Made by a program: the position numbers and the translations under genes | DNA from: Clostridia bacterium | GTDB taxonomy: Bacteria > Bacillota > Clostridia > UBA1381 > UBA9506 | DNA length: 64,000 bases | Assembly (NCBI GenBank): GCA_017416855.1 | Contig: JAFQAZ010000018.1 | Location: 1-64,000, forward strand | Reading direction: 5' to 3' | The notes under the pieces: model-generated | Told to the model about the DNA's origin: nothing | Database searches by the model: none | The model's input: the letters and a program-made list of their open reading frames with translations, nothing else | Shown: one piece after another, positions 1-64,000 of the stretch | Layout of the letters: each line of letters starts with the position of its first letter | Position numbering within the stretch: the stretch's first letter is position 1

Positions 1-1469
1 GTTCCGGTTTTGACCGTCCCGGATTTAATCAAATGATGAGAGATGCTGATGCCGGGGAAATTGATTGTATTATTGTAAAGGACCTTTCGCGTTTCGGAAG
101 AAATCACTACGAGTGCGACAGATATATGCAGATGGTATTTCCTCAAAAGGGAATAAGGTTTATTGCCATAACTGACAATTATGACAGTAATAATGATACA
201 AGCGAAATGGATATGTTCATGATACCTATTAAAAACATTATAAACGATAATTATTGTCGTGATATATCGGTTAAAATCAGAGCACAGCTTGATACAAAGA
301 GAAGAATGGGGGAATGTGTTAAAAACTTTGCCCCGTTTGGATACATAAAGGATCCTGAAGACAGACACAAATTGATTATTGATGAATATGCAGCATTTGT
401 AGTAAAAGAAATATTTCATATGATGCTTAAGGGACACAGTGTTAACAGTATAGTTAATGAACTGAATGAAAGGGGTATTAAATCCCCTGCAGAGTATAAA
501 AAGAGTCAGAACAGTAAATACACAGCTACACTTCAACGCAAATTGGTTGCCAAATGGTGTGCAACAGAAGTAAGAAATATACTCTCGGATATGACTTATT
601 GCGGTTCTCTGGCACAGGGACGTACTACAAAACCAACATTCAAGTGTAAAAAATCAAAGCCCGTTGATAAAGAAAACTGGGTTGTAGTAAATGACACACA
701 CGATGCTATTATTCCTTTATCGCATTTTAAGGCAGTGGAGAGATTGCTTGAACTTGAAACACGCATCTCGCCATCACAAAAAACAGTTTATCCGCTTTCG
801 GGAATGGTCAGATGCGGAAAATGCGGCGGTAAAATGACGAGGAAGGTAAAAAGCACGAAGTCCGGGAAATATCCGTATCTTGTATGCTGTAATAAGGCTA
901 ACAAATCCTGCGATATGCCAATGATTCCCTATAATGAGGCAGAAGAGGTTGTTTTAAAAGCATTGCAGTTTCATATTAGATGTATGATTGATGTTAATTA
1001 TCGTCTGCAAAAGCATGGTAACACTTCAATTGCAGAGAGTATCAATAACATTTTGCTTATGGATATCAGCGAAAAGAGAAATGAAATTAAAGCAATCGAA
1101 AACTCTATTGTTTTTCTCTGTGAAAAGCATATAAGCGGTGTATTAGGTGATGAGGAATATATAAGACTCCGTAAAGTCAAGACGAAGATGCTGGAAGATG
1201 CGGAGGCATCGCTGGAAGTTTTGCAAAAAAAACACGAAACATCGCAAAATGTTGTAGAACAAAATGATTCGTGGGTAGAGGTGTTCAGACAATATCAGAA
1301 TTTAGGTGCACTCAAACGGGAAGCAGTTGCTTTGTTTGTTAAAAATGTTGTGTTCGGTGCTGACAGGACGGTAGATATACGATTTGTTTATCAAACCGAA
1401 CTGGATGAGCTAAATAAAATCTCTGATAACATTAAATCGGAACAGTTTATATGTTCCGAGGCAGTGTAA
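1..1469 (+). CDS. Large serine recombinase 1 (5' end outside window)
   Basis: Site-specific recombinase of the resolvase/invertase superfamily that would integrate or excise a mobile element. The frame is open from the first bases, so the start and the catalytic serine lie upstream; about 488 residues are visible. Seen: the end of the resolvase catalytic domain with the conserved LSRFGRN arginines, then a Recombinase DNA-binding domain (about visible residues 90-240), then a zinc beta-ribbon with CGKC followed about 25 residues later by a second pair of cysteines, then a coiled-coil stretch near 340-420. It is the first of three consecutive recombinase genes and ends 15 bases before the next. 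Family and role are secure; the element it moves is inferred. Confidence 0.93.
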   Translation, partial: SGFDRPGFNQMMRDADAGEIDCIIVKDLSRFGRNHYECDRYMQMVFPQKGIRFIAITDNYDSNNDTSEMDMFMIPIKNIINDNYCRDISVKIRAQLDTKRRMGECVKNFAPFGYIKDPEDRHKLIIDEYAAFVVKEIFHMMLKGHSVNSIVNELNERGIKSPAEYKKSQNSKYTATLQRKLVAKWCATEVRNILSDMTYCGSLAQGRTTKPTFKCKKSKPVDKENWVVVNDTHDAIIPLSHFKAVERLLELETRISPSQKTVYPLSGMVRCGKCGGKMTRKVKSTKSGKYPYLVCCNKANKSCDMPMIPYNEAEEVVLKALQFHIRCMIDVNYRLQKHGNTSIAESINNILLMDISEKRNEIKAIENSIVFLCEKHISGVLGDEEYIRLRKVKTKMLEDAEASLEVLQKKHETSQNVVEQNDSWVEVFRQYQNLGALKREAVALFVKNVVFGADRTVDIRFVYQTELDELNKISDNIKSEQFICSEAV

Positions 1470-1484
1470 GGGAGGGAATACAAC

Positions 1485-3149
1485 ATGGCACGAAAAAGCA
1501 AAGAAACAATGCTGGCTGAAAAAAACAAGCAGGAGCAAATTACCACTACATACAGAACTGCAGCTTACATCCGCTTATCAACTGAAGACTTCAGACACAA
1601 AGGCAATGTAAATATTCTCCGTGATCAGGAGCATTTTGTAACAAACTATATTAATACCAAAGGAGACTTGATGCTGTGTGATGTGTTCTGCGATAACGGA
1701 GAATCAGGACTAAGTTTTCAAAGACCGGGATTCGAGGCAATGATTAAAGGTGTTGTAGATGGTAAATATAACTGTATTGTTGTAAAAGACCTATCCCGAT
1801 TTGGAAGAAACCATCTTGAGGCGGCTTATTATATTTACAAGTTTTTTGCTAAGTACAATACAAGGTTTATTGCAATAAACGATGATTATGATTCCTTATA
1901 CGGAAACAATACCGCACTTGAAGACATCTTACTTCCAATTAAAAATCTGATAAATGAGAACTATGCCAGAGAAGCATCAAGAAAAGTAGGAATCAGCAGG
2001 CGTAATACAATTGATAAAGGTTTATTCATATCCGCTTTTGCTCCTTTTGGATATAAAAAGAGCGGAACAAAAGCGGGTAGACTCGAAATAGATGAGGAAG
2101 TTGCTCCAATCGTAAGACGAGTTTTTGATATGTTTGTCATTCAGGATATGTCGATTGTTGAGATAAGCAGACAACTTAATGATGAAGGAGTGGTATCGCC
2201 GGCACAGTATAAGATAAAAAAAGGTATATCCAAAAACAAAAGATGGGCCAATGCCGTCTGGAATACACATACTGTTAAAGCTATACTCAGTAATCCGTTA
2301 TACGTTGGCTATCTTGTCCTTGGCAAAACAAGGATAGATATGTATAGGAATGAACCTTTAAGAATAACAAAACCGGAGGAACGAAATGTTGTTCCGAATG
2401 CTCATGATTCAATTGTTTCAGACGAAATTTTCGAAATGGCACAAATGAAACTTGAAAAGAGTAAACGCGAGCCGATAACAAATAAGATGACTATTCCTTA
2501 TATATTCAATAACCTATATTGTGGATGTTGTGGTGCAAAATTAGTCAAGCAATATAAGAAAGACAAAACAGGTAATGTAAGTCATATCTTTTATGCTTGT
2601 CCGTCAGATTCCAGGGGAAAGCAGACACATTGTAGCTTCAGAAAAATAAATGAAGACGAACTATGTGAGGTTGTTTACAGTTCATTGCAGTTTTATATAT
2701 GTATGGCTGTCAAAAACAAGAAAATCGTTTTAAATCCCAACTCTAAGGTTTTGACGGAATATGAGGAGGACATCGCAAGGTGCAACGAGATAATTGAAGA
2801 TATTGATACTTTGCGAAGTAATCTGTTTGATGATTTTCGAACCGGCAAGATAACAAGCGATGAATATAACGCACTTACAGAAGTCTACAGGGAAAAGCAG
2901 GAACGTTATCAGACATTGCTTAAAAGTCTTGAATTTGACAGAGAAAAGTATATCAAGGATAGGCTTGAACGACTAAACTGGTTTAATAAGTTGCTTCAGT
3001 TTGAAAAAGATAACCATCTTACAAAAGAAATTGTTGATGCATTTATAGAAAGAATTAATTTGTCAGGTGATGATCAAATAGAAATCTGTTATAAGTTTTC
3101 AGATGTCTTCAAAGACATTATCTCAAACGGTGGTGTCTGCATTGGGTAA
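1485..3149 (+). CDS. Large serine recombinase 2
   Basis: Full-length 554-residue large serine recombinase. The catalytic serine is Ser32 in the motif AAYIRLSTED. The second catalytic segment VKDLSRFGRN lies near residue 100, the Recombinase domain at about 175-300, a four-cysteine zinc ribbon starting YCGCCG near 345, and a coiled coil after 420. A strong GGGAGGG ribosome site precedes the ATG. It starts 15 bases after recombinase 1 and overlaps recombinase 3, so the three are translated as one unit. Two or three tandem recombinases of this type are known from several Firmicutes integrative elements, where the proteins act together. Here each is intact except for the window cut in the first. 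Confidence 0.95.
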   Translation: MARKSKETMLAEKNKQEQITTTYRTAAYIRLSTEDFRHKGNVNILRDQEHFVTNYINTKGDLMLCDVFCDNGESGLSFQRPGFEAMIKGVVDGKYNCIVVKDLSRFGRNHLEAAYYIYKFFAKYNTRFIAINDDYDSLYGNNTALEDILLPIKNLINENYAREASRKVGISRRNTIDKGLFISAFAPFGYKKSGTKAGRLEIDEEVAPIVRRVFDMFVIQDMSIVEISRQLNDEGVVSPAQYKIKKGISKNKRWANAVWNTHTVKAILSNPLYVGYLVLGKTRIDMYRNEPLRITKPEERNVVPNAHDSIVSDEIFEMAQMKLEKSKREPITNKMTIPYIFNNLYCGCCGAKLVKQYKKDKTGNVSHIFYACPSDSRGKQTHCSFRKINEDELCEVVYSSLQFYICMAVKNKKIVLNPNSKVLTEYEEDIARCNEIIEDIDTLRSNLFDDFRTGKITSDEYNALTEVYREKQERYQTLLKSLEFDREKYIKDRLERLNWFNKLLQFEKDNHLTKEIVDAFIERINLSGDDQIEICYKFSDVFKDIISNGGVCIG

Positions 3150-4713
3150 GGTTATAGCAATGTATATGCGTCTGTCCGTTGCCGATGACGACTTTGAAGA
3201 AGATGAAAGTAACAGCATCAAAGCGCAGAGAGATTTAATGTATCAATATATTAGTGAAAAAGAAGAATTCAAGGATTACGAAATCGAAGAGTTTTGTGAT
3301 GACGGATACTCCGGTACAAACTTCGATAGACCTGGCGTCAGGCGTATGCTTGAACTTGCTGAAAGCGGTATAATAAATGTTATCATAGTCAAGGATTTTT
3401 CCCGTTTTGGAAGAAACAGTATTGATGTGGGGCATTACATAGAGGAGATATTCCCTTATACAGGCTTGAGGTTTATAGCAATTAATGATCGCTATGACAG
3501 TAACAATTATGTCGGGGATACCGGCGGATTTGAAATATCTATAAAAAATCTCATATCACAAATCTATGCGCAGGATGCATCAAAGAAAATCAGGACAAGC
3601 TTTCACTCTAAAGCCCGAAACGGTGAATACATTGGATTTCAGAAAATATATGGTTATATCATTAACGAAAACAAAAAGCTTATACTGGACAGAGAACCTG
3701 CAGCAGTTGTGAAAAAGATATTTGAAATGCGAAGTCAGGGAAAAACTTACGATGCGATTGCAAAGTATCTGAATGATGAAAAAATTCTTGTTCCCCGACT
3801 GTATTTTAAATACAACAAGCTGAAAGATGATGGTACAATCCCTGAAATGAGTATGTGGACCCGGACAATCCTTCATAAAATGCTTAATAATGAACAGTAC
3901 ACTGGGAAACTAATATTCGGAAGGTATAAGGTGGATAAAATTCGTGGAAAAACAGCCACCAATGTTCCACGAGATAAGTGGATCATTACCGAGAATGCAC
4001 ATGAGCCGATTGTAAGTGAAGAACTGTTTGATAAAGCTAAATCAAAACAGGGTAAATCTCGGAAAGGAATTACAACTGGTACAACCTTATTTAGTGGAAA
4101 GGTTGTCTGTGGCAACTGTGGTAGGAATTTTTACACATGGTCAAAGAATCGAGTTCTTCTCTGCCAGACCCCAGTTTTGACGGGAAACACGGGTTGCTAT
4201 GATAAAAAGATACGTGAGGATTATTTGATTGCTTTAATTGAAGACTCTATTAAATGCGTTCTGCAAAGCAACAAAGAAAAAACAGCAAAGTTCAAAGAAG
4301 AAGTTATCATATCTGCAAGTGAATTAAATATGGCTAATAAAGAACTCCAAGCTGAAGTTAGTATCCTTGACAGAATAAGAAGGAATAAAGAAAAACTGTT
4401 CCAGAAATTAATGGATAATCAAGTAACTGATGATGAATACATAACATTATCCAAAGAGTTGGAGTTTGAACAAATAACTGTCGAGGACAGAATCAGAGAA
4501 CTGAAGAAAAAACAAAAAGGCGTTCTTGCACAAACGAATGAAAAAGAACTCAATGCAAAAGTTTATAAAGAGATTGGAGAGATTAAAAAGATTGATAGAA
4601 AGGTAGTAGAAAAATTAATTGATAAGATGATAGTAAAAAAAGAAGGGAGCGTTGAAATCCAATGGAGATTTAAAGAAATTTTCAAAATGAATAAAGACTT
4701 GACAGTACAATAA
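3103..4713 (+). CDS. Large serine recombinase 3
   Basis: Third tandem large serine recombinase, up to 536 residues. Catalytic serine is Ser25 of the longest reading (AMYMRLSVAD); the VKDFSRFGRN segment, Recombinase domain, zinc ribbon (CGNCGRNF followed by a more distant cysteine pair) and C-terminal coiled coil follow. The start is uncertain: ATG 3103 overlaps gene 2 by 47 bases and has no clear ribosome site. TTG 3142 would give a natural first strand, and ATG 3160 has AAGG upstream just past the stop of gene 2. The gene ends a few bases before a MITE-like repeat, so the right boundary of the mobile element is probably close to 4714-4735. Confidence 0.93.
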   Translation: MSSKTLSQTVVSALGKVIAMYMRLSVADDDFEEDESNSIKAQRDLMYQYISEKEEFKDYEIEEFCDDGYSGTNFDRPGVRRMLELAESGIINVIIVKDFSRFGRNSIDVGHYIEEIFPYTGLRFIAINDRYDSNNYVGDTGGFEISIKNLISQIYAQDASKKIRTSFHSKARNGEYIGFQKIYGYIINENKKLILDREPAAVVKKIFEMRSQGKTYDAIAKYLNDEKILVPRLYFKYNKLKDDGTIPEMSMWTRTILHKMLNNEQYTGKLIFGRYKVDKIRGKTATNVPRDKWIITENAHEPIVSEELFDKAKSKQGKSRKGITTGTTLFSGKVVCGNCGRNFYTWSKNRVLLCQTPVLTGNTGCYDKKIREDYLIALIEDSIKCVLQSNKEKTAKFKEEVIISASELNMANKELQAEVSILDRIRRNKEKLFQKLMDNQVTDDEYITLSKELEFEQITVEDRIRELKKKQKGVLAQTNEKELNAKVYKEIGEIKKIDRKVVEKLIDKMIVKKEGSVEIQWRFKEIFKMNKDLTVQ

Positions 4714-4719
4714 AATGCA

Positions 4720-4905
4720 GTCTGACAGGTCGCAAAATTTAATAGTAATAGTTTGCAATTTTTTGATATTTATGATAAAATAAATTAGCGGGAAAATCTA
4801 ACATTCCCACGGGTCCTTGAAGTAAATTGTTCAGATTAAATCAGTTGAAAATATAGGAAAAATTCTTTAGTCCCTATTATTCACTGTTCACCTGACTTGA
4901 CACGA
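4720..4905. repeat. MITE-like element, copy 1
   Basis: About 186 bases. The right end GACTTGACACGA (4894-4905) is the inverse of TCGTGTCAAGTC found at the left end of copy 3; a degenerate left end (CTGACAGGTC) starts at 4722. Bases 4875-4905 are identical over 31 positions to 6500-6530 in copy 2, and most of the interior aligns. An internal hairpin GGGAA/TTCCC (4790-4808) is conserved as CGAGAA/TTCTCG in copy 2. No coding capacity. Mobile-element nature is inferred from copy number and inverted ends. Confidence 0.7.
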
Positions 4906-4920
4906 GCGTTGTAAGGCAAC

Positions 4921-5056
4921 ACAGCTAAATTACTTCGTAGCTAAATTGACCTTTCGGTCAGCTAATAGCGAATTTAATTTAGCTATTTTGAAAAACAATT
5001 TGGCTATGGAGCAAAGCGGAATAATTTAGCTTTGAACTTTAGTCCAAAATTTAGCT
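4921..5056. repeat. Cluster of AGCTAAATT / AATTTAGCT short repeats
   Basis: Short motif in both orientations: AGCTAAATT at 4923 and 4939, and the inverse AATTTAGCT at 4976, 5023 and 5048, with a one-base variant at 4997. A small TGACC/GGTCA hairpin lies at 4947-4960. The two orientations can fold on each other into a long imperfect stem. This resembles the AT-rich palindromic intergenic repeats of gut Firmicutes. With copy 1 of the MITE it fills the whole gap between recombinase 3 and the serine hydrolase. Confidence 0.6.
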
Positions 5057-5061
5057 ATAAT
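5032..5061 (+). promoter_or_regulatory. Probable promoter of serine hydrolase
   Basis: TTGAAC (5032-5037), an 18-base spacer and TATAAT (5056-5061), 36 bases before the ATG at 5098. The -10 box overlaps the last base of the final AATTTAGCT repeat, so the repeat cluster seems to supply part of the promoter. Confidence 0.5.
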
Positions 5062-5097
5062 AAATTAAACGAATGATGTTTAAAGGAGATTTGATAT

Positions 5098-6279
5098 ATG
5101 AATTATGATAAGCTTAAAAACCTTATGGAATATTTTGTAGAAGAAAACTATGCACCCGGAAATACTATTAAAGTATATCTTGGCAAGAACAAGGTTTTTG
5201 ATTATTCCTGCGGATATTCCGATATAAACAAAAAAATAAAGATGACCGGAGATGAATATTTCAATTTATATTCGTGCTCTAAAATAACAACTGTAACAGC
5301 TGCTTTACAACTTGTCGAAAAAGGGATAATTATGCTTAATGACCCACTTTATGAATATATCCCTGAATATAGAGATATGTACGTAAAAACATCAAGTGGT
5401 GATATTGTTAAAGCAACCAAGGATATAAAGGTTTTGAATCTTTTTAATATGACAGCGGGTCTTACATATAATGTGGATACGAATGGTATAAATAAAGCAC
5501 GGGAAATTACGCAAGGGAAAATGGATACAGATAAGGTTGTAAGATGTATTGCAAGTGATCCTCTTTCTTTTGAACCGGGTGAAAAATTTCAGTATAGCTT
5601 ATGCCATGATGTACTTGCTGGATTGGTTTCGATTGTAACAGGACAAAAATTTCGTGATTATGTAAAACAAAATATATTTGACCCATTAGAGATGTATTCT
5701 TCCACATATCATTTAACTTCAAAAGTCGAAAAGAATATGGCGGCACAATATAGGTTCGTGACTGATAGTAGCCATGCACAGCTTGATATTGTGAGTGCTC
5801 AAAAATATGGAAATGATAAAAATGGAACCTTTGTAGATGTGGGAATTAAGAATGGACATGTTTTAGGTGATGAATATGACAGCGGTGGTGCCGGAATAAT
5901 TTCTGATGTAGCTGATTATGTAAAGCTTGCGGCAGCCTTGGCAAATTATGGACAGGGACTTACTGGAGAGAGAATTCTATCGCCTTCAACAGTAGATTTA
6001 ATGAGAACTAATACTCTCGACGAAAAGCAGATAAAAACATTTAACTGGAAACAGCTTGAGGGCTATGGATACGGACTTGGTGTACGAACTATGACAGACC
6101 GTGTAAAAGGAAGTTCGCTTAGTAACATAGGTGAGTTCGGCTGGGGTGGAGCTGCAGGTGCATCAGTTTATATAGATCCTCAAATTGGACTGGCGGCAGT
6201 TTATGCAAAACATACATTAAACCCAAGGGAAGAGTATTATCAGCCAAGGATAAGAAATGTTTTGTATTCGTGTTTGTGA
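5098..6279 (+). CDS. Serine hydrolase, class C beta-lactamase/esterase fold
   Basis: 393 residues, no signal peptide, so cytoplasmic. SxxK motif is S59-C-S-K62. A tyrosine motif YSLCHD begins at Y166. GYGYGLGVRTM and the GWGG turn (348-351) match the C-terminal part of the family. These proteins cleave esters or amides (deacetylases, esterases, peptidases); in a glycan locus an ester-removing role is plausible, and antibiotic resistance is not implied. Start supported by TAAAGGAG nine bases upstream. The gene is bracketed by direct copies of the MITE-like element. A broken paralogue lies at 60257-61320 and shares the motifs in order. Confidence 0.88.
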   Translation: MNYDKLKNLMEYFVEENYAPGNTIKVYLGKNKVFDYSCGYSDINKKIKMTGDEYFNLYSCSKITTVTAALQLVEKGIIMLNDPLYEYIPEYRDMYVKTSSGDIVKATKDIKVLNLFNMTAGLTYNVDTNGINKAREITQGKMDTDKVVRCIASDPLSFEPGEKFQYSLCHDVLAGLVSIVTGQKFRDYVKQNIFDPLEMYSSTYHLTSKVEKNMAAQYRFVTDSSHAQLDIVSAQKYGNDKNGTFVDVGIKNGHVLGDEYDSGGAGIISDVADYVKLAAALANYGQGLTGERILSPSTVDLMRTNTLDEKQIKTFNWKQLEGYGYGLGVRTMTDRVKGSSLSNIGEFGWGGAAGASVYIDPQIGLAAVYAKHTLNPREEYYQPRIRNVLYSCL

Positions 6280-6317
6280 TATTATTGTGTTGGCATACAG
6301 ATTATACCGTCTTTGAA

Positions 6318-6342
6318 ACACAAGAGAAGGGTCCTATTGTGT
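6318..6342. repeat. REP-like hairpin, copy A
   Basis: ACACAA (6318-6323) pairs with TTGTGT (6337-6342) around a loop containing GGGTCC. The same design recurs at 8079-8103. In both places the hairpin ends 33-35 bases before the motif TTAGTTTGCCGAT of the MITE-like element, so the two form one composite repeat. Confidence 0.6.
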
Positions 6343-6363
6343 TCTAGTTTGCATCGAATGTAT

Positions 6364-6530
6364 AAATTTAATAAATTAGTTTGCCGATTTTGATATTTAC
6401 ATATACTATCGGATGCGAGAAAATCTAGTATTCTCGTGGGTTCTGATGAAAAGTGATTCAGAAAAAACAGTTGAAAAATTAAGGAAAAGTGGTAGGTCTT
6501 ATTATTCACTGTTCACCTGACTTGACACGA
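6364..6530. repeat. MITE-like element, copy 2
   Basis: Best preserved interior and right end. It ends GACTTGACACGA (6519-6530). The internal hairpin CGAGAA (6416-6421) / TTCTCG (6431-6436) keeps pairing relative to copy 1 through a paired A-T to G-C change. The left inverted end is decayed. With copy 1 it forms direct repeats flanking the serine hydrolase gene. Confidence 0.7.
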
Positions 6531-6562
6531 ACTGTAATTATGTCGAATAAAGTTGAAAGAAA

Positions 6563-6690
6563 AAGCCTCTCCTGTGTAAGGAGAGGTGGGTTTGCAAAGC
6601 AAACTCGGAGGGGTTGTGAATAAACAAAGCAAATACAATCCCTCAGTCAGCTATGCTGACAGCTCCCTTTGCACTTGGCTTGACAATCTG
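6563..6690. repeat. Multi-hairpin palindromic intergenic repeat
   Basis: Chain of hairpins: CCTCTCC/GGAGAGG (about 6565-6586), GTTTGC/GCAAAC (6590-6604), GAGGGGTTGT (6608-6617) pairing with ACAATCCCTC (6635-6644), and GTCAGC/GCTGAC (6646-6660), then a decayed right arm starting AGCTCCCTTT. This is the layout of a dispersed repeat that I recognise from many gut Firmicutes genomes (basis: recollection, not a search). Together with REP hairpin A and MITE copy 2 it accounts for most of the 490-base gap 6280-6770. Confidence 0.65.
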
Positions 6691-6770
6691 ACGAGCCTTT
6701 GATAAGTTGCATCTAAGCCTTATGTCTCGCAATCGAAAAAATATAACCATTATAATTTGAGGCGAAAAAT

Positions 6771-7532
6771 ATGCTAAATGAAAAAAGATACATAGAAGTC
6801 AAAAATGTTTTTGCGGAACATGGTGTTGAGTTAACGGAGAGTGACATTAGATTATATGCGGATGTATTTGAAATCATAGCCCACTATGTTAACGACAAAC
6901 TTACCACTAGAGAAATAATGGAAGCCTATGATTTTTTAAGTGATGTAATCTTAAATCGACGTCCTGATATAAAAGTTCATGTTGAGAAAAGTGAAAAGAT
7001 TAAGCTACAGGTTGCTCTTATGGATAAGATACCTTTTATAGGAAATAAATTGGATTTAGAAGAAAAAACCACCTTTGCATTTTGCATATATCTTGGTGAA
7101 TGTGTGCGTATATATGATGAGGAAAATGACACGATGACAAATGGGATTGTGTTATTTAAGTCTGTAGAAAGCATTGGACAGGAATTTGAGAACTATAAGT
7201 CAATAAATCCAACCATGTTTGGGTGCGTTATAGATAATACTGCTAATGAAAGCAGAAAGGATTTTGGATATAGCAAAAGCAATCCTGTTTTAACAAAAAC
7301 AATTGGTGAAGCATATAATTACTTGTCTCGACTTGTATATGAAGGTGGTAGTATTACATATACCAGAATTGGAAGTGTTAGTGGAGGTAATGGGTATATA
7401 CTTGATATGTATAAAATCACAGTAACAAAAAGTATATTATTTTTCAGGAAAAGTATGGATTATACAATTTATATTGACTCGTATGCTAATTCAACCTCTA
7501 CCAAAGCACCTAAACCGTTTATTTTAAAGTAG
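6771..7532 (+). CDS. Hypothetical protein, 253 aa
   Basis: Not recognised. No signal peptide or membrane helix is obvious. The first 65 residues look helical, with a LTxxDIRLYADVFEIIAHYV pattern; residues about 70-250 look like mixed strands with a long aromatic-rich C-terminal part. ATG preceded by TTGAGGCG. It is followed after a short gap by another unknown small protein in the same direction, and both lie between repeat copies, in the most changeable part of the window. An accessory or partner-type role is only a guess. Confidence 0.6.
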   Translation: MLNEKRYIEVKNVFAEHGVELTESDIRLYADVFEIIAHYVNDKLTTREIMEAYDFLSDVILNRRPDIKVHVEKSEKIKLQVALMDKIPFIGNKLDLEEKTTFAFCIYLGECVRIYDEENDTMTNGIVLFKSVESIGQEFENYKSINPTMFGCVIDNTANESRKDFGYSKSNPVLTKTIGEAYNYLSRLVYEGGSITYTRIGSVSGGNGYILDMYKITVTKSILFFRKSMDYTIYIDSYANSTSTKAPKPFILK

Positions 7533-7595
7533 TTTTTATATGTTGCTTTAATCAGTTAATTGATAGATGTATTCGTAAAACGAAGGGTGATATAT

Positions 7596-8030
7596 ATGAA
7601 TTTTATAAATGATAATATGAGTATTACGGTGTATATTGAAGGGTATACTGAGAAGCCTGAAGTATTTATTGATGAAAAAGAGGGGAGAAATGCCCTTGAC
7701 TGCACGGTTGCTTATGTGTCAAAAGACCCCTTTCTTGACGGTGTTATGTGGGATGAAATTTTCAAAACGGATGGAATTGCTTGCTTATATAGTCTAGTAT
7801 TTGATTTACTAAGGGGCAAGACAGATAAAATGGCATATAAAGATGAATGGGAAAACTTCATATTAAATGTGTATAAAAAAACAGAAGACTTATATGAACT
7901 TCACCTTTCTATCCTTCAAAGATCACGGGGGAGTTATCTAAACGGAACTTTTGATTATACAAAAGACAATCTTAAGGAATTAGCAGATGAGTTACAGAAA
8001 TATACAGAGTTGTATCCTGTTATAGAGTAA
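7596..8030 (+). CDS. Hypothetical small acidic protein, 144 aa
   Basis: Not recognised. The frame is open from 7560, but ATG 7596 is preceded by GAAGGGTGA at good spacing and is preferred, giving 144 residues. It is acidic and has no signal peptide or membrane segment. A beta-strand-rich start (ITVYIEGYTEKPEVFI) is followed by helices (WENFILNVYKKTEDLYELHLS). Size, charge and position after an unknown gene resemble small accessory or immunity-type proteins, but nothing in the sequence proves this. Confidence 0.55.
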   Translation: MNFINDNMSITVYIEGYTEKPEVFIDEKEGRNALDCTVAYVSKDPFLDGVMWDEIFKTDGIACLYSLVFDLLRGKTDKMAYKDEWENFILNVYKKTEDLYELHLSILQRSRGSYLNGTFDYTKDNLKELADELQKYTELYPVIE

Positions 8031-8076
8031 CTTTTTGTTAAATAATCAAAGAAGGATATGACTTGCGGCAGCAAAT

Positions 8077-8105
8077 GGACACAAAGGGACGGTTTTATTG
8101 TGTTC
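8077..8105. repeat. REP-like hairpin, copy B
   Basis: GGACACAA (8077-8084) pairs with TTGTGTTCC (8098-8106) with one bulge; the loop holds GGGACGG. Clostridial REP-type hairpins often carry a GGGACGGTT core between ACACA/TGTGT arms (from memory). Same position relative to the MITE-like motif as hairpin A. Confidence 0.6.
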
Positions 8106-8109
8106 CAAA

Positions 8110-8170
8110 TCGTGTCAAGTCCATACAATTTAAAAGATTAGTTTGCCGATTATAATTATTTACATATATC
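8110..8170. repeat. MITE-like element, copy 3 (truncated)
   Basis: Keeps the left inverted end TCGTGTCAAGTC (8110-8121) and the motif TTAGTTTGCCGAT (8138-8150) followed by ATTTACATAT, then stops matching just before mtnN. The right half, including the internal hairpin, is missing. The gap 8031-8193 holds this and REP hairpin B. Confidence 0.6.
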
Positions 8171-8193
8171 ACATCAAGAAGGGAATTGTTGCT

Positions 8194-8901
8194 ATGAAAA
8201 TTGGAATTATTGGAGCAATGGCCGTTGAGGTTCAAATGCTCAAGGACATTATGCAAAATGTTCATGTGGAGAGTATAAGCAGTATTGAATACTATTCAGG
8301 CACCATATCGGGCGTTGAGGTTGTAGTGGCGCAAGCAGGGGTGGGCAAGGTTAATGCAGCGGTTTGTGCCGAGGCTATGATTCTGAAATATGAACCCTCT
8401 GCTATCATCAACATAGGTGTTGCGGGAGGCGTGTCCTGCCAATTAAAAGTGGGGGATATTGCAATTGCCGATACGGTTGTTGAACACGATATGGATACAT
8501 CGGTATTAGGCGATCCAATTGGGTTTATAACAGGCATCAACATGGTGAACATTCCCTGCGCGCAATGGGTTATCGAAATGCTGCTTAAAGCTGCAAAAAA
8601 AATCGATGGTGTGAACGCCGTTTGCGGCACCATTGTATCAGGGGATCAGTTTATCAGTTCAAAGGAAAAGAAAATACAACTTGAGGACAGGTTTAACGCT
8701 GTTGCAACAGAAATGGAAGGGGCAAGCATTGGTCATGTGTGCTATATGAACGGCGTTCATTTTGGGGTGCTTCGTGCCATCAGCGACGGTGCAGATGATG
8801 AGGCGGATATGTCCTTTAATGAGTTTTGCGAGATGGCGGCCAAGAACTCTTTGCAGGTTATTCTGAGCTTGTTAGAGATGATTAAGGAGAAAAACATATG
8901 A
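8194..8901 (+). CDS. mtnN: 5'-methylthioadenosine/S-adenosylhomocysteine nucleosidase
   Basis: Cleaves adenine from methylthioadenosine and S-adenosylhomocysteine, giving S-ribosylhomocysteine for LuxS. 235 residues, the usual length. Glu12 in MAVEVQML, Glu173/Glu175 in ATEMEGAS and catalytic Asp198 in AISDGAD match the known active site, and GVGKVNAA is the conserved phosphate/ribose loop. The frame is open from 8143, but ATG 8194 follows AAGAAGGGAATT and gives the standard N-terminus MKIGIIGAM. The stop overlaps the luxS start in ATGA, so the two are translationally coupled. The gene begins directly after the truncated MITE copy. Confidence 0.95.
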   Translation: MKIGIIGAMAVEVQMLKDIMQNVHVESISSIEYYSGTISGVEVVVAQAGVGKVNAAVCAEAMILKYEPSAIINIGVAGGVSCQLKVGDIAIADTVVEHDMDTSVLGDPIGFITGINMVNIPCAQWVIEMLLKAAKKIDGVNAVCGTIVSGDQFISSKEKKIQLEDRFNAVATEMEGASIGHVCYMNGVHFGVLRAISDGADDEADMSFNEFCEMAAKNSLQVILSLLEMIKEKNI

Positions 8902-9368
8902 AAAAAATAGAAAGCTTTTGTGTAGACCATCGGAAACTAAACGAAGGTGTATATATTTCCCGCGTTGACGGTGATGTTGTTACCTACGATATGAGAGTGT
9001 GTAAACCTAACACAGGCGTTGTTTTAGATAATGTTACCATGCACACAACAGAGCATATGATTGCAACCTTTGTACGGAATTCAGATATAGCAGACAGTGT
9101 TATATATTTCGGACCTATGGGTTGTCAAACAGGCTTTTATTTACTGGTGCGGGATAATGTTGCCGCTGAAACTGTTTTAGAAACAATTAAAGAGGTACTG
9201 CTAAAAACAAAAAACCATACCGGTGATGTTTTTGGTAAAAGCGAAATTGAATGTGGTAATTATAGAACGCTTGAGATTGAAGCTGCGCGTAAAATGTGTG
9301 GAGATTATTATGAAAAGATAAAGGACTGGAACAGAGTCCTGACGTATAAAGAAGTAGAAGATAAATAA
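8898..9368 (+). CDS. luxS: S-ribosylhomocysteine lyase LuxS
   Basis: Cleaves S-ribosylhomocysteine to homocysteine and the autoinducer-2 precursor DPD. 156 residues, full length. The metal site is H49-T-T-E-H53 plus Cys119 (ECGNYR), and catalytic Cys76 sits in GPMGCQTGF. It overlaps mtnN by four bases and lies 22 bases before a GH88 gene, so the methyl-cycle pair and a glycan hydrolase share a transcript that ends at the terminator 10518-10554. Luxs-pathway genes are usually in methionine or methyl-cycle operons; this neighbourhood is uncommon. Confidence 0.97.
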   Translation: MKKIESFCVDHRKLNEGVYISRVDGDVVTYDMRVCKPNTGVVLDNVTMHTTEHMIATFVRNSDIADSVIYFGPMGCQTGFYLLVRDNVAAETVLETIKEVLLKTKNHTGDVFGKSEIECGNYRTLEIEAARKMCGDYYEKIKDWNRVLTYKEVEDK

Positions 9369-9390
9369 TAAAAAGAAAGCAGGTTATACA

Positions 9391-10515
9391 ATGTATACAC
9401 AATGGGCAGAAGAAACAATGGAAAAAATCCTTGCAAAGCTGGAAAAAACAGCACCGGCTATTGGTGCACGATTTCCTCATGCCACCAAGGGTGGCGAGTT
9501 TGATAACCGGATTCCCAGCTGGTGGACCAACGGTTTTTGGCCGGGGATTTTGTGGATGGCTTATCAGGAAACCGGTAAGGAAGAATATAAAAAAATCGCC
9601 GAGAGTGTAGAAGAACAGATGGATGTGGTGCTTGACGAATACGATTTGGTTGACCACGATGCCGGCTTTATCTGGCTGCTTTCTGCCGGAGCAAACTATA
9701 AGCTGACGAAAAATGAAAAATCCCGTATTCGCTTAATGAAGGCGGCCTGCTTTTTAATGTCCCGCTTTAATTTAAAAGGTCGTTTTATTCGTGCGTGGAA
9801 TGGTGATGACCGTTTAACGCAGGGGCTTGCCATTATTGACTGTTCTATGAATCTGCCTCTTTTATACTGGGCATCAAATACCGATGGTGACGGACGGTTC
9901 CGTTACATAGCGGAAGCCCATGCTGAAACGGTTGTAAAGCGGTTTATCCGTGAAGACGGTTCTGTGAATCATATGGTGGTTTTTGATCCTGAAACAGGGG
10001 AATTTGAAAAGGTTTTGGGCGGTCAGGGAGCGGCGCCGGACAGCGCCTGGTCCCGTGGAGCATCCTGGGCACTATATGGTATGGCGCTTGCCTACCGCCA
10101 TTTAAAAGATGAAAAATATCTGCAGGCCTGCCGTAAGGTGGCAGATTTCTTTATTGAAAGTCTGCCGGAAGATTATGTGGCACATTGGGATTTTCGTGTT
10201 GAACGAACGCCTGAAACACCCAGGGATACCTCAGCAGCTGCCTGTGCGGCTTGTGGTTTACTGGAACTGGCAGATAGCTTGGGTGGAGAAGACGGGGCTT
10301 ATTACAAAGAAAAAGCCTATCTCATTTTAAAGTCATTAACTGAAAACTACTCTAATTTTGATAATGATAAAGATCAGGCTATTTTATTTGGCGGTACAGG
10401 CAACAAACCCCGCGAAGTGGATGTAAATGTTGGCCTCATTTACGGTGACTATTACTACATGGAAGGCGTTAGCCGCTTAAAGGGTAAGAAAGATATTTAC
10501 TGGTATAGTGTATAA
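9391..10515 (+). CDS. GH88 unsaturated glucuronyl hydrolase
   Basis: Removes delta-4,5-unsaturated uronic acid from oligosaccharides left by polysaccharide lyases. 374 residues, no signal peptide, cytoplasmic. Catalytic Asp pair D90 (VDHDAGF) and D150 (AIIDCSMN) align with the two aspartates of Bacillus UGL; the QGAAPDSAWSRGASWALYG block is typical of the family. Third gene of the mtnN-luxS unit. A diverged fragment of a paralogue survives at about 62830-63057. It implies that lyase products reach the cell, although no polysaccharide lyase is certain in the window; the beta-helix proteins are candidates. GH105 is the nearest alternative family. Confidence 0.9.
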   Translation: MYTQWAEETMEKILAKLEKTAPAIGARFPHATKGGEFDNRIPSWWTNGFWPGILWMAYQETGKEEYKKIAESVEEQMDVVLDEYDLVDHDAGFIWLLSAGANYKLTKNEKSRIRLMKAACFLMSRFNLKGRFIRAWNGDDRLTQGLAIIDCSMNLPLLYWASNTDGDGRFRYIAEAHAETVVKRFIREDGSVNHMVVFDPETGEFEKVLGGQGAAPDSAWSRGASWALYGMALAYRHLKDEKYLQACRKVADFFIESLPEDYVAHWDFRVERTPETPRDTSAAACAACGLLELADSLGGEDGAYYKEKAYLILKSLTENYSNFDNDKDQAILFGGTGNKPREVDVNVGLIYGDYYYMEGVSRLKGKKDIYWYSV

Positions 10516-10517
10516 AA

Positions 10518-10554
10518 AAAGGGACTGTAAAAACTGGTTTTTTACAGTCCCTTT
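10518..10554. terminator. Bidirectional terminator
   Basis: GGGACTGTAAAAA (10521-10533) pairs with TTTTTACAGTCCC (10539-10551), extended by AAA/TTT, around loop CTGGT. Runs of A on the left and T on the right let it serve both the GH88 gene (plus) and the convergent GH39-like gene (minus). Confidence 0.88.
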
Positions 10555-10562
10555 AATCTAAA

Positions 10563-11933
10563 TTATGCTTGGATCAATTTGATGTAATACGTTGAATAAA
10601 GCGGAAGCTCCAAATTCAGTTTAAAGGAATCACCAGCGCAGGTTTCTTCCTTAACCAGCTCATTGCTGTGTTCTTCGTCCAGAACAAAATACTGTACTTT
10701 CACATCCTTGCCGGGGAAGGGATTCACAATATCAAGGCATACATCCTTTTTGGGCTCAGCTAAAGGCATGTCTTCGTGGAAACCATCATCGTTATCATGG
10801 AAATAGGTCAGCATCATGCCGGCGGTGTTTTCGCCTTTTGCCGCACAGGTGAAAATGCTTTTAATGTCGTGCTCCGGTTTAACATATTCGCCCATTTCTT
10901 TCAGCTCTGAAAACATTAAAAAGATGTAATAAGGCTTTAAGGGTTTGAAGGTTTCGTGCTCAAATAAGCCATTCATGCCGCAGGGACGTGCATCGTAATA
11001 CATAAGCATATCCAAAGGATTTGCCTGAGCAGCGCACATAGCACCGGCGATAAAAGAAGCGCCCTTTACATTTTTTTCGGTGGCTAAAGAGTAGTCCCAT
11101 ATATCACCCTGCCAGCCACGAACATAGTTCCATTCGTTTAAAATGGTGAAGGTTCCGGCACGGCCTACGCGAGCAAGTTCTTCCTGATTGATGTGAATGC
11201 CATCGATTAAATCCTCGAGATGCTTGCCATACCAGTGATAAGAGAAGAAGTCCATAGGGATATCCCGTTCTTCCACGGCCTTTAAAAAGTCCTTTTTAAA
11301 ATCTGTTGCCCAGGTTCTGCAAAAAGCAGGACCACCGATTTTTAAGTGTGGGAAACGGTTTTTAAGATATTTGGCAGCAACTTCGAAAAAGTCAATAAAC
11401 TGTTCTTCGGTACCTTGCCAACAGGGGTTGGAACCATCGGCGTTGTGGCAATCCGGCTCGTTCCAGATTTCCCAGTATTCTATATCGTAGTGAAAGCCGT
11501 TTGCCCAGTCTTCGGTATAATGCATAATGATGTGTTCGCAGATTCTTGCCCATTTTGCGAAATCTTTCGGTACTCTGGTGCCATATTTATAGCGGTGCTC
11601 AATGGCGGCACCCAATCTGTAAAACACCTTGGTGCCGGCATCCATGGTGATTTTAAGGTAATCGTCGGTAGGCTCAAAGATATAGGATTCCGGGTCATTT
11701 TCGTTCGCATCAAAATTTTTAAAAATGCGGTGTACATCCACAATGTGTTCGCCGCCGTAGGGCGTATAAAAAGATGCATCGTGATTTCGTGCGAAAGGAA
11801 TTTTTGCTGCTTTATAAGCCTCGAAATTGGTTTTGGTCTTACGGACACCGGGATTGGTAGGGCCGTTGTTTACGGCATTCATTGGTTTAATAAATCCATT
11901 TGTTTTTGAAAAGTCAAATAAAATATTTTCCAT
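10563..11933 (-). CDS. GH39-like glycoside hydrolase
   Basis: 456-residue clan GH-A (beta/alpha)8 glycosidase, closest in pattern to GH39 beta-xylosidase/alpha-iduronidase proteins. Acid/base Glu159 in YWEIWNEPD and nucleophile Glu267 in TILNEWNY are both present. The YHWYG and final beta-sandwich-like tail (LELPLYSTYYIKL) fit. No signal peptide, so it acts on imported oligosaccharides. The frame extends to 12014, but ATG 11933 follows AAGGAGGG and lies downstream of a good promoter, so it is preferred. It is a single-gene unit convergent with GH88. Substrate is not determinable; xylosides or uronides are most likely. Confidence 0.82.
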   Translation of the reverse strand: MENILFDFSKTNGFIKPMNAVNNGPTNPGVRKTKTNFEAYKAAKIPFARNHDASFYTPYGGEHIVDVHRIFKNFDANENDPESYIFEPTDDYLKITMDAGTKVFYRLGAAIEHRYKYGTRVPKDFAKWARICEHIIMHYTEDWANGFHYDIEYWEIWNEPDCHNADGSNPCWQGTEEQFIDFFEVAAKYLKNRFPHLKIGGPAFCRTWATDFKKDFLKAVEERDIPMDFFSYHWYGKHLEDLIDGIHINQEELARVGRAGTFTILNEWNYVRGWQGDIWDYSLATEKNVKGASFIAGAMCAAQANPLDMLMYYDARPCGMNGLFEHETFKPLKPYYIFLMFSELKEMGEYVKPEHDIKSIFTCAAKGENTAGMMLTYFHDNDDGFHEDMPLAEPKKDVCLDIVNPFPGKDVKVQYFVLDEEHSNELVKEETCAGDSFKLNLELPLYSTYYIKLIQA

Positions 11934-11985
11934 GGTGTAAGCCCTCCTTGAGGATAATCTTTTAAGACAATTGTTATTATAAACC

Positions 11986-12014
11986 ATTATAAAGCTGTTT
12001 TCAGAGAGAGTCAA
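11986..12014 (-). promoter_or_regulatory. Sigma-A-type promoter of GH39-like gene
   Basis: Read on the minus strand: TTGACT (12014-12009), 17-base spacer, TATAAT (11991-11986), then about 50 bases to the start codon with AAGGAGGG before it. Near-consensus boxes with ideal spacing. Confidence 0.8.
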
Positions 12015-12348
12015 TAAAGAGAACTTTGGAAAAACTTAAAAAATTTTAGAGGTTTTAAATATACAAAATAAATATCGCATTATGAACACCTAAAAGGCAA
12101 TACTGAAGAATTCAGAAGCTATGTAAGTTTGAATTATGGTACCTTGCCTTCTCCTTCTAACGAAAGAATAACACCTGTAATATTGCTATTTATCGCTATA
12201 TTACAGGTGTTTAAATTTAAACATTTTTCTATTTACAGCATATCTGCTTTTTTAGTTTATGTAATATAAAGCTATCAAAAATTAGCTGGAAAACGAGTAA
12301 GGCTTTTATGTAAGAAGAAGTGCAGGAAAGCCTTTTCGATGTTATGTT
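12015..12348. other. Intergenic region with a coding-like relic
   Basis: Between the GH39-like promoter and yitT-like gene. An open plus-strand stretch 12072-12269 without start codon reads like the end of a protein, with segments HLKGNTEEFRSYVS and LNYGTLPSPSNERITP, and may be debris of a lost gene; family not recognised. It contains the hairpin 12170-12211. A weaker hairpin AAGGCTTT/AAAGCCTT (12299-12334) lies near the 3' end of the YitT gene. Confidence 0.4.
12170..12211. terminator. Strong hairpin, probable terminator for the YitT-like gene
   Basis: A perfect 14-base stem: AACACCTGTAATAT (12170-12183) with ATATTACAGGTGTT (12198-12211). Followed by T-rich sequence on both strands though not a pure T run. 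It lies downstream of yitT-like on the minus strand and upstream of the GH39-like promoter. Confidence 0.6.
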
Positions 12349-13206
12349 CTATTTGTATGTAATTCCTGATATGGAGTCTGTTGTATAGCTTTTAAAGGTT
12401 ATACAATTAGGAAAATCCAACAGAAATTTTTCTAAAAATGGTGCATAGCATTTTTCAGTGATGCATAAGACAACACTTGTATCTTCGTTTGAAAAAGCAC
12501 CTTTGGCATTAATAACAGTTGCTTTTTGATGTAATTCCTGGTTTATGTATGAAATGATTTCTGTGGGTGTTTTTGTAATGATTTCGTATTTTATATTTTC
12601 TTGTTTTTTATTCTGCAGATGGTTACATGTATAACTGTTTATATATGCATATAAGATACTGCATATGACAGGCTCTATGTTCATCCCGTAAACCCAGAAA
12701 GACACTATAGCAATTAAAGTGTTGATTACAAAAATATTATCCATAAAATTCAGATGCGGTTTTTTGATTTTGATTACAGAGGAAATAATATCAATTCCTC
12801 CGGCGGAACCATTTAATTTTAATGTATATGCATATATGATACCTCGTATTGCTCCTGAGGCAATTGGAGCAAGGACTGTGCTGGTGCCGGTTTGTGTAAC
12901 ATAGTATAGTTTAGATATGCTACTTTCTTTCATTATGATGACTGATACCGAAAAGACAATGACATATACGAGACTTTTTATCGCATAATCACGGTTTAGC
13001 ATAATAAAAGCAATAATGATAAGGGGAATGTTTACAATCAAAGAAAAATATCCCATGTTTATATGCAAGACATCCTGAATCATTGTGCAAATACCGTCTA
13101 TTCCGGCAGGTGCAAATTTGTTGGGAAATACAAATATACAATAATTTATCGAGGATGCTATGGCGAGCAAAGATATTTGGAGTAAACGGATGACTTTTTT
13201 GTACAA
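12349..13206 (-). CDS. YitT-family integral membrane protein
   Basis: 285 residues. Five to six hydrophobic helices in the first 190 residues (for example NIPLIIIAFIMLN and SLVYVIVFSVSVII), with the family motif NGSAGGIDIIS between helices, then a soluble C-terminal DUF2179 domain (about 205-285). The function of the family is unknown; transport has been proposed. It starts at TTG 13206 behind AGAAGGTG; no ATG fits as well. Divergent from a LysR regulator with completely overlapping promoters, so it is the likely target of that regulator. Confidence 0.85.
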   Translation of the reverse strand: MYKKVIRLLQISLLAIASSINYCIFVFPNKFAPAGIDGICTMIQDVLHINMGYFSLIVNIPLIIIAFIMLNRDYAIKSLVYVIVFSVSVIIMKESSISKLYYVTQTGTSTVLAPIASGAIRGIIYAYTLKLNGSAGGIDIISSVIKIKKPHLNFMDNIFVINTLIAIVSFWVYGMNIEPVICSILYAYINSYTCNHLQNKKQENIKYEIITKTPTEIISYINQELHQKATVINAKGAFSNEDTSVVLCITEKCYAPFLEKFLLDFPNCITFKSYTTDSISGITYK

Positions 13207-13232
13207 GAAAAAACACCTTCTAAAATAAATTC

Positions 13233-13269
13233 TTGACTCTATTATAAAATGGTGTTATGCTATAGTCAA
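13233..13269. promoter_or_regulatory. Face-to-face overlapping promoters for lysR-type and yitT-like genes
   Basis: Plus strand: TTGACT (13233-13238), 17-base spacer, TATGCT (13256-13261), towards the regulator. Minus strand: TTGACT (13269-13264), 17-base spacer, TATAAT (13246-13241), towards the YitT gene. The two promoters occupy nearly the same DNA, with the -35 boxes as outer arms of an inverted repeat. Only one polymerase can bind at a time, and a LysR protein bound here would affect both. Confidence 0.75.
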
Positions 13270-13316
13270 ATACTTTAATAAAATATTGATTATAGAAAAA
13301 AACTATGAGGTAGCAT

Positions 13317-14258
13317 ATGTTTAGCAAATATGAGTATGTATATCAGGTATATAAAGAAAGAAGCTTTACAAAGGCTGCAGAAAAACTGTTTATCTCACAG
13401 CCGTCTTTAAGTGCAGCTGTAAAAAATATTGAGAAAAAACTTGGAGCAGACATATTTGAAAGAACAGGTAACGGAATTAAGCTTACAGATGTTGGAGAAG
13501 AATATATAGCTGCGACGAAACAAATTATAAAGATTGAAGAAGAGTTTAAGAATAAAATTAACGATATTTATAATTTAGAATCGGGACAGATTACGGTAGG
13601 CGGTTCCAACTACCTTGCATCATATGTTCTTCCGAAAATAATTAATAGGTTTACTTCTTTATATCCAAATATTATAGTTACACTTGTAGAAGGTAATTCC
13701 ACAATTTTGAGAGATATGTTAAAAAACGATCAAGTTGATATTATTATTGATAGCTATGATGAAATTATGGATGAAAATCAAGGATATTCTCTGGCAACTG
13801 AAAAAATTTTACTTTGTGTACCGAAAGATAACAAAATTAATAATGATTTAAAGAAGTTCCAGATATCTCCGGACAGTATATATGATAAAACGGTTGATCT
13901 TGAAAAAGTACCATCTGTACCTATTGAGCTATTTAAAGATGAAAAATTCATACTTTTAAAAAAGGGCAACGATATGTATAATCATGCGATGGATATTTTT
14001 AGTAAAAGCAATATTGAACCGCAAGTGATATTCAGTGTTGACCAGCTTAATATATCTTATGCGCTGGCAGATTCGGGGATGGGTTTATGCTTTGTTACTG
14101 ATACATTTTTTAAATATGGAAATTTTCAAAAAAATGTTTTTTTGTATAATGTTGGTGAAGAATGCTCCAGCAGAACACTATACATTGTTCATAAGAAAAA
14201 TAAATATTGCACAAGAGCAATGTCTAAATTTATTAGTGTGACAAAAGATGTCATATGA
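13317..14258 (+). CDS. LysR-family transcriptional regulator
   Basis: 313 residues, typical length. N-terminal winged helix-turn-helix (about residues 1-60, with SFTKAAEKLFISQPSLSAAVKNIE), a linker helix, then a two-lobed substrate-binding domain with the usual start GQITVGGSNYLASYVLPKII. ATG preceded by GAGGT. Divergent from the YitT-like gene, which it most likely controls together with itself. No ligand can be inferred. The transcript ends at hairpin 14368-14404. Confidence 0.93.
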   Translation: MFSKYEYVYQVYKERSFTKAAEKLFISQPSLSAAVKNIEKKLGADIFERTGNGIKLTDVGEEYIAATKQIIKIEEEFKNKINDIYNLESGQITVGGSNYLASYVLPKIINRFTSLYPNIIVTLVEGNSTILRDMLKNDQVDIIIDSYDEIMDENQGYSLATEKILLCVPKDNKINNDLKKFQISPDSIYDKTVDLEKVPSVPIELFKDEKFILLKKGNDMYNHAMDIFSKSNIEPQVIFSVDQLNISYALADSGMGLCFVTDTFFKYGNFQKNVFLYNVGEECSSRTLYIVHKKNKYCTRAMSKFISVTKDVI

Positions 14259-14367
14259 TGATGAATCGTATTGTCAATTTAAGTAGAATTATATGGTTCA
14301 ATCTCGTCAACAAATAAATCTGGGTCAATGTCGTTTGGCTAAATGACATTGCAGGGTGTGAAAGGAT

Positions 14368-14404
14368 AAAAGAGTCTGAAATCATAAAGATTTCAGACTC
14401 TTTT
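14368..14404. terminator. Bidirectional terminator
   Basis: AGAGTCTGAAATC (14371-14383) pairs perfectly with GATTTCAGACTCT (14389-14401), extended by AAA/TTT, followed by TTTTG. Serves the LysR gene (plus) and the minus-strand catabolic operon, whose last gene ends at 14530. I see nothing else in 14259-14529. Confidence 0.85.
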
Positions 14405-14529
14405 GTTAATGATTTAATTAGCATAACAAACAGATTAAAAAATGGTCTAAGTAATAGATTTTTCTCAAAATTTATGCTACTCTTGTCGCTTATCAACGGA
14501 AGAGCATCGTAAATTTTAGAATTATTTTT

Positions 14530-15300
14530 TTATATCTCCTCTTCACCGTGTTTGTTAAGCCATTCTTTTGTAAAGGTAACGGCATCAAGACCAATATCGC
14601 CGATACAATTGGAGCAGAGAATGACACCTTCAATCTTTCCTTCTTTTAGCCACTTGTAATAGAGGTCAAGCTGATATTCCATGAGGCTGATTGGTATATG
14701 ACGTTGGCGATGGTAATCCCACATATAACATCCACAGTAAATGGGCTTATCAGGGGCAAGGAGCTTAAGCTTTTCAAAGTTTTTTTCAAGATTAATAAGG
14801 TACTTTGCGTTAATAGTCCAAAACGTCAGCACATCACATTCGTTAATGTATGGGACTCTGTTTTCAAAAAGCTCTGTGCAATAGATCACCGACCACAACT
14901 CAAGGGGACGGTTTGCGCATGTATGCAAAAGCTCTCTTGCTTCCTTTACCGCTGAGGGCGGCTGCTTTGCGAGACTGCTATCGCTGAAGAAATCATCGAG
15001 TACAGCACCGATAATATTTGGATGATTATTGGCGACCTCTACAACTGCTTCTCTTATCTCCTTGTCATTGACATCCATTCCCCAAACAACCTTATCCATA
15101 GAGTCAAGAACCATTGCCTCATTTTCAAAGGGGGGCTCAGGATATCCTCCCATCATAACCCGACAAACATTGGGGATGCCGAAGAACATAGCGCCTTCGA
15201 AAGCGGTCATTTTGTTAATGCTGGGAAGACCATAGCCATCGCCTCTGTGATGAAGGTTGGGCGTTTGGCCCCACAGCCAGAATTTTTCACGGAGTTTCAT
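14530..15300 (-). CDS. Unknown protein of tandem pair (A), TIM-barrel-like
   Basis: 256 residues, family not recognised. Paralogue of the preceding gene: both begin MKLREK.WLWG, share FEGA..FG, and end with a C-terminal block (WDY near 195, then SLMEYQLDLYYKWLKEG and GVILCSN). Alternating strands and helices suggest a TIM barrel. Residues near 100 read GAVLDDFFSD, an acidic pair in a place that could be catalytic; the partner has a different pattern there. No signal peptide. Last gene of the eight-gene minus operon; its start overlaps the end of the partner by four bases, so the pair is coupled and may form a heteromer. A sugar-processing enzyme is inferred from context only. Confidence 0.75.
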   Translation of the reverse strand: MKLREKFWLWGQTPNLHHRGDGYGLPSINKMTAFEGAMFFGIPNVCRVMMGGYPEPPFENEAMVLDSMDKVVWGMDVNDKEIREAVVEVANNHPNIIGAVLDDFFSDSSLAKQPPSAVKEARELLHTCANRPLELWSVIYCTELFENRVPYINECDVLTFWTINAKYLINLEKNFEKLKLLAPDKPIYCGCYMWDYHRQRHIPISLMEYQLDLYYKWLKEGKIEGVILCSNCIGDIGLDAVTFTKEWLNKHGEEEI

Positions 15301-16094
15301 TTCGTTTCCACCTCTATTTCTTCATCACCATGCTCTTCCATCCACTTTTTTGCTTCATACGAAGCCGCAAGATTTATATCAGCAAGTGTATTGGAATATA
15401 AAACCATGCCGTCAATGCTGCCTGCCTTTATCCACTCACGGTATTTATCGAGGCAACACCTTAAAGAAGCGGGGGACATAATGGTTTTTCTCTTAAAATC
15501 CCAAAAATAGGCACCCCAAACGATTTTTTTGTCTTTACCTCCGTATTGATAAATGGAAGCGAGATGATTGTCCAGCTCGTGAATTTCAAGAGCCCCTCTG
15601 TTGAAAAAACATATGACATCAGCAAGCTCAAAGTAGGGTGTGATGGAAGCTTTACGGACTTCTACAGCTATTCCGTAAAACTGAATCCAAATTTCAAAGT
15701 CATTCCCCAGTGCTTCTTTGAGTTTTCTTCTTGCTTCGGCAATCAAGTCAATATCCGGTGCAAGGAATTCATACATTTCAACATCAGTGTGGATGATAGC
15801 ACCCTTGATATTTTTATGATATTTTGCAATTCTTATCACTTCATCTATGGTTTCAGGTCTGGTTGGATCAACAGTCCAGACGGTTTTATCCAGACTGTCG
15901 AATCGTTCGGCTTCACCGTCAAGCGGAGCCTTGGGAAAGCCGAAACGTTCAGCTCTTATTAGGTTTTTTGTGCCAAAATAGTAAGCACCCTCGAAAGGTG
16001 TCATTCTGTTATAACCTACGAGTCCGTTTTCGTCGCCGTAATGGTCAGCCCCGGGGTTAAGCCCCCAAAGCCAAGTCTTTTCTCTTAATTTCAT
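15297..16094 (-). CDS. Unknown protein of tandem pair (B), TIM-barrel-like
   Basis: 265 residues, paralogue of the next gene downstream but clearly diverged. Shared: MKLREK.WLWG start, MTPFEGAYYFG block, WDFKRK and the C-terminal block SLRCCLDKYREWIKAG with GMVLYSN. Where the partner has LDDFF, this protein has IHTDVEMYE. The start has a strong AAGGAGG. Two related but unequal copies kept side by side suggest a split of roles, for example one catalytic and one regulatory, or two related substrates. Not recognised as a named family. Confidence 0.75.
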   Translation of the reverse strand: MKLREKTWLWGLNPGADHYGDENGLVGYNRMTPFEGAYYFGTKNLIRAERFGFPKAPLDGEAERFDSLDKTVWTVDPTRPETIDEVIRIAKYHKNIKGAIIHTDVEMYEFLAPDIDLIAEARRKLKEALGNDFEIWIQFYGIAVEVRKASITPYFELADVICFFNRGALEIHELDNHLASIYQYGGKDKKIVWGAYFWDFKRKTIMSPASLRCCLDKYREWIKAGSIDGMVLYSNTLADINLAASYEAKKWMEEHGDEEIEVETK

Positions 16095-16144
16095 TATTGC
16101 CTCCTTGATCTCGTGACAAGTTTATATCATTATGCTTATTATTT

Positions 16145-16720
16145 TTATTGACATGGTTTTTTCTCAAGTTTGAGAGGAAAATCACCTAATTTATTTACTT
16201 TAAAACCATTTGCCTTATATTCTTCATAATTAAATTCTTCAAGTTCGTCGATGGCCAGTTTATGAAATTCATAAAAATTATGCCACCATTCATAACCGCT
16301 GCCGAGTTCAGCATTTAAATATGCATCTGCTATATCACAGCCCATGGCAGGAGCAACATAGAAAGCCCCCATAGCAAGAACATTAACACCATTTCCAGTA
16401 ATGGCGCGAAGAGCAGCAGGAACGCTTTCAACAACACCGGCATGAACATGTGGACATTTACTTGCGGCAATATGTATACCCATTCCTGTACCGCAAAATA
16501 GAAGAGCTCTCTCAAATTCACCTTCTGAAATCATGGAGCCAACTCTAAGACCTACTCGATGAAACATAAGGTCCGTATCGTTTGGATCAGAGTCGGTTTG
16601 AACACCAACATCTGTAACAGTCCAGCCCCTCTCTTTAAGGTGCTGAACAACAGCTTCTTTCAGCGGGAAGCCTGCAAAATCAGCCCCCACCAGAATTTGT
16701 TTGTCTTTAACTTTTTTCAT
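16145..16720 (-). CDS. RpiB/LacA/LacB-family sugar-phosphate isomerase
   Basis: 191 residues against about 150 for standard RpiB, with an extra C-terminal tail. Core motifs: GADFAGFPLKEAV at the start, active-site Cys76 in FCGTGMGIHIAASKCP, and GNGVNVLAMGA. The usual AANK is AASK. The family interconverts aldose and ketose phosphates (ribose-5-P, galactose-6-P, allose-6-P). Being next to two NagA paralogues suggests a phosphorylated hexose or amino-sugar product. The start codon lies 28 bases from the only good ribosome site, with a hairpin in between (see separate entry). Confidence 0.85.
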   Translation of the reverse strand: MKKVKDKQILVGADFAGFPLKEAVVQHLKERGWTVTDVGVQTDSDPNDTDLMFHRVGLRVGSMISEGEFERALLFCGTGMGIHIAASKCPHVHAGVVESVPAALRAITGNGVNVLAMGAFYVAPAMGCDIADAYLNAELGSGYEWWHNFYEFHKLAIDELEEFNYEEYKANGFKVNKLGDFPLKLEKKPCQ

Positions 16721-16755
16721 TTTCTTTTTTTGTAGAAAAAATTCTACTCTCCTTT
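16721..16755 (-). promoter_or_regulatory. Ribosome site separated from start by a hairpin
   Basis: Minus strand: AAAGGAG (16755-16749), then GTAGAATTTTTTCTAC (16747-16732), a 6-base-stem hairpin, then an A-rich stretch and ATG at 16720. Unfolded spacing is 28 bases; folding shortens the effective spacing to about 12. It may tune translation of the isomerase. Confidence 0.4.
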
Positions 16756-16766
16756 CTTCAATTTAT

Positions 16767-17501
16767 TTAACTAAAAAAGATTGTTTCTGCTAATGAGTAT
16801 GCAAATAATTGATTCATTTCTTTAATTGGATGATTAATTTTATTAGATAAAAGCTCTGTGGTGTTAACGCCGCATTCCTGTAGCTTTTTCCATTTGATAT
16901 AGCAATCACAAACGGGAATGTTCATGCTGAATGCAAGCTTTTTGGCTGCCTCTACAAACATTTCAAGTCTTCCGGAGTTTTGCACCTTTGCTTTTCTTTC
17001 TGCAATATTTTTTATAAGCTCAGAGGATATATGACAGCTAACTTCAGTACACATAGTATTTGGTGTCATAAATATGACTTCTATATCATTTTTTATCAGT
17101 TCTTCGAAAATCGATTGTAAAGCAGAGAGGTACTGATCTAAACTGTCAGGAGAATCAGGATTTACACCGCTATCATTAAGACCGAAGCATACAACACATA
17201 AATCAGGTGAAAACCGGAGCACGTCACGCTCTAAACGCTCAAGCCCCTGAGGCGCAGAACCGCCGCTTATACCTGCGTTGATTATATTGATTGGCACATT
17301 TGGGTACAGCATGTTCAGAATTTTCCGGAATGAGGTATGATAAGCATGCTCTGCATCAAAATATGTCTCAATTGCAGTTTCCGAGACGGGATAAACATCA
17401 AAACAACCTTGTGTAACGCTATCTCCTAAAAAGGCAATGCAAACGGGACCTTCTTCGTTTGGATTTTTAGATTTTGCAATGAATTTCTCTATAATTTTCA
17501 T
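16767..17501 (-). CDS. SGNH/GDSL-type esterase
   Basis: 244 residues. Block I GDS with Ser28 (FLGDSVTQG), block II Gly in NAGISGGSA, block III N109 in GLNDSG. The final His sits in KINHP, but the Asp that normally lies three residues before it (DxxH) is Lys here, so the catalytic dyad/triad may use another acid. No signal peptide. It probably removes acetyl or other acyl groups from imported sugars. Good GAGGTG ribosome site; the gene follows the ceramidase-like gene by 16 bases. Confidence 0.83.
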   Translation of the reverse strand: MKIIEKFIAKSKNPNEEGPVCIAFLGDSVTQGCFDVYPVSETAIETYFDAEHAYHTSFRKILNMLYPNVPINIINAGISGGSAPQGLERLERDVLRFSPDLCVVCFGLNDSGVNPDSPDSLDQYLSALQSIFEELIKNDIEVIFMTPNTMCTEVSCHISSELIKNIAERKAKVQNSGRLEMFVEAAKKLAFSMNIPVCDCYIKWKKLQECGVNTTELLSNKINHPIKEMNQLFAYSLAETIFFS

Positions 17502-17517
17502 CTTTTCACCTCAAAGC

Positions 17518-18873
17518 TTATAAAGAATGGAGCAGAGCTATTGCACCATCAATGATTTTGTCAGACACCTCTGCATGAAAAGGAGAGGATTTAGCTTCGT
17601 ATCCACCTTCATCGTAGGCTTCCTTTGTTGGGAAGTAGCCCGTCATTCCGTTGGTAAGTGCACAAGGCATAATCAGTTCCCAACCACTAGCATCTTTAAT
17701 TTTCACACCGATATCAGTAAAGGGTTCGCCGGAAATGCCCACCATTGCAACCGGACCGATTTTGACACCTGTAAGCCGAACGTCAAAGTATTCCGGACCG
17801 TTTTCTAATCGACACATCCGAAGCGCTTCAGCAACAACGGTTGTAAGTTCCATAGCAGTATATGGAATTTCGGAATCTTTTCCTGCTTCGTGTAATTCTT
17901 TGTATTTTTTTGCAAGAGGTAAATCCTTTTTGTCCGGCATATTTGAACGTACCTTAACATCGTTTCGAATGATATTAATATCATCAACTTCAACATATTT
18001 TACTTTATCATATACCTGCAGGATTGTTCCGGCGATAGCGCGGCCTATGAAGCGAGCCATTCCCGGACTTTTCATTTCATTGTCAAAGCTGATTTCCGTA
18101 TCATTCATATCGCCGCCCTTAGGGTGAACGTTTGTGCTGCCCACATCACCTTCGGCACCATTAAAGAAAATACACTCTGCGCCATCCAAGGTTTTTTTTA
18201 TGGTTTTCCGCATCCAATAAGGCCAGTCGGCAGAAACCATTTCTCCGCCTATTGTATCGGCATGAAGTCCATAATTAACCAATAAGATGCTGGCTGCATT
18301 TTCTCTGTCAAACCGAAGCACGTTTACTCTTTGGTCGAGGGTGCCAAGAGGGTAGTCGATATTGGGGTCATCAATGGTTGGGCAGGTCATCGTGGTACCG
18401 TCTTTCATTTTATAACGTCTTATGTATGCCACCCTTTCAGGAGCATAGCCTACGATGTATCCCATTTTAGCCGGAGCTAAATCGTTACGTGCAATTTTTA
18501 CAGAATCTACAATTCGCTCTCCTAAAAATCTGGTGTAGCTTTCCACAAGATTCATATCAGCAACAAATGCAGTAGATTTCTCAATTAGCGGACCTGTATG
18601 GGTGTGCGTGGCGGATAAAAAGATGTTATCTTTTGAAATGCCGGTTTCCTTTTCTATAAGCTCTACATACCTGTCACATACATTTTCGTAAAGGCCGCAA
18701 CAATCAACACTAATCAGCGCAATTAATGTATCATTTTTATTAAGCACCAGGGTTCTTATTTCAAGATCATCCAAAAATCCTTTGGCAAACCGTGGTACAT
18801 AATACCCCCAGAGACCAATGCCTAATGGCGGATTGGCATTTACGATGCTGAAACCAATTTTTAAACTTTCCAT
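17518..18873 (-). CDS. Neutral/alkaline ceramidase-fold amidohydrolase
   Basis: 451 residues, matching only the N-terminal catalytic domain of neutral/alkaline non-lysosomal ceramidases (full-length relatives are above 600). The zinc-site motif SATHTHTGP covers residues 87-95, and the HADTIGG and NGAEGDVGS segments fit the family. No signal peptide, so action on extracellular ceramide is unlikely. In bacterial carbohydrate loci such proteins are common and uncharacterised; removal of an N-acyl group from an amino sugar is a reasonable inference here, next to two NagA-like deacetylases. Ribosome site AAAGAGAG. Confidence 0.82.
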   Translation of the reverse strand: MESLKIGFSIVNANPPLGIGLWGYYVPRFAKGFLDDLEIRTLVLNKNDTLIALISVDCCGLYENVCDRYVELIEKETGISKDNIFLSATHTHTGPLIEKSTAFVADMNLVESYTRFLGERIVDSVKIARNDLAPAKMGYIVGYAPERVAYIRRYKMKDGTTMTCPTIDDPNIDYPLGTLDQRVNVLRFDRENAASILLVNYGLHADTIGGEMVSADWPYWMRKTIKKTLDGAECIFFNGAEGDVGSTNVHPKGGDMNDTEISFDNEMKSPGMARFIGRAIAGTILQVYDKVKYVEVDDINIIRNDVKVRSNMPDKKDLPLAKKYKELHEAGKDSEIPYTAMELTTVVAEALRMCRLENGPEYFDVRLTGVKIGPVAMVGISGEPFTDIGVKIKDASGWELIMPCALTNGMTGYFPTKEAYDEGGYEAKSSPFHAEVSDKIIDGAIALLHSL

Positions 18874-18893
18874 TTTTATATCTCTCTTTCAAG

Positions 18894-20036
18894 TCAGAAT
18901 GTTTGTATTTCTCCACCGAGCATAACATTTTTTACGTTAAATTTATCGTCAACAAACACTAAATCAGCGGTTTTACCCACATCAATAGAGCCGATTTCTT
19001 CGTCTAATCCAAGTGCTTTTGCGGGATTAGTTGATGCCATTTTAAAAGCCTGCGCTATACCGCAGTTTGTATGCGTCATAATATTTCTGCATGCCATATC
19101 CATAGTGAGCTTACTTCCTGCAATATGCCCCTGATGGTCAAAATTAAGGTCTGTAACACCGGTATATTTTTCAGGAATGGGATTTTCGTAATAGGTACAG
19201 TCCGTAATTAAAATAACCTTATCAAGTCCCTTTGTGTGCAGAAGAAGTTGTTGCATTTCGGGGTGAACATGAATACCAAAGGAATCAGAAATGAGCTCAG
19301 CGTACATATCAGGTTCTTTAAAACAGTATTCATCGGGTCCAAATCCCAGGACAAAGGCTTTTTGTCTGCCTGTTGCACACATGGCGTGTGTGAGTATTTT
19401 GGGAAGACAATTTCCCATTGCTCTTATCTGCGCAGGTGTTGCTTCACTGTGGCCTAAGGCAAACTTTACATTGGGGTTAACCTTTCTTGCGTATTTTGCA
19501 AATTCGTGTATTCCCGCAAGCTCAGGTGCAATAGTCCAGACATTAATGTATTCACCCGCTTCGTCAACAATAGCTTTATATTCCTCTTCTTTTATGCCGT
19601 GTCTCCATGGATTGAGGTCAGCGTGAGAACCGTATTTAGGGTTGGTATAAGGGCCTTCGGAATAAATGCCCTTTACGCTTTTTGCTTCACCTGAATCCAT
19701 TGCTTCCTTTATGGAACGAAACGCTTTCATTAATGCATCAAAATTCATACCATACGATGGCGTTGCCAGTATTGATGTTTCTCCGTGCTTTAAAAAATAT
19801 TTTGATGCCTCTATCGTATCATAGGAGGTTGAAAAACCGATGCCGTTGTGCACGTGAATATCGACGAAACCGGGGCCGACATAGGCGCCACAAGCATCTA
19901 TAATTTCAGCAGAATCGGGAATTTTTATGTCTCTCTGCGCTTTTACTTCTTTAATTTTGTCGTTTTCTATTAAAATAACGCCATCCCATAAAATACCGTT
20001 TGTGAGCACTATGTTTGCATTTATTATTGCTTTCAT
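18894..20036 (-). CDS. NagA-like N-acetylhexosamine-6-phosphate deacetylase, paralogue 1
   Basis: 380-residue amidohydrolase. Metal and catalytic positions are kept: H61-V-H63, Glu127 (EGPY), His196 (LGHSEAT), His217 and Asp279 (LITDC). The canonical substrate-binding HLFNAM is replaced by THAMCATGRQ, and an insertion reshapes the DG-H-V-HP loop into SDSFGIHVHP. The His in the KGAH region is present as GSH. It therefore belongs to the family but probably acts on an N-acyl hexosamine phosphate other than GlcNAc-6-P, or on an unphosphorylated form. Immediate neighbour of a second copy. Confidence 0.85.
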   Translation of the reverse strand: MKAIINANIVLTNGILWDGVILIENDKIKEVKAQRDIKIPDSAEIIDACGAYVGPGFVDIHVHNGIGFSTSYDTIEASKYFLKHGETSILATPSYGMNFDALMKAFRSIKEAMDSGEAKSVKGIYSEGPYTNPKYGSHADLNPWRHGIKEEEYKAIVDEAGEYINVWTIAPELAGIHEFAKYARKVNPNVKFALGHSEATPAQIRAMGNCLPKILTHAMCATGRQKAFVLGFGPDEYCFKEPDMYAELISDSFGIHVHPEMQQLLLHTKGLDKVILITDCTYYENPIPEKYTGVTDLNFDHQGHIAGSKLTMDMACRNIMTHTNCGIAQAFKMASTNPAKALGLDEEIGSIDVGKTADLVFVDDKFNVKNVMLGGEIQTF

Positions 20037-20063
20037 TTTGTTTCTCCTTATTTAGAAATTATA

Positions 20064-21206
20064 TTAGAATTTGCAGAGGTCGCCTCCAAGCATAACCTTT
20101 TGCACATTGAATTTATCATCAACAAAAACTAAATCTGCTATTTTGCCTTTTGCAATTGAGCCGATTTCTTCATCTAATCCAAGCAATTTTGCAGGATTTG
20201 TTGATGCCATCAAAAAGGCTTGGGCTATCGAGGTGTCAGTGTGAGTCATTATGTTTCTGCACGCTACATCCATAGTCAGCTTGCTTCCGGCGATACCCCC
20301 TGTTGGTGTAAAGTTTAAATCAGTAACGTGAGAGAGGGCTTCAGGTGGCGGATTTTTGTGAATGGTACTGTCTGTTATGAGAATAACACGATTTATGCCT
20401 TTATTTTTGATAACGAGGCGTTGTAAATCGGGATTTACATGGACAGCGCAGGAATCTGATATCAGCTCGGCATAGATATCAGGCTCTAAGAAACAGTATT
20501 CATCAGGGCCGTAGCCACGGGTTCCACCGGGTACAGGTTGTCTTCCTGTAGCATCCATAACGTGTGTATGAACCGCTGGCTTGTATTGTCCCATAGCTCT
20601 TATTTGTGCAGGAGTTGCCTCTGAGTGCCCTACGGCGAATATTACGTTGGGATTAACCTTTCGTGCATATTCTAAAAATCCTGTTATGCCTTCCAGTTCA
20701 GGTGCGACCATCCAGATTTTAACCACATCTCCGGTTTCATCAAGTAACGGCTTATAGTCCTTTTCGTTTACGCCGTCGCCCCAAGGGGATGATTTTGCAA
20801 ATGCGCCGTATTTTGGATTTAAATATGGTCCTTCAACGTACATACCCTTTAACTGAGGGATTTTATTTATAAGCTTTTTTACGTTTTTAATCGCCTCAAT
20901 TTTATCCTGATTTCCTGAAGGTGTTGCCAAAAACGATGTCGTTCCGTGTTGTAGGAAAAAATCAGCTGCTTTTTCTGTTTCAAAGCAGGCTGCAAAGCCG
21001 TTTCCGCCGTGTACATGAATATCCACGAAACCTGGCCCAACATAAGCCCCTTGTGCATCAATCACTTCTGCGTTGTCAGGAATTTTAATGTCAATGGCAC
21101 TTCCATAATTGATAATTCTGTCATTGCTGATACCAATTACGCCATCCCAAATGATGCCATTTTCCAACACGACTTGCGCATTGCTTATGTATTTAATCTT
21201 TTCCAT
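20064..21206 (-). CDS. NagA-like deacetylase, paralogue 2
   Basis: 380 residues, same architecture as paralogue 1: H64-V-H66, EGPY, GHSEAT and a catalytic Asp in LITDS. It has the same departure from canonical NagA (THVMDATGRQ instead of HLFNAM) and lacks the His of the KGAH region (GAFAK). The substrate pocket loop differs from paralogue 1 (QPVPGGTRGYG against QKAFVLGFG), so the two probably prefer different substrates. Ribosome site AAAAGGAG. Product of the pair would feed the RpiB-like isomerase or NagB. Confidence 0.85.
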   Translation of the reverse strand: MEKIKYISNAQVVLENGIIWDGVIGISNDRIINYGSAIDIKIPDNAEVIDAQGAYVGPGFVDIHVHGGNGFAACFETEKAADFFLQHGTTSFLATPSGNQDKIEAIKNVKKLINKIPQLKGMYVEGPYLNPKYGAFAKSSPWGDGVNEKDYKPLLDETGDVVKIWMVAPELEGITGFLEYARKVNPNVIFAVGHSEATPAQIRAMGQYKPAVHTHVMDATGRQPVPGGTRGYGPDEYCFLEPDIYAELISDSCAVHVNPDLQRLVIKNKGINRVILITDSTIHKNPPPEALSHVTDLNFTPTGGIAGSKLTMDVACRNIMTHTDTSIAQAFLMASTNPAKLLGLDEEIGSIAKGKIADLVFVDDKFNVQKVMLGGDLCKF

Positions 21207-21231
21207 AAAACTTGTTCTCCTTTTAACCAGT

Positions 21232-22023
21232 TTATCTGTTTTCTGCTATCATTTTTTTTACCATATCTTCGCACATAGATAAAAACTCAATCCATCCTTG
21301 CGGATCAATAAAAGGGTTCTCTTTTTCTATTAAGCTTCTTTTATATTTGCCTATGGTGTCATTGTTTTCTACATGATTTCCCAAAAATACATCCACAGGC
21401 TTTGACTTCAATTTTTTTATTCCATTTAAAAACTGCTCTCTGCAATTGAGAGATAAGCCGTTTTCTGCAAGCCATTTAAGTTTCATAGAATTAGCGCCTA
21501 CGCCGCCGTGCATACCGACTTTATAAGTTTGTTGGTTTTCTTCTGTATCAAAGAAGAGAGATATTGTGCCTGGTGTGTGTCCGGGTGTTGAGAGTATCTC
21601 TATTTTTGTGTTGCCGAGTTCTACACAATCCCCATCATGTAATATTTCATCTGCATCAAAAGCCCCATGATATTCATAACCAAGTTCTCTTGCCCAGGTC
21701 AGATCTTTTTTACCGTTTACGTAATCTTCATCGCCGGCACCGATAAAGGTTTTGCCGCCATAAAGAGAAGTAAAAGCACGGGTGGCTCCGCAGTGGTCGT
21801 AATGGCCGTGCGTGTGAATAATATATTTAACATCCTTTGGATTGAATCCAAGTGTATAGATGGAGTCTATAACAAGGTATAGTCCATTTGGATAGCCTGT
21901 ATCAATCAAAATGAGCCCGTCTCCTGTGTCAATTAAATGAGATGAGGCAGCAATATAACCTACAAAATATACGTTGCCTATGATTTTAAAAGGCTTGACT
22001 TGGTTTTCCCATGGTTTGTTCAT
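21232..22023 (-). CDS. Metallo-beta-lactamase-fold hydrolase
   Basis: 263 residues. Zinc motif HTHGHYDHCGA near residue 70, later LSTPGHTPGT and a final His in LGNHVE. These proteins hydrolyse esters, lactones or thioesters. First gene of the minus operon, behind promoter 22064-22091 with ribosome site AAAAAGGAAG. It resembles the short MBL proteins found in sugar catabolic clusters (for example lactonases). A second, more distant MBL protein lies at 59469-60251. Confidence 0.88.
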   Translation of the reverse strand: MNKPWENQVKPFKIIGNVYFVGYIAASSHLIDTGDGLILIDTGYPNGLYLVIDSIYTLGFNPKDVKYIIHTHGHYDHCGATRAFTSLYGGKTFIGAGDEDYVNGKKDLTWARELGYEYHGAFDADEILHDGDCVELGNTKIEILSTPGHTPGTISLFFDTEENQQTYKVGMHGGVGANSMKLKWLAENGLSLNCREQFLNGIKKLKSKPVDVFLGNHVENNDTIGKYKRSLIEKENPFIDPQGWIEFLSMCEDMVKKMIAENR

Positions 22024-22063
22024 GCTATCACTTCCTTTTTATTTGATGATTTAATGTAACCTC

Positions 22064-22091
22064 ATTATATCATTCATTTTGAGTTTGTCTA
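22064..22091 (-). promoter_or_regulatory. Promoter of the minus-strand catabolic operon
   Basis: Minus strand: TAGACA (22091-22086), 16-base spacer, TATAAT (22069-22064), 40 bases before the start at 22023. For the divergent surface operon I see only a TATAAT at 22168-22173 without a convincing -35, so its promoter may need an activator. The gap 22024-22283 holds nothing else I recognise. Confidence 0.65.
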
Positions 22092-22283
22092 CAACTACAG
22101 CTAAATTGAAGCAAATTACGAAGCCAAAAAATCACATTTAGAACTATTCAAAAATTAAACGGGTTGCTATAATAATGATAGTATGGTGGATACATTTTTC
22201 TTAAAAAGACTGGAACATCTAATCCGAGAGTTTTCTATTGTTTTATTGTTTTTACTATAGTGTGACCAAAGGAGTTGTTTGAT

Positions 22284-25200
22284 TTGAAGCGAAACAAATT
22301 TATCTTGATTTTTACACTATGTCTTATAAGCATCATTAGTCCGGTTTTCAATGGGTTCTCGATGGAAATGCCACAACTTGTAGCGAGTCAGTCAAATTTA
22401 GAGAACATTCCTGTAGCACAGAAAATTCTTGCTAATGATGATTATATCTTTGTGGCTGCCAGGAATGTGTTAGTAGATAAAGAAAGTTCATATTCAAATG
22501 CAACTGAGATTCAAATCTATGATGTTAATGATGTAAGCACCCCTTTAACGACCATATATAAATGGCCGTTTAAAGATAGTGGATATGGCAGACAACCTAT
22601 ACAGAATATGATTCTTACAGAGGATAAGCACCTGATCGTTAATTTTAATGCGACACCAAGCATTGGTGGTGGAGACCGAGTCATTAGTGTATATGATGTA
22701 TCGGAGATTGCAAGCGGTCAGAATATGGAGGAAACAGCGACGTCCGGCAAGCCGGCGAATGCAGCGGTTATGACAGAGGGTTCAGGCTATCTGTTTGTTT
22801 CTGTAAGAGATAATACGAGCACGACACACGCTGATGAAAATTGTATTCATATTTATGATATTAACGAGTTTGATAATCCTGACGCGTCCGGAATGGCTGA
22901 ACCCATAGCGAGAGTAGACGGATTTGCTCCGGAAGGCTTTTGGGTAAGCGGCGGTTACTTGTTTACAAGAAATTCTGACAAAACTATTGTCAATATATAT
23001 AAAGTCAGTGATTTAATCGAAAGTCAGAGTGCAACAAGTGCGTTGGTCAGAGAAAACTTTTCCGTTGCAGAGGGATATCCGATTTCTTCTATCGTATCCA
23101 ATGAAAAGCATCTGTTTATATCAATCGATAAGTACGATGTCGGAGGCGTGTATATTTATAATCTGTCTGATATAGAGGGGGAAGAGGAGCTTACATATAA
23201 AGCCCTTTATAGACCCGGTGCGCAGATAACAACCCTTTTAGTTAATGGGAATATGCTGTTTGTATCTGCCAAAGGCAGAAAGGATGTAAGAATAGTAGAT
23301 GTTTCTGATGTTTCCAATATCCAGGAGCTATATGAAATAGATGTTTGTAAGGAAAATGCGTATGGCTATGACTTTTGCCTTAACAATAATAAACTGTATG
23401 TTTGCGACCGCACGTCAGGGGTAAATGTTTATAACTTACATAAAACAAACTTTATAGATGTTGGTGTTTATAAAGGCAATGTAAATCTTGGCAGACTTTC
23501 AAACGGTAACATAAGAGCACAGATATCGGTTGATAATTATTTTGATAAAGATAAAGTTTCCGGCAAGCTGGTTATAGCTGAATACAAAGACGGACGTCTT
23601 GGACAGATGAAAATTCAAGATATTGATGTGATGGCTGGTTATGGCACCAAAACAATATCTACAGAAGATATCTGTATTGAAAATAGTGACGAAAGTTATG
23701 TCAAAGTATTTTTTCTTAATGGGTTTGATACCCTGATTCCTCTTACGAAAGCTCTTGAAGTAAAGAATATTACGACAAGTATCCCAAAGGCTTTTTATGT
23801 TGATTCGTTAACAGGAAATGATGAAAATAGCGGAACAGAGTCAGCCCCCTTTAAAACAATAAAAAGGGCACAGGAGGAAGTAAGAAAGTATAACAGACTT
23901 ATGTCCTCTGATATGTATGTCTATTTAAAAGGTGGGACTTATTATATAGACGAAACATTAGAGTTTACAGATGCAGACAACGGATTTAACGGTTTTAATG
24001 TTATCTATCAGGCGGCAGAAGGCGAAAAGGTATCTATCAGCGGCGGCATAGAAATTAAAAACTGGGAGCTTCATGATAAAGAAAAGAATATTTTTAAAGC
24101 AAAGGCTCAGGGGGCAGATAACCGACATTTATTTGTTAATGGAAAGAGAGCAGTTCGTGCAAGAAGTGAGGGCGATGTTAAAGACTTTGTAAATGATCGG
24201 AAAAATGATGATGATGCCGTTGGCTTTACTTGTTCTAATATGGAATTTTTACAGTATGCCGATATAACAAATGTTGAATTTGTTTTTAAAGAGAATTGGT
24301 ATTCAAGACGTTCACATCCTTTAGAAATTACCAAAATAGATGATGACACGGTTGAGCTTACAATGAGAAACTGGAAGAGTGTTAATGCCAATGAAAGCGG
24401 CATGCCTAAAAGTGTATATTATTATGAAAATGCATATGAACTTTTAGATGAAGAGGGAGAATTCTACGTAGATAAAACCAAAGATATTGTTTACTATCGG
24501 CCGGTAAGCGGTGAGGATATCCATTCATCAGCTATAATCGCACCTAAACTGGAGACGATTTTACAGGTTCGTGGCAGCAGTGTTATACGCCCTGCAAACA
24601 ATATTAAATTTATTGGCATTGAGTTTAAGGATACCACATGGCTTTCACCTAACGAAAATGACTTTTTGGACAGCCAGAACTTATATCCCGAAATGCCGGC
24701 ATCTGCAGTGTATATCGAAAATGCACATGACATAAGGATGGAAAAATGTATTATCAAAAACTGTGGTGGCGATGGACTGGCTACGGCAAGGACAGTTCAG
24801 AATTGTGCATTTATCGGAAATAAGATTTATGATATTTCAGCTCGCGGTATGCATATAGGCGACTGGAACGGTCCTGAAGATTCTAATAATCCCCTTGAAA
24901 TCGCCAGCGGATTTACTGTGAAAAATAATTATATACATTCCGTTGGTGAGGAATATTATGCTTCTCCGGGATTATCGGGCGTGTGGATAGCAGATACGGA
25001 GATCAGTCATAACGAGATATTTGATGTACCGTATAGCGGCATGCATATTGGCTGGGGATGGAACGATCATGAAAAAACCTCTTTGAAGAATCTGCTGATT
25101 GAGCATAATTACATTCACGATGTTATGCATACCTGTATAGATGGCGGAGCCATATACTTCCTTGGGGCTAACAGAGCCACCGTGGAGAATATGAATGTTG

Positions 25201-27128
25201 TAAGAAACAATTATTTTAAAAACACGGGCATGGGAACTATGGGTGTTGTATATTGCGATAGCGGTGCGGTCAATTACAATATTTCACAAAATGTAATGGA
25301 TAATCATGAGAGTGTTTGGAATGGAAATTATGGCATTACAGGCGAAGGCAATGTATATAGCGGAAATTACACCACGACAGATACCTTCAGAGCCTCACCG
25401 TTAAATTCTGTGGTGCCGACAGATACAAAGGTATATCCCAGAGCGAATTGGCCTGATGAAGCATTACAGATTGTTAATAATGCCGGGCTCCAAGAGGAGT
25501 ATCGATATTTGTCAGATAGCTCAACGCAATTTAAACTAAAAAAGAATATGGCAATAGACGGTGTTTCCATGCTTATGCGTGCAAATGCTGACTATGCTTT
25601 TATCAAAACAAGTGATACAGATGTAAGTGTCTACGGAGTAAGCGATTTAGAAACCATAACAAAAATTGCGACTATCAGTGAGCAAGAAGAAGTAAATAAT
25701 GGAGGATATACGGTTAAATCCTTGGAGCTTACTGAAAAACATCTGATAATACATTTCAGTGGAACTGCTTCTGACAAAATTGTTGCCTATGATATATCTG
25801 CACCAGAAGCAGGAATAACAAAAACGGATGAAATTTCTTTAAATAATAATTTTGTTATGCTTTTAAATGATCATTATTTGATGGCAGCTTACGAACAGGA
25901 TCGGATAGAGTTCTATGATATTAAAAACATTGATCAAAATGGGTTTGTTTTAGAGACAACAGCGGATTTTGATTGCGAAACCGAGATGTATGTTGATAAT
26001 GAGTATCTGTATGTACGTCGTAGCAATGCAATCGCCGTCTACGACTTAGAAGGTACAGCATTGAGCTTTAAAGGGGCTTGCCCCATAACTGATGCCGGCG
26101 TAAACTCTATTGTCAGACATGGAGAATATATTTATGTTACAACAAATCTTCCTACAGGGGACAGAAATTATATATATTCCTATCATATCAACAATCTGCG
26201 TTCTGATGATGCTGACGGCAGCGATATGCAGCCATTAGAGAGTCAGGCACCGGTAAAGAATTATGAAATTGTTGAAGAGTTACAAAAAAGCAGAGTGGTT
26301 ACCCAGGCTCAAAATGACAAGTATCTCTTTAAAATCAGAGAAGACGATGGGACTTGCATTGATATTTATAGCGTGACAAATACTGCTGAGAAGCTTACAA
26401 CAATTCAATATCATATGGGTTATGAACTAGCAAATCCATATTATACGTTTGGTTCCCTTTGTCTTAAAGATGACAGGCTGGTTGTGGTTTGTAACAGAAC
26501 CAAAGGAAATGGTAATCCAAGAGTAGCGGTATATGATGTAAGTCATGTTACCTCAGGAGCTACGCTGGAGCCATTGGGTTCAATTAGCATATATAGAAAG
26601 GATAATGGGATTGTATTTAAAAATGATAACTATGTATTTTTAAATGATCAAACCTTATCTACACTTTATATCTGCACATTAGATTCAAAACAGAGTCCGA
26701 TTCTGAGAGTTGCGACGCTTATTACAGATTCTAACAATATGTATGCAGATAATAATTTCCTATATGTACACAATGAAGAAGAAGGGGTCATAGATATTTA
26801 TTCTTTAGCAGGCATCTCTGATGGTTCTTTTGGTCCGATGCATATAATAGGAAGCATTCCTGACGACAAACAAGGATTAGATGAAATCTCACAATCCTCA
26901 ACATATCCTGCAACAACCTTGTGTCGGTCAGAAAGTTATTTATTCTCGGTTAATGAGGACTTAGGGTTTATCAATGTTTTAGACATAAGCAATCCGACAA
27001 AGGTCAAGAGCGCATTTACACTTCCGTTATATGAAGATAAGACTGCAGCAGGTGTGTACGTAAGTGGGAACAGAGTTTATGTTTTGGAAGAGAACAAAAG
27101 AATGTTGATTTATGAAAAAAATAAGTAA
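22284..27128 (+). CDS. Giant secreted protein: beta-propeller, right-handed beta-helix, beta-propeller
   Basis: 1614 residues from TTG 22284, chosen because GGAG ends nine bases upstream and it yields a clean signal peptide (KRNKF...ISIISPVFNGFS). Residues about 30-390: LVIVD-like repeats of the form YDVSDV.....L (beta-propeller). About 395-500: a beta-sandwich module also found at the end of the two stand-alone propeller proteins. About 503-1090: right-handed parallel beta-helix starting FYVDSLTGND...SAPFKTI, as in many polysaccharide lyases and pectinases. About 1095-1614: a second propeller. No SLH domain or sortase signal. First gene of the surface block; glycan binding or cleavage is likely, the exact activity unknown. 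Confidence 0.85.
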   Translation: MKRNKFILIFTLCLISIISPVFNGFSMEMPQLVASQSNLENIPVAQKILANDDYIFVAARNVLVDKESSYSNATEIQIYDVNDVSTPLTTIYKWPFKDSGYGRQPIQNMILTEDKHLIVNFNATPSIGGGDRVISVYDVSEIASGQNMEETATSGKPANAAVMTEGSGYLFVSVRDNTSTTHADENCIHIYDINEFDNPDASGMAEPIARVDGFAPEGFWVSGGYLFTRNSDKTIVNIYKVSDLIESQSATSALVRENFSVAEGYPISSIVSNEKHLFISIDKYDVGGVYIYNLSDIEGEEELTYKALYRPGAQITTLLVNGNMLFVSAKGRKDVRIVDVSDVSNIQELYEIDVCKENAYGYDFCLNNNKLYVCDRTSGVNVYNLHKTNFIDVGVYKGNVNLGRLSNGNIRAQISVDNYFDKDKVSGKLVIAEYKDGRLGQMKIQDIDVMAGYGTKTISTEDICIENSDESYVKVFFLNGFDTLIPLTKALEVKNITTSIPKAFYVDSLTGNDENSGTESAPFKTIKRAQEEVRKYNRLMSSDMYVYLKGGTYYIDETLEFTDADNGFNGFNVIYQAAEGEKVSISGGIEIKNWELHDKEKNIFKAKAQGADNRHLFVNGKRAVRARSEGDVKDFVNDRKNDDDAVGFTCSNMEFLQYADITNVEFVFKENWYSRRSHPLEITKIDDDTVELTMRNWKSVNANESGMPKSVYYYENAYELLDEEGEFYVDKTKDIVYYRPVSGEDIHSSAIIAPKLETILQVRGSSVIRPANNIKFIGIEFKDTTWLSPNENDFLDSQNLYPEMPASAVYIENAHDIRMEKCIIKNCGGDGLATARTVQNCAFIGNKIYDISARGMHIGDWNGPEDSNNPLEIASGFTVKNNYIHSVGEEYYASPGLSGVWIADTEISHNEIFDVPYSGMHIGWGWNDHEKTSLKNLLIEHNYIHDVMHTCIDGGAIYFLGANRATVENMNVVRNNYFKNTGMGTMGVVYCDSGAVNYNISQNVMDNHESVWNGNYGITGEGNVYSGNYTTTDTFRASPLNSVVPTDTKVYPRANWPDEALQIVNNAGLQEEYRYLSDSSTQFKLKKNMAIDGVSMLMRANADYAFIKTSDTDVSVYGVSDLETITKIATISEQEEVNNGGYTVKSLELTEKHLIIHFSGTASDKIVAYDISAPEAGITKTDEISLNNNFVMLLNDHYLMAAYEQDRIEFYDIKNIDQNGFVLETTADFDCETEMYVDNEYLYVRRSNAIAVYDLEGTALSFKGACPITDAGVNSIVRHGEYIYVTTNLPTGDRNYIYSYHINNLRSDDADGSDMQPLESQAPVKNYEIVEELQKSRVVTQAQNDKYLFKIREDDGTCIDIYSVTNTAEKLTTIQYHMGYELANPYYTFGSLCLKDDRLVVVCNRTKGNGNPRVAVYDVSHVTSGATLEPLGSISIYRKDNGIVFKNDNYVFLNDQTLSTLYICTLDSKQSPILRVATLITDSNNMYADNNFLYVHNEEEGVIDIYSLAGISDGSFGPMHIIGSIPDDKQGLDEISQSSTYPATTLCRSESYLFSVNEDLGFINVLDISNPTKVKSAFTLPLYEDKTAAGVYVSGNRVYVLEENKRMLIYEKNK

Positions 27129-27192
27129 GTACAACATAAGAGATTTGATTTAAATAATCGAATTTGCAATTATTTATATGGGAGGGTTATTC

Positions 27193-28863
27193 ATGTTAAA
27201 AAGAATTACTAGTGTTATGGTTACCGTGTTTATTTTGGTTATGTGTGCCACTTGTGTCACGGCAAGCCCAGCACCGACGTTGAATCTCAAAGGCACTACG
27301 CCCAGTGCAGTAACGCCGGGGACATCGGCCATTGGTATGTGTGCAAGCAGCAAATATGCATTTGTTAACTATAAAGAATGGATTGAGGTGTTTGATATTG
27401 AAACAAATCCCTATAGTCCTTCTTACTTAACAAAGATTGTGGTTTCCTATGACGATGCAGGAACTAAGCCGATGTATATGGGAGACATACGGATAAGAGA
27501 CAATTATTTGTTTGTTGCGGCATACAGCAAAAATGCCAATACGGTTAATTGCAAATATATTGCTGTTTATGATGTAAGTAGTATTTCGAAAAACGAAAAT
27601 TTGTTGCCTGTGGCAACGACAAGTAAATCTATGGATTCAGCTACAAAGCAAGAGACGGCAGTTCTTGGAACAGCAGGCCATGAATTTAATCTAATTGTAG
27701 GTGAAGAAAAGGCCGTCGCTTTGTCAGCAACTTCTGGTTTATACTGGTTTGATGTGAGCGATGAAGCGATAGCTGAGGCAAAAGTTAATGGTACATATCT
27801 TCCCAGAACAAAGGCTGTTACTGAGGCAGATGCACTTGTAAATAAAAGAACAGAAGCAAATGTGGTTGGCAGATATTCTGTTGGCTGTATAGATGGTGAC
27901 TACTTGTACTACACCGCTTATAACAGCACCAAATATCTGGAATTATTTATTGCAGACACTTCAAACGACGGTTTTGAGGTTATAGGAACATATCCGATAT
28001 ATTCTTCTGAAACAGCGGCAAATTATTATACAGAGGGTTTGGATATGCATGTGGCTAACAACTATATATATTTGTGCTCGCATTTGCCGGGTAACAGAAA
28101 TACGATCACATTAGACGGAACCACACCACAGACAGCAAACGGCGTGTATATTTTAGACGTAACTGATACAAAAGCAACCGGAACTCAAGCGAATCCGGTT
28201 GCACCCAACCTTGTAACACTGACAACTCCCAGCGGTTCGGGATTAACTAATGGCAATTCTCAGATTGGCGGCGTTGCACTTGATGGAGATTATATGTATG
28301 TTTGGGGTACGGGAAGTAAATTTCAGAGAATATATATGTATGATATATCAAACCGACAAAGCCCCGAGTGTATAGCGCAGACAGGGCAGCTTGCAACAAC
28401 GGGTGCAAGGGGTGATTGTCTTCACTCTATTAGTGTAAAGGATAATGTTATTTATTCTTGCGCTACAACAAACGGTTTAGTTGTACATAGCTTGTCAGAT
28501 TGTGTCATTGATGGAATCACCATAAAAAACGAAGCCGGAAACGAAGTGACAAATCTTGAACAAGGAACGCTTACAGTTAATATGACGGCTACCAGTTATG
28601 CCTCTGAACCTAAAGAAGTTAGCATTCTTTTGGCTTTGTATAATAATGATGAACTTGAAGATATTGCTATTTCTACACAAGAACTTCCTGCTAATCTGAG
28701 TACACCGATTAGTGGATCTATTAATGTTCCGGCGGTAGCTGGCTATAGATTAAAGGTTATGGTTTGGGATAGTTTGGATGGTATGAATATAAAAAGTGTA
28801 ACCTGGGACGGTGATACGGCTATTTCAACTGGCGTTGAATTGGTAGAAGCATCTAACCAGTAG
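27193..28863 (+). CDS. Secreted beta-propeller protein (LVIVD-type), paralogue 1
   Basis: 556 residues from ATG 27193 (GGAGGG upstream; an in-frame ATG at 27178 precedes the ribosome site). Signal peptide ends near CVTASP. Residues 30-440 hold propeller-type repeats (YAFVNYKEWIEVFDIET, YDVSSIS, YILDVTDT, MYDISNRQ). The last 110 residues are a beta-sandwich with the ending VKVMVWDSLDGM typical of clostridial secreted modules. Closest relative in the window is 39842-41446, which shares start, repeats and ending. Binding or scaffolding role is inferred; no catalytic motif seen. Confidence 0.82.
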   Translation: MLKRITSVMVTVFILVMCATCVTASPAPTLNLKGTTPSAVTPGTSAIGMCASSKYAFVNYKEWIEVFDIETNPYSPSYLTKIVVSYDDAGTKPMYMGDIRIRDNYLFVAAYSKNANTVNCKYIAVYDVSSISKNENLLPVATTSKSMDSATKQETAVLGTAGHEFNLIVGEEKAVALSATSGLYWFDVSDEAIAEAKVNGTYLPRTKAVTEADALVNKRTEANVVGRYSVGCIDGDYLYYTAYNSTKYLELFIADTSNDGFEVIGTYPIYSSETAANYYTEGLDMHVANNYIYLCSHLPGNRNTITLDGTTPQTANGVYILDVTDTKATGTQANPVAPNLVTLTTPSGSGLTNGNSQIGGVALDGDYMYVWGTGSKFQRIYMYDISNRQSPECIAQTGQLATTGARGDCLHSISVKDNVIYSCATTNGLVVHSLSDCVIDGITIKNEAGNEVTNLEQGTLTVNMTATSYASEPKEVSILLALYNNDELEDIAISTQELPANLSTPISGSINVPAVAGYRLKVMVWDSLDGMNIKSVTWDGDTAISTGVELVEASNQ

Positions 28864-28882
28864 AGAAGGGAGGCAGTCAGCT

Positions 28883-30949
28883 ATGTTTTATAAGAGCATT
28901 AAAAAAAGTTTGGCATTTTTGATATGTTTGGCATTGGTTTTGGTACAAATGGGGGTTTTGGTTTCTGCAGCAGGCAGTATTAATGTAAGTGATATTGACA
29001 CCAATGGACTTATCACGATATCGGGGAATATTTCTTCCGGTGTTGGAAAGCCTGTTTCCATTGTGGTGAGGAATTCATCGGTAGATTCAAATAGTGATAG
29101 ATTAGGCGGAATCAGAATGAGTGATTCCTGCATTAGCGGAGAAAACGGCTCCTATAGTTTTCGGTTAAGACCTACTGATGGCGGTACATATACAGTAAAG
29201 GTTGACGGAAATAATGGCGTTGAAAAACTGGCAACAAGCTTTGTGGTAGCTAGTCCTATTGTTAAAGTTGCAGATAGTGTTGATTCGCCCGGAGAATCTT
29301 CGTGCATTCAGGCAAGCTTAAACAAAGGCGGCAACATAGATACGATTGAACTTACATTTTCGTATGATCCAAATGTTTTTACGGCAAGTGAAAGTTCTTC
29401 CATAGCTGGTTCAGAATATTTCGAAGTCAAATCTTCTCAAGTAAATGCATCAGGCAGTGTTACTTGCACATTAAAGAAAAAGAAAAGCCTGCCTTTAGAG
29501 AAAATGACAGTATGTTTAGTCGATTTCGATATAAAAGCCGGAATACCATATGGTAATTATACCGTGAGCGTAACGGCTGCAGCAAAAGATAAATATGGTT
29601 TTTCAACAAGTGTTACAACAGAAAATGGTACCTTTACAATACAAGAGGTATCACCTAAAACAGAAGCACGCCAAGCAGCACTTGACGCTTTGAAGTTAGT
29701 GAAAGCTGTTGAGAATATAACGTATGATAATTATGCTTCAGAATTAGCTGCGACAGAGAATGCCAGAACAAAACTTGATTATGCACTCAGCTTAAACATA
29801 AAGAAAGCTGATTTTGCGAATTATCCTTCTGTTTTGGAGCAGGCAGAAGCTAAACTGGCAGAACTGAAATTAGGTTTGGATGCCCTTGCCCTTTTAAATG
29901 GAGCTACTAGCGAAACTATTGACGGCATTTTGAAAAACAACAAAGAATATTTTGGTGTGACTGAAGAAATGCTTGCGGTTTATGGAATGTTGGAAAATTC
30001 AGCAGCAGTCAGAGATGAAATTGTTAACAAATCTTTCACAACACCGGTTATTGCAGGAGATACCTTTAAAGAAAAACTGGCATTAGAGGCTATGCGCCAG
30101 ATCAACTGGCCCAGTATGCCAACAGTTCTTTCAGCGTTAAATTCTGTACTTGAATTAGATCTGGGAGGAGCATTTGCCCAATTAAGTGAGGAACAGAAAT
30201 CAGAGGTTTACAGAAGTATAGCTAAAACTGATTATGCCACTTTGGATGCATTAAAAATTAGCTTTGGTCAGGCAGTGACTCAAGCTGGAATTATAACACC
30301 GACATGGAATTATAACAACAACAGCGGTGGTAGTGTTAGTGTTATGGGTTCAGGAGTTACTACAGCACCGATTCCCAACAATGAAATACCCTCTGACTAT
30401 GCAAAAGGCTTTTTGGATACTGATGACATTGAATGGGCAAAAGAAGCTATTGATTATTTAGCTGAAAAAGGCATTCTCAACGGAAAAAGCGAAAGCATGT
30501 TTGCACCTAACGATACAATTACCAGAGAAGAATTTGCAAAAATTATTGTTTGTGCATTGGGAATATATGATGAAAATGCGACTACTGATTTTGGTGATGT
30601 GGACGCTGGAGCATGGTATAGCTCTTATATTGCAAGTGCGGTATCCCATGGTATTATCAATGGCGTTGGAGACTCTTTGTTTGGCGTAGGACAGGAAATT
30701 TCGAGACAGGATATGGCGGTTATGATCTGCAGAGCCTATAACATTACTTTACAGGAAGAAAATCCGTCAAACGCTTCCTTTGATGATTGGAATGAAATAT
30801 CAGATTATGCACAAAGCAGTATTGCTGCGATGATAGAAAGTGGTGTTATAAACGGCGTTTCAGAAACAGAGTTAGCGCCGAAGGCGACAGCCACAAGAGC
30901 GCAGGCTGCCGTTATGATTTACAAAGTGATTCAGAACGGAGTAGCTTAA
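28883..30949 (+). CDS. S-layer-anchored protein with cohesin-like domain and three SLH domains
   Basis: 688 residues. Signal peptide (SLAFLICLALVLVQMGVLVSA). A beta-sandwich lies at 30-120. A cohesin-like domain lies at about 125-255, with SPGESSCIQASL and FSYDPNVF recalling the PGD and YDP motifs of cohesins. A helical stalk spans 265-480, a low-complexity linker follows, then three SLH repeats (about 510-688) with the TREEF, SRQDMAVM and TRAQAAVM motifs. SLH repeats bind pyruvylated secondary wall polymer, so the protein is held at the cell surface. No dockerin was seen on any neighbour. Start has GGGAGG at nine bases. Confidence 0.83.
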   Translation: MFYKSIKKSLAFLICLALVLVQMGVLVSAAGSINVSDIDTNGLITISGNISSGVGKPVSIVVRNSSVDSNSDRLGGIRMSDSCISGENGSYSFRLRPTDGGTYTVKVDGNNGVEKLATSFVVASPIVKVADSVDSPGESSCIQASLNKGGNIDTIELTFSYDPNVFTASESSSIAGSEYFEVKSSQVNASGSVTCTLKKKKSLPLEKMTVCLVDFDIKAGIPYGNYTVSVTAAAKDKYGFSTSVTTENGTFTIQEVSPKTEARQAALDALKLVKAVENITYDNYASELAATENARTKLDYALSLNIKKADFANYPSVLEQAEAKLAELKLGLDALALLNGATSETIDGILKNNKEYFGVTEEMLAVYGMLENSAAVRDEIVNKSFTTPVIAGDTFKEKLALEAMRQINWPSMPTVLSALNSVLELDLGGAFAQLSEEQKSEVYRSIAKTDYATLDALKISFGQAVTQAGIITPTWNYNNNSGGSVSVMGSGVTTAPIPNNEIPSDYAKGFLDTDDIEWAKEAIDYLAEKGILNGKSESMFAPNDTITREEFAKIIVCALGIYDENATTDFGDVDAGAWYSSYIASAVSHGIINGVGDSLFGVGQEISRQDMAVMICRAYNITLQEENPSNASFDDWNEISDYAQSSIAAMIESGVINGVSETELAPKATATRAQAAVMIYKVIQNGVA

Positions 30950-30980
30950 AGAAGCAAATGGTGTAAGGAGGATACGTGAT

Positions 30981-33767
30981 ATGCTTAAATGTATACAAAA
31001 AATGCTTATATTGGTCATAATATGTGTACTCATTCCTGCAAATACTGTTTTTGCAGAAAATAATGTCCTTGAAGGGAAAACCTTCGAAGAAGCAGTTAGG
31101 GTTCTGGATGCTTTGGGTGTTATTAGTGACAATGAACTCAATGTAGATGCTAATGTAACACGTGCTGAATTTACAGTTATGTTATGCGAAATTTTGGGAT
31201 ACGATGATGCCTTATACGGCACATATACAGATTTATTTTTGGATGTAGCAAATGATCATTATGCTATCAATTCTATTGGGCTTTTGTCTGAATTGGGTAT
31301 TGTTAATGGTTTCGAAAACGGAAGATTCTATCCTGATGAGCCAATTGTTTTTGAACATGCGGTCAAAATGACAGTTTGTGCTTTGGGTTATGATGTTATG
31401 GCCGTGCGCAAGGGTGGCACGCTAAGTAGTTTTATGTCTGTAGCGCAACAAATTGATTTGTTAGAGAACATTTCCTTAAAGGGAGACTCAGTTGTTCCCG
31501 GTGGAATAGCTGCACAACTGATTTATAACAGTTTGTTTGTTGATCTTATTGGACAGACAAATTACGGTGATAATTTTTCCTATGAAGTGCAAAGAAATGT
31601 AAATCTGCTTTCTGAAAAATTTAATGCGTTTAAACTTAAGGGAAGAATTACCGCAGCAGAGTACACCTCTCTTTATAATACAGAAGGAGCAGGTGAAGGA
31701 AAAATTATAATTGATGGACAAAAATACAACTCTGCTCTTGTTTCACCGGAAAAATGGTTGGGATATGAAGTTGAGTTTTATGTACAATATTCCGACGGTT
31801 TTGGAGGAGAAGGAACCGTCATATATGTAGAGCCGAAATTTGAGGAAAGAAATGTTATCACCGTAGAAGCAGAGAATGTTTCTTCAAGGACTACCGATGA
31901 TACATTTGTTTATTATGAAATGCCGGACTACAAAGAAAAAACAGTGAACATTAAGAACGCCTATGTTGTATATAATGGTCAGGCAGCAACAGAATATTCA
32001 GATGTTGATTTTAAACCGGATTGTGGTTCTGTTACGCTTATCGATACTGACAGCAATGGAATTTATGATGTTGTCATGATTATTTCATATGATGTTTGTA
32101 TCGTCAATACTGTTTCAAGCAGCAAGATAACTTTTAAATATGGCAAACCAGGTATCAATCTTGACCCCAAGGACAAAAAAATAGAATATAAATTCATTAA
32201 AAATGGTGAAGAAATCGATTATCATGAAGTAGCAGAATGGAATGTTTGCTCCGTTAAAAAAACAAAGGATGAAAAAAGATACGAATTCTACATATCTGAT
32301 GCGCAAGTTACCGGCATGGTAAAACAATTAACAGATGAAGCTGTTACCATTGGTGAGAAAGAGTACCCCTTCGGCGTAAGCTATACAAAAGCTGTCGATA
32401 ATCCGGGTGTAACAGTTGTCACACCTCAGGTAGGAGAAGATTTTACACTTTATCTTGATGTTTTCGGCTACATTGCAGGAACACGTAAGGAAGCATCTCC
32501 TATGTTAGGGGAAGGGTATGGCTTTCTGCTTGATTGTAAGCAGGAAACAAGTGCCCTGAATAATGAAATGTGGTTTAGAATCCTGACAAGTGATATTGGC
32601 TGTAATGTGCAAGTTTTCAAGGCTGCCAAGAAAATGAAATTAAATGGCACAGTTTTAGAAAATATTCCGTCTTCACCTGAGTTGTTTAATGCGACGGAAA
32701 GAAAAATTAATAAGCAATTGGTTATTTATGAATTAAATGACTTAGGAGAAATCAAGGAACTGCACACGGCTAAGGACAAATTCCATGAAACGATTGATGG
32801 CGCTCCAAATCCTGATTACGAAGCGAATTACATAGGTTACTCAGATGGTGAATTTACACTTGACTATGCTTTTGATAGAGCACCATATCGTGTGGGAAGC
32901 AACCGTTCCTTCCACTATAATAAATTCAGAGTCTATACAAATAGCTTGGTTTTTATTGTTCCCAATGTAGAGAACCCAAAAGATGAAGAGTGTAGAGTAA
33001 CCAAAGCAAATTCTTACCTGAAAAGTGATACTTATTACAGTAATGTATCCTTATATGATACCACAACAGACTATGATGTTTCAGTTATGGTTGAGCTTGT
33101 TGGTTCTAACGCGGTCTTTGGCTTTGATACCATAGATGATGGTGAACCACTTGCAATCGTCGATAACATAACCTGGTCATTAAACAGCGACGGAGAACAG
33201 GTGCCATGCTTTAACGGATATTATGACGGAAGCTATGTAAGCTATCCGGCATTTAGTGAAGAAGTAAAAGATAGTGGTGTATGGGATGATGAAAGGTATG
33301 GTATGAGCTATAACGGCAAAAAGTTACAGGATTTGCCTAAGGGCTCACTCCTCCAGATAGCAGTCAATGCTAAAAACGAAATTGTTCAAATGCGTATAAT
33401 CTTTATACCCACCAGCACAAAGCATGTATTTTTTGAAAAGAGCACCGGTGATTTAAGTAAGACTGACGCCGGTGGCAGACTCTATACTGCTTATGGTACG
33501 ATTGTGAAACGGTTAAGCGATGGTGTGGTTTATAATGCACGTCCTCACTGGGATGATACAACGAGAAAACCCAGTAATAACAGAGAGTTAGACGGTACAG
33601 ACAGAGGATGGGATAGAAACGTCATTGCCAATACTGCTGATGTATATCTGTTTGACAAAGAGAAAGATAAGCTTAAGAAAGTTGAGTTTAACGAAATCAA
33701 CGACGGCGATACAGTATTTCTACGTAAGAGTACTTCGGGCATTAACAATATCATTATTTACAGATAG
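30981..33767 (+). CDS. SLH-domain surface protein with long unknown region
   Basis: 928 residues with a signal peptide ending TVFAEN. Residues 28-190 hold SLH-like repeats: VTRAEFTVMLCEILG is clear and the next two are degenerate. The remaining 700 residues are beta-rich, with repeated short strands and charged loops; no known catalytic motif was recognised. Similar SLH proteins with long unknown tails occur in Clostridia carbohydrate loci. It follows the cohesin-like SLH protein by 31 bases, and the next gene starts 22 bases after it. Likely a surface-bound glycan-binding or enzyme protein; function not assignable. Confidence 0.78.
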   Translation: MLKCIQKMLILVIICVLIPANTVFAENNVLEGKTFEEAVRVLDALGVISDNELNVDANVTRAEFTVMLCEILGYDDALYGTYTDLFLDVANDHYAINSIGLLSELGIVNGFENGRFYPDEPIVFEHAVKMTVCALGYDVMAVRKGGTLSSFMSVAQQIDLLENISLKGDSVVPGGIAAQLIYNSLFVDLIGQTNYGDNFSYEVQRNVNLLSEKFNAFKLKGRITAAEYTSLYNTEGAGEGKIIIDGQKYNSALVSPEKWLGYEVEFYVQYSDGFGGEGTVIYVEPKFEERNVITVEAENVSSRTTDDTFVYYEMPDYKEKTVNIKNAYVVYNGQAATEYSDVDFKPDCGSVTLIDTDSNGIYDVVMIISYDVCIVNTVSSSKITFKYGKPGINLDPKDKKIEYKFIKNGEEIDYHEVAEWNVCSVKKTKDEKRYEFYISDAQVTGMVKQLTDEAVTIGEKEYPFGVSYTKAVDNPGVTVVTPQVGEDFTLYLDVFGYIAGTRKEASPMLGEGYGFLLDCKQETSALNNEMWFRILTSDIGCNVQVFKAAKKMKLNGTVLENIPSSPELFNATERKINKQLVIYELNDLGEIKELHTAKDKFHETIDGAPNPDYEANYIGYSDGEFTLDYAFDRAPYRVGSNRSFHYNKFRVYTNSLVFIVPNVENPKDEECRVTKANSYLKSDTYYSNVSLYDTTTDYDVSVMVELVGSNAVFGFDTIDDGEPLAIVDNITWSLNSDGEQVPCFNGYYDGSYVSYPAFSEEVKDSGVWDDERYGMSYNGKKLQDLPKGSLLQIAVNAKNEIVQMRIIFIPTSTKHVFFEKSTGDLSKTDAGGRLYTAYGTIVKRLSDGVVYNARPHWDDTTRKPSNNRELDGTDRGWDRNVIANTADVYLFDKEKDKLKKVEFNEINDGDTVFLRKSTSGINNIIIYR

Positions 33768-33789
33768 CGTTCAATTAAAGGAGCAGAAT

Positions 33790-35688
33790 ATGCGTAAAAT
33801 AAAAAGAGCGATACATATTGATTTTCATACTATGCCGGGTATAGATGATTTTGGGGAAAATTTCAATGCTGCCACCTTTGCAGAGACATTATCCTCTGCA
33901 AAGGTGGGATATATAAACTTTTTCGGCAGATGTAATAAAGGGTTTTCTTACTATCCGACGAAGGTAGGCGTAACGTATCCGGGTTTGAAAACTAATATGC
34001 TGAAAGATGTTATTGATGAATGTCATAAACGTAATATTGGTGTTACAGCATATTTAAACGGATGTATTTCCCATGAAATTATTTTGCGCAATCCTAAATA
34101 TGCAAAGCAATCAAGAGATGGCTCAACAGTTATTTATAACCCTGAAACAGAGCATCATGCCTATCAGGTTGGTTGCTTTAACACAGGGTATAGTGAACAT
34201 ATTATTTCTGAAATAAGGGAAATGCTTGCATACAATCCTGACGGTATTTTTTGTGATTGTATGAGAATTGACCCTTGCTTTTGTCCTTTGTGTGTGGAAA
34301 AAATGGAACTGCTCGGTGTTGATATGAATGATGATGAAGCGGTTTTAGAATTTCAGTATAACACACTTTTGGATATGATTGATGCCATCAGAGATATTGT
34401 ACCGGAGGATGTACGGCTCTATTTTAATAGTAGCATTCCTTATGATAAAATTGCTGACCGTCAGTCTCATGTTGAAGTAGAATGTCTCCCAACAGGCGGT
34501 TGGGGATATGAATTTTATCGGTCTCAGGCAAATTATTTTAAAGCTATCACCAACGAACGGGTGTATATGTCGGGCTGTTTTATTGATGGCTGGGGTGACT
34601 TTGGCGGTAAAAAAAGCAAAGCTTCCATGGAGAATGATGCATATGATGCTCTTATCTATGGCTACACGCCGTCAATTGGCGATCACTTGCACCCAAAAGG
34701 TGAGCTGAATCAAAAAATGTATCGGGACATTGGGGAGATTTATTCTTATGTGGAGCAATTAGAGCCCTGGACGGAACAAACCTCGCCCTATGCGGAGGTC
34801 GCAGTTTTAAGAAATCAAATTACCCATAAAAATGTGATGAAATTCTTGACGGAAAGCGATAAAGGCGTATCAAGAATGCTTGCAGAGCTTAAAATTTGCT
34901 TTGATACCATCAATGAGAGTATGGATTTTTCTAAATATAAGCTTTTGATACTGCCTGATCACATTGAAATTACGGATACGCTGTTTGAAAAACTCAAGTC
35001 CTATAAAGGAAGCATTTTATCAAGCGGAAGCAGTATCAGGCAGGGTGGTATATGGGATTTTGTCCAGTCTTTTCAAAAAGATACAAACACACACGGTTTT
35101 TATCATCAGGGCGAAGAAGTTTTTGGCATGTATAACTGTGGCATTAAAATGACCAGTCATGACTCAATAGCCGATTACATAGAACCATATTTTAATGAAA
35201 CCTTCGACGGAAAACATTATTATTTTTACATTCCACCAAAGGAAAGTGCAGGTTTCTCAGCAGTTGCTATGAAAGGCAGATGCGCCCATATATGCTTTAA
35301 TATCTTTGAGGCCTATAATCAGCATGGTGCTATTTTCCATAAGGAACTGATAGACGCGATGATCGCCAAATTGCTTCCTGAAAGAAAAATTACAACGGAC
35401 CTGCCGTCGACTGCAAGAGTTACCCTGGCAGAAGGGGATAATTTCGATATCCTGCACATTAAAACAACATTTCCTGAAATAAGAGAAGCAAGGGGTGTTG
35501 TTGAGGAACATGTACGGGTTCCGGCGGGGGATAAGGTAATACTTTCCGGACAATATACGGCAGTTAAAACCCTGCCTGATTTGAAGGAATTACGTTTTAT
35601 ATGTAACGATGGTAAAACAGAAATAACCCTTCCTGAAATTAATGGTTATATACCAATTCTGCTTGAAAAACAGAGCTGTTCGTTATAA
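33790..35688 (+). CDS. Putative glycoside hydrolase (GHL6/GH42-like) with trimerisation-type domain
   Basis: 632 residues from ATG 33790 (AAAGGAGCAG upstream; frame open from 33625). Residues 1-330 look like a (beta/alpha)8 barrel with HIDFHTMPG at the start and NPDGIFCDCMRIDPCFCPLC near 155, a D plus C-x-C-x-x-C pattern of hypothetical glycosyl hydrolase family 6. About 380-560 resembles the beta-galactosidase trimerisation (Rossmann-like) domain, with KLLILPDHIEITD. No signal peptide, although both neighbours are secreted, so it probably acts inside on imported oligosaccharide. Substrate unknown. Confidence 0.7.
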   Translation: MRKIKRAIHIDFHTMPGIDDFGENFNAATFAETLSSAKVGYINFFGRCNKGFSYYPTKVGVTYPGLKTNMLKDVIDECHKRNIGVTAYLNGCISHEIILRNPKYAKQSRDGSTVIYNPETEHHAYQVGCFNTGYSEHIISEIREMLAYNPDGIFCDCMRIDPCFCPLCVEKMELLGVDMNDDEAVLEFQYNTLLDMIDAIRDIVPEDVRLYFNSSIPYDKIADRQSHVEVECLPTGGWGYEFYRSQANYFKAITNERVYMSGCFIDGWGDFGGKKSKASMENDAYDALIYGYTPSIGDHLHPKGELNQKMYRDIGEIYSYVEQLEPWTEQTSPYAEVAVLRNQITHKNVMKFLTESDKGVSRMLAELKICFDTINESMDFSKYKLLILPDHIEITDTLFEKLKSYKGSILSSGSSIRQGGIWDFVQSFQKDTNTHGFYHQGEEVFGMYNCGIKMTSHDSIADYIEPYFNETFDGKHYYFYIPPKESAGFSAVAMKGRCAHICFNIFEAYNQHGAIFHKELIDAMIAKLLPERKITTDLPSTARVTLAEGDNFDILHIKTTFPEIREARGVVEEHVRVPAGDKVILSGQYTAVKTLPDLKELRFICNDGKTEITLPEINGYIPILLEKQSCSL

Positions 35689-35703
35689 AAGGAGTGATGA
35701 TAC

Positions 35704-38700
35704 ATGAATAATATGAGGCGACTTATTTCGCTGTTTGTTTCACTTGCTTTGTCATTAAGCTTGCTGACAGCTGTGCCCGCATATGCTCAGGGAAACACAG
35801 AGAGCACTACTGTTAGCCATAGCGCAGGGAACTGGCTGGCACAGGACGCAACAATCAGCTCAGAAACAGTAACATTTTTAGAAGAGAACACCCAGGCGAC
35901 TAAGGTGACGCTTGAAAAGATGGGCGGATATGCGGCAAAGGAAATTACATTACAAAATGGTAAAGAATATGAGCTCTCTGCCTGGGTGAAAATAGACGGA
36001 GGAACATATTCGGCTGAGTTTGTCATTGATAAAAACCAACGTAATGAAACTTTGAATATGGATATGGTGTCAGTCGGCACCATTGCCGGCAAAGAGTGGA
36101 CAAAGATTAGCGGAAGTTATATCTATCAGGGAAATGAAGATAATGTTCCGGCTAAAGTTTACTTACGGTTTGACGGCGGCTTGAAAATGTTAACCTATTA
36201 TATGACTGATTTTAACATTCAATCAGGAGAAGTTTCTGCCACATCTACCTGGTTTACAGATGTCAGCAGGACTCATTGGGCAAAGGATTATATTGAAATT
36301 CTCTCAAATAAAGAAGTGATTCGTGGTGTTGGCGAAAACTTATTTATGCCGGAATCTCAGGTTACAAGAGCAGAATTTTTAAAAATGCTTGTTTCCGCTT
36401 TTGGTATCTCAGCTAAAGGATATGACAATGTGTATACCGATGTGGAAGAATCGGATTGGTATGCAAAGGTTGTATACGCAGCGCATCAGGCAGGCATCAT
36501 AGATGAAAATATAACACCGGATGGTGAATTCCTGCCCAACACACCCATAACAAGAGAAGAAGCAGTAGCTATGGTTATGAATGTTTATGATACATTCAAT
36601 AAAACCGAAAGAAATCAGAAAGTTAGCTTTTCAGATGAAGCCGACATCAGTTCATGGGCAAGGGATTATGTACACGATGCGGCAGCTTTAGGCTTAGTGC
36701 TTGGCACGGAGAAGGGTTTTGAACCGCAAAAAACTATGACGAGAGCCGAAGCGACAACGGTTGTTTTAAGGCTTTTGGAAAGCAAGCAGCAAACAATTTT
36801 TTATGTTGATGGAGAAAACGGAAAGGATACCAATGACGGAACCTATTTTGCACCGTTTAAAACCATAGAAAAAGCGAAAACTGCCGTCCGGCAAGTGAAC
36901 AAAAATATGTCAGATGATATATATGTTCTGTTGCGTGAAGGACGCTATATGTTAAATAGTACTTTAACATTAGGCGAGGACGACTCGGGCTTTAATGGCA
37001 ATGATGTTATCTACCAGGGTGCCGCAGGGGAAAAGATTATTATCAGCGGCGGAAAGACCATAACTGGTTGGGAATTGCATGATGCCGAGAAAAACATCTA
37101 CAAGGCAAACTCAAACGGCATTGAAACAAGACAGCTGTTTATTAACGGCAAAAGAGGTACCCGTGCAAGAAGCGAGGAGGGCACCTTTACCAATCCCACC
37201 ATGGATAAAGAGGTAGGGTATATAACACCGGATACATATATTGCTAAATGGAAGAATATAACCGATGTGGAGATGGTGTTCACACCTAAGCACAGCTGGT
37301 CTGACAGAAGACTGGGTATCGACTCTGTCAGCATTGACGGTGAAAATGCCGTGATAAAGATTAAGGACCTTGCCTGGTATATGGCAGTTAACCAAAGCTC
37401 AAGCGGCCATGCCCCTGTTACCTTAAGGCAGTATGAAAATGCTTACGAGTTATTAGATACTGAGGGCGAGTGGTATTTAGATAAAGGTAAGAAAACCTTT
37501 TACTATAAGCCCCTTGCAGGGGAGGATATGGCAACCGCCGATGTTGTTGCTCCTGTTTTGGAAGAGGTTATGTCTGTTTATGGGCGAAGCTATGATACCC
37601 CTGCTCACAATATCTGCTTTAAAAATATCAGCTTTGAGCACGGCGGATGGTTAAATCCCAGTAAAATAGGCGGTCACTTTAACAACCAAAGCAACATGAA
37701 CGTTTTGGAAAAGTTCACATCTTTTCCCGGTAACATTATGGTGCAGCGTGCCAATAATATTGATTTTATAGAGTGTGATATTTCCAAAATGGCAACAACG
37801 GCACTGCAGTTTATGGATGGTGCACGAAATTGCGTAGTAGAAGGCTGTCATCTTTATGATTTATCTGCCAGTGCATTGCATTTTGGCGATCAGGAATATA
37901 CAAATAGTAAAATTTCAAATCCGCCGGAAGAGGAAATTGTAAAAGGCTTTACTGTTAATAATAACTACATTCATGATATAGGCCTTGACTACTATGCGTC
38001 CTGCGGCATTGTCCTTGGTTTTACCCAGGATTCTGAGTTTTGCCACAATGAGCTTTATAACCTGCCCTACAGCGGATTTCATATAGGCTTTGGCTTTGGC
38101 GAAAGAGGGGCCACAGCACTTAGCAACATTACCGTTGCCAATAATTACATCCATGACGTTATGATGAAACTGGTTGATGGCGGCTATATCTACACCAACG
38201 GCAGTACCAATGGGGTTGAGCCCATAGAGCTTGATTTTCGTGAAAACTACTGTATTAATAAAAACGGCGGTAGAATCACCATTGCTCTTTATAATGACAC
38301 AGGCACGGATAACTGCACATGGTCCAAAAATGTTGTGAACATTATTGGCGCAGGGGCAGAGTCTATGTTTGCCTATGGTAATAGTTCAGATAGAACACCC
38401 GGATGTTACTACATCAGAAATTACACAACCCATGATTATATGTACGGACCGGTTGCCTATAAGGAAAAGGCGAATATAGACATGCAGCATTATCCCGATG
38501 CCAACTGGCCCCAAGAGGCTATGGAGGTTATTGCCAATGCCGGTTTAGAGGAAAGATATCAATATTTAGCACCTCGAAATACAGACTTAGATATTGTTAC
38601 AACGGAAACAACGCTTTTAATGGATAGCGGTGAAGAAGCAACCGTTAACCTGAAAGGCTTTACGGAGCAAGGCGCGGTTTATGATATGGGGGATGTAACA

Positions 38701-39696
38701 ACAAGCTATGCATCTGATAATGAGGCAGTGGCAATGGTCTTTGAAAACGGGGCTATCAAAGCTCTGTCCCAGGGTAAGGCCAACATTACCACAACGGTTA
38801 CAAAGGGCGATTTTACTCAAACGAGAAATACAGAGATTTTTGTGGATGACCGTTTTGACAAAATGGTTATGAACGGTATGAGCGACCGTTTGGTTGTTGG
38901 TGCTGAAATTTACACGAACCTGCGTGGCGAAACCCTGTTTGGCAGACCACTTAATATTAACGGTACCATTAAGAGCGATAATCCTGAGGTGCTTTCTGTG
39001 GATGAAAAGGGTGTCATCAGAGCCTTAAAGCAGGGTGAGGGCATTATTGAGGTTACAGGCGAGCATGAGGGTAAAAGCATAACCAGTATCTACAATATCA
39101 GCGTTTTGGATTATGCTGACCAAAGCGGCACGAAATATCCTGAATATCCCATTGATGGTCTGTTGCATAATAAAGACAAGTGGGAACTGATGAGCGAAAA
39201 CGGTGTCATTAATGACGTTTCAGGTGGCTTACAGTTCTATACCCCGGCTGGCTATGCACTGTATACCGATGAACAATTTGAAAATGAGCTGTTTACCTTT
39301 AATCTTAAAATCACCAATGGTAGCTGGCCGTCAATTTCCTTCCGTCAGCAGGCAAATCTGCCCTATGGTGACGCGGGCAACGAGCTCTATATGCTGACCT
39401 TCTCACCAAATACCATTGACCTGCAGCGTTTTAACAGGGGCGTCAGAACCGGTATTTTATATTCCGGTGCAGCGGACTTTATCACCGGTGGTCCTGCACT
39501 GCCTACTGTGGTAGACTATGATAAAACCTATAAAATTCAGGCAGGTGCCATCAATGAAGAAAACGGCGTTAGAATTATTGTGAATGTTGATGGCGTAAAT
39601 GTTATCAACTTCTTAGATACAGTTGATGGCTATATTAAAGAACCCGGTTATTTCGGTGTATTCTGTACCAAGGGTACAATGGATTTTACAAGGTAA
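35704..39696 (+). CDS. Surface beta-helix protein: CBM4/9-like, three SLH, beta-helix, Ig-like, lectin-like
   Basis: 1330 residues. Signal peptide ends VPAYAQG. Residues 35-175 look like a CBM4/9-type sandwich (EYELSAWVKIDGG). Three SLH domains cover 181-355. The right-handed beta-helix starts near 365 (FYVDGENGKDTNDGTYFAPFKTI) and runs to about 960, closely resembling the helix of 22284-27128 down to matching phrases such as QLFINGKRGTRARSE. Two bacterial Ig-like (BIG2) repeats follow at 970-1140, then a LamG/DUF1080-like lectin fold to the end. An S-layer-bound candidate polysaccharide lyase or glycosidase. Confidence 0.85.
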   Translation: MNNMRRLISLFVSLALSLSLLTAVPAYAQGNTESTTVSHSAGNWLAQDATISSETVTFLEENTQATKVTLEKMGGYAAKEITLQNGKEYELSAWVKIDGGTYSAEFVIDKNQRNETLNMDMVSVGTIAGKEWTKISGSYIYQGNEDNVPAKVYLRFDGGLKMLTYYMTDFNIQSGEVSATSTWFTDVSRTHWAKDYIEILSNKEVIRGVGENLFMPESQVTRAEFLKMLVSAFGISAKGYDNVYTDVEESDWYAKVVYAAHQAGIIDENITPDGEFLPNTPITREEAVAMVMNVYDTFNKTERNQKVSFSDEADISSWARDYVHDAAALGLVLGTEKGFEPQKTMTRAEATTVVLRLLESKQQTIFYVDGENGKDTNDGTYFAPFKTIEKAKTAVRQVNKNMSDDIYVLLREGRYMLNSTLTLGEDDSGFNGNDVIYQGAAGEKIIISGGKTITGWELHDAEKNIYKANSNGIETRQLFINGKRGTRARSEEGTFTNPTMDKEVGYITPDTYIAKWKNITDVEMVFTPKHSWSDRRLGIDSVSIDGENAVIKIKDLAWYMAVNQSSSGHAPVTLRQYENAYELLDTEGEWYLDKGKKTFYYKPLAGEDMATADVVAPVLEEVMSVYGRSYDTPAHNICFKNISFEHGGWLNPSKIGGHFNNQSNMNVLEKFTSFPGNIMVQRANNIDFIECDISKMATTALQFMDGARNCVVEGCHLYDLSASALHFGDQEYTNSKISNPPEEEIVKGFTVNNNYIHDIGLDYYASCGIVLGFTQDSEFCHNELYNLPYSGFHIGFGFGERGATALSNITVANNYIHDVMMKLVDGGYIYTNGSTNGVEPIELDFRENYCINKNGGRITIALYNDTGTDNCTWSKNVVNIIGAGAESMFAYGNSSDRTPGCYYIRNYTTHDYMYGPVAYKEKANIDMQHYPDANWPQEAMEVIANAGLEERYQYLAPRNTDLDIVTTETTLLMDSGEEATVNLKGFTEQGAVYDMGDVTTSYASDNEAVAMVFENGAIKALSQGKANITTTVTKGDFTQTRNTEIFVDDRFDKMVMNGMSDRLVVGAEIYTNLRGETLFGRPLNINGTIKSDNPEVLSVDEKGVIRALKQGEGIIEVTGEHEGKSITSIYNISVLDYADQSGTKYPEYPIDGLLHNKDKWELMSENGVINDVSGGLQFYTPAGYALYTDEQFENELFTFNLKITNGSWPSISFRQQANLPYGDAGNELYMLTFSPNTIDLQRFNRGVRTGILYSGAADFITGGPALPTVVDYDKTYKIQAGAINEENGVRIIVNVDGVNVINFLDTVDGYIKEPGYFGVFCTKGTMDFTR

Positions 39697-39841
39697 ATTC
39701 ATTTTTAGAATTCAATATTTGATTTGCACTATGTAAATCACAGAGGAAGTGATTGGGAAAATATTTAAGGAAAAAAGTATGAATACCCTGGTAAACTCAG
39801 CACGAAGTGCGAAATTATTAAAAAATCAGGAGGAAAGAAAC

Positions 39842-41446
39842 ATGTTAAAAAGAATTATGGGAATCGTTTTAATCATTGGAATTATGGTAACGGGTTTGGT
39901 GACGGTGTCAGCTGATGGAAATCCCGCATTGACACTGGAAACAACCATTGCCAGCCAAAACTCTTCCGGTGCTTCGGCATTGGATATGTGCATCAGCGAG
40001 AAGTATGCATTTGTTAACTATGGCGATTGGATTGAAGTATATGACATACAAACTACACCCAAAGCACCGGTCTATTTAACAAATATTCAGGTTCCGACCG
40101 GAAGAACTGATAACTGTGCTTACATGGATTTGTATCAAATTGAAGTGTATGGAAATTATTTATTTGTTGAATGTCACAGCAAAGATTTAAACTACATTTC
40201 GGAGCATTATATTGCAATTTTTGATGTCAGCACCATTGCGAAGGATCAGGTATTAACCGTTGTGGCAAGAACGCAGGATGTTGGTAATGGTAATGAGAAA
40301 GACCAATTAGTTTTTTGTGTGAACAATGATGTTCTGGTTGTAGCACAGTACAGAAAACCGGGTGGTTTTTACTTCTTTGATGTAAGTAGTGCTACGATAA
40401 ACAGTGCTATGGAGAGCGGAACGAAGCTTCAATACAATAAACATGTTGATACAACAACCGCAGGTTGCGCATCTGGCGAATTGGTAGGGTATGTTTATGG
40501 TACATGCTGCTTAGATGGTAATTACTTCTATTATACGATTGGCAGTAAGACCAGGCTTGCAGTATGCGTTGCTGATGTATCCGGTGATGGTTTTAACATT
40601 ATTGGCACCTATAACATTTCTGAGTATTCAACAGCAGTCAGCACAGCAACTTCTGCCAAAGCGATTGACGTTGTAGGCAATCATCTCTATGTAGCGACTT
40701 GCAGAACGGCTGGTGCAGTCCTTTCATATGAAGAAAATGGAGAAACAAAAACAAAAAATGAAAAAAATGGTTTATACATTTTTGATGTGTCTGCTACAAA
40801 GTCAACAGGCACAGCGGCAACACCTGTTGCGCCGGCACTGTTAAGTACAACTCTTCCCGGTGGTACCATTAATGATAACTCAAGAATTGAGGGTATGGCG
40901 ATTAATGGTGATTATGCGTACCTTTGGGGCTCGGGCAATACCAGTAGTATGAAGAGAATGTTTATGTATGATATCTCTGATAAAACAGCCCCGGTATTGA
41001 TGGACGATACACGAGAAGATGGACTGACGACTTCTCCCGGTGCGTTTCATTCCATTGCGTTAAAGGGTAGTCAGGTATATTCCTGCGCTAAAACTAATGG
41101 GTTATTGGTGCATTCTGTAACCGGCAACGAGGTAACAACACCTGAAATTCTTAAGGGTACGGTAAGTCTTGATTATCTGGAAAATGATAATCTGAAGGGT
41201 CAGATTACAGTGAAAAACTATTCTGCTGAACCCTATGAGGGTGTTTTGATTATTGCATATTACGAAGGCAATAAGCTTGGCGATGTGAAAACAAAGAATG
41301 TATCCGTTCCCGCAGGTTCAAAAGCTGCTGTTGTTACAACAGATGAGCTTGCAGTAAGTAATGGAACTCGTGTTAAGGCAATGCTTTGGAACGGCTGGAC
41401 TACATTACAACCCATCAGCATGAAAGAGATTGTACCTGTGCAGTAG
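39842..41446 (+). CDS. Secreted beta-propeller protein (LVIVD-type), paralogue 2
   Basis: 534 residues from ATG 39842 (AGGAGGAAAG upstream; frame open from 39749). Signal peptide ends TVSADG. Same architecture as 27193-28863: propeller repeats with YAFVNYGDWIEVYDIQT, FDVSTIA, YIFDVSA and FMYDISD, then a beta-sandwich ending VKAMLWNGWTTLQPI. The 145-base gap before it (39697-39841) is the largest inside the surface block and may hold a promoter, but no clear boxes were found. The two paralogues bracket the SLH protein group. Confidence 0.82.
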   Translation: MLKRIMGIVLIIGIMVTGLVTVSADGNPALTLETTIASQNSSGASALDMCISEKYAFVNYGDWIEVYDIQTTPKAPVYLTNIQVPTGRTDNCAYMDLYQIEVYGNYLFVECHSKDLNYISEHYIAIFDVSTIAKDQVLTVVARTQDVGNGNEKDQLVFCVNNDVLVVAQYRKPGGFYFFDVSSATINSAMESGTKLQYNKHVDTTTAGCASGELVGYVYGTCCLDGNYFYYTIGSKTRLAVCVADVSGDGFNIIGTYNISEYSTAVSTATSAKAIDVVGNHLYVATCRTAGAVLSYEENGETKTKNEKNGLYIFDVSATKSTGTAATPVAPALLSTTLPGGTINDNSRIEGMAINGDYAYLWGSGNTSSMKRMFMYDISDKTAPVLMDDTREDGLTTSPGAFHSIALKGSQVYSCAKTNGLLVHSVTGNEVTTPEILKGTVSLDYLENDNLKGQITVKNYSAEPYEGVLIIAYYEGNKLGDVKTKNVSVPAGSKAAVVTTDELAVSNGTRVKAMLWNGWTTLQPISMKEIVPVQ

Positions 41447-41466
41447 AACATAGTGAGGTTTTTCAA

Positions 41467-42471
41467 ATGAGCAATTTATTAACAGGCAGTTTAGTGCATC
41501 TCAGTTGCAACACCGGTGCTGAAAACACCGGTGTTGATAAACTGACTTTTGATGAGCAACTGTGGAATACCATTGTAGAAGAAACGGTTAAGAGCGGACA
41601 AAATTCTCTGTTTATTGCATTGGGAGATGGCGTTATTTTTAACAGCCATCCCGAAATCGCCATCCCCGGTGCATGGACACGGCAACGACTCAGAAAAGAA
41701 ATTCAGAGATTAAAAGAAATGGGCATTACCTTAATGCCCAAAATGAACTTTTCTGCCATGCATGATAATTGGCTGGGCATCTACAGCCGTATGATTGGCA
41801 CGCCTACATACTACCATGTATGCCGAGACCTTATTTTAGAGGTATGCGATATTTTTCGGGATGCGCCTTATTTTCATATTGGTATGGATGAAGAGCAACC
41901 GAAAAGTATTCACACGTTTGAAAAATATGGTGTCGTAAGACAGAACGAGCTTTTCTGGCATGATGTCAACTTCTTTTTAGAGTGTGTTCGGGAGGGTGGG
42001 CTGACTCCCGTTATGTGGAGCGATTCTGCTACACGCAATTATGATGAGTTTAAAAAACATGTAAGTCCTGAGGAGATGCTTGTTTTTCTGTATTATTATC
42101 ATTCAGTCAAACAAGAGCACTGGACACGGATTGACTCTCAGGAGAAGTACAGGGTGTTTTATTCTACACGGGAACCCTATAAATATATGAATTTGACTTA
42201 TGTAGAAGAAGACCCTTATTATGCTGATTTCAGAGAGAACTATCCTAAAATTTTAGCCGATGGTTATAACTGTTTAGTAGGTGTTTCCACCTGGTATGAA
42301 AATGAGTATAACACCGATGAGGTGGTGGAACTGTTTTCAAAAGAAGCGCCGCAGGAACAAATTAAGGGATTTTTCACCCTGCCTTGGCTGAGAACCCTTC
42401 CGGAGAACAGAGAGGTATGGGTGAATGCGATTCACAGTCTGTCTGAGGCTGTTCAAAAGCATAATGCATAA
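41467..42471 (+). CDS. GH20-like glycosidase, tandem copy 1
   Basis: 334 residues from ATG 41467 (frame open from 41386; GAGG upstream). Barrel-type protein with HIGMDEEQP: D141-E142 match the Asp-Glu catalytic pair of GH20 beta-hexosaminidases (hIGgDE). No signal peptide. The other GH20 hallmarks are weak, so it may be a separate GH20-related family of unknown specificity. First of three tandem paralogues that agree at about four residues in five by eye. Differences gather at residue 140, 185-191, 208-210 and near 294, all plausible active-site loops. Confidence 0.72.
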   Translation: MSNLLTGSLVHLSCNTGAENTGVDKLTFDEQLWNTIVEETVKSGQNSLFIALGDGVIFNSHPEIAIPGAWTRQRLRKEIQRLKEMGITLMPKMNFSAMHDNWLGIYSRMIGTPTYYHVCRDLILEVCDIFRDAPYFHIGMDEEQPKSIHTFEKYGVVRQNELFWHDVNFFLECVREGGLTPVMWSDSATRNYDEFKKHVSPEEMLVFLYYYHSVKQEHWTRIDSQEKYRVFYSTREPYKYMNLTYVEEDPYYADFRENYPKILADGYNCLVGVSTWYENEYNTDEVVELFSKEAPQEQIKGFFTLPWLRTLPENREVWVNAIHSLSEAVQKHNA

Positions 42472-42492
42472 TTGCAGAAAGGAATTAAAGTT

Positions 42493-43497
42493 ATGAAAGA
42501 ATTACTGACGGGTAGCTTGGTGCATCTGAGCTGTAATACGGGTGCTGAAAACTCAAGCGTTGATAAACTCACCTTTGATGAGAATTTATGGAATGAAATT
42601 GTAGAAGAAACCGCAAAAAGTGGCCAGAATGCAATGTTTATTTCATTGGGTGACGGTGTTATTTTTAACAGCCATCCCGAAATTGCCATCCCCGGTGCAT
42701 GGACGCGTCAACGACTCAGAAAAGAGATTCAGAGATTAAAGGAAATGGGCATCACCTTAATGCCCAAAATGAACTTTTCTGCTATGCATGATAATTGGCT
42801 GGGCATCTACAGCCGTATGATTGGAACCCCTGAATATTACCATGTATGCCGAGACTTGATTTTAGAGGTTTGTCATATTTTCCGCGATGCGCCTTATTTT
42901 CACATTGGCTGGGACGAGGAGCAACCGAAAAGTATTCACACGTTTGAAAAATATGGTGTAGTTCGCCAGAATGAGCTTTTCTGGCATGATTTAAACTTCA
43001 TGCTGGAGTGTGTTCGTGAGGGTGGGCTGACTCCAGTTATGTGGGGCGGTACTGCAAGACGTATATATGATGAGTTTAAGAAAAATGTAAGTCCTGATGA
43101 ACTGGTTATTTTCCAGACCCATTATCATTCAGTCAAAAAAGAGCATTGGACACGGATTGATTCTGAGGAGAAGTACAGAGTGTTTTATTCTACCCGTGAG
43201 CCTTATAAGTATATGAATCTGACCTATGTAGAAGAAGATCCTTACTATGTCAATTTCCGAGAGAATGCATTTAGAATTTTAGAGGATGGCTATAACTGCC
43301 TGTTTGGTGTTTCCTGCTATTATGAGAATAAATATAACACAGAAGAAGTAGTTGAACTGTTCTCAAAAGAAGCACCCCCTGCACAGATTAAGGGATTTTT
43401 CACCTTGCCCTGGCTGAGAACATTGCCGGAAAATAGAGAACCATGGCTTAAATCCATCCGGGAGCTTTCTGAAGCGGTTAATAAGTATAACGGTTAA
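42493..43497 (+). CDS. GH20-like glycosidase, tandem copy 2
   Basis: 334 residues from ATG 42493, behind AGAAAGGAATT; an in-frame TTG at 42472 is part of the ribosome-site region and is not preferred. Same fold and D141-E142 pair (HIGWDEEQP) as copy 1, with Trp at 140. Loop 185-191 reads GGTARRI and 208-210 reads QTH. The first 120 residues are nearly identical in all three copies, at DNA level too, which suggests recent duplication or gene conversion. Cytoplasmic. Confidence 0.72.
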   Translation: MKELLTGSLVHLSCNTGAENSSVDKLTFDENLWNEIVEETAKSGQNAMFISLGDGVIFNSHPEIAIPGAWTRQRLRKEIQRLKEMGITLMPKMNFSAMHDNWLGIYSRMIGTPEYYHVCRDLILEVCHIFRDAPYFHIGWDEEQPKSIHTFEKYGVVRQNELFWHDLNFMLECVREGGLTPVMWGGTARRIYDEFKKNVSPDELVIFQTHYHSVKKEHWTRIDSEEKYRVFYSTREPYKYMNLTYVEEDPYYVNFRENAFRILEDGYNCLFGVSCYYENKYNTEEVVELFSKEAPPAQIKGFFTLPWLRTLPENREPWLKSIRELSEAVNKYNG

Positions 43498-43518
43498 GAA
43501 GGAAGGGGTGCTTTCGCA

Positions 43519-44526
43519 ATGAATGATATTCTCACAGGGAGTCTTGTGCATCTGAGTTGTAATACCGGTGCAGAAAACACGAGTGTTGATAAGTTGACCT
43601 TTGATGAAAAACTGTGGAATGACATTGTAGAGGAAACCGCCAAAAGCGGACAGAATGCAATGTTTATTGCATTGGGCGACGGTGTTATTTTTAACAGTCA
43701 TCCCGAAATTGCCATTCCCGGAGCATGGACACGGCAAAGGCTGAGACAAGAGATTAAAAGACTGAAAGAAATGGGCATTACCTTAATGCCCAAAATGAAC
43801 TTTTCAGCCATGCATGATAACTGGCTGGGCATCTACAGCCGTATGATTGGCACGCCTACATACTACCATGTGTGTCGTGATTTGATTTTAGAGGTTTGCC
43901 AAATTTTCCGTGATGCACCTTATTTTCACATCGGTCTGGATGAAGAATGGCCCAAAAGCATTCACAGCTTTGAACAATATGGTGTTGTAAGGCAGAATGA
44001 GCTTTTCTGGCATGATGCAAATTTCTTTTTAGAGTGTGTTCGTGAGGGTGGGCTGACGCCTGTTATGTGGGATGGTCGTGCCATCGCTATGTATGATGAG
44101 TTTAAGAAAAATATCAGCCGTGACGAGGTAGTTATTTTCCAAACTTATTATCATGCTGTTAAAAAAGAGCATTGGACACGGATTGACTCAAATGAGATGT
44201 ATAAAACCTATTATTCAACCCGGGAACCTTATAAGTATATGAACTTAACTTATGTGGAAGAAGATCCTTATTATGTTGATTTCAGAAAAAATGCCTTTAA
44301 GATGATAGAAGATGGCTATGACTGTATGTTTGGCGTTTCCTGCTATTACAACAATCCATATAATACAGAGGATGTAGTAGAAATGTATTCTACACAAGCA
44401 CCAAGAGAGCACGTAAAAGGATATTTCACGTTGCCATGGCTGAGAACATTACCGGAAAATAGAGAACCGTGGCTGAAATCTATCCGGGAGCTTTCGGCAG
44501 CCATTCAAAAGTATAACGTGTTATAA
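43519..44526 (+). CDS. GH20-like glycosidase, tandem copy 3
   Basis: 335 residues, ATG 43519 with GAAGGAAGGGG upstream. Catalytic pair in HIGLDEEWP, with Leu140 and Trp at 144 where copies 1 and 2 have Gln. Loop 185-191 reads DGRAIAM and 208-210 reads QTY. The C-terminal part differs most (MYSTQAPREHVKGYF against LFSKEAP..QIKGFF), so this is the most diverged copy. Followed after 32 bases by the fucosidase gene. The set probably handles related linkages in one glycan. Confidence 0.72.
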   Translation: MNDILTGSLVHLSCNTGAENTSVDKLTFDEKLWNDIVEETAKSGQNAMFIALGDGVIFNSHPEIAIPGAWTRQRLRQEIKRLKEMGITLMPKMNFSAMHDNWLGIYSRMIGTPTYYHVCRDLILEVCQIFRDAPYFHIGLDEEWPKSIHSFEQYGVVRQNELFWHDANFFLECVREGGLTPVMWDGRAIAMYDEFKKNISRDEVVIFQTYYHAVKKEHWTRIDSNEMYKTYYSTREPYKYMNLTYVEEDPYYVDFRKNAFKMIEDGYDCMFGVSCYYNNPYNTEDVVEMYSTQAPREHVKGYFTLPWLRTLPENREPWLKSIRELSAAIQKYNVL

Positions 44527-44558
44527 AAGTTTCTTGAGCAGAAAGGTTTTCGGAAAAT

Positions 44559-45899
44559 ATGGATAGATTTAATATACCTCAAAAGTGGAAATGGTTTTAT
44601 GAGGACAGATATGGTATCTTTATACACTGGGGACCTTATTCTGTCTATGGCAGAGGTGAGCAGATTGCCTTCAGAGAGCATTTAGACCTCTTGGAATATG
44701 AAAAAATTGCTTGTGACTGGAACCCAAAAGATTTTGATGCAAAAAAGTGGGCAAAAGTTGCAAAAGAGGCAGGGTTTAAATATGCTTGCTTTACTACAAA
44801 GCATCATGATGGATACTGTATGTGGGACACAAAACTGACCGACTATTCATCAGCAAAGCAAGCTCCCAAGAGGGATTTTGTACGCGAATATGTAGAAGCC
44901 TTTCGGTCGGAGGGTTTTAAGATAGGTTTATATTATTCGTGGATGGATTGGCGAATCCCTGTTTACTTTGAAGGGCCTAAGGCAGACAAAAAGGCCTGGG
45001 AAAGCTACAAACAGTATATGCATGGTCAGGTAGAGGAATTGCTTTCTAATTACGGAAAAATAGACTATTTTTTCTTTGATGGGGTATGGCCGAGAAATGC
45101 CGAAGAATTGGGTAGCCTCCAGTTGGTTGAAAAAATGCGTCAATTACAGCCTGATATTATGATCAATGACCGATTGGGTTATGACAAAAACAAAGACGAA
45201 AATACTGATGGCGGTATGGGTGCCGGTGGTGCTGCGAATCTTGGAGATTTCGGGACGCCTGAGCGTACTGTAGTTGCCGATGAATTTCGTATGTGGGAGT
45301 CGTGTCAGGTCTCCGGTTGGAGACTTTGGGGATATACAAAAGGAGAGCGCTGGTTAGCGGCGGATAAGCTTTTGGATATCTTATGCGAATGTACTTCAAA
45401 AGGCGGCAACCTGCTTTTAAATGTGGGACCTGATGCAGATGGGAACTTTCCGGATGAATTTATGGAAAGAACTCTTACCATAGGTGCGTGGCTTAAAAAG
45501 CATGGCGAGGCAATTTATGGGCATGGCAGCGGCGAACTGACAGAATTTGTCACGCATGGTTACCAAACAATAAAGGGAAATAATATGTACCTGATTATCA
45601 GGTTTTGGGATGGAGAACCATCTTTGCGGCTTGCAGACATTCTTACACCGGTGAAAGATGTAACATTGCTTACTACATCTGAAAAGCTGAAATTCCGGCA
45701 AAAGGATGAGGTTTTGTACATAGATGGGTTACCTAAGAAAAATCCTGCAGAATTATTTCCGGTTATTAAAATAGAATTTGAAGAAAAGCCTGAAACCAAT
45801 CAATGGGGCAGAGAGAGACTTTGGGAGGGTGACCCCAATCGAGTTGCAGCCTGGGCAAAACAACGAGGAACAGACAATAATGTTTTAGCGGTACGGTGA
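44559..45899 (+). CDS. GH29 alpha-L-fucosidase
   Basis: 446 residues, no signal peptide. N-terminal barrel opens with YGIFIHWGPYSVYG and CFTTKHHDGYCMWD; the nucleophile is Asp174 in DYFFFDGVWP. A C-terminal sandwich covers about 340-440. GH29 enzymes remove alpha-linked L-fucose with retention. The acid/base residue is not conserved in the family and cannot be assigned by eye. Ends just ahead of the ABC permease gene, so hydrolysis and import are co-expressed. Confidence 0.92.
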   Translation: MDRFNIPQKWKWFYEDRYGIFIHWGPYSVYGRGEQIAFREHLDLLEYEKIACDWNPKDFDAKKWAKVAKEAGFKYACFTTKHHDGYCMWDTKLTDYSSAKQAPKRDFVREYVEAFRSEGFKIGLYYSWMDWRIPVYFEGPKADKKAWESYKQYMHGQVEELLSNYGKIDYFFFDGVWPRNAEELGSLQLVEKMRQLQPDIMINDRLGYDKNKDENTDGGMGAGGAANLGDFGTPERTVVADEFRMWESCQVSGWRLWGYTKGERWLAADKLLDILCECTSKGGNLLLNVGPDADGNFPDEFMERTLTIGAWLKKHGEAIYGHGSGELTEFVTHGYQTIKGNNMYLIIRFWDGEPSLRLADILTPVKDVTLLTTSEKLKFRQKDEVLYIDGLPKKNPAELFPVIKIEFEEKPETNQWGRERLWEGDPNRVAAWAKQRGTDNNVLAVR

Positions 45900-45931
45900 A
45901 GGGTATTAAATTTGGTAAGGGGAGAAATGTG

Positions 45932-46888
45932 ATGAAAACAAAAAATATGGCGATGAGCCTGAATACGACGAAGAACAGACATGGAATATGCAGCAATCTG
46001 TATAATTACCGTTATGCATATATTTTGCTGCTTCCGGCTATAATTGCCGTTATTATGTTCCTCTATCTGCCTATGTTCGGCTTGGTGATTGCCTTTAAGG
46101 ATTATAATATTTTTGACGGCTTATGGGGCAGCCCTTGGGTTGGTTTGGAAAACTTTAAGGCCGTTCTGGAGCACAAAACAATGATGAAGGCAGTGCGCAA
46201 CACTTTAGTTCTAAGCTTTATCAATATTTTTGGTGGTTTGCCATTTCCTATTATTCTTGCAATTTTATTTAATGAACTTTGGAATGCAAAATTCAAAAAA
46301 GTAGTCCAAACATTATCCTATTTGCCACACTTTTTATCGTGGGTATCAGTTGTTGGATTTTGTTATTCGCTCCTTTCGATTGAAGGGCCTATCAACAATT
46401 TGCTGATTCAGATATGTGGTGAGGAATATGTGGCAAAGAATTTTTTGATGGAGTCAAAATATTTTATGCCTATAGCCTTTTTGACGGCCTTGTGGAAGGA
46501 AATAGGCTGGAATTCAGTTATTTATCTTGCGGCCATTACCGGTATAGACAGTTCTCTTTATGAGGCGGCAACCATAGATGGCGCTAACAAGCTTCAGCAA
46601 ACATGGCACATAACTCTGGCAGGCATTAAGAGTACCATTGTTGTGTTGCTTGTTATGAAGCTGGGTACATTATTTGGCGGAAATTTCGAACTTGTTTACG
46701 GCTTGCAAAACGTTTTCACGATTGACGATACGGAAATTATCGGCACAATGGTATACAGAGCCGGTATTCAAAATGGTGATTATTCTACTGCAACTGCTTT
46801 TGGTCTTATGCAGGGTCTTATTTCTGTAATTTTAATTTTAGCTTCTAACTTTATGAGTAAAAAGCTGACAGAAGTTAGTATCTGGTAG
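45932..46888 (+). CDS. Sugar ABC transporter permease, LplB type
   Basis: 318 residues from ATG 45932 (GGGGAGAAATGTG upstream; frame open from 45896). Six membrane helices, the first being YILLLPAIIAVIMFLYLP. The EAA loop reads EAATIDGANKLQQTWHITL, the contact with the ATPase. One of two permeases for oligosaccharide import. No ATP-binding subunit is encoded in the window; relatives share a genome-wide MsmX-type ATPase. Confidence 0.93.
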   Translation: MKTKNMAMSLNTTKNRHGICSNLYNYRYAYILLLPAIIAVIMFLYLPMFGLVIAFKDYNIFDGLWGSPWVGLENFKAVLEHKTMMKAVRNTLVLSFINIFGGLPFPIILAILFNELWNAKFKKVVQTLSYLPHFLSWVSVVGFCYSLLSIEGPINNLLIQICGEEYVAKNFLMESKYFMPIAFLTALWKEIGWNSVIYLAAITGIDSSLYEAATIDGANKLQQTWHITLAGIKSTIVVLLVMKLGTLFGGNFELVYGLQNVFTIDDTEIIGTMVYRAGIQNGDYSTATAFGLMQGLISVILILASNFMSKKLTEVSIW

Positions 46889-46931
46889 AATAAAGTATCG
46901 CAATATGATATGATAAGATAGGAGAGATAAC

Positions 46932-47813
46932 ATGAAACATACAAAGGGTGAAAAGGTTTTTCAGGTCTTTAATATAATCATTATGTTGCTTGTCTGTTGT
47001 TTGATGGTTTATCCATACCTCAATCAGGTGGCGATTTCCTTTAACGAAGGAATTGATGCCATGAAAGGCGGCATTGGTATTTTCCCAAGAGAATTTACAT
47101 GGGCAAACTATAAGGCAATTTTTTCAACGAAAAGCATGTATACCGGTGCGGTGGTTTCTGTTTCTATAACGGTTTTGCACACACTGCTTTGTTTGGTTGT
47201 GCTTTTTGCGTCAGCATATGGTATCACTCGTCGCGGGTTACCATATCGTCGGGGGCTTACACTTTTTCTTATGCTACCGTGCTATGTAAGTGCCGGCGTT
47301 GTGCCAACGTATATTATTTACAGATACTTGGGCTTAATTAACAGCTATTGGATTTACATTCTTCCGGGATGCTTTTCTTTTTACAATATGGTTATTTTAC
47401 GTTCGTTTTTACAGGAACTGCCGGCAAGCATTGAGGAATCTGCAAAGCTGGACGGTGCAAATGATATACAGATTATGTATAAAATCGCGCTGCCGCTTTC
47501 AAAGCCAGTATTGGCAACGATTACCCTTTGGGTGGCTGTGGGAAGATGGAATAACTGGACAGATGCAATGATGTACATAACAGACAGAAAGCTTTTTCCC
47601 CTTTCATATATTATGATGCAGCTTATTAAAGAAAGCTCTCTTGCACAACAAATGGCAGATGATTCCGGTATGATCACTTCGGTAGCTAAGCCTACGCCTG
47701 ATACTATTAAGGCAGCAACGTTGGTTGTAACCACATTACCGATTATTATGGTATACCCGTTTTTACAAAAGTATTTTATCAAGGGTGTAACCCTTGGTGC
47801 AGTTAAAGGATAA
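46932..47813 (+). CDS. Sugar ABC transporter permease, YtcP type
   Basis: 293 residues, six membrane helices. EAA loop EESAKLDGANDIQIMYKIAL; the ending KYFIKGVTLGAVKG is the usual C-terminus of this subfamily. Ribosome site AGGAGAGA. Pairs with the LplB-type permease 43 bases upstream. Confidence 0.93.
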   Translation: MKHTKGEKVFQVFNIIIMLLVCCLMVYPYLNQVAISFNEGIDAMKGGIGIFPREFTWANYKAIFSTKSMYTGAVVSVSITVLHTLLCLVVLFASAYGITRRGLPYRRGLTLFLMLPCYVSAGVVPTYIIYRYLGLINSYWIYILPGCFSFYNMVILRSFLQELPASIEESAKLDGANDIQIMYKIALPLSKPVLATITLWVAVGRWNNWTDAMMYITDRKLFPLSYIMMQLIKESSLAQQMADDSGMITSVAKPTPDTIKAATLVVTTLPIIMVYPFLQKYFIKGVTLGAVKG

Positions 47814-47841
47814 TTAAAATTTAAGGTTAAAAAGGAGCTGT

Positions 47842-49644
47842 ATGAAAATGAAAAAAATGATGTCTATGGTAGCTGTTTTATTGTCAGTAATTATGTTAGC
47901 ATCGTGTTCAGGATCAAACGAAGCATCGAAAACAGAAAAAAACATAAACCTTACCGTTTGGAACACTCAGGGCGTGGAGTATATCTATAAGGATATGAGT
48001 GAGAATATTCCTGAAGAATGGCTATTTGAAAGAACCGGTGTTAAAGTAGAAAATATTTACGGAAACGATGGTGGACAGTGGGATAGCAAGCTGACCAAGC
48101 TTGTTGCCGGGGATAATCTGCCGGATATTGTTTGGTGTCAGAGTGGCCAAGGCCCCTCTCACTTTAACAGATTAGACCAGTTGGGTAAAGTAAGTCTTTT
48201 AGACGAGGAAATGCTGAAACAATATGCCCCGAATATCTGGGGAAAAACCCCCTCTTTTATCTGGGAACAGTTTAAAAACGCCGATGGAAAAATTATAGGT
48301 ATTCCCTACCAGATTAATTATTCATACATAGATGAAATTTATCCTGATTATACAGAAGAGGAAAAGAGCGTTCTTTTAAATTCCAAGGTTGTTCCGGCAG
48401 CAAGATTAAAAACAAATCTCTCTATCAGAGATGATGTTTTAAAACAAATTTATCCGGAAGCCAAAAGCTATGATGAGTTGGTTGCTTTGTTAGAGGAAAC
48501 CGGCAAGCCCATTGGCGATGCCGTTGTAGATACTCCTATTGATACAACGGAAGAATTTATAGAATTTATGTATAAAATTCGTGATTTAAACATCGAAGAA
48601 AACGGCAAAAAAGTATATGCCTTTGGATATGCCGGTGATGGCAATGATAACTGGGAAGCACTGGTTTATCTGGGCAATATGATGTATGGAAGCGGCGGTC
48701 ATGAATACACTGGCCACTGGAATACAAAAACAAAAGAAGTAGAAATTCCTCTGGCAACAGACCACGTTCGTCAAATGGCAAAAACCCAGAACCAAATGAT
48801 TTTAGATAAGGTTATTGATCCTGAGAGTTTAGCCCATACCGGCGCTCAGTTTAAGGCTAAGGTTTTGCAGGGCAGATATGTTATTTGTTCAGCCACGAGA
48901 GCGGGCGATTATAATACGATTAACACGCAACTTAAAGAAGAGGGATATAACTTCAGTTACAGACCGTTATATATCGACATTCCGGCTCCGGAAGGCTATG
49001 CTCCTACACAGGTGGTAACGCCTTTTGCTTCTGCATTTACCATGTTAGACAGCTTATCAGAAGAGGAAGTCATTCGTGTTTTGCAATGGGCTGATTTACA
49101 GTATACAGAGGAATATCTGGAAGTGATGAACTGGGGCAGACCGGAAGATGAGCTTTATACAGTACAGGAGGATGGCACACGTCTGTTTAAAGATGATGCC
49201 TTTAATCAATATTTTATTAAAGGTGATTCCTCAGCACTTGATGCATCAAATTCAAAAGGTCTTGGCAATATGGCAGGCAGACTGTGTATTACTCCTATGG
49301 TTTACAGCAAGTGGACACCGAATGTATACAATAAGGATGTTTCTTACGCACCAACTTCAAACTCAGGCTTTAAGTTTGATGCAGAAAGTCCTTATGTTAC
49401 TTGCGTTGAAACGGTTCCGCCTTCTACAGTTCGTGCAGCAGAATTCGCAGATATTGAAGAGGTTATTGAATTTTGGGCGAAGCGTGAAGAGTGGGAGATT
49501 GCCATTAAAAAAGCAATTGCTGCTGCCGAAGGTGAGTTTGACAATAAATGGAATGAAATGCTTGATGTTGTTAATAACATTGTAGATGTTGATGTTATGG
49601 AACAAAAAATGAACGAAATCGCAAAAGAGTATATCACAGAATAA
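47842..49644 (+). CDS. ABC transporter solute-binding lipoprotein, LplA type
   Basis: 600 residues. Lipoprotein signal with LASC lipobox, Cys22 lipidated. Family 1-type extracellular binding protein of the large LplA subgroup (about 500-600 residues), common with LplB/YtcP permeases. It captures oligosaccharide at the outer face of the membrane. A strong stem-loop (49683-49723) follows it, likely keeping its mRNA more abundant than the downstream part. Confidence 0.92.
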   Translation: MKMKKMMSMVAVLLSVIMLASCSGSNEASKTEKNINLTVWNTQGVEYIYKDMSENIPEEWLFERTGVKVENIYGNDGGQWDSKLTKLVAGDNLPDIVWCQSGQGPSHFNRLDQLGKVSLLDEEMLKQYAPNIWGKTPSFIWEQFKNADGKIIGIPYQINYSYIDEIYPDYTEEEKSVLLNSKVVPAARLKTNLSIRDDVLKQIYPEAKSYDELVALLEETGKPIGDAVVDTPIDTTEEFIEFMYKIRDLNIEENGKKVYAFGYAGDGNDNWEALVYLGNMMYGSGGHEYTGHWNTKTKEVEIPLATDHVRQMAKTQNQMILDKVIDPESLAHTGAQFKAKVLQGRYVICSATRAGDYNTINTQLKEEGYNFSYRPLYIDIPAPEGYAPTQVVTPFASAFTMLDSLSEEEVIRVLQWADLQYTEEYLEVMNWGRPEDELYTVQEDGTRLFKDDAFNQYFIKGDSSALDASNSKGLGNMAGRLCITPMVYSKWTPNVYNKDVSYAPTSNSGFKFDAESPYVTCVETVPPSTVRAAEFADIEEVIEFWAKREEWEIAIKKAIAAAEGEFDNKWNEMLDVVNNIVDVDVMEQKMNEIAKEYITE

Positions 49645-49682
49645 TTCTGTGTTTGCTTAAGTGCTTTAAAAAAGAAAATGAA

Positions 49683-49723
49683 ATACCTCGTTGCTTTTGC
49701 ATAAAGCGAAAGCAACGGGGTAT
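49683..49723 (+). terminator. Stem-loop after binding-protein gene (attenuator or mRNA stabiliser)
   Basis: 15-base stem with one G-U pair: ATACCTCGTTGCTTT (49683-49697) with AAAGCAACGGGGTAT (49709-49723), loop of 11. No T run follows, so it is more likely an RNA-stabilising or partial stop element than a full terminator. Confidence 0.65.
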
Positions 49724-49745
49724 AAAATACATAGGAGATTTTAGT

Positions 49746-50852
49746 ATGAAAAAGATACGATTTGGTATTATAGGGGTTGGTGTCATCGGTAACGTACATG
49801 CAAGTTACCTTGCGCCCGGTGATGTAGAAAATGCAGAGCTTACAGCAGTATGCGATATTGAAGTGAGCCAGCTTGAAAAGTTTAGAGAAACATACGGTGC
49901 TGACATTAAGCACTATACTGATTATAAAGACATGATTGCTTCTGGAGAGGTTGATGCGGTTATCATTTCCACTCCGCATTATGATCATCCTTCTATTGCC
50001 ATTGATTGTTTTAAAGCAGGTTTACATGTTTTGTGCGAAAAACCTGCCGGTGTATATTCAAAAGCAGTTTTAGAGATGAATGAAGCCGCCAAAAACAGCA
50101 ATAAGGTTTTTTCGGTTATGTTTTGTTTAAGAACCAATCCATGTTTTGTTAAGATAAAGGAATTAATAGATGAAGGCGAGTTAGGAACGCTTAAACGTAT
50201 CAACTGGATTGCAACAGATTGGTACAGACCCCAGGGTTATCACAATTCTTCATCATGGCGCTCATCGTGGAAGGGCGAAGGCGGCGGCGTGATTATTAAT
50301 CAGTGCCCTCACAATCTAGATTTATGGCAGTGGATGTTTGGCATGCCTCAGGAGATTACTGCTTTTGCTGATTTTGGAAAGTATTATGACATTGAGGTTG
50401 AGGATGACGTAACCGTATATATGCGTTATGAAAATGGTGTAACTGGCGTATTTGTTGCATCAACGGGGGAAGCTCCGGGCTCTAACAGGCTGGAGGTTGC
50501 AGGAACGAGAGGCCAGTTGATTTTAGAAAACAATGTTTTAACCTTTAAACGTAACAGAGTTGATGAGCGGGAATTTAACGAGAACTTTAAAGGCCCGGGT
50601 ATGGCAACACCGGAGCATTGGGAGTGCAAAATTCCCTGTGGAGCACTTGTAACGCCTCACAAAAATATAACGCAGAATTTTGTTAATGCAATTTTAAAAT
50701 CTGAGCCTTTAATTGTACCGGGTGAAGAAGGCATCAACGAAATGAATCTATCAAATGCAATTCACATGTCAGCATGGAAACACGAAACGGTTAAACTTCC
50801 GGTTGACCCGGACGAATATTACCAATTGCTAATGGAAAAAATAAATGAATAA
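49746..50852 (+). CDS. Gfo/Idh/MocA-family oxidoreductase 1
   Basis: 368 residues from ATG 49746 (GGAGATTTTAGT upstream; frame open from 49653). NAD(P)-binding Rossmann start GIIGVGVIGNVHASY; EKPAGVY is the conserved EKP motif; the second domain has NQCPHNLDLW with the His typical of the active site. Oxidises or reduces a sugar or inositol-type substrate. The region 49645-49745 holds the stem-loop. Confidence 0.9.
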   Translation: MKKIRFGIIGVGVIGNVHASYLAPGDVENAELTAVCDIEVSQLEKFRETYGADIKHYTDYKDMIASGEVDAVIISTPHYDHPSIAIDCFKAGLHVLCEKPAGVYSKAVLEMNEAAKNSNKVFSVMFCLRTNPCFVKIKELIDEGELGTLKRINWIATDWYRPQGYHNSSSWRSSWKGEGGGVIINQCPHNLDLWQWMFGMPQEITAFADFGKYYDIEVEDDVTVYMRYENGVTGVFVASTGEAPGSNRLEVAGTRGQLILENNVLTFKRNRVDEREFNENFKGPGMATPEHWECKIPCGALVTPHKNITQNFVNAILKSEPLIVPGEEGINEMNLSNAIHMSAWKHETVKLPVDPDEYYQLLMEKINE

Positions 50853-50873
50853 TGTTTAAAGCGAGGAATGAAG

Positions 50874-51869
50874 ATGTTTAGATTGGGAATTGCCGGTTTC
50901 AGACACGGTCATATTTATTCACTTTATGATACTGCACAAAAAAATGAGCGTATAGAAACAGTAGCCTTTTGGGAAGAAAATGCCGAGGCCGCTTTAGGTG
51001 CGGAAAAAAGCCGTAATATTGTTTTTACCCATAATAGTTATCAGGATATGCTTAAAGATCCGGATATAGATATTATTGGTATAGGAAATTATTATGGTGC
51101 AAGAGGCAGTATGGCAATTGAGGCTTTAAAAGCAGGAAAGCATGTTATTGCAGATAAACCTTTATGTACCTCTTTAGAGGAACTTGATGAAATTAAAAAG
51201 ATAAGTGAAGAGAAAGGGTTAAGCGTAGGCCTGATGCTGGACCTGAGACATCACAAAAATGTTCTGGCAGCTAAAAAAGTTATTGCTGATGGAACGTTAG
51301 GAGAGATACATAACATTCAGTTTGGCGGACAGCATCCTTTACTGTATGGGGAAAGACCTTCGTGGTATTTTGAAAAGGGAAAACACGGTGGTGTCATTAA
51401 TGATATTGCTATTCATGGTGTTGATCTTATTTCCTATCTGACAGGCTATTATGTTGATAAAATAATTGGAGCCCGCACCTGGAATGCTTATGCAACAGAA
51501 GAATCTGATTTTAAGGATTGCGGACAATTTATGCTTTCGCTTTCAAATGGTGCCGGTGTCATTGCAGATATTTCCTATAGTGTTCCAAACAGTATTGGGT
51601 TTAACATCCCTTATTATTGGGAATTTAAAATTTGGGGCAGCCATGGTATGCTTGCTTTTAGTGCAAATGCTGATGGGGTTAAGTTATATTTAGATGGTGA
51701 AAAAGAGGTATTGAACATTCCTGCAATTGAGCCGAAAGATAACTACCTTGATGCATTTTTAGATGAAATTGAGGGGAAAAAATCCTCCTTAATCAGCAGC
51801 GAGGAAATATTTAATTCTTCTAAAACAACACTTTTAATTCAAAAGTGTGCCGATGAATCTATTGGGTAA
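50874..51869 (+). CDS. Gfo/Idh/MocA-family oxidoreductase 2
   Basis: 331 residues from ATG 50874; ATG 50868 is possible, but GCGAGG is better spaced for 50874. N-terminal Rossmann is present, but the glycine motif is altered to GIAGFRHGHIYS. The conserved DKPL replaces EKP, and NDIAIHGVDLIS holds the active-site His. The changed nucleotide loop suggests a diverged substrate or cofactor. Adjacent to oxidoreductase 1; the two may form a two-step epimerisation or redox pair. Confidence 0.87.
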   Translation: MFRLGIAGFRHGHIYSLYDTAQKNERIETVAFWEENAEAALGAEKSRNIVFTHNSYQDMLKDPDIDIIGIGNYYGARGSMAIEALKAGKHVIADKPLCTSLEELDEIKKISEEKGLSVGLMLDLRHHKNVLAAKKVIADGTLGEIHNIQFGGQHPLLYGERPSWYFEKGKHGGVINDIAIHGVDLISYLTGYYVDKIIGARTWNAYATEESDFKDCGQFMLSLSNGAGVIADISYSVPNSIGFNIPYYWEFKIWGSHGMLAFSANADGVKLYLDGEKEVLNIPAIEPKDNYLDAFLDEIEGKKSSLISSEEIFNSSKTTLLIQKCADESIG

Positions 51870-51913
51870 ATATGGTTTGAAGTGCTACTAAACTTTTGTG
51901 GCAGGTGAGATAG

Positions 51914-53476
51914 ATGAAATATAAGCTTTTGATTGTTGATGATAATTATATGCAGATACAAACATTGCTTACTTACATTGAAAAAGGGATGAATGGGGAG
52001 TTTGAAATTAAAACTGCCCGGAATGGCAGAGCAGGGCTTGAATGTTTTCAAGCCTTTTTGCCTCATATCGTCATTACTGATGTTGTCATGCCGGTAATGG
52101 ACGGATTGGAAATGGTAAAGGAAATACGAAAAATTAACAATGATGCTAAATTTATTTTTATAAGCTGTTATGAAGAATTTGAGATTTTAAAAAAAGTTAT
52201 GGAAAGCAATGCGGTATCATATATCTTAAAACCAATTCGTGCCGAGAGCTTATATGAATCCATTGAAAAATCCATAGCAGAAATTGAAACAGAGAGAAAA
52301 TACGGTGAACTTGACACGCTTCTTTCTGATAGCTTAGAATTATATAGAGAGAATTTCTTTAACAGACTTTTATATGCTCAGCATTGGGAAGAGGATGATT
52401 TTGAAAAATCAATTGCCGTTCTTGAATACGATCAATATAATTCTTTTTTGATTGTAAAAATTGATGTTATGTGTACACGCCGTATTGACATATATAATAT
52501 TTTTAATCTTACTAAAAAAACATTACTTTCGGGGCTCGACGGAACGGTTGTAGTTAAAAATGAAACAAGTATGTTTGCTATGTTCATGGGAAAAAACTGC
52601 ACACAGGAACAGTTCAAAAAGAAAATCTATGAGTCCTTGGAGTTATATAGGGGAAGAGTGCATTCTGAATTTAAAGTAATGCTGAATATAGGCTTATCTG
52701 AGGTTCATGCAACACTTAAAGAAGCGGTGGTTATGATTGAGGAAGCAACCAATGCCCTTGAAAACAACCTTTCCTTTGATAAAGGTGGCGTGCATATTTA
52801 TAACGAGTTACTTTATGAAAATCCGAAATATAATGTTCAGGAAATAAAAGAAATGCTTGAGCATTTGATCTATAGTGATGAATCTGATAAAACAGAAAGA
52901 TTTATCAATAAATTTTACGAAAATATTGATGCAGAAAACATTTATGTGAGTAAAACATTTTGTACTACTGTTTTAGTTTTGCTTCAGCTTGTTCTTCACG
53001 AAAATAATTTGTTTGACAGCCAGATAATTTCTGTTTTTTCTGAGTTTTGGTCTAAAATTAATGATTTGAAAAACTATGAAGAAGTATGGAATTGCTTTAA
53101 AGAAATACTCCTGCAGATTTTATCTACTGCACTGACAAGGAATGAACAGCGCTATGAAGGTTTGATTGCAGATATTGACAAAATTATTGAAAAGGATTAT
53201 AAACACATAAAAAATGTTCAGGATATCTGTTCAAGACTTTTTGTTTCAGCGAGCTACGCAAGAAAAATATACAAACAGCATACAGGCATAACCATTTACG
53301 AGAAATTGTTTATAACAAAAATGGAAAAAGCAAAAAGCCTGTTGGCTGAAAAGATTTCAGTACAAAATGTGGCGACCTTAGTAGGGTATAAAAGCAAAAC
53401 AGCGTTTTTGGAAGCTTTTAAAAGATATACAGAGTCAGTGCCGATGGATTATAACGATATAATCGAGGAGGATTGA
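51914..53476 (+). CDS. AraC-type response regulator, YesN-like
   Basis: 520 residues. Receiver domain 1-120 with D9-D10, phospho-accepting Asp56 in VITDVVMP and Lys in YILKPI. A middle helical domain (130-410) is usual for YesN proteins. The C-terminal AraC helix-turn-helix pair (about 425-515) carries SASYARKIYKQHTG and VATLVGYKSKTAFLEAFKRY. It should activate the glycan locus when phosphorylated by the kinase encoded seven bases downstream. Confidence 0.94.
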   Translation: MKYKLLIVDDNYMQIQTLLTYIEKGMNGEFEIKTARNGRAGLECFQAFLPHIVITDVVMPVMDGLEMVKEIRKINNDAKFIFISCYEEFEILKKVMESNAVSYILKPIRAESLYESIEKSIAEIETERKYGELDTLLSDSLELYRENFFNRLLYAQHWEEDDFEKSIAVLEYDQYNSFLIVKIDVMCTRRIDIYNIFNLTKKTLLSGLDGTVVVKNETSMFAMFMGKNCTQEQFKKKIYESLELYRGRVHSEFKVMLNIGLSEVHATLKEAVVMIEEATNALENNLSFDKGGVHIYNELLYENPKYNVQEIKEMLEHLIYSDESDKTERFINKFYENIDAENIYVSKTFCTTVLVLLQLVLHENNLFDSQIISVFSEFWSKINDLKNYEEVWNCFKEILLQILSTALTRNEQRYEGLIADIDKIIEKDYKHIKNVQDICSRLFVSASYARKIYKQHTGITIYEKLFITKMEKAKSLLAEKISVQNVATLVGYKSKTAFLEAFKRYTESVPMDYNDIIEED

Positions 53477-53483
53477 ATACGGT

Positions 53484-55070
53484 ATGCCGACTGAGAGTAT
53501 TTTTACTACCATATTAAGAAGAGTGCTGTGGACAACCCTGGTGCCGCTGGGGTTTTTAATTCTGGTTATATCATTTTCGATATGTTACTTTGTGAAAAAT
53601 GATGAGAATGTAAGAGTAGAAAAAGAAACGGAACAGTATGTTTTGATTGCAAAAGAGAGGATTGACGAGTCTTTATCTGTTGTTGAATCTATTCAGAGCT
53701 ATTCATATATTTTAAATAATCTTCAAAATCAATTCGAAAACGCCTATGAAGTTTTTGATTTTGTTAGTCAAACAAATACTTATATGGATAATATAACGGG
53801 GACATTGGACGATGCTACTATTACAATTTATTATACAAATGATTCTTTATATGATAGCAAATACTTTTCATCGAGCAAGGAATTTGAACAATATGAAGAG
53901 ATTTTAGAAAAAATTAATGTTGAAGAGAAAAATTTTATCTGGGAAAATGGGCTGCACGAAGATAAAGAGGGCAATAAGCAGGTAGTTTTTTACAAAAAAT
54001 TTCCCTTATCTTCCTGTGATGTTTTAGAATGTGTTATCAACTTACCTCAAACAAGCGACGATATACATATTTTGGATGCGAATGATGTGATTTCAAATGA
54101 AGAACAGTATATTGTCAGAAGCATAAACGAGAATATTAAAGCATGCGGGATTATTAATCATCAAGAGCTGTATTTTAAATATATGATTATTGTAATCTTA
54201 GCGTTAGTGTGCATGCTCGCCTTGTTTATTCTCATTTATTTTGTAGCTTTTCGTGTTTTAAAAAAGACGACCTATAACATTACTAATTTTATTGAGCATT
54301 TAGACGTAAACAGTTTAAGCGAACTGGATGTAATTGCAAAAGAGCAGGAGAATATTGTTTCTAAGGAATTATTTACTGTGAGCAAAACGATTTCGATGTT
54401 GTGTGATGAGGTTAAAAACATTGAAAATGTGAAGAAAAACATTGAAATAGAGTTAGAGCAAAGAAAAATCAGCTATCATACAGTTTATAATGCACTTTCG
54501 GCAATTAGAATCAAGTCGTACGAAAATGGAGAAAAAGAAATTACAGAAATTGTAGACGGTTTGGTGGAATACTACAGAATGGTTTTAAACAAGGGTGAAA
54601 ATATGACCTTTCTGAGTGATGAAATTTTAATGCTGGAAAAGTATGCTCTTGTGAGTAGCCTATCAAATTATGAAGCGTATAACTTTAGTGCAGAAATACC
54701 CTTTGACCTGAAGTTTTGTCGTATTCCTCATATGATTATATTACCGTTTATAGAAAATTCGATCAATCACGGCCTTTCAGGTGTTGATTATGAGGGTGTC
54801 ATTACGGTAAGGTGTCAAAAAGACAAAGAATATCTGCAAATTAAAGTTAGTGATAATGGTGTGGGAATTCCCGACGAAAAACTTGAAAAATTAAATAATA
54901 TTGAACTTTTTAGTATAGGATACGGCATTAAAAATGTGCATGCAAGGTTAAAGCTTTTATATGGTGAAGACAGCACCATTGTTTTTGAAAGTCAGGAAGG
55001 GAAGGGAACAACCGTTACCATTCGTTTTCGCGCTTTTGACGGAACCCAAGACCAAATGGACATAGAGTAA
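53484..55070 (+). CDS. Sensor histidine kinase, YesM-like
   Basis: 528 residues. Two membrane helices (about 12-34 and 230-255) enclose an extracellular sensor region. The kinase part has phospho-accepting His332 in ISYHTVYNALSAI; the usual PHF is YHT. The ATPase domain follows, with FIENSINHG as N box, SDNGVGIP and YGIKNVHARL. Paired with the YesN-like regulator. Expected to sense an extracellular sugar or cell-wall signal. The altered H box is unusual but the His is kept. Confidence 0.92.
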   Translation: MPTESIFTTILRRVLWTTLVPLGFLILVISFSICYFVKNDENVRVEKETEQYVLIAKERIDESLSVVESIQSYSYILNNLQNQFENAYEVFDFVSQTNTYMDNITGTLDDATITIYYTNDSLYDSKYFSSSKEFEQYEEILEKINVEEKNFIWENGLHEDKEGNKQVVFYKKFPLSSCDVLECVINLPQTSDDIHILDANDVISNEEQYIVRSINENIKACGIINHQELYFKYMIIVILALVCMLALFILIYFVAFRVLKKTTYNITNFIEHLDVNSLSELDVIAKEQENIVSKELFTVSKTISMLCDEVKNIENVKKNIEIELEQRKISYHTVYNALSAIRIKSYENGEKEITEIVDGLVEYYRMVLNKGENMTFLSDEILMLEKYALVSSLSNYEAYNFSAEIPFDLKFCRIPHMIILPFIENSINHGLSGVDYEGVITVRCQKDKEYLQIKVSDNGVGIPDEKLEKLNNIELFSIGYGIKNVHARLKLLYGEDSTIVFESQEGKGTTVTIRFRAFDGTQDQMDIE

Positions 55071-55119
55071 ACATTATAATGATTGTATTCAATGAGCAGA
55101 AAAAAGGAGAGAAAAAATT

Positions 55120-56178
55120 ATGAAAGACTTAACAAATGTTGATAAGAACTTTAAACTTAAGACGGAGATTGATAAAAAAGATATTGTTTTTTATGATACA
55201 TTAAATCCACCTTTTGAGATTAACGGTCTTATTTATGAAAATGGAAAATTTCGTAGAATGCCTGAAGAAGCAGCTAAGTCCGTTACTGAAAGTGTGCACA
55301 TTCTTCATGCGCACACAGCGGGCGGAAGAGTCCGTTTTAAGACGAATAGCCCTTATATAGCCATTAATGCAGAAATGGGCTATCTTCACAAAATGTCACG
55401 TTTTGCTATGACAGGCTCCTTAGGGTTTGATATGTACATAAAATATGGCGATGAGGAAAGATATTGCAAAACCTTTATACCGCCTTTTGCTATTGTTGAC
55501 GGTTATACAAGCATAATTGAACTGGAAACAAAAGAAGATCGCGAGATTACCATTAATTTTCCTTTATATAGTGAAGTCTGTAAATTATATATAGGCGTTT
55601 CTGAAGATGCATATATTGATGCTCCAAGCAAATTGACAATCAGCAAACCGATTGTTTTTTACGGTTCTTCCATCACCCAGGGGTGCAGCGCATCAAGACC
55701 GGGTTGCAGTTATGAAAGTATTATCGCCAGAAGATTTAACTGTGATTATATTAATCTTGGCTTTTCAGGCAGTGCAGGTGCAGAAAAAGAAATTGCTGAC
55801 TATATTAAAAAACTGGACATGTCAATGTTTGTGTATGATTATGACCATAACGCACCCTCCGTACAGTTTTTGATTGATACCCATGAGAGAATGTTTAACA
55901 TTATTCGCGAAGAAAACCCGGATTTACCCATCGTTATGATGTCAAGACCTAAAATATATCTTAATCAGACGGAAAAGGAAAGACGTGAAGTTATCAGAAC
56001 GACTTATGAAAAAGCGATTGCTAATGGTGATAAAAATGTCTATTTTATACCGGGCAATGAGCTTATGAAATATACAGACAATGGGGGAACGGTGGATAAT
56101 GATCATCCTAATGATTTAGGCTTTGCTTCGATGGCAAAGGTTTTAGGGGATACAATAGAAACAATCTTACATAAGTAA
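55120..56178 (+). CDS. Two-domain SGNH esterase
   Basis: 352 residues. N-terminal beta-sandwich (about 1-170), then an SGNH domain with Ser184 in YGSSITQGCSASRPG, GFSGSAG, DYDHNAPS and the closing DNDHPND. This layout is that of carbohydrate acetyl-esterase-like proteins (SGNH_hydro_2 type). No signal peptide. It probably removes O-acyl groups from imported sugars. Ribosome site AAAGGAGAG. Confidence 0.87.
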   Translation: MKDLTNVDKNFKLKTEIDKKDIVFYDTLNPPFEINGLIYENGKFRRMPEEAAKSVTESVHILHAHTAGGRVRFKTNSPYIAINAEMGYLHKMSRFAMTGSLGFDMYIKYGDEERYCKTFIPPFAIVDGYTSIIELETKEDREITINFPLYSEVCKLYIGVSEDAYIDAPSKLTISKPIVFYGSSITQGCSASRPGCSYESIIARRFNCDYINLGFSGSAGAEKEIADYIKKLDMSMFVYDYDHNAPSVQFLIDTHERMFNIIREENPDLPIVMMSRPKIYLNQTEKERREVIRTTYEKAIANGDKNVYFIPGNELMKYTDNGGTVDNDHPNDLGFASMAKVLGDTIETILHK

Positions 56179-56197
56179 GTTTTAGGGGATGTTTTAA

Positions 56198-58228
56198 ATG
56201 GAGTTTAACGCAAAGTGGATTACCACAGAGGATTTTGCGGATTTGGTTCCCATCAATATGTTTCATAAAGAAAATGATGAAGTAAAATTACCGGAAAGTC
56301 CTTTTCAAAATTATCACATTCACTTTCGCAAAAGGTTCACGCTGCAGAATACAGACAATGTATTTATGAATATTTCTGCCGATGACAACTATAAATTATA
56401 TGTAAATGGTGTTTTTGTATGCCAAGGCCCTGCTCCTGCTTATCCGGAATGCTATAACTACAACAGAATTGATTTGTCTGAGTATTTAAAAGCCGGAGAC
56501 AATGTGATAGCCGTTCACGTGCACTATCAGGGCGTTGTTAACAGAGTTTGCTTCAGCGGTGATAACAGACAGGGTATGATTGCAGATGTTTATCAGAACA
56601 ATGAGTTTATTTTTGGAACAGATGAAAGCTGGCTTTATTCACAAGCAATGGAGTTTAGCGGAGAACTAACGGGATATGAAACATTGTTTCTGGAGAATAT
56701 AGATTTCAACCTTGAAGAAAAAGGCTGGACAACGCTTGATTTTAATGATAGCGGATATAAAAAAGCAGTAATAAAACAAGATGCAGACTATTGTTTTAAA
56801 GACGAACCTGCCAAAACTGTTGATGTTTATAAAAAACTTCCTGTTCGGGTAATAAAATTTGACAAGGGCAAGTATTTTATCGATTTCGGAGAAGAAATTA
56901 CAGGACAGTTCTGTATGAGTGCAAAGGGTTTAAAGGGACAAACTGTTCGCATTATGTGTGGAGAGGAAGCAGAAGAAAACGACCCATTACTCGCAAAATA
57001 TGATATGCTTTGTAACTGTCGTTATGATGAAACCTGTATTTTGTCAGGTGAGCAGGACGAATTTAATTTTTATGATTATAAGGCGTTCCGATATGTAAAT
57101 GTATTTACCGACGAAGACAATTTAAACGAAAAAACCTTTTGCGCCATAGTCAGACATCATCCTTTTGAGGAAAAATACAGTTTAGAAACAGATATACCGT
57201 ACCTTAAAGATATATGGAGGATATGCTCTAACGGCGTGAAATATGGAGCGCAGGAAGCCATTCTTGATTGCCCGACACGTGAAAAAGGTTTGTATTTAGG
57301 AGACTTTACTGTCAGCGGGCTTACGCGTTTATATTTAACTGAAGACGCAGAATATTATAGAAAAATTCTGTATGATTTTGCAGCAACAACCAGAGTGTGC
57401 CCTGGGCTTTTGGCCGTTGCAAATTGTAGTTTTATGCAGGAAATTGCTGATTGTTCCCTGCAATATCCTATGCAGATATTAAACTATTACAAAATTACTA
57501 AGGATAAAGCTACAGTTATAGACTTATATCCTACGGTATGCGGAATTTTAGAATATTTCAAGCAGTATGAACGCGCTGATGGACTGTTGGAAAATGTACA
57601 TGAAAAGAACAACATTGTCGATTGGCCAGCCAATTTAAGAGATGATTATGATGCTCATATTGCATTAAAAACATATGGAATTGACTGCCACAATGTTTTA
57701 AATGCATTTTATATTGGTGCCTTGCAGATTGTTAATGAATTGCGCGAAATTATTGGAATAAGTGAAAGAATAGATGTAGAACGGAAAAAGAATGCATTTA
57801 TAAAAGCTTTTTATAACCAAAAAACAAAGCTGTTTTGCGATACGGAAAAATTAACGCACAGTGCCCTTCATTCTAATGCATTACCATTATACTTCGGCAT
57901 TGCTAATGAAGATATGCATGAAGAAATCAAAAAGTTTATTATGGAAAAAGGTTTGTCCTGCGGCGTTCAATTCGCATTTTTTGTTTTAAAAGGATTGGGA
58001 AGAATAGGCGCATACGAAGAGGAATTGGCATTACTTGTCAATGAAACAGAACATTCCTGGGTGAATATGCTTAAAGAAGGGGCAACTACCTGCTTTGAGG
58101 CCTGGGGAAAACCACAAAAATGGAACACCAGTCTCTGCCATCCATGGGCTAGTGCACCGATAATTATTCTTTTTGAAGACTTAAACAATAAATTTGGAAT
58201 AACAATTAAAGTCAATACTCAAAAATAA
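56198..58228 (+). CDS. GH78-type alpha-L-rhamnosidase
   Basis: 676 residues. N-terminal sandwich domains (about 1-310) with DDNYKLYVNG, then an (alpha/alpha)6 barrel from about 340 with the family block EAILDCPTREKGLYLGDF and the late TTCFEAWGK and CHPWASAP motifs. No signal peptide. Removes terminal L-rhamnose. Somewhat shorter than many GH78 proteins (800-1000 residues), lacking extra N-terminal modules. Starts 20 bases after the esterase gene. Confidence 0.85.
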   Translation: MEFNAKWITTEDFADLVPINMFHKENDEVKLPESPFQNYHIHFRKRFTLQNTDNVFMNISADDNYKLYVNGVFVCQGPAPAYPECYNYNRIDLSEYLKAGDNVIAVHVHYQGVVNRVCFSGDNRQGMIADVYQNNEFIFGTDESWLYSQAMEFSGELTGYETLFLENIDFNLEEKGWTTLDFNDSGYKKAVIKQDADYCFKDEPAKTVDVYKKLPVRVIKFDKGKYFIDFGEEITGQFCMSAKGLKGQTVRIMCGEEAEENDPLLAKYDMLCNCRYDETCILSGEQDEFNFYDYKAFRYVNVFTDEDNLNEKTFCAIVRHHPFEEKYSLETDIPYLKDIWRICSNGVKYGAQEAILDCPTREKGLYLGDFTVSGLTRLYLTEDAEYYRKILYDFAATTRVCPGLLAVANCSFMQEIADCSLQYPMQILNYYKITKDKATVIDLYPTVCGILEYFKQYERADGLLENVHEKNNIVDWPANLRDDYDAHIALKTYGIDCHNVLNAFYIGALQIVNELREIIGISERIDVERKKNAFIKAFYNQKTKLFCDTEKLTHSALHSNALPLYFGIANEDMHEEIKKFIMEKGLSCGVQFAFFVLKGLGRIGAYEEELALLVNETEHSWVNMLKEGATTCFEAWGKPQKWNTSLCHPWASAPIIILFEDLNNKFGITIKVNTQK

Positions 58229-58267
58229 AAACGGACATAAAATATTTCAATGAAAGGACATGAGGTC

Positions 58268-59035
58268 ATGGTTAAAAGTTTACTAAAAGATAAATTAGCC
58301 GTAGAAATTTATGAAACACGCGATGAAATGGGAAAAGCAGCGGCGGAGGATATTGCAGATGCCATTCATGCTTTGTTTCAGGAGAAAGACGAAATCAATA
58401 TGATTTTTGCAGCGGCACCATCACAAAACGATGTGCTTTTTCATCTGTGTGAGCGTGATGACATCGCTTGGGAAAGAATTAATGCGTTTCATATGGATGA
58501 GTACATTGGCCTTCCCAAGGCAGCGCCTCAGGGTTTTGCAAACTTTTTAATTGATAAGATTTTCTCAAAGAAGCCTTTTAAATCTGTGAATTTAATTGAT
58601 TCAACCGCCCAGGACCCGGATGCAGAAAGTAAAAGATATTCCAAGCTTTTACAACAGCATCCTACCGATATTGTGGTTCTCGGTATCGGTGAAAATGGCC
58701 ATATTGCTTTTAATGACCCGCACGTGGCAGATTTTAATGATGCTAAAATGGTCAAACCAGTTGAACTTGATGAAACCTGCAGACAGCAACAAGTCAACGA
58801 TGGTTGTTTTGCATCCCTTGAGCAGGTTCCAAAATACGCAATGACTCTGACGGTGCCAACAATGTTTGCGGCAAAATACCTTTTCTGTGTTGTGCCTTGT
58901 ACAACCAAGGCAAATGCCGTGCGTAATACAGTAGAGGGTGAAATCAGCGAAAAATGTCCTGCAACCATTTTAAGAAAGCACAGCGCTGCAAAATTGTATT
59001 GCGATAGCGATAGTGCTTCACTTCTTGAGATATAA
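58268..59035 (+). CDS. nagB: Glucosamine-6-phosphate deaminase
   Basis: Converts glucosamine-6-P to fructose-6-P and ammonia. 255 residues from ATG 58268 (frame open from 58250; AAAGGA upstream). FHMDEYIGL with Asp77 and GIGENGHIAFNDP are canonical active-site motifs. It links amino-sugar release to glycolysis. A canonical NagA survives only as a C-terminal fragment at 61321-61542, so substrate must come from the two NagA paralogues in the minus operon or from elsewhere. Confidence 0.93.
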   Translation: MVKSLLKDKLAVEIYETRDEMGKAAAEDIADAIHALFQEKDEINMIFAAAPSQNDVLFHLCERDDIAWERINAFHMDEYIGLPKAAPQGFANFLIDKIFSKKPFKSVNLIDSTAQDPDAESKRYSKLLQQHPTDIVVLGIGENGHIAFNDPHVADFNDAKMVKPVELDETCRQQQVNDGCFASLEQVPKYAMTLTVPTMFAAKYLFCVVPCTTKANAVRNTVEGEISEKCPATILRKHSAAKLYCDSDSASLLEI

Positions 59036-59083
59036 GAATGATTACAAGGATAAAAAACGGAGTTTGGGTACTCTCGGAGAGAC

Positions 59084-59436
59084 CCCCCAAATGGTTTTGT
59101 AACCGGCATCAGATGCATTAAAATGGAGCTAGGGGAGCCGGATGAAAGGGGCAGATGCCGACCTGTGGCAATTCCCGGTTCTGAATTTGAACTTGGGGTA
59201 GATACGGTTGTTATGTCTATTGGTACATCACCCACCCCCCCTGATTAAGGATACCACCGATGGCCTTTTGGTGAATAGCCGTGGTGGCATCATTGTCAAT
59301 GAAGATGGTTTAACATCCCGCCATGGTGTGTATGCCAGCGGGGATGCTGTTACCGGTGCTGCAACAGTTATTTCGGCTATGGGTGCCGGAAAAAAATTCG
59401 ACAAAGGCCATTGACGAATATTTAAAGAATAAGTAA
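59084..59436 (+). pseudogene. C-terminal fragment of glutamate synthase small subunit-like FAD protein
   Basis: Read across frames it gives the end of a GltD/NfnB-type flavoprotein: GFVTGIRCIKMELGEPD, VVMSIGTSP and the FAD-binding GVYASGDAVTGAATV. One extra C in the run near 59235 and one extra T near 59399 break the frame, and the N-terminal two thirds are absent. Remains of a lost gene. The gap after nagB holds only this. Confidence 0.75.
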
Positions 59437-59468
59437 TACGTAAGTAAAATGAGTAAAGAGAGATTGTT

Positions 59469-60251
59469 ATGGAATGTGTAACCAAAATGAATGAACAAAT
59501 TACCCGTATAGTAATTCCTTATAAGGATATCTATACAACTGTTTTTGTTGTACAAACTGAAGAAGGGGTTTTGCTTTTTGATGCAGCCGGCTCCGATTGG
59601 GATATTGAAACCTATGTTTTGCCATATCTTAATGAGATTGGGATTGAGGCAGACGGTGTTAAATTTGTGTTTATATCACACAATCACAGTGACCACGCCG
59701 GGGGCATTTCTGCTTACCTTAAAGCATTTCCGAATATTTGCATTATCACCCGAAACCCAGGTTTAAAAGAAGCATATCAGAATAAAGCGGTGTTCATGCC
59801 GGAAGGTAGCGAGGTTGTTTTAGGTGATTTGAAAATTATTTCCATTCCCGGGCATACAAAAGACAGTGCCGGTATATATGATATGCGGACAAAGACGCTA
59901 ATCACAGGAGATTGCCTTCAGCTCTACGGTATTTTTGGTTCCGGCAAATGGGCTGCCAACATTAGCGTTCCCAAAGAACATTTTGATGCGATTGATGAGC
60001 TGAAAGCAATGGATATTGAAGAACTGTTAATGGCTCACGATTATCAGCCATTAGGGTATCGCTGTGTTGGAAAGCAAGCAGTTTCAGATGCGCTGGAGGC
60101 CTGCATTAAGCCTTTGGATGAGGTGAAAGAGTTGATACTTTCTCATCCTGAATGTAATGACGAGGAGATTGCAGCTATTTATAATAGTCCAAATAGACCA
60201 ACCCTGGGTGCCCATGTTGTGACTGCGCTCAGAAGTTTAATGGTGGGTTAA
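59469..60251 (+). CDS. Metallo-beta-lactamase-fold hydrolase 2
   Basis: 260 residues with SHNHSDHAGG near residue 75, ISIPGHTKDS, LITGDCLQLYG and MAHDYQPL supplying the zinc ligands. No signal peptide. Role unknown; lactone or thioester hydrolysis likely. Intact although both neighbours are broken. An ATG at 59487 would also serve. It resembles the first gene of the minus operon only in fold. Confidence 0.85.
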   Translation: MECVTKMNEQITRIVIPYKDIYTTVFVVQTEEGVLLFDAAGSDWDIETYVLPYLNEIGIEADGVKFVFISHNHSDHAGGISAYLKAFPNICIITRNPGLKEAYQNKAVFMPEGSEVVLGDLKIISIPGHTKDSAGIYDMRTKTLITGDCLQLYGIFGSGKWAANISVPKEHFDAIDELKAMDIEELLMAHDYQPLGYRCVGKQAVSDALEACIKPLDEVKELILSHPECNDEEIAAIYNSPNRPTLGAHVVTALRSLMVG

Positions 60252-60256
60252 TCGTT

Positions 60257-61320
60257 ATGAATTTTAATAATTTAAAAGAGTTTATGAACCACCTGACAGA
60301 ATGGAGAATGCCGGGAAACACGATTTCTGTCTGGTTGAATAATGAAGAAGTTTTTCGGTATCAATCCGGCTATCTGGATGTGGAAAATAAAATTAAGATG
60401 ACAGACGACTGTCTGCTTAATATTTATTCCGCTCTAAGGTCGCTACGGTTGTGGCCAGCTTGCAACTGCTTGAGAAGGGTAAGTTTCTTTTGGATACGCT
60501 GGTGTATGATTTCATTCCGGAATATAGAGAAATGTACATAAAAGATGCAGAAGGTAACCTGAAACAAGCCAAAACACCCATCACACTGCGACACCTTTTT
60601 ACCATGACGCCGGTATGACTTACGATATTCCCGATGAACTGCTTGCGGAGGCAGGGCGTAAAACAAACGGTTTATATAATACCTTGGACGTTGTAAAATT
60701 GATGTCGAAAATGCCCCTTTCCTTTGAGCCGGGAACATATTGGCAGTATAGCTTCTGCCATGATGTGCTGGCGGCAGTCATTGAAGTGATTGCCGGTAAA
60801 AAGTGCAGAGATTATGTGAAAGAGAACATTTTTGATCCGTTAGGGATGCAGGAATCCTATTTTCACGCGCAAGGGGATGTAGCAAAGAGAATGGCACCCC
60901 TGTATGATTTTGTGGCAGATGAAGCTATAGTTGATAATAAGCGCCAAGATGGGGGCTATACCCAGTCTGTGGATATGTCAAAGTTTGGCGGCCATCTGGA
61001 ACGGCGGCCAATTTAAAAACGGCTGGAGTTCAGCGATGAATATGATAGCGGTGGCGCCGGTATCATTACCTCCGTTTCCGATTATGCAAAATTCGTCAAT
61101 GCTCTAGCTAACGAAGGTGTAGGTGCCAATGGTCAGCGGATTCTTTCTTCTGCAGGGGTCTCTTTATTAAAACAAAATCAGTTAAATGAAGAACAACGTA
61201 AGACTTTCTCCTGGGCGCAGCTTGTCGGCTATGGCTATGGTCTTGGTGTACGGACGATGATGGATCCGGCTCGAGGCGGCTCTTTGAGCATCATTGGTGA
61301 ATTTGGCTGGGGTGGCCAAG
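60257..61320 (+). pseudogene. Broken serine hydrolase (paralogue of 5098-6279)
   Basis: Reading across frames reproduces the whole hydrolase up to GEFGWGG, with SxxK, YSFCHDV and GYGYGLGVRTM. Single-base losses disrupt it near 60431 (in the SxxK region), 60606, 60994 and 61022. All are small deletions in or beside short runs of one base. The end is replaced by a NagA C-terminal fragment at about 61313. Inactive as read, unless the frameshifts are sequencing errors. Confidence 0.85.
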
Positions 61321-61542
61321 CTTTTGGATAAAAGTGCATTTGCCGGTAGCGTTGCAACCGCAGACCGATTGGTACGCACTGTGGTCAAAGAAACTGATGT
61401 TTCATTATGTGATGCGGTAAAAATGATGACCGTAAATCCTGCAAAACTCCTGAATTTTAGAGAAAAAGGAAAGCTTGCAGAGGGTTTTGATGCAGACATA
61501 TTGTTTTTTGATGAAAACATAAATGTTAAAAAAATTTTGTAA
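61321..61542 (+). pseudogene. C-terminal fragment of canonical nagA
   Basis: Residues resembling the end of NagA: AKLLDKSAFAGSVATADR, then MMTVNPAKLLNF and DADILFFDENINVKK. Frame open from 61294, but the upstream part belongs to the serine hydrolase. The join lies in GGTGGCC, a sequence fitting both genes, consistent with a deletion through short homology. The N-terminal three quarters including the metal site are gone. Confidence 0.75.
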
Positions 61543-61705
61543 AGGGAGAGGAGATAGCTTTATGAAAATGACATTACCTTTTGAGATGATTTAACGGATC
61601 AAGTGGTTGTAATTCCCGTTGATGGCAGTTTTTTGGCGTATAGCGGGGTATAAGGTGCTGTTAGATTCTTAATATCGTAATTACTAAGAAAAGAGATGAT
61701 ATTAA
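61543..61705 (+). other. Gene debris between nagA fragment and oxidoreductase
   Basis: A ribosome site (GGGAGAGGAGA) and ATG at about 61562 lead into MKMTLPFE and then a stop; in another frame DDLTDQVVVIPVDGS continues for some 20 codons. It looks like the start of a further lost gene. Family not recognised. Confidence 0.35.
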
Positions 61706-62722
61706 ATGAAATCGTGTATCGTGGGGTATGGTTCTATTGGACCTATTCATGCAAATGCTGTGAAGATGTCAGAATTTGGAGAAATTGAAGCGATATGTGA
61801 CGTTAGAAATTCGCGAGCTGACCAAGGAGCTGTACAAATGGGTTGCCGTGCTATTTATAGTTTTGAAGATGTGCTAAAAGATCCATGTATTGATGTAGTT
61901 CACATTTGCACACCGCATAATTTGCATGTAGAAATGGCTTGTCAGGCTCTTGCTGCGGGCAAACATGTTGTTTTGGAAAAGCCTGTAGCTATCACGCAAA
62001 ACGAATTACAAAAATTAATAGATGCTGATAGAAAATCAAAAGCTGAACTTTGTGTTTCGTTACAAAACCGGACCAATATATGTGTTCGCAAAATGCAGGA
62101 AATTATTAAAAGTGATAGTAGTATTGGTAAACTTATAGGAGTATCCGGTTTTTTGGTCTGGAATCGTGACGCTACATATTATAATCAAGATGCTTGGCGA
62201 GGTAATTGGAAAACAGAAGGCGGAAGCCTTTTGTGTAATCAAGCAGTACATATCATTGATCTTATGCATGTTTTTGCAGGAAATGCAAAGCGACTCAGAA
62301 GCTCTATCTCTACAAAAGCTATGGATGGAATTATTGAGACCGAGGATACAGCAGATGTTTTAATAGAGTTTGAAAATGGAGTGCGAGGGATCTTTTTTGG
62401 TACAAATGCGTATGTAACATCTAATCCAAATGTTTTAGAACTGGATTTTGAAAATGTGCGTTTTCGTTATGCTGATCAAGCGTTATATAGAATTGAAGAA
62501 GGTGCTCCTGCCACAGTTGTTGCAACTGATGTTGCTCCTCAAATTGGTAAAAATGTTTGGGGTAATGGTCATCTTTCTGCCATTGAGCAATTTTATCGAC
62601 ATCTCATTTTAGGTAGCGAGAATTACTTAACGTTAGAATCGGCTTTACCCTCAGCCAAAAGCATACTGGCAATGTATGAAAGCGGTAAGTCAGGTGGCGA
62701 ATGGGTCGAGGTTGATAAATAA
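61706..62722 (+). CDS. Gfo/Idh/MocA-family oxidoreductase 3
   Basis: 338 residues. Nucleotide loop GYGSIGPIHANAV, EKPVAIT motif and NQAVHIIDLMHVF with the active-site His. The glycine motif is intact. Third member of the family in the window, and the only full gene between debris on both sides, hinting at selection for its function or recent arrival. Ribosome site AAGAGATGAT, start 61706. Confidence 0.88.
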   Translation: MKSCIVGYGSIGPIHANAVKMSEFGEIEAICDVRNSRADQGAVQMGCRAIYSFEDVLKDPCIDVVHICTPHNLHVEMACQALAAGKHVVLEKPVAITQNELQKLIDADRKSKAELCVSLQNRTNICVRKMQEIIKSDSSIGKLIGVSGFLVWNRDATYYNQDAWRGNWKTEGGSLLCNQAVHIIDLMHVFAGNAKRLRSSISTKAMDGIIETEDTADVLIEFENGVRGIFFGTNAYVTSNPNVLELDFENVRFRYADQALYRIEEGAPATVVATDVAPQIGKNVWGNGHLSAIEQFYRHLILGSENYLTLESALPSAKSILAMYESGKSGGEWVEVDK

Positions 62723-62767
62723 AATTGCGGTTTTATTAGAATTAAAGCAATCAATATTCTTTTTTTA

Positions 62768-62787
62768 CATATAACGAGAGTTATATG
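62768..62787. other. Small perfect hairpin with GAGA tetraloop
   Basis: CATATAAC (62768-62775), GAGA, GTTATATG (62780-62787). A GNRA-type loop on an 8-base stem, after oxidoreductase 3. No T run follows on the plus strand, so termination is doubtful. Confidence 0.4.
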
Positions 62788-62829
62788 ATGCTGGAAGAAG
62801 TAGGAAGTGAACTTAATATTACAGAGAAA

Positions 62830-63057
62830 AAAGCTTGTCTCATTTAAAAAATGTTAACAGAGAATTATTCTAATTTTGATAACGATAAAAACCAAGCCAT
62901 TTTGTTTGGCGGAACAGGGAATAAACCTCGCAATACGGATGTGAATGTTGGTCTTATTTACGGCGATTATTTCTATATGGAGGAGATTAGCCGTTTAAAA
63001 GGCAAAAAGGATATTTATTGGTATAGCGGAGAATGGAAAATAAAAATGCTGCAGTAA
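62830..63057 (+). pseudogene. C-terminal fragment of a second GH88 gene
   Basis: From LTENYSNFDNDKNQ to KGKKDIYWYS it matches the last 58 residues of the GH88 protein encoded at 9391-10515, with about 80% identical bases by eye. Upstream, a one-base gain in an A run and a T-to-A change to TAA spoil the preceding coding sequence. The remaining gene is absent. The fragment ends at a terminator, as the intact gene does. Confidence 0.85.
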
Positions 63058-63080
63058 AAGTAATCGTTTTACTGCAGCAT
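63046..63080. terminator. Bidirectional terminator
   Basis: ATGCTGCAGTAAAA (63046-63059) pairs perfectly with TTTTACTGCAGCAT (63067-63080), loop of 7, T-rich on both outer sides. Serves the plus-strand debris/oxidoreductase unit and the minus-strand gene at 63086. Confidence 0.85.
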
Positions 63081-63085
63081 TATTT

Positions 63086-64000
63086 TTATAACTTTATAAT
63101 GCAAACCATTGCTATGCGGTCTTTGCTGCCGATGGCAAGATATTTGTCATCAGGAGAAATTGTGATGGAGGATAACACATTCAAAGCCACGGGACCGTCA
63201 TAGTAACCGTAAGTGTTGTAGTTTAAAATGCCCAATTGACGTAGCCCGTTTTTATCATCGTAGCTGAACACATAACCCATGTCTTCGTCATCGCCGGCAA
63301 CACCCCATAAACGTGTTTTATCCTTGTTTGCTACCATAGAACGAATGGGACCGTAAGCGGCGGCGTTGCCTAGGCTGAAAACATTTCCGTCAGGCGACAC
63401 AAGAGCTAAAATAGCATCTAACGTTCCTACAAACTGTTTGCCGTCTTGCCAGGGAACAACACAGGATGCCTTGGCACGGTAACGGCGACCGGTGACTTCC
63501 GGTAAAGTGATCTGCTCATCTAAAGCGGGAGGCTGAGGTAAAATATTTTCTTTTAGCCATTGGTGGTATTCTGCATCCAGTTCAGTGAATTTTTTTTGCT
63601 CAATCACTTTTCCGTCTGCGATTGTTAAAACAGAATCGGCTGTTTCAAATAAACCGCCTTGACCGCAAACGACATGGAGTAAATAATCGTATCCCTTTGT
63701 TTCCTTATCAAAAGCCATGCCGATAACTTGTGAATTTTCAACCTCTTTTGAGGGAAAGCTTCTCCAAATTCGTACTGGTGTTAACGATTCCGGAGGAAAG
63801 GCAAAAAACGGATTTTTTGCAGTGTTTTCTTCTCTGGCACGTTTCTCAAATTTTATTCTTTTTGCTTCGATTTCCTCGGCGGATAATTCGTAGACATCCA
63901 TCCATGAATCGGTTGTAATGGGCCCCGGTTCTTTATAATGCTTTCTGAATACTTTTAAATCAATACCGCCAACGGTGGGGCGGTCTTGACCGAGGGGGCG
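63086..64000 (-). CDS. Unknown protein, C-terminal part (5' end outside window)
   Basis: The frame stays open to the window edge, so the start is beyond 64000; an internal ATG at 63901 is not the likely start. 304 residues visible. The last 160 residues show repeated strand patterns (LALVSPDGNVFSLGN, RLWGVAGDDEDMGYVFSYDD, ITISPDDKYLAIGS) like blades of a beta-propeller. The part before is charged and helical. No family recognised. Convergent with the GH88 fragment across a shared terminator. Confidence 0.7.
   Translation of the reverse strand, partial: RPLGQDRPTVGGIDLKVFRKHYKEPGPITTDSWMDVYELSAEEIEAKRIKFEKRAREENTAKNPFFAFPPESLTPVRIWRSFPSKEVENSQVIGMAFDKETKGYDYLLHVVCGQGGLFETADSVLTIADGKVIEQKKFTELDAEYHQWLKENILPQPPALDEQITLPEVTGRRYRAKASCVVPWQDGKQFVGTLDAILALVSPDGNVFSLGNAAAYGPIRSMVANKDKTRLWGVAGDDEDMGYVFSYDDKNGLRQLGILNYNTYGYYDGPVALNVLSSITISPDDKYLAIGSKDRIAMVCIIKL

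Follow-up and report, generated by a model that had tools for sequence, protein, structure and literature searches.

In the window, a stretch of 64,000 nucleotides from a contig of a gut-type Clostridia bacterium, three adjacent genes encode copies of one GH20-like protein (A, B and C). We read them as co-expressed cytosolic glycosidases that would derive from one divergent ancestor and would have been retuned around the -1/acetamido pocket, and we give this reading a probability of roughly 0.5; specialisation of the three copies is plausible to about the same degree. The common ancestor already lacked several family-conserved residues before the triplication, and the catalytic-face differences that arose afterwards are nearly confined to the beta4-beta7 side of the pocket mouth.

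41467..42471, + strand: copy A, a GH20-like (beta/alpha)8 glycosidase of 334 aa, retaining W184-S-D186 and, before D141-E142, the usual Met
42472..42492, + strand: A-B spacer of 21 nt, with Shine-Dalgarno-like AGAAAGGA
42493..43497, + strand: copy B, 334 aa, Trp before DE, D186G and W209T relative to the family
43498..43518, + strand: B-C spacer of 21 nt, with Shine-Dalgarno-like GAAGGAAGGGG
43519..44526, + strand: copy C, 335 aa, Leu before DE, D186G and W209T relative to the family

The tandem array and its kinship with GH20

The tandem triplication claimed by the sequence-only reading was confirmed. The three ORFs of 334-335 codons are intact, they align with 0 indels across 334 codons, and the start-to-start distances from A to B and from B to C are 1026 and 1026 nt, an exact period. 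The two spacers are equal in length and unrelated in sequence. Amino acid identities are 84% (A-B), 78% (A-C) and 84% (B-C), and nucleotide identities are 82, 78 and 81%, respectively. The genome carries a fourth family member on another contig, C30 (L004:1459-2454), which is 42% identical; this paralogue has lost the conserved H137 and W184 and retained D-E-E.

AlphaFold predicts A and B (pLDDT 93, pTM 0.91-0.92) to be (beta/alpha)8 barrels with an identical set of strands. The top Foldseek matches were all GH20 enzymes, at a TM of about 0.6 (TMq 0.54-0.64), and a profile search with 29 sequences gave 9fyl/9fym and 8bal as best PDB matches (E about 1e-17). An Asp-Glu pair stands at the end of beta4 in all copies (D141-E142), and among 52 relatives the catalytic D is found in 50 and the E in 51. 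The triplet also keeps H99, N94, Y211, W184 and W307. Pfam recognised the kinship poorly: PF00728 passed its cutoff in copy A alone (24.4 vs 22.3 bits), B and C missed E<=1, and 14 of 29 family members matched at E<=0.1. The triplet family matched no glycosidase family in NCBIfam. The label "GH20-like" in the sequence-only reading is right, and weak with respect to Pfam.

Several substrate-binding residues of GH20 are missing, and for this reason we retain "GH20-like" rather than GH20. In DspB, Arg27 at the end of beta1 binds O3/O4, and Glu332, after the beta8 Trp, binds O4/O6; an equivalent of Glu332 is not universal, being missing from DispLp and StrH (PMC11883664). No Arg lies upstream of R72 in any copy, and position 11 is His in 37 of 52 relatives. 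The triplet reads W307-L-R309, and at 309 the relatives do not commonly have Glu. The beta6-end Trp is likewise absent, position 209 being Tyr, Thr and Thr in A, B and C. Of the 52 relatives, 45 have Trp at this position and 5 have Tyr, and Thr occurs only in B and C. In the alignment, the beta6-end Trp of 9fyl, 8bal and 4pys falls at W209. By sequence, W209 would be equivalent to Trp237 of DspB, which packs on the N-acetyl group in the acetamido pocket and is essential for activity (PMC11883664).

The search covered about 950 genomes and a GTDB contig scan, and it yielded 55 family members, all with 224 bits or more on the family profile; other GH20-like relatives scored at most 65. Members occur in Clostridia, Kiritimatiellota, Verrucomicrobiota, Planctomycetota and a small number of other groups; Pfam hardly covers the family, and a single genome can have up to 18 matches. 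That maximum was seen in a horse-faeces Kiritimatiellia genome (G106; L024, L080-L095), where one match is a short fragment and two lie near each other on contig C93. No relative more than 46% identical to the triplet turned up in the GTDB contig scan or in the genomes sampled from its genus, family, order, class and phylum, and the family was absent from nine same-genus genomes. The search found no solved or named member of the family. The gene neighbourhoods of relatives showed no constant partner, the commonest match being GH20 (3 of 45 neighbours). A tandem pair with 46% identity was observed in genome G449 (L057:1396-3414); in one of its copies Asp replaces the catalytic Glu142 and W17, W209 and W307 are lost, and this copy is possibly non-catalytic.

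Positions that differ among the copies

Residues 50-125 are 95-97% identical among the copies, with 4 of 76 positions varying, in agreement with the near-identity claimed for this stretch. The claimed Met, Trp or Leu before the catalytic DE was also found, at residue 140. In the model the strands end at 139 (beta4), 184 (beta5) and 210 (beta6), and residue 140, D141 and E142 follow beta4.

41884..41892, + strand: copy A codons 140-142 (Met-Asp-Glu), C-terminal end of beta4; matching codons in B (Trp-Asp-Glu) at 42910-42918 and in C (Leu-Asp-Glu) at 43936-43944
42019..42039, + strand: copy A codons 185-191, beta5-alpha5 loop, the stretch varying most; matching codons in B at 43045-43065 and in C at 44071-44091
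42088..42096, + strand: copy A codons 208-210, end of beta6; matching codons in B at 43114-43122 and in C at 44140-44148

The two loops had been said to differ in each copy. Positions 185, 187, 189 and 191 do have three states, 186 and 190 have two, and 188 is invariant. The triplets at 208-210 are distinct (LYY in A, QTH in B, QTY in C), with Q-T common to B and C. Mapping on the model places residue 140, 185-191 and 208-211 at the C-terminal ends of beta4, beta5 and beta6, beside the Asp-Glu pair; pocket contacts were assigned from strand ends and the alignment, not from measured distances. In total 82 positions vary and 16 differ in all three copies, about 7 of these on the catalytic side. 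Much of the change lies outside the named segments, since residues 212-334 hold 45 of the 82 variable positions and the barrel helices hold 39.

The proposal that change is focused on the active site held for one sector and not for the whole catalytic face. With the face defined as all eight strand ends plus five residues, and hence with no sector chosen beforehand, 13 of 56 positions varied vs 69 of 278 elsewhere (OR 0.92), and enrichment was not significant at any of four loop widths. Within the face, 12 of 28 positions varied at beta4-beta7 vs 1 of 28 at beta8-beta3; this sector was chosen after inspection of the data, and its p = 0.036 is uncorrected among 8 possible sectors. The same sectors were compared in a second tandem triplet of the family (L013:6001-9216, from the goat-rectum Clostridia MAG RGIG3164), whose copies are 68-75% identical and which by tree forms a separate clade and thus an independent triplication. 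There, 4 positions varied at beta4-beta7 vs 11 opposite (contrast between triplets, Fisher p = 6e-4), all three copies have Met before DE, and the beta4-beta7 sector is nearly constant. As the sector was chosen post hoc, we regard the contrast as good but not decisive. A pocket set of 23 positions (OR 6.8, p = 2e-5) was dropped as main evidence because its positions had been chosen after viewing.

The triplet is under strong purifying selection. Overall dN/dS was 0.09-0.11, and along the gene it peaked at 0.48 in any region and never exceeded 1, three sequences being too few for a test by site. Residue 140 is naturally variable: the 52 relatives have Met (28), Tyr (11), Phe (7), Leu (3), Trp (2) and Gln (1), and the residue before DE is G, A or L in the published dispersins and in StrH (PMC11883664). 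Met140 of copy A is the common state and Trp and Leu are rare elsewhere; the occurrence of all three states in other members speaks against taking Met, Trp and Leu by themselves as specialisation. The variable positions also include D51, D186, W209 and P271, each conserved in at least 75% of relatives.

Much of the divergence from the family is shared by the copies. The stem to the triplet carries 1.07 changes per column vs 0.05-0.16 on the copies' own branches, making it about 7-20 times longer. Of 67 family-conserved positions, 14 were lost in A, B and C alike (among others W17, D51, W182, S207, W209 and P271); most relatives compared have lost 2-9, and one divergent tandem copy of G449 has lost 14. 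On the shared losses and the long stem, most of the rebuilding of the pocket predates the triplication, with retuning after it. The stem, on which the conserved pocket residues were mostly lost, weakens the proposal of duplication followed by specialisation.

Gene conversion, dosage and substrate

Gene conversion had been proposed to keep the frame of the copies uniform. Codons 50-125 had been picked on protein similarity, so silent sites provide an independent test. In these codons A-B (p = 0.006) and A-C (p = 0.02) showed a deficit of silent differences, and B-C did not (p = 0.30). The best low-difference segments spanned most of the gene (A-B 17-304, p = 0.002; A-C 6-281, p = 0.006; permutation), the ends of A showing more silent divergence than the gene body. 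Heterogeneity of silent divergence gave no signal for B-C (p = 0.73), and the regional silent patterns of AB, AC and BC did not differ (p = 0.12). Even in the region of lowest dS, codons 50-125, dS was still 0.38-0.85, so that any exchange must be old and recent homogenisation is not indicated. Conversion is thus weakly supported at silent sites in comparisons with A, and the gene body may have diverged more slowly because of an older exchange between A and the other copies. Ongoing conversion that shuffles pocket segments, making the copies one recombining pool and not three stable specialists, would share the low silent divergence in the A comparisons; given the missing B-C signal, the similar regional patterns and the dS values, we consider it very improbable. 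Family-wide constraint was rejected as the full cause of the dip: entropy is lowest at 50-125, but the goat-rectum triplet has no matching dip or special conservation there.

The triplication may instead raise the amount of an enzyme with one activity, the changes at 140, 185-191 and 208-210 being drift at positions tolerant after the ancestral remodelling. We regard this as possible without favouring it. Residue 140 varies in the family and in published GH20s (PMC11883664), the whole catalytic face is not enriched, dN/dS is below 1 everywhere, and tandem copies recur in the family (three in L013, two in L057). Such drift does not readily explain why D51, D186, W209 and P271 vary though most relatives conserve them, or why L013, more diverged overall, keeps beta4-beta7 nearly constant. 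Another account, which we hold unlikely, is that B and C no longer bind 2-acetamido sugars and act on other glycosides or in binding or regulatory roles, with A (Tyr209, D186) nearer the ancestral activity. Here Thr209, unique to B and C, replaces a Trp that aligns with those of 9fyl, 8bal and 4pys and whose presumed counterpart in DspB is essential (PMC11883664), and the Asp of W-x-D is lost. D141, E142, H99, N94 and Y211 are nevertheless retained under strong purifying selection, and the space could be filled by a different residue such as Y277, which all three copies have.

The genes around the triplet bear on its possible substrates.

18894-21206, - strand: two adjoining NagA-like N-acetylglucosamine-6-phosphate deacetylase genes, about 20 kb upstream of the triplet
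35704..39696, + strand: GH141-like cell-surface protein with SLH domains
44559..45899, + strand: GH29-like alpha-L-fucosidase, the next downstream gene (Alpha_L_fucos, 274 bits)
45896..49644, + strand: carbohydrate ABC transporter, with two UgpA/UgpE-type permeases and a binding protein
47842-49644, + strand: the lipoprotein-like binding protein of this transporter, with no NCBIfam match
51914..55070, + strand: response regulator (AraC output) and histidine kinase
56198..59035, + strand: GH78-like alpha-L-rhamnosidase and NagB-like glucosamine-6-phosphate deaminase

The same-strand run around the triplet also includes an SGNH esterase gene. The NagB-like gene (TIGR00502, 136 bits) and the NagA-like pair (TIGR00221, 182 and 176 bits, cutoff 226) score under their cutoffs; as a clue to substrate they are suggestive, and the NagA-like pair is possibly a second tandem duplication within the window. 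On the - strand at 21232-22023 lies a metallo-beta-lactamase-fold protein resembling subclass B3, for which we claim no resistance function because its score is under the curated cutoff (187 bits vs 240). At its left end (3-4713) the window has three large serine recombinase genes in a row, which suggest a mobile element.

On the favoured reading of retuned glycosidases, A, B and C would be co-transcribed and probably cytosolic, no signal peptide being apparent by eye at their N-termini. Each would have a GH20-type barrel with the Asp-Glu catalytic pair, and the retention of D141-E142, H99, N94, Y211, W184 and W307 points to substrate-assisted (oxazoline) hydrolysis as in GH20. Their substrates would be oligosaccharides brought in by the adjoining ABC transporter, and the neighbourhood would agree with uptake of a fucose/rhamnose/amino-sugar glycan that is then trimmed inside the cell. 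Specialisation to three linkages, as proposed by the sequence-only reading, is not indicated: the affected positions align with the -1/acetamido-pocket side and not with the +1 site, and if W209 corresponds to Trp237, that side would face the sugar 2-substituent and not the linkage. The copies may be tuned to related substrates that vary at this substituent or at the residue packed on it. A new activity in this uncharacterised GH20-like family, with all three copies retuned to sugars other than ordinary 2-acetamido hexosides, seems improbable. On that account the array would be a natural three-way series on one scaffold, following loss of the acetamido-pocket Trp and other pocket residues.

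Comparison with known systems

With GH20 (clan GH-K; Treponema denticola lacto-N-biosidase 9fyl/9fym, Niako3494 8bal) the triplet shares the barrel and H-x-G-x-D-E, with the His after beta3 and the catalytic Asp-Glu at the end of beta4, and copy A retains the W-x-D after beta5. Unlike GH20, it is without the beta1-end Arg, the Glu two past the beta8 Trp and the beta6-end Trp, and it is barely or not matched by the Pfam GH20 model. The dispersins (GH20 poly-N-acetylglucosaminidases such as DspB) are single-domain GH20 barrels of similar length, with a variable residue before DE as in the triplet (PMC11883664), and dispersin 1yht was matched in the profile search at E 2e-5. The dispersin set (e.g. 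Trp330-Gly331-Glu332, Arg27) is absent from the triplet, and dispersins are secreted whereas the triplet is probably intracellular.

A further parallel is the goat-rectum triplet: both consist of three adjacent copies from the same family and arose independently, and the more diverged L013 left beta4-beta7 nearly unchanged. Together they form a natural pair with opposite patterns of change. Paralogous glycosidase copies within a degradation cluster are also known from the carrageenan cluster of Zobellia, with three GH127 genes, where the presence of one to three paralogues was put down to gene duplication (PMC5698469). Those genes belong to a different family and phylum and are near neighbours, whereas A, B and C form an uninterrupted array of equal period.
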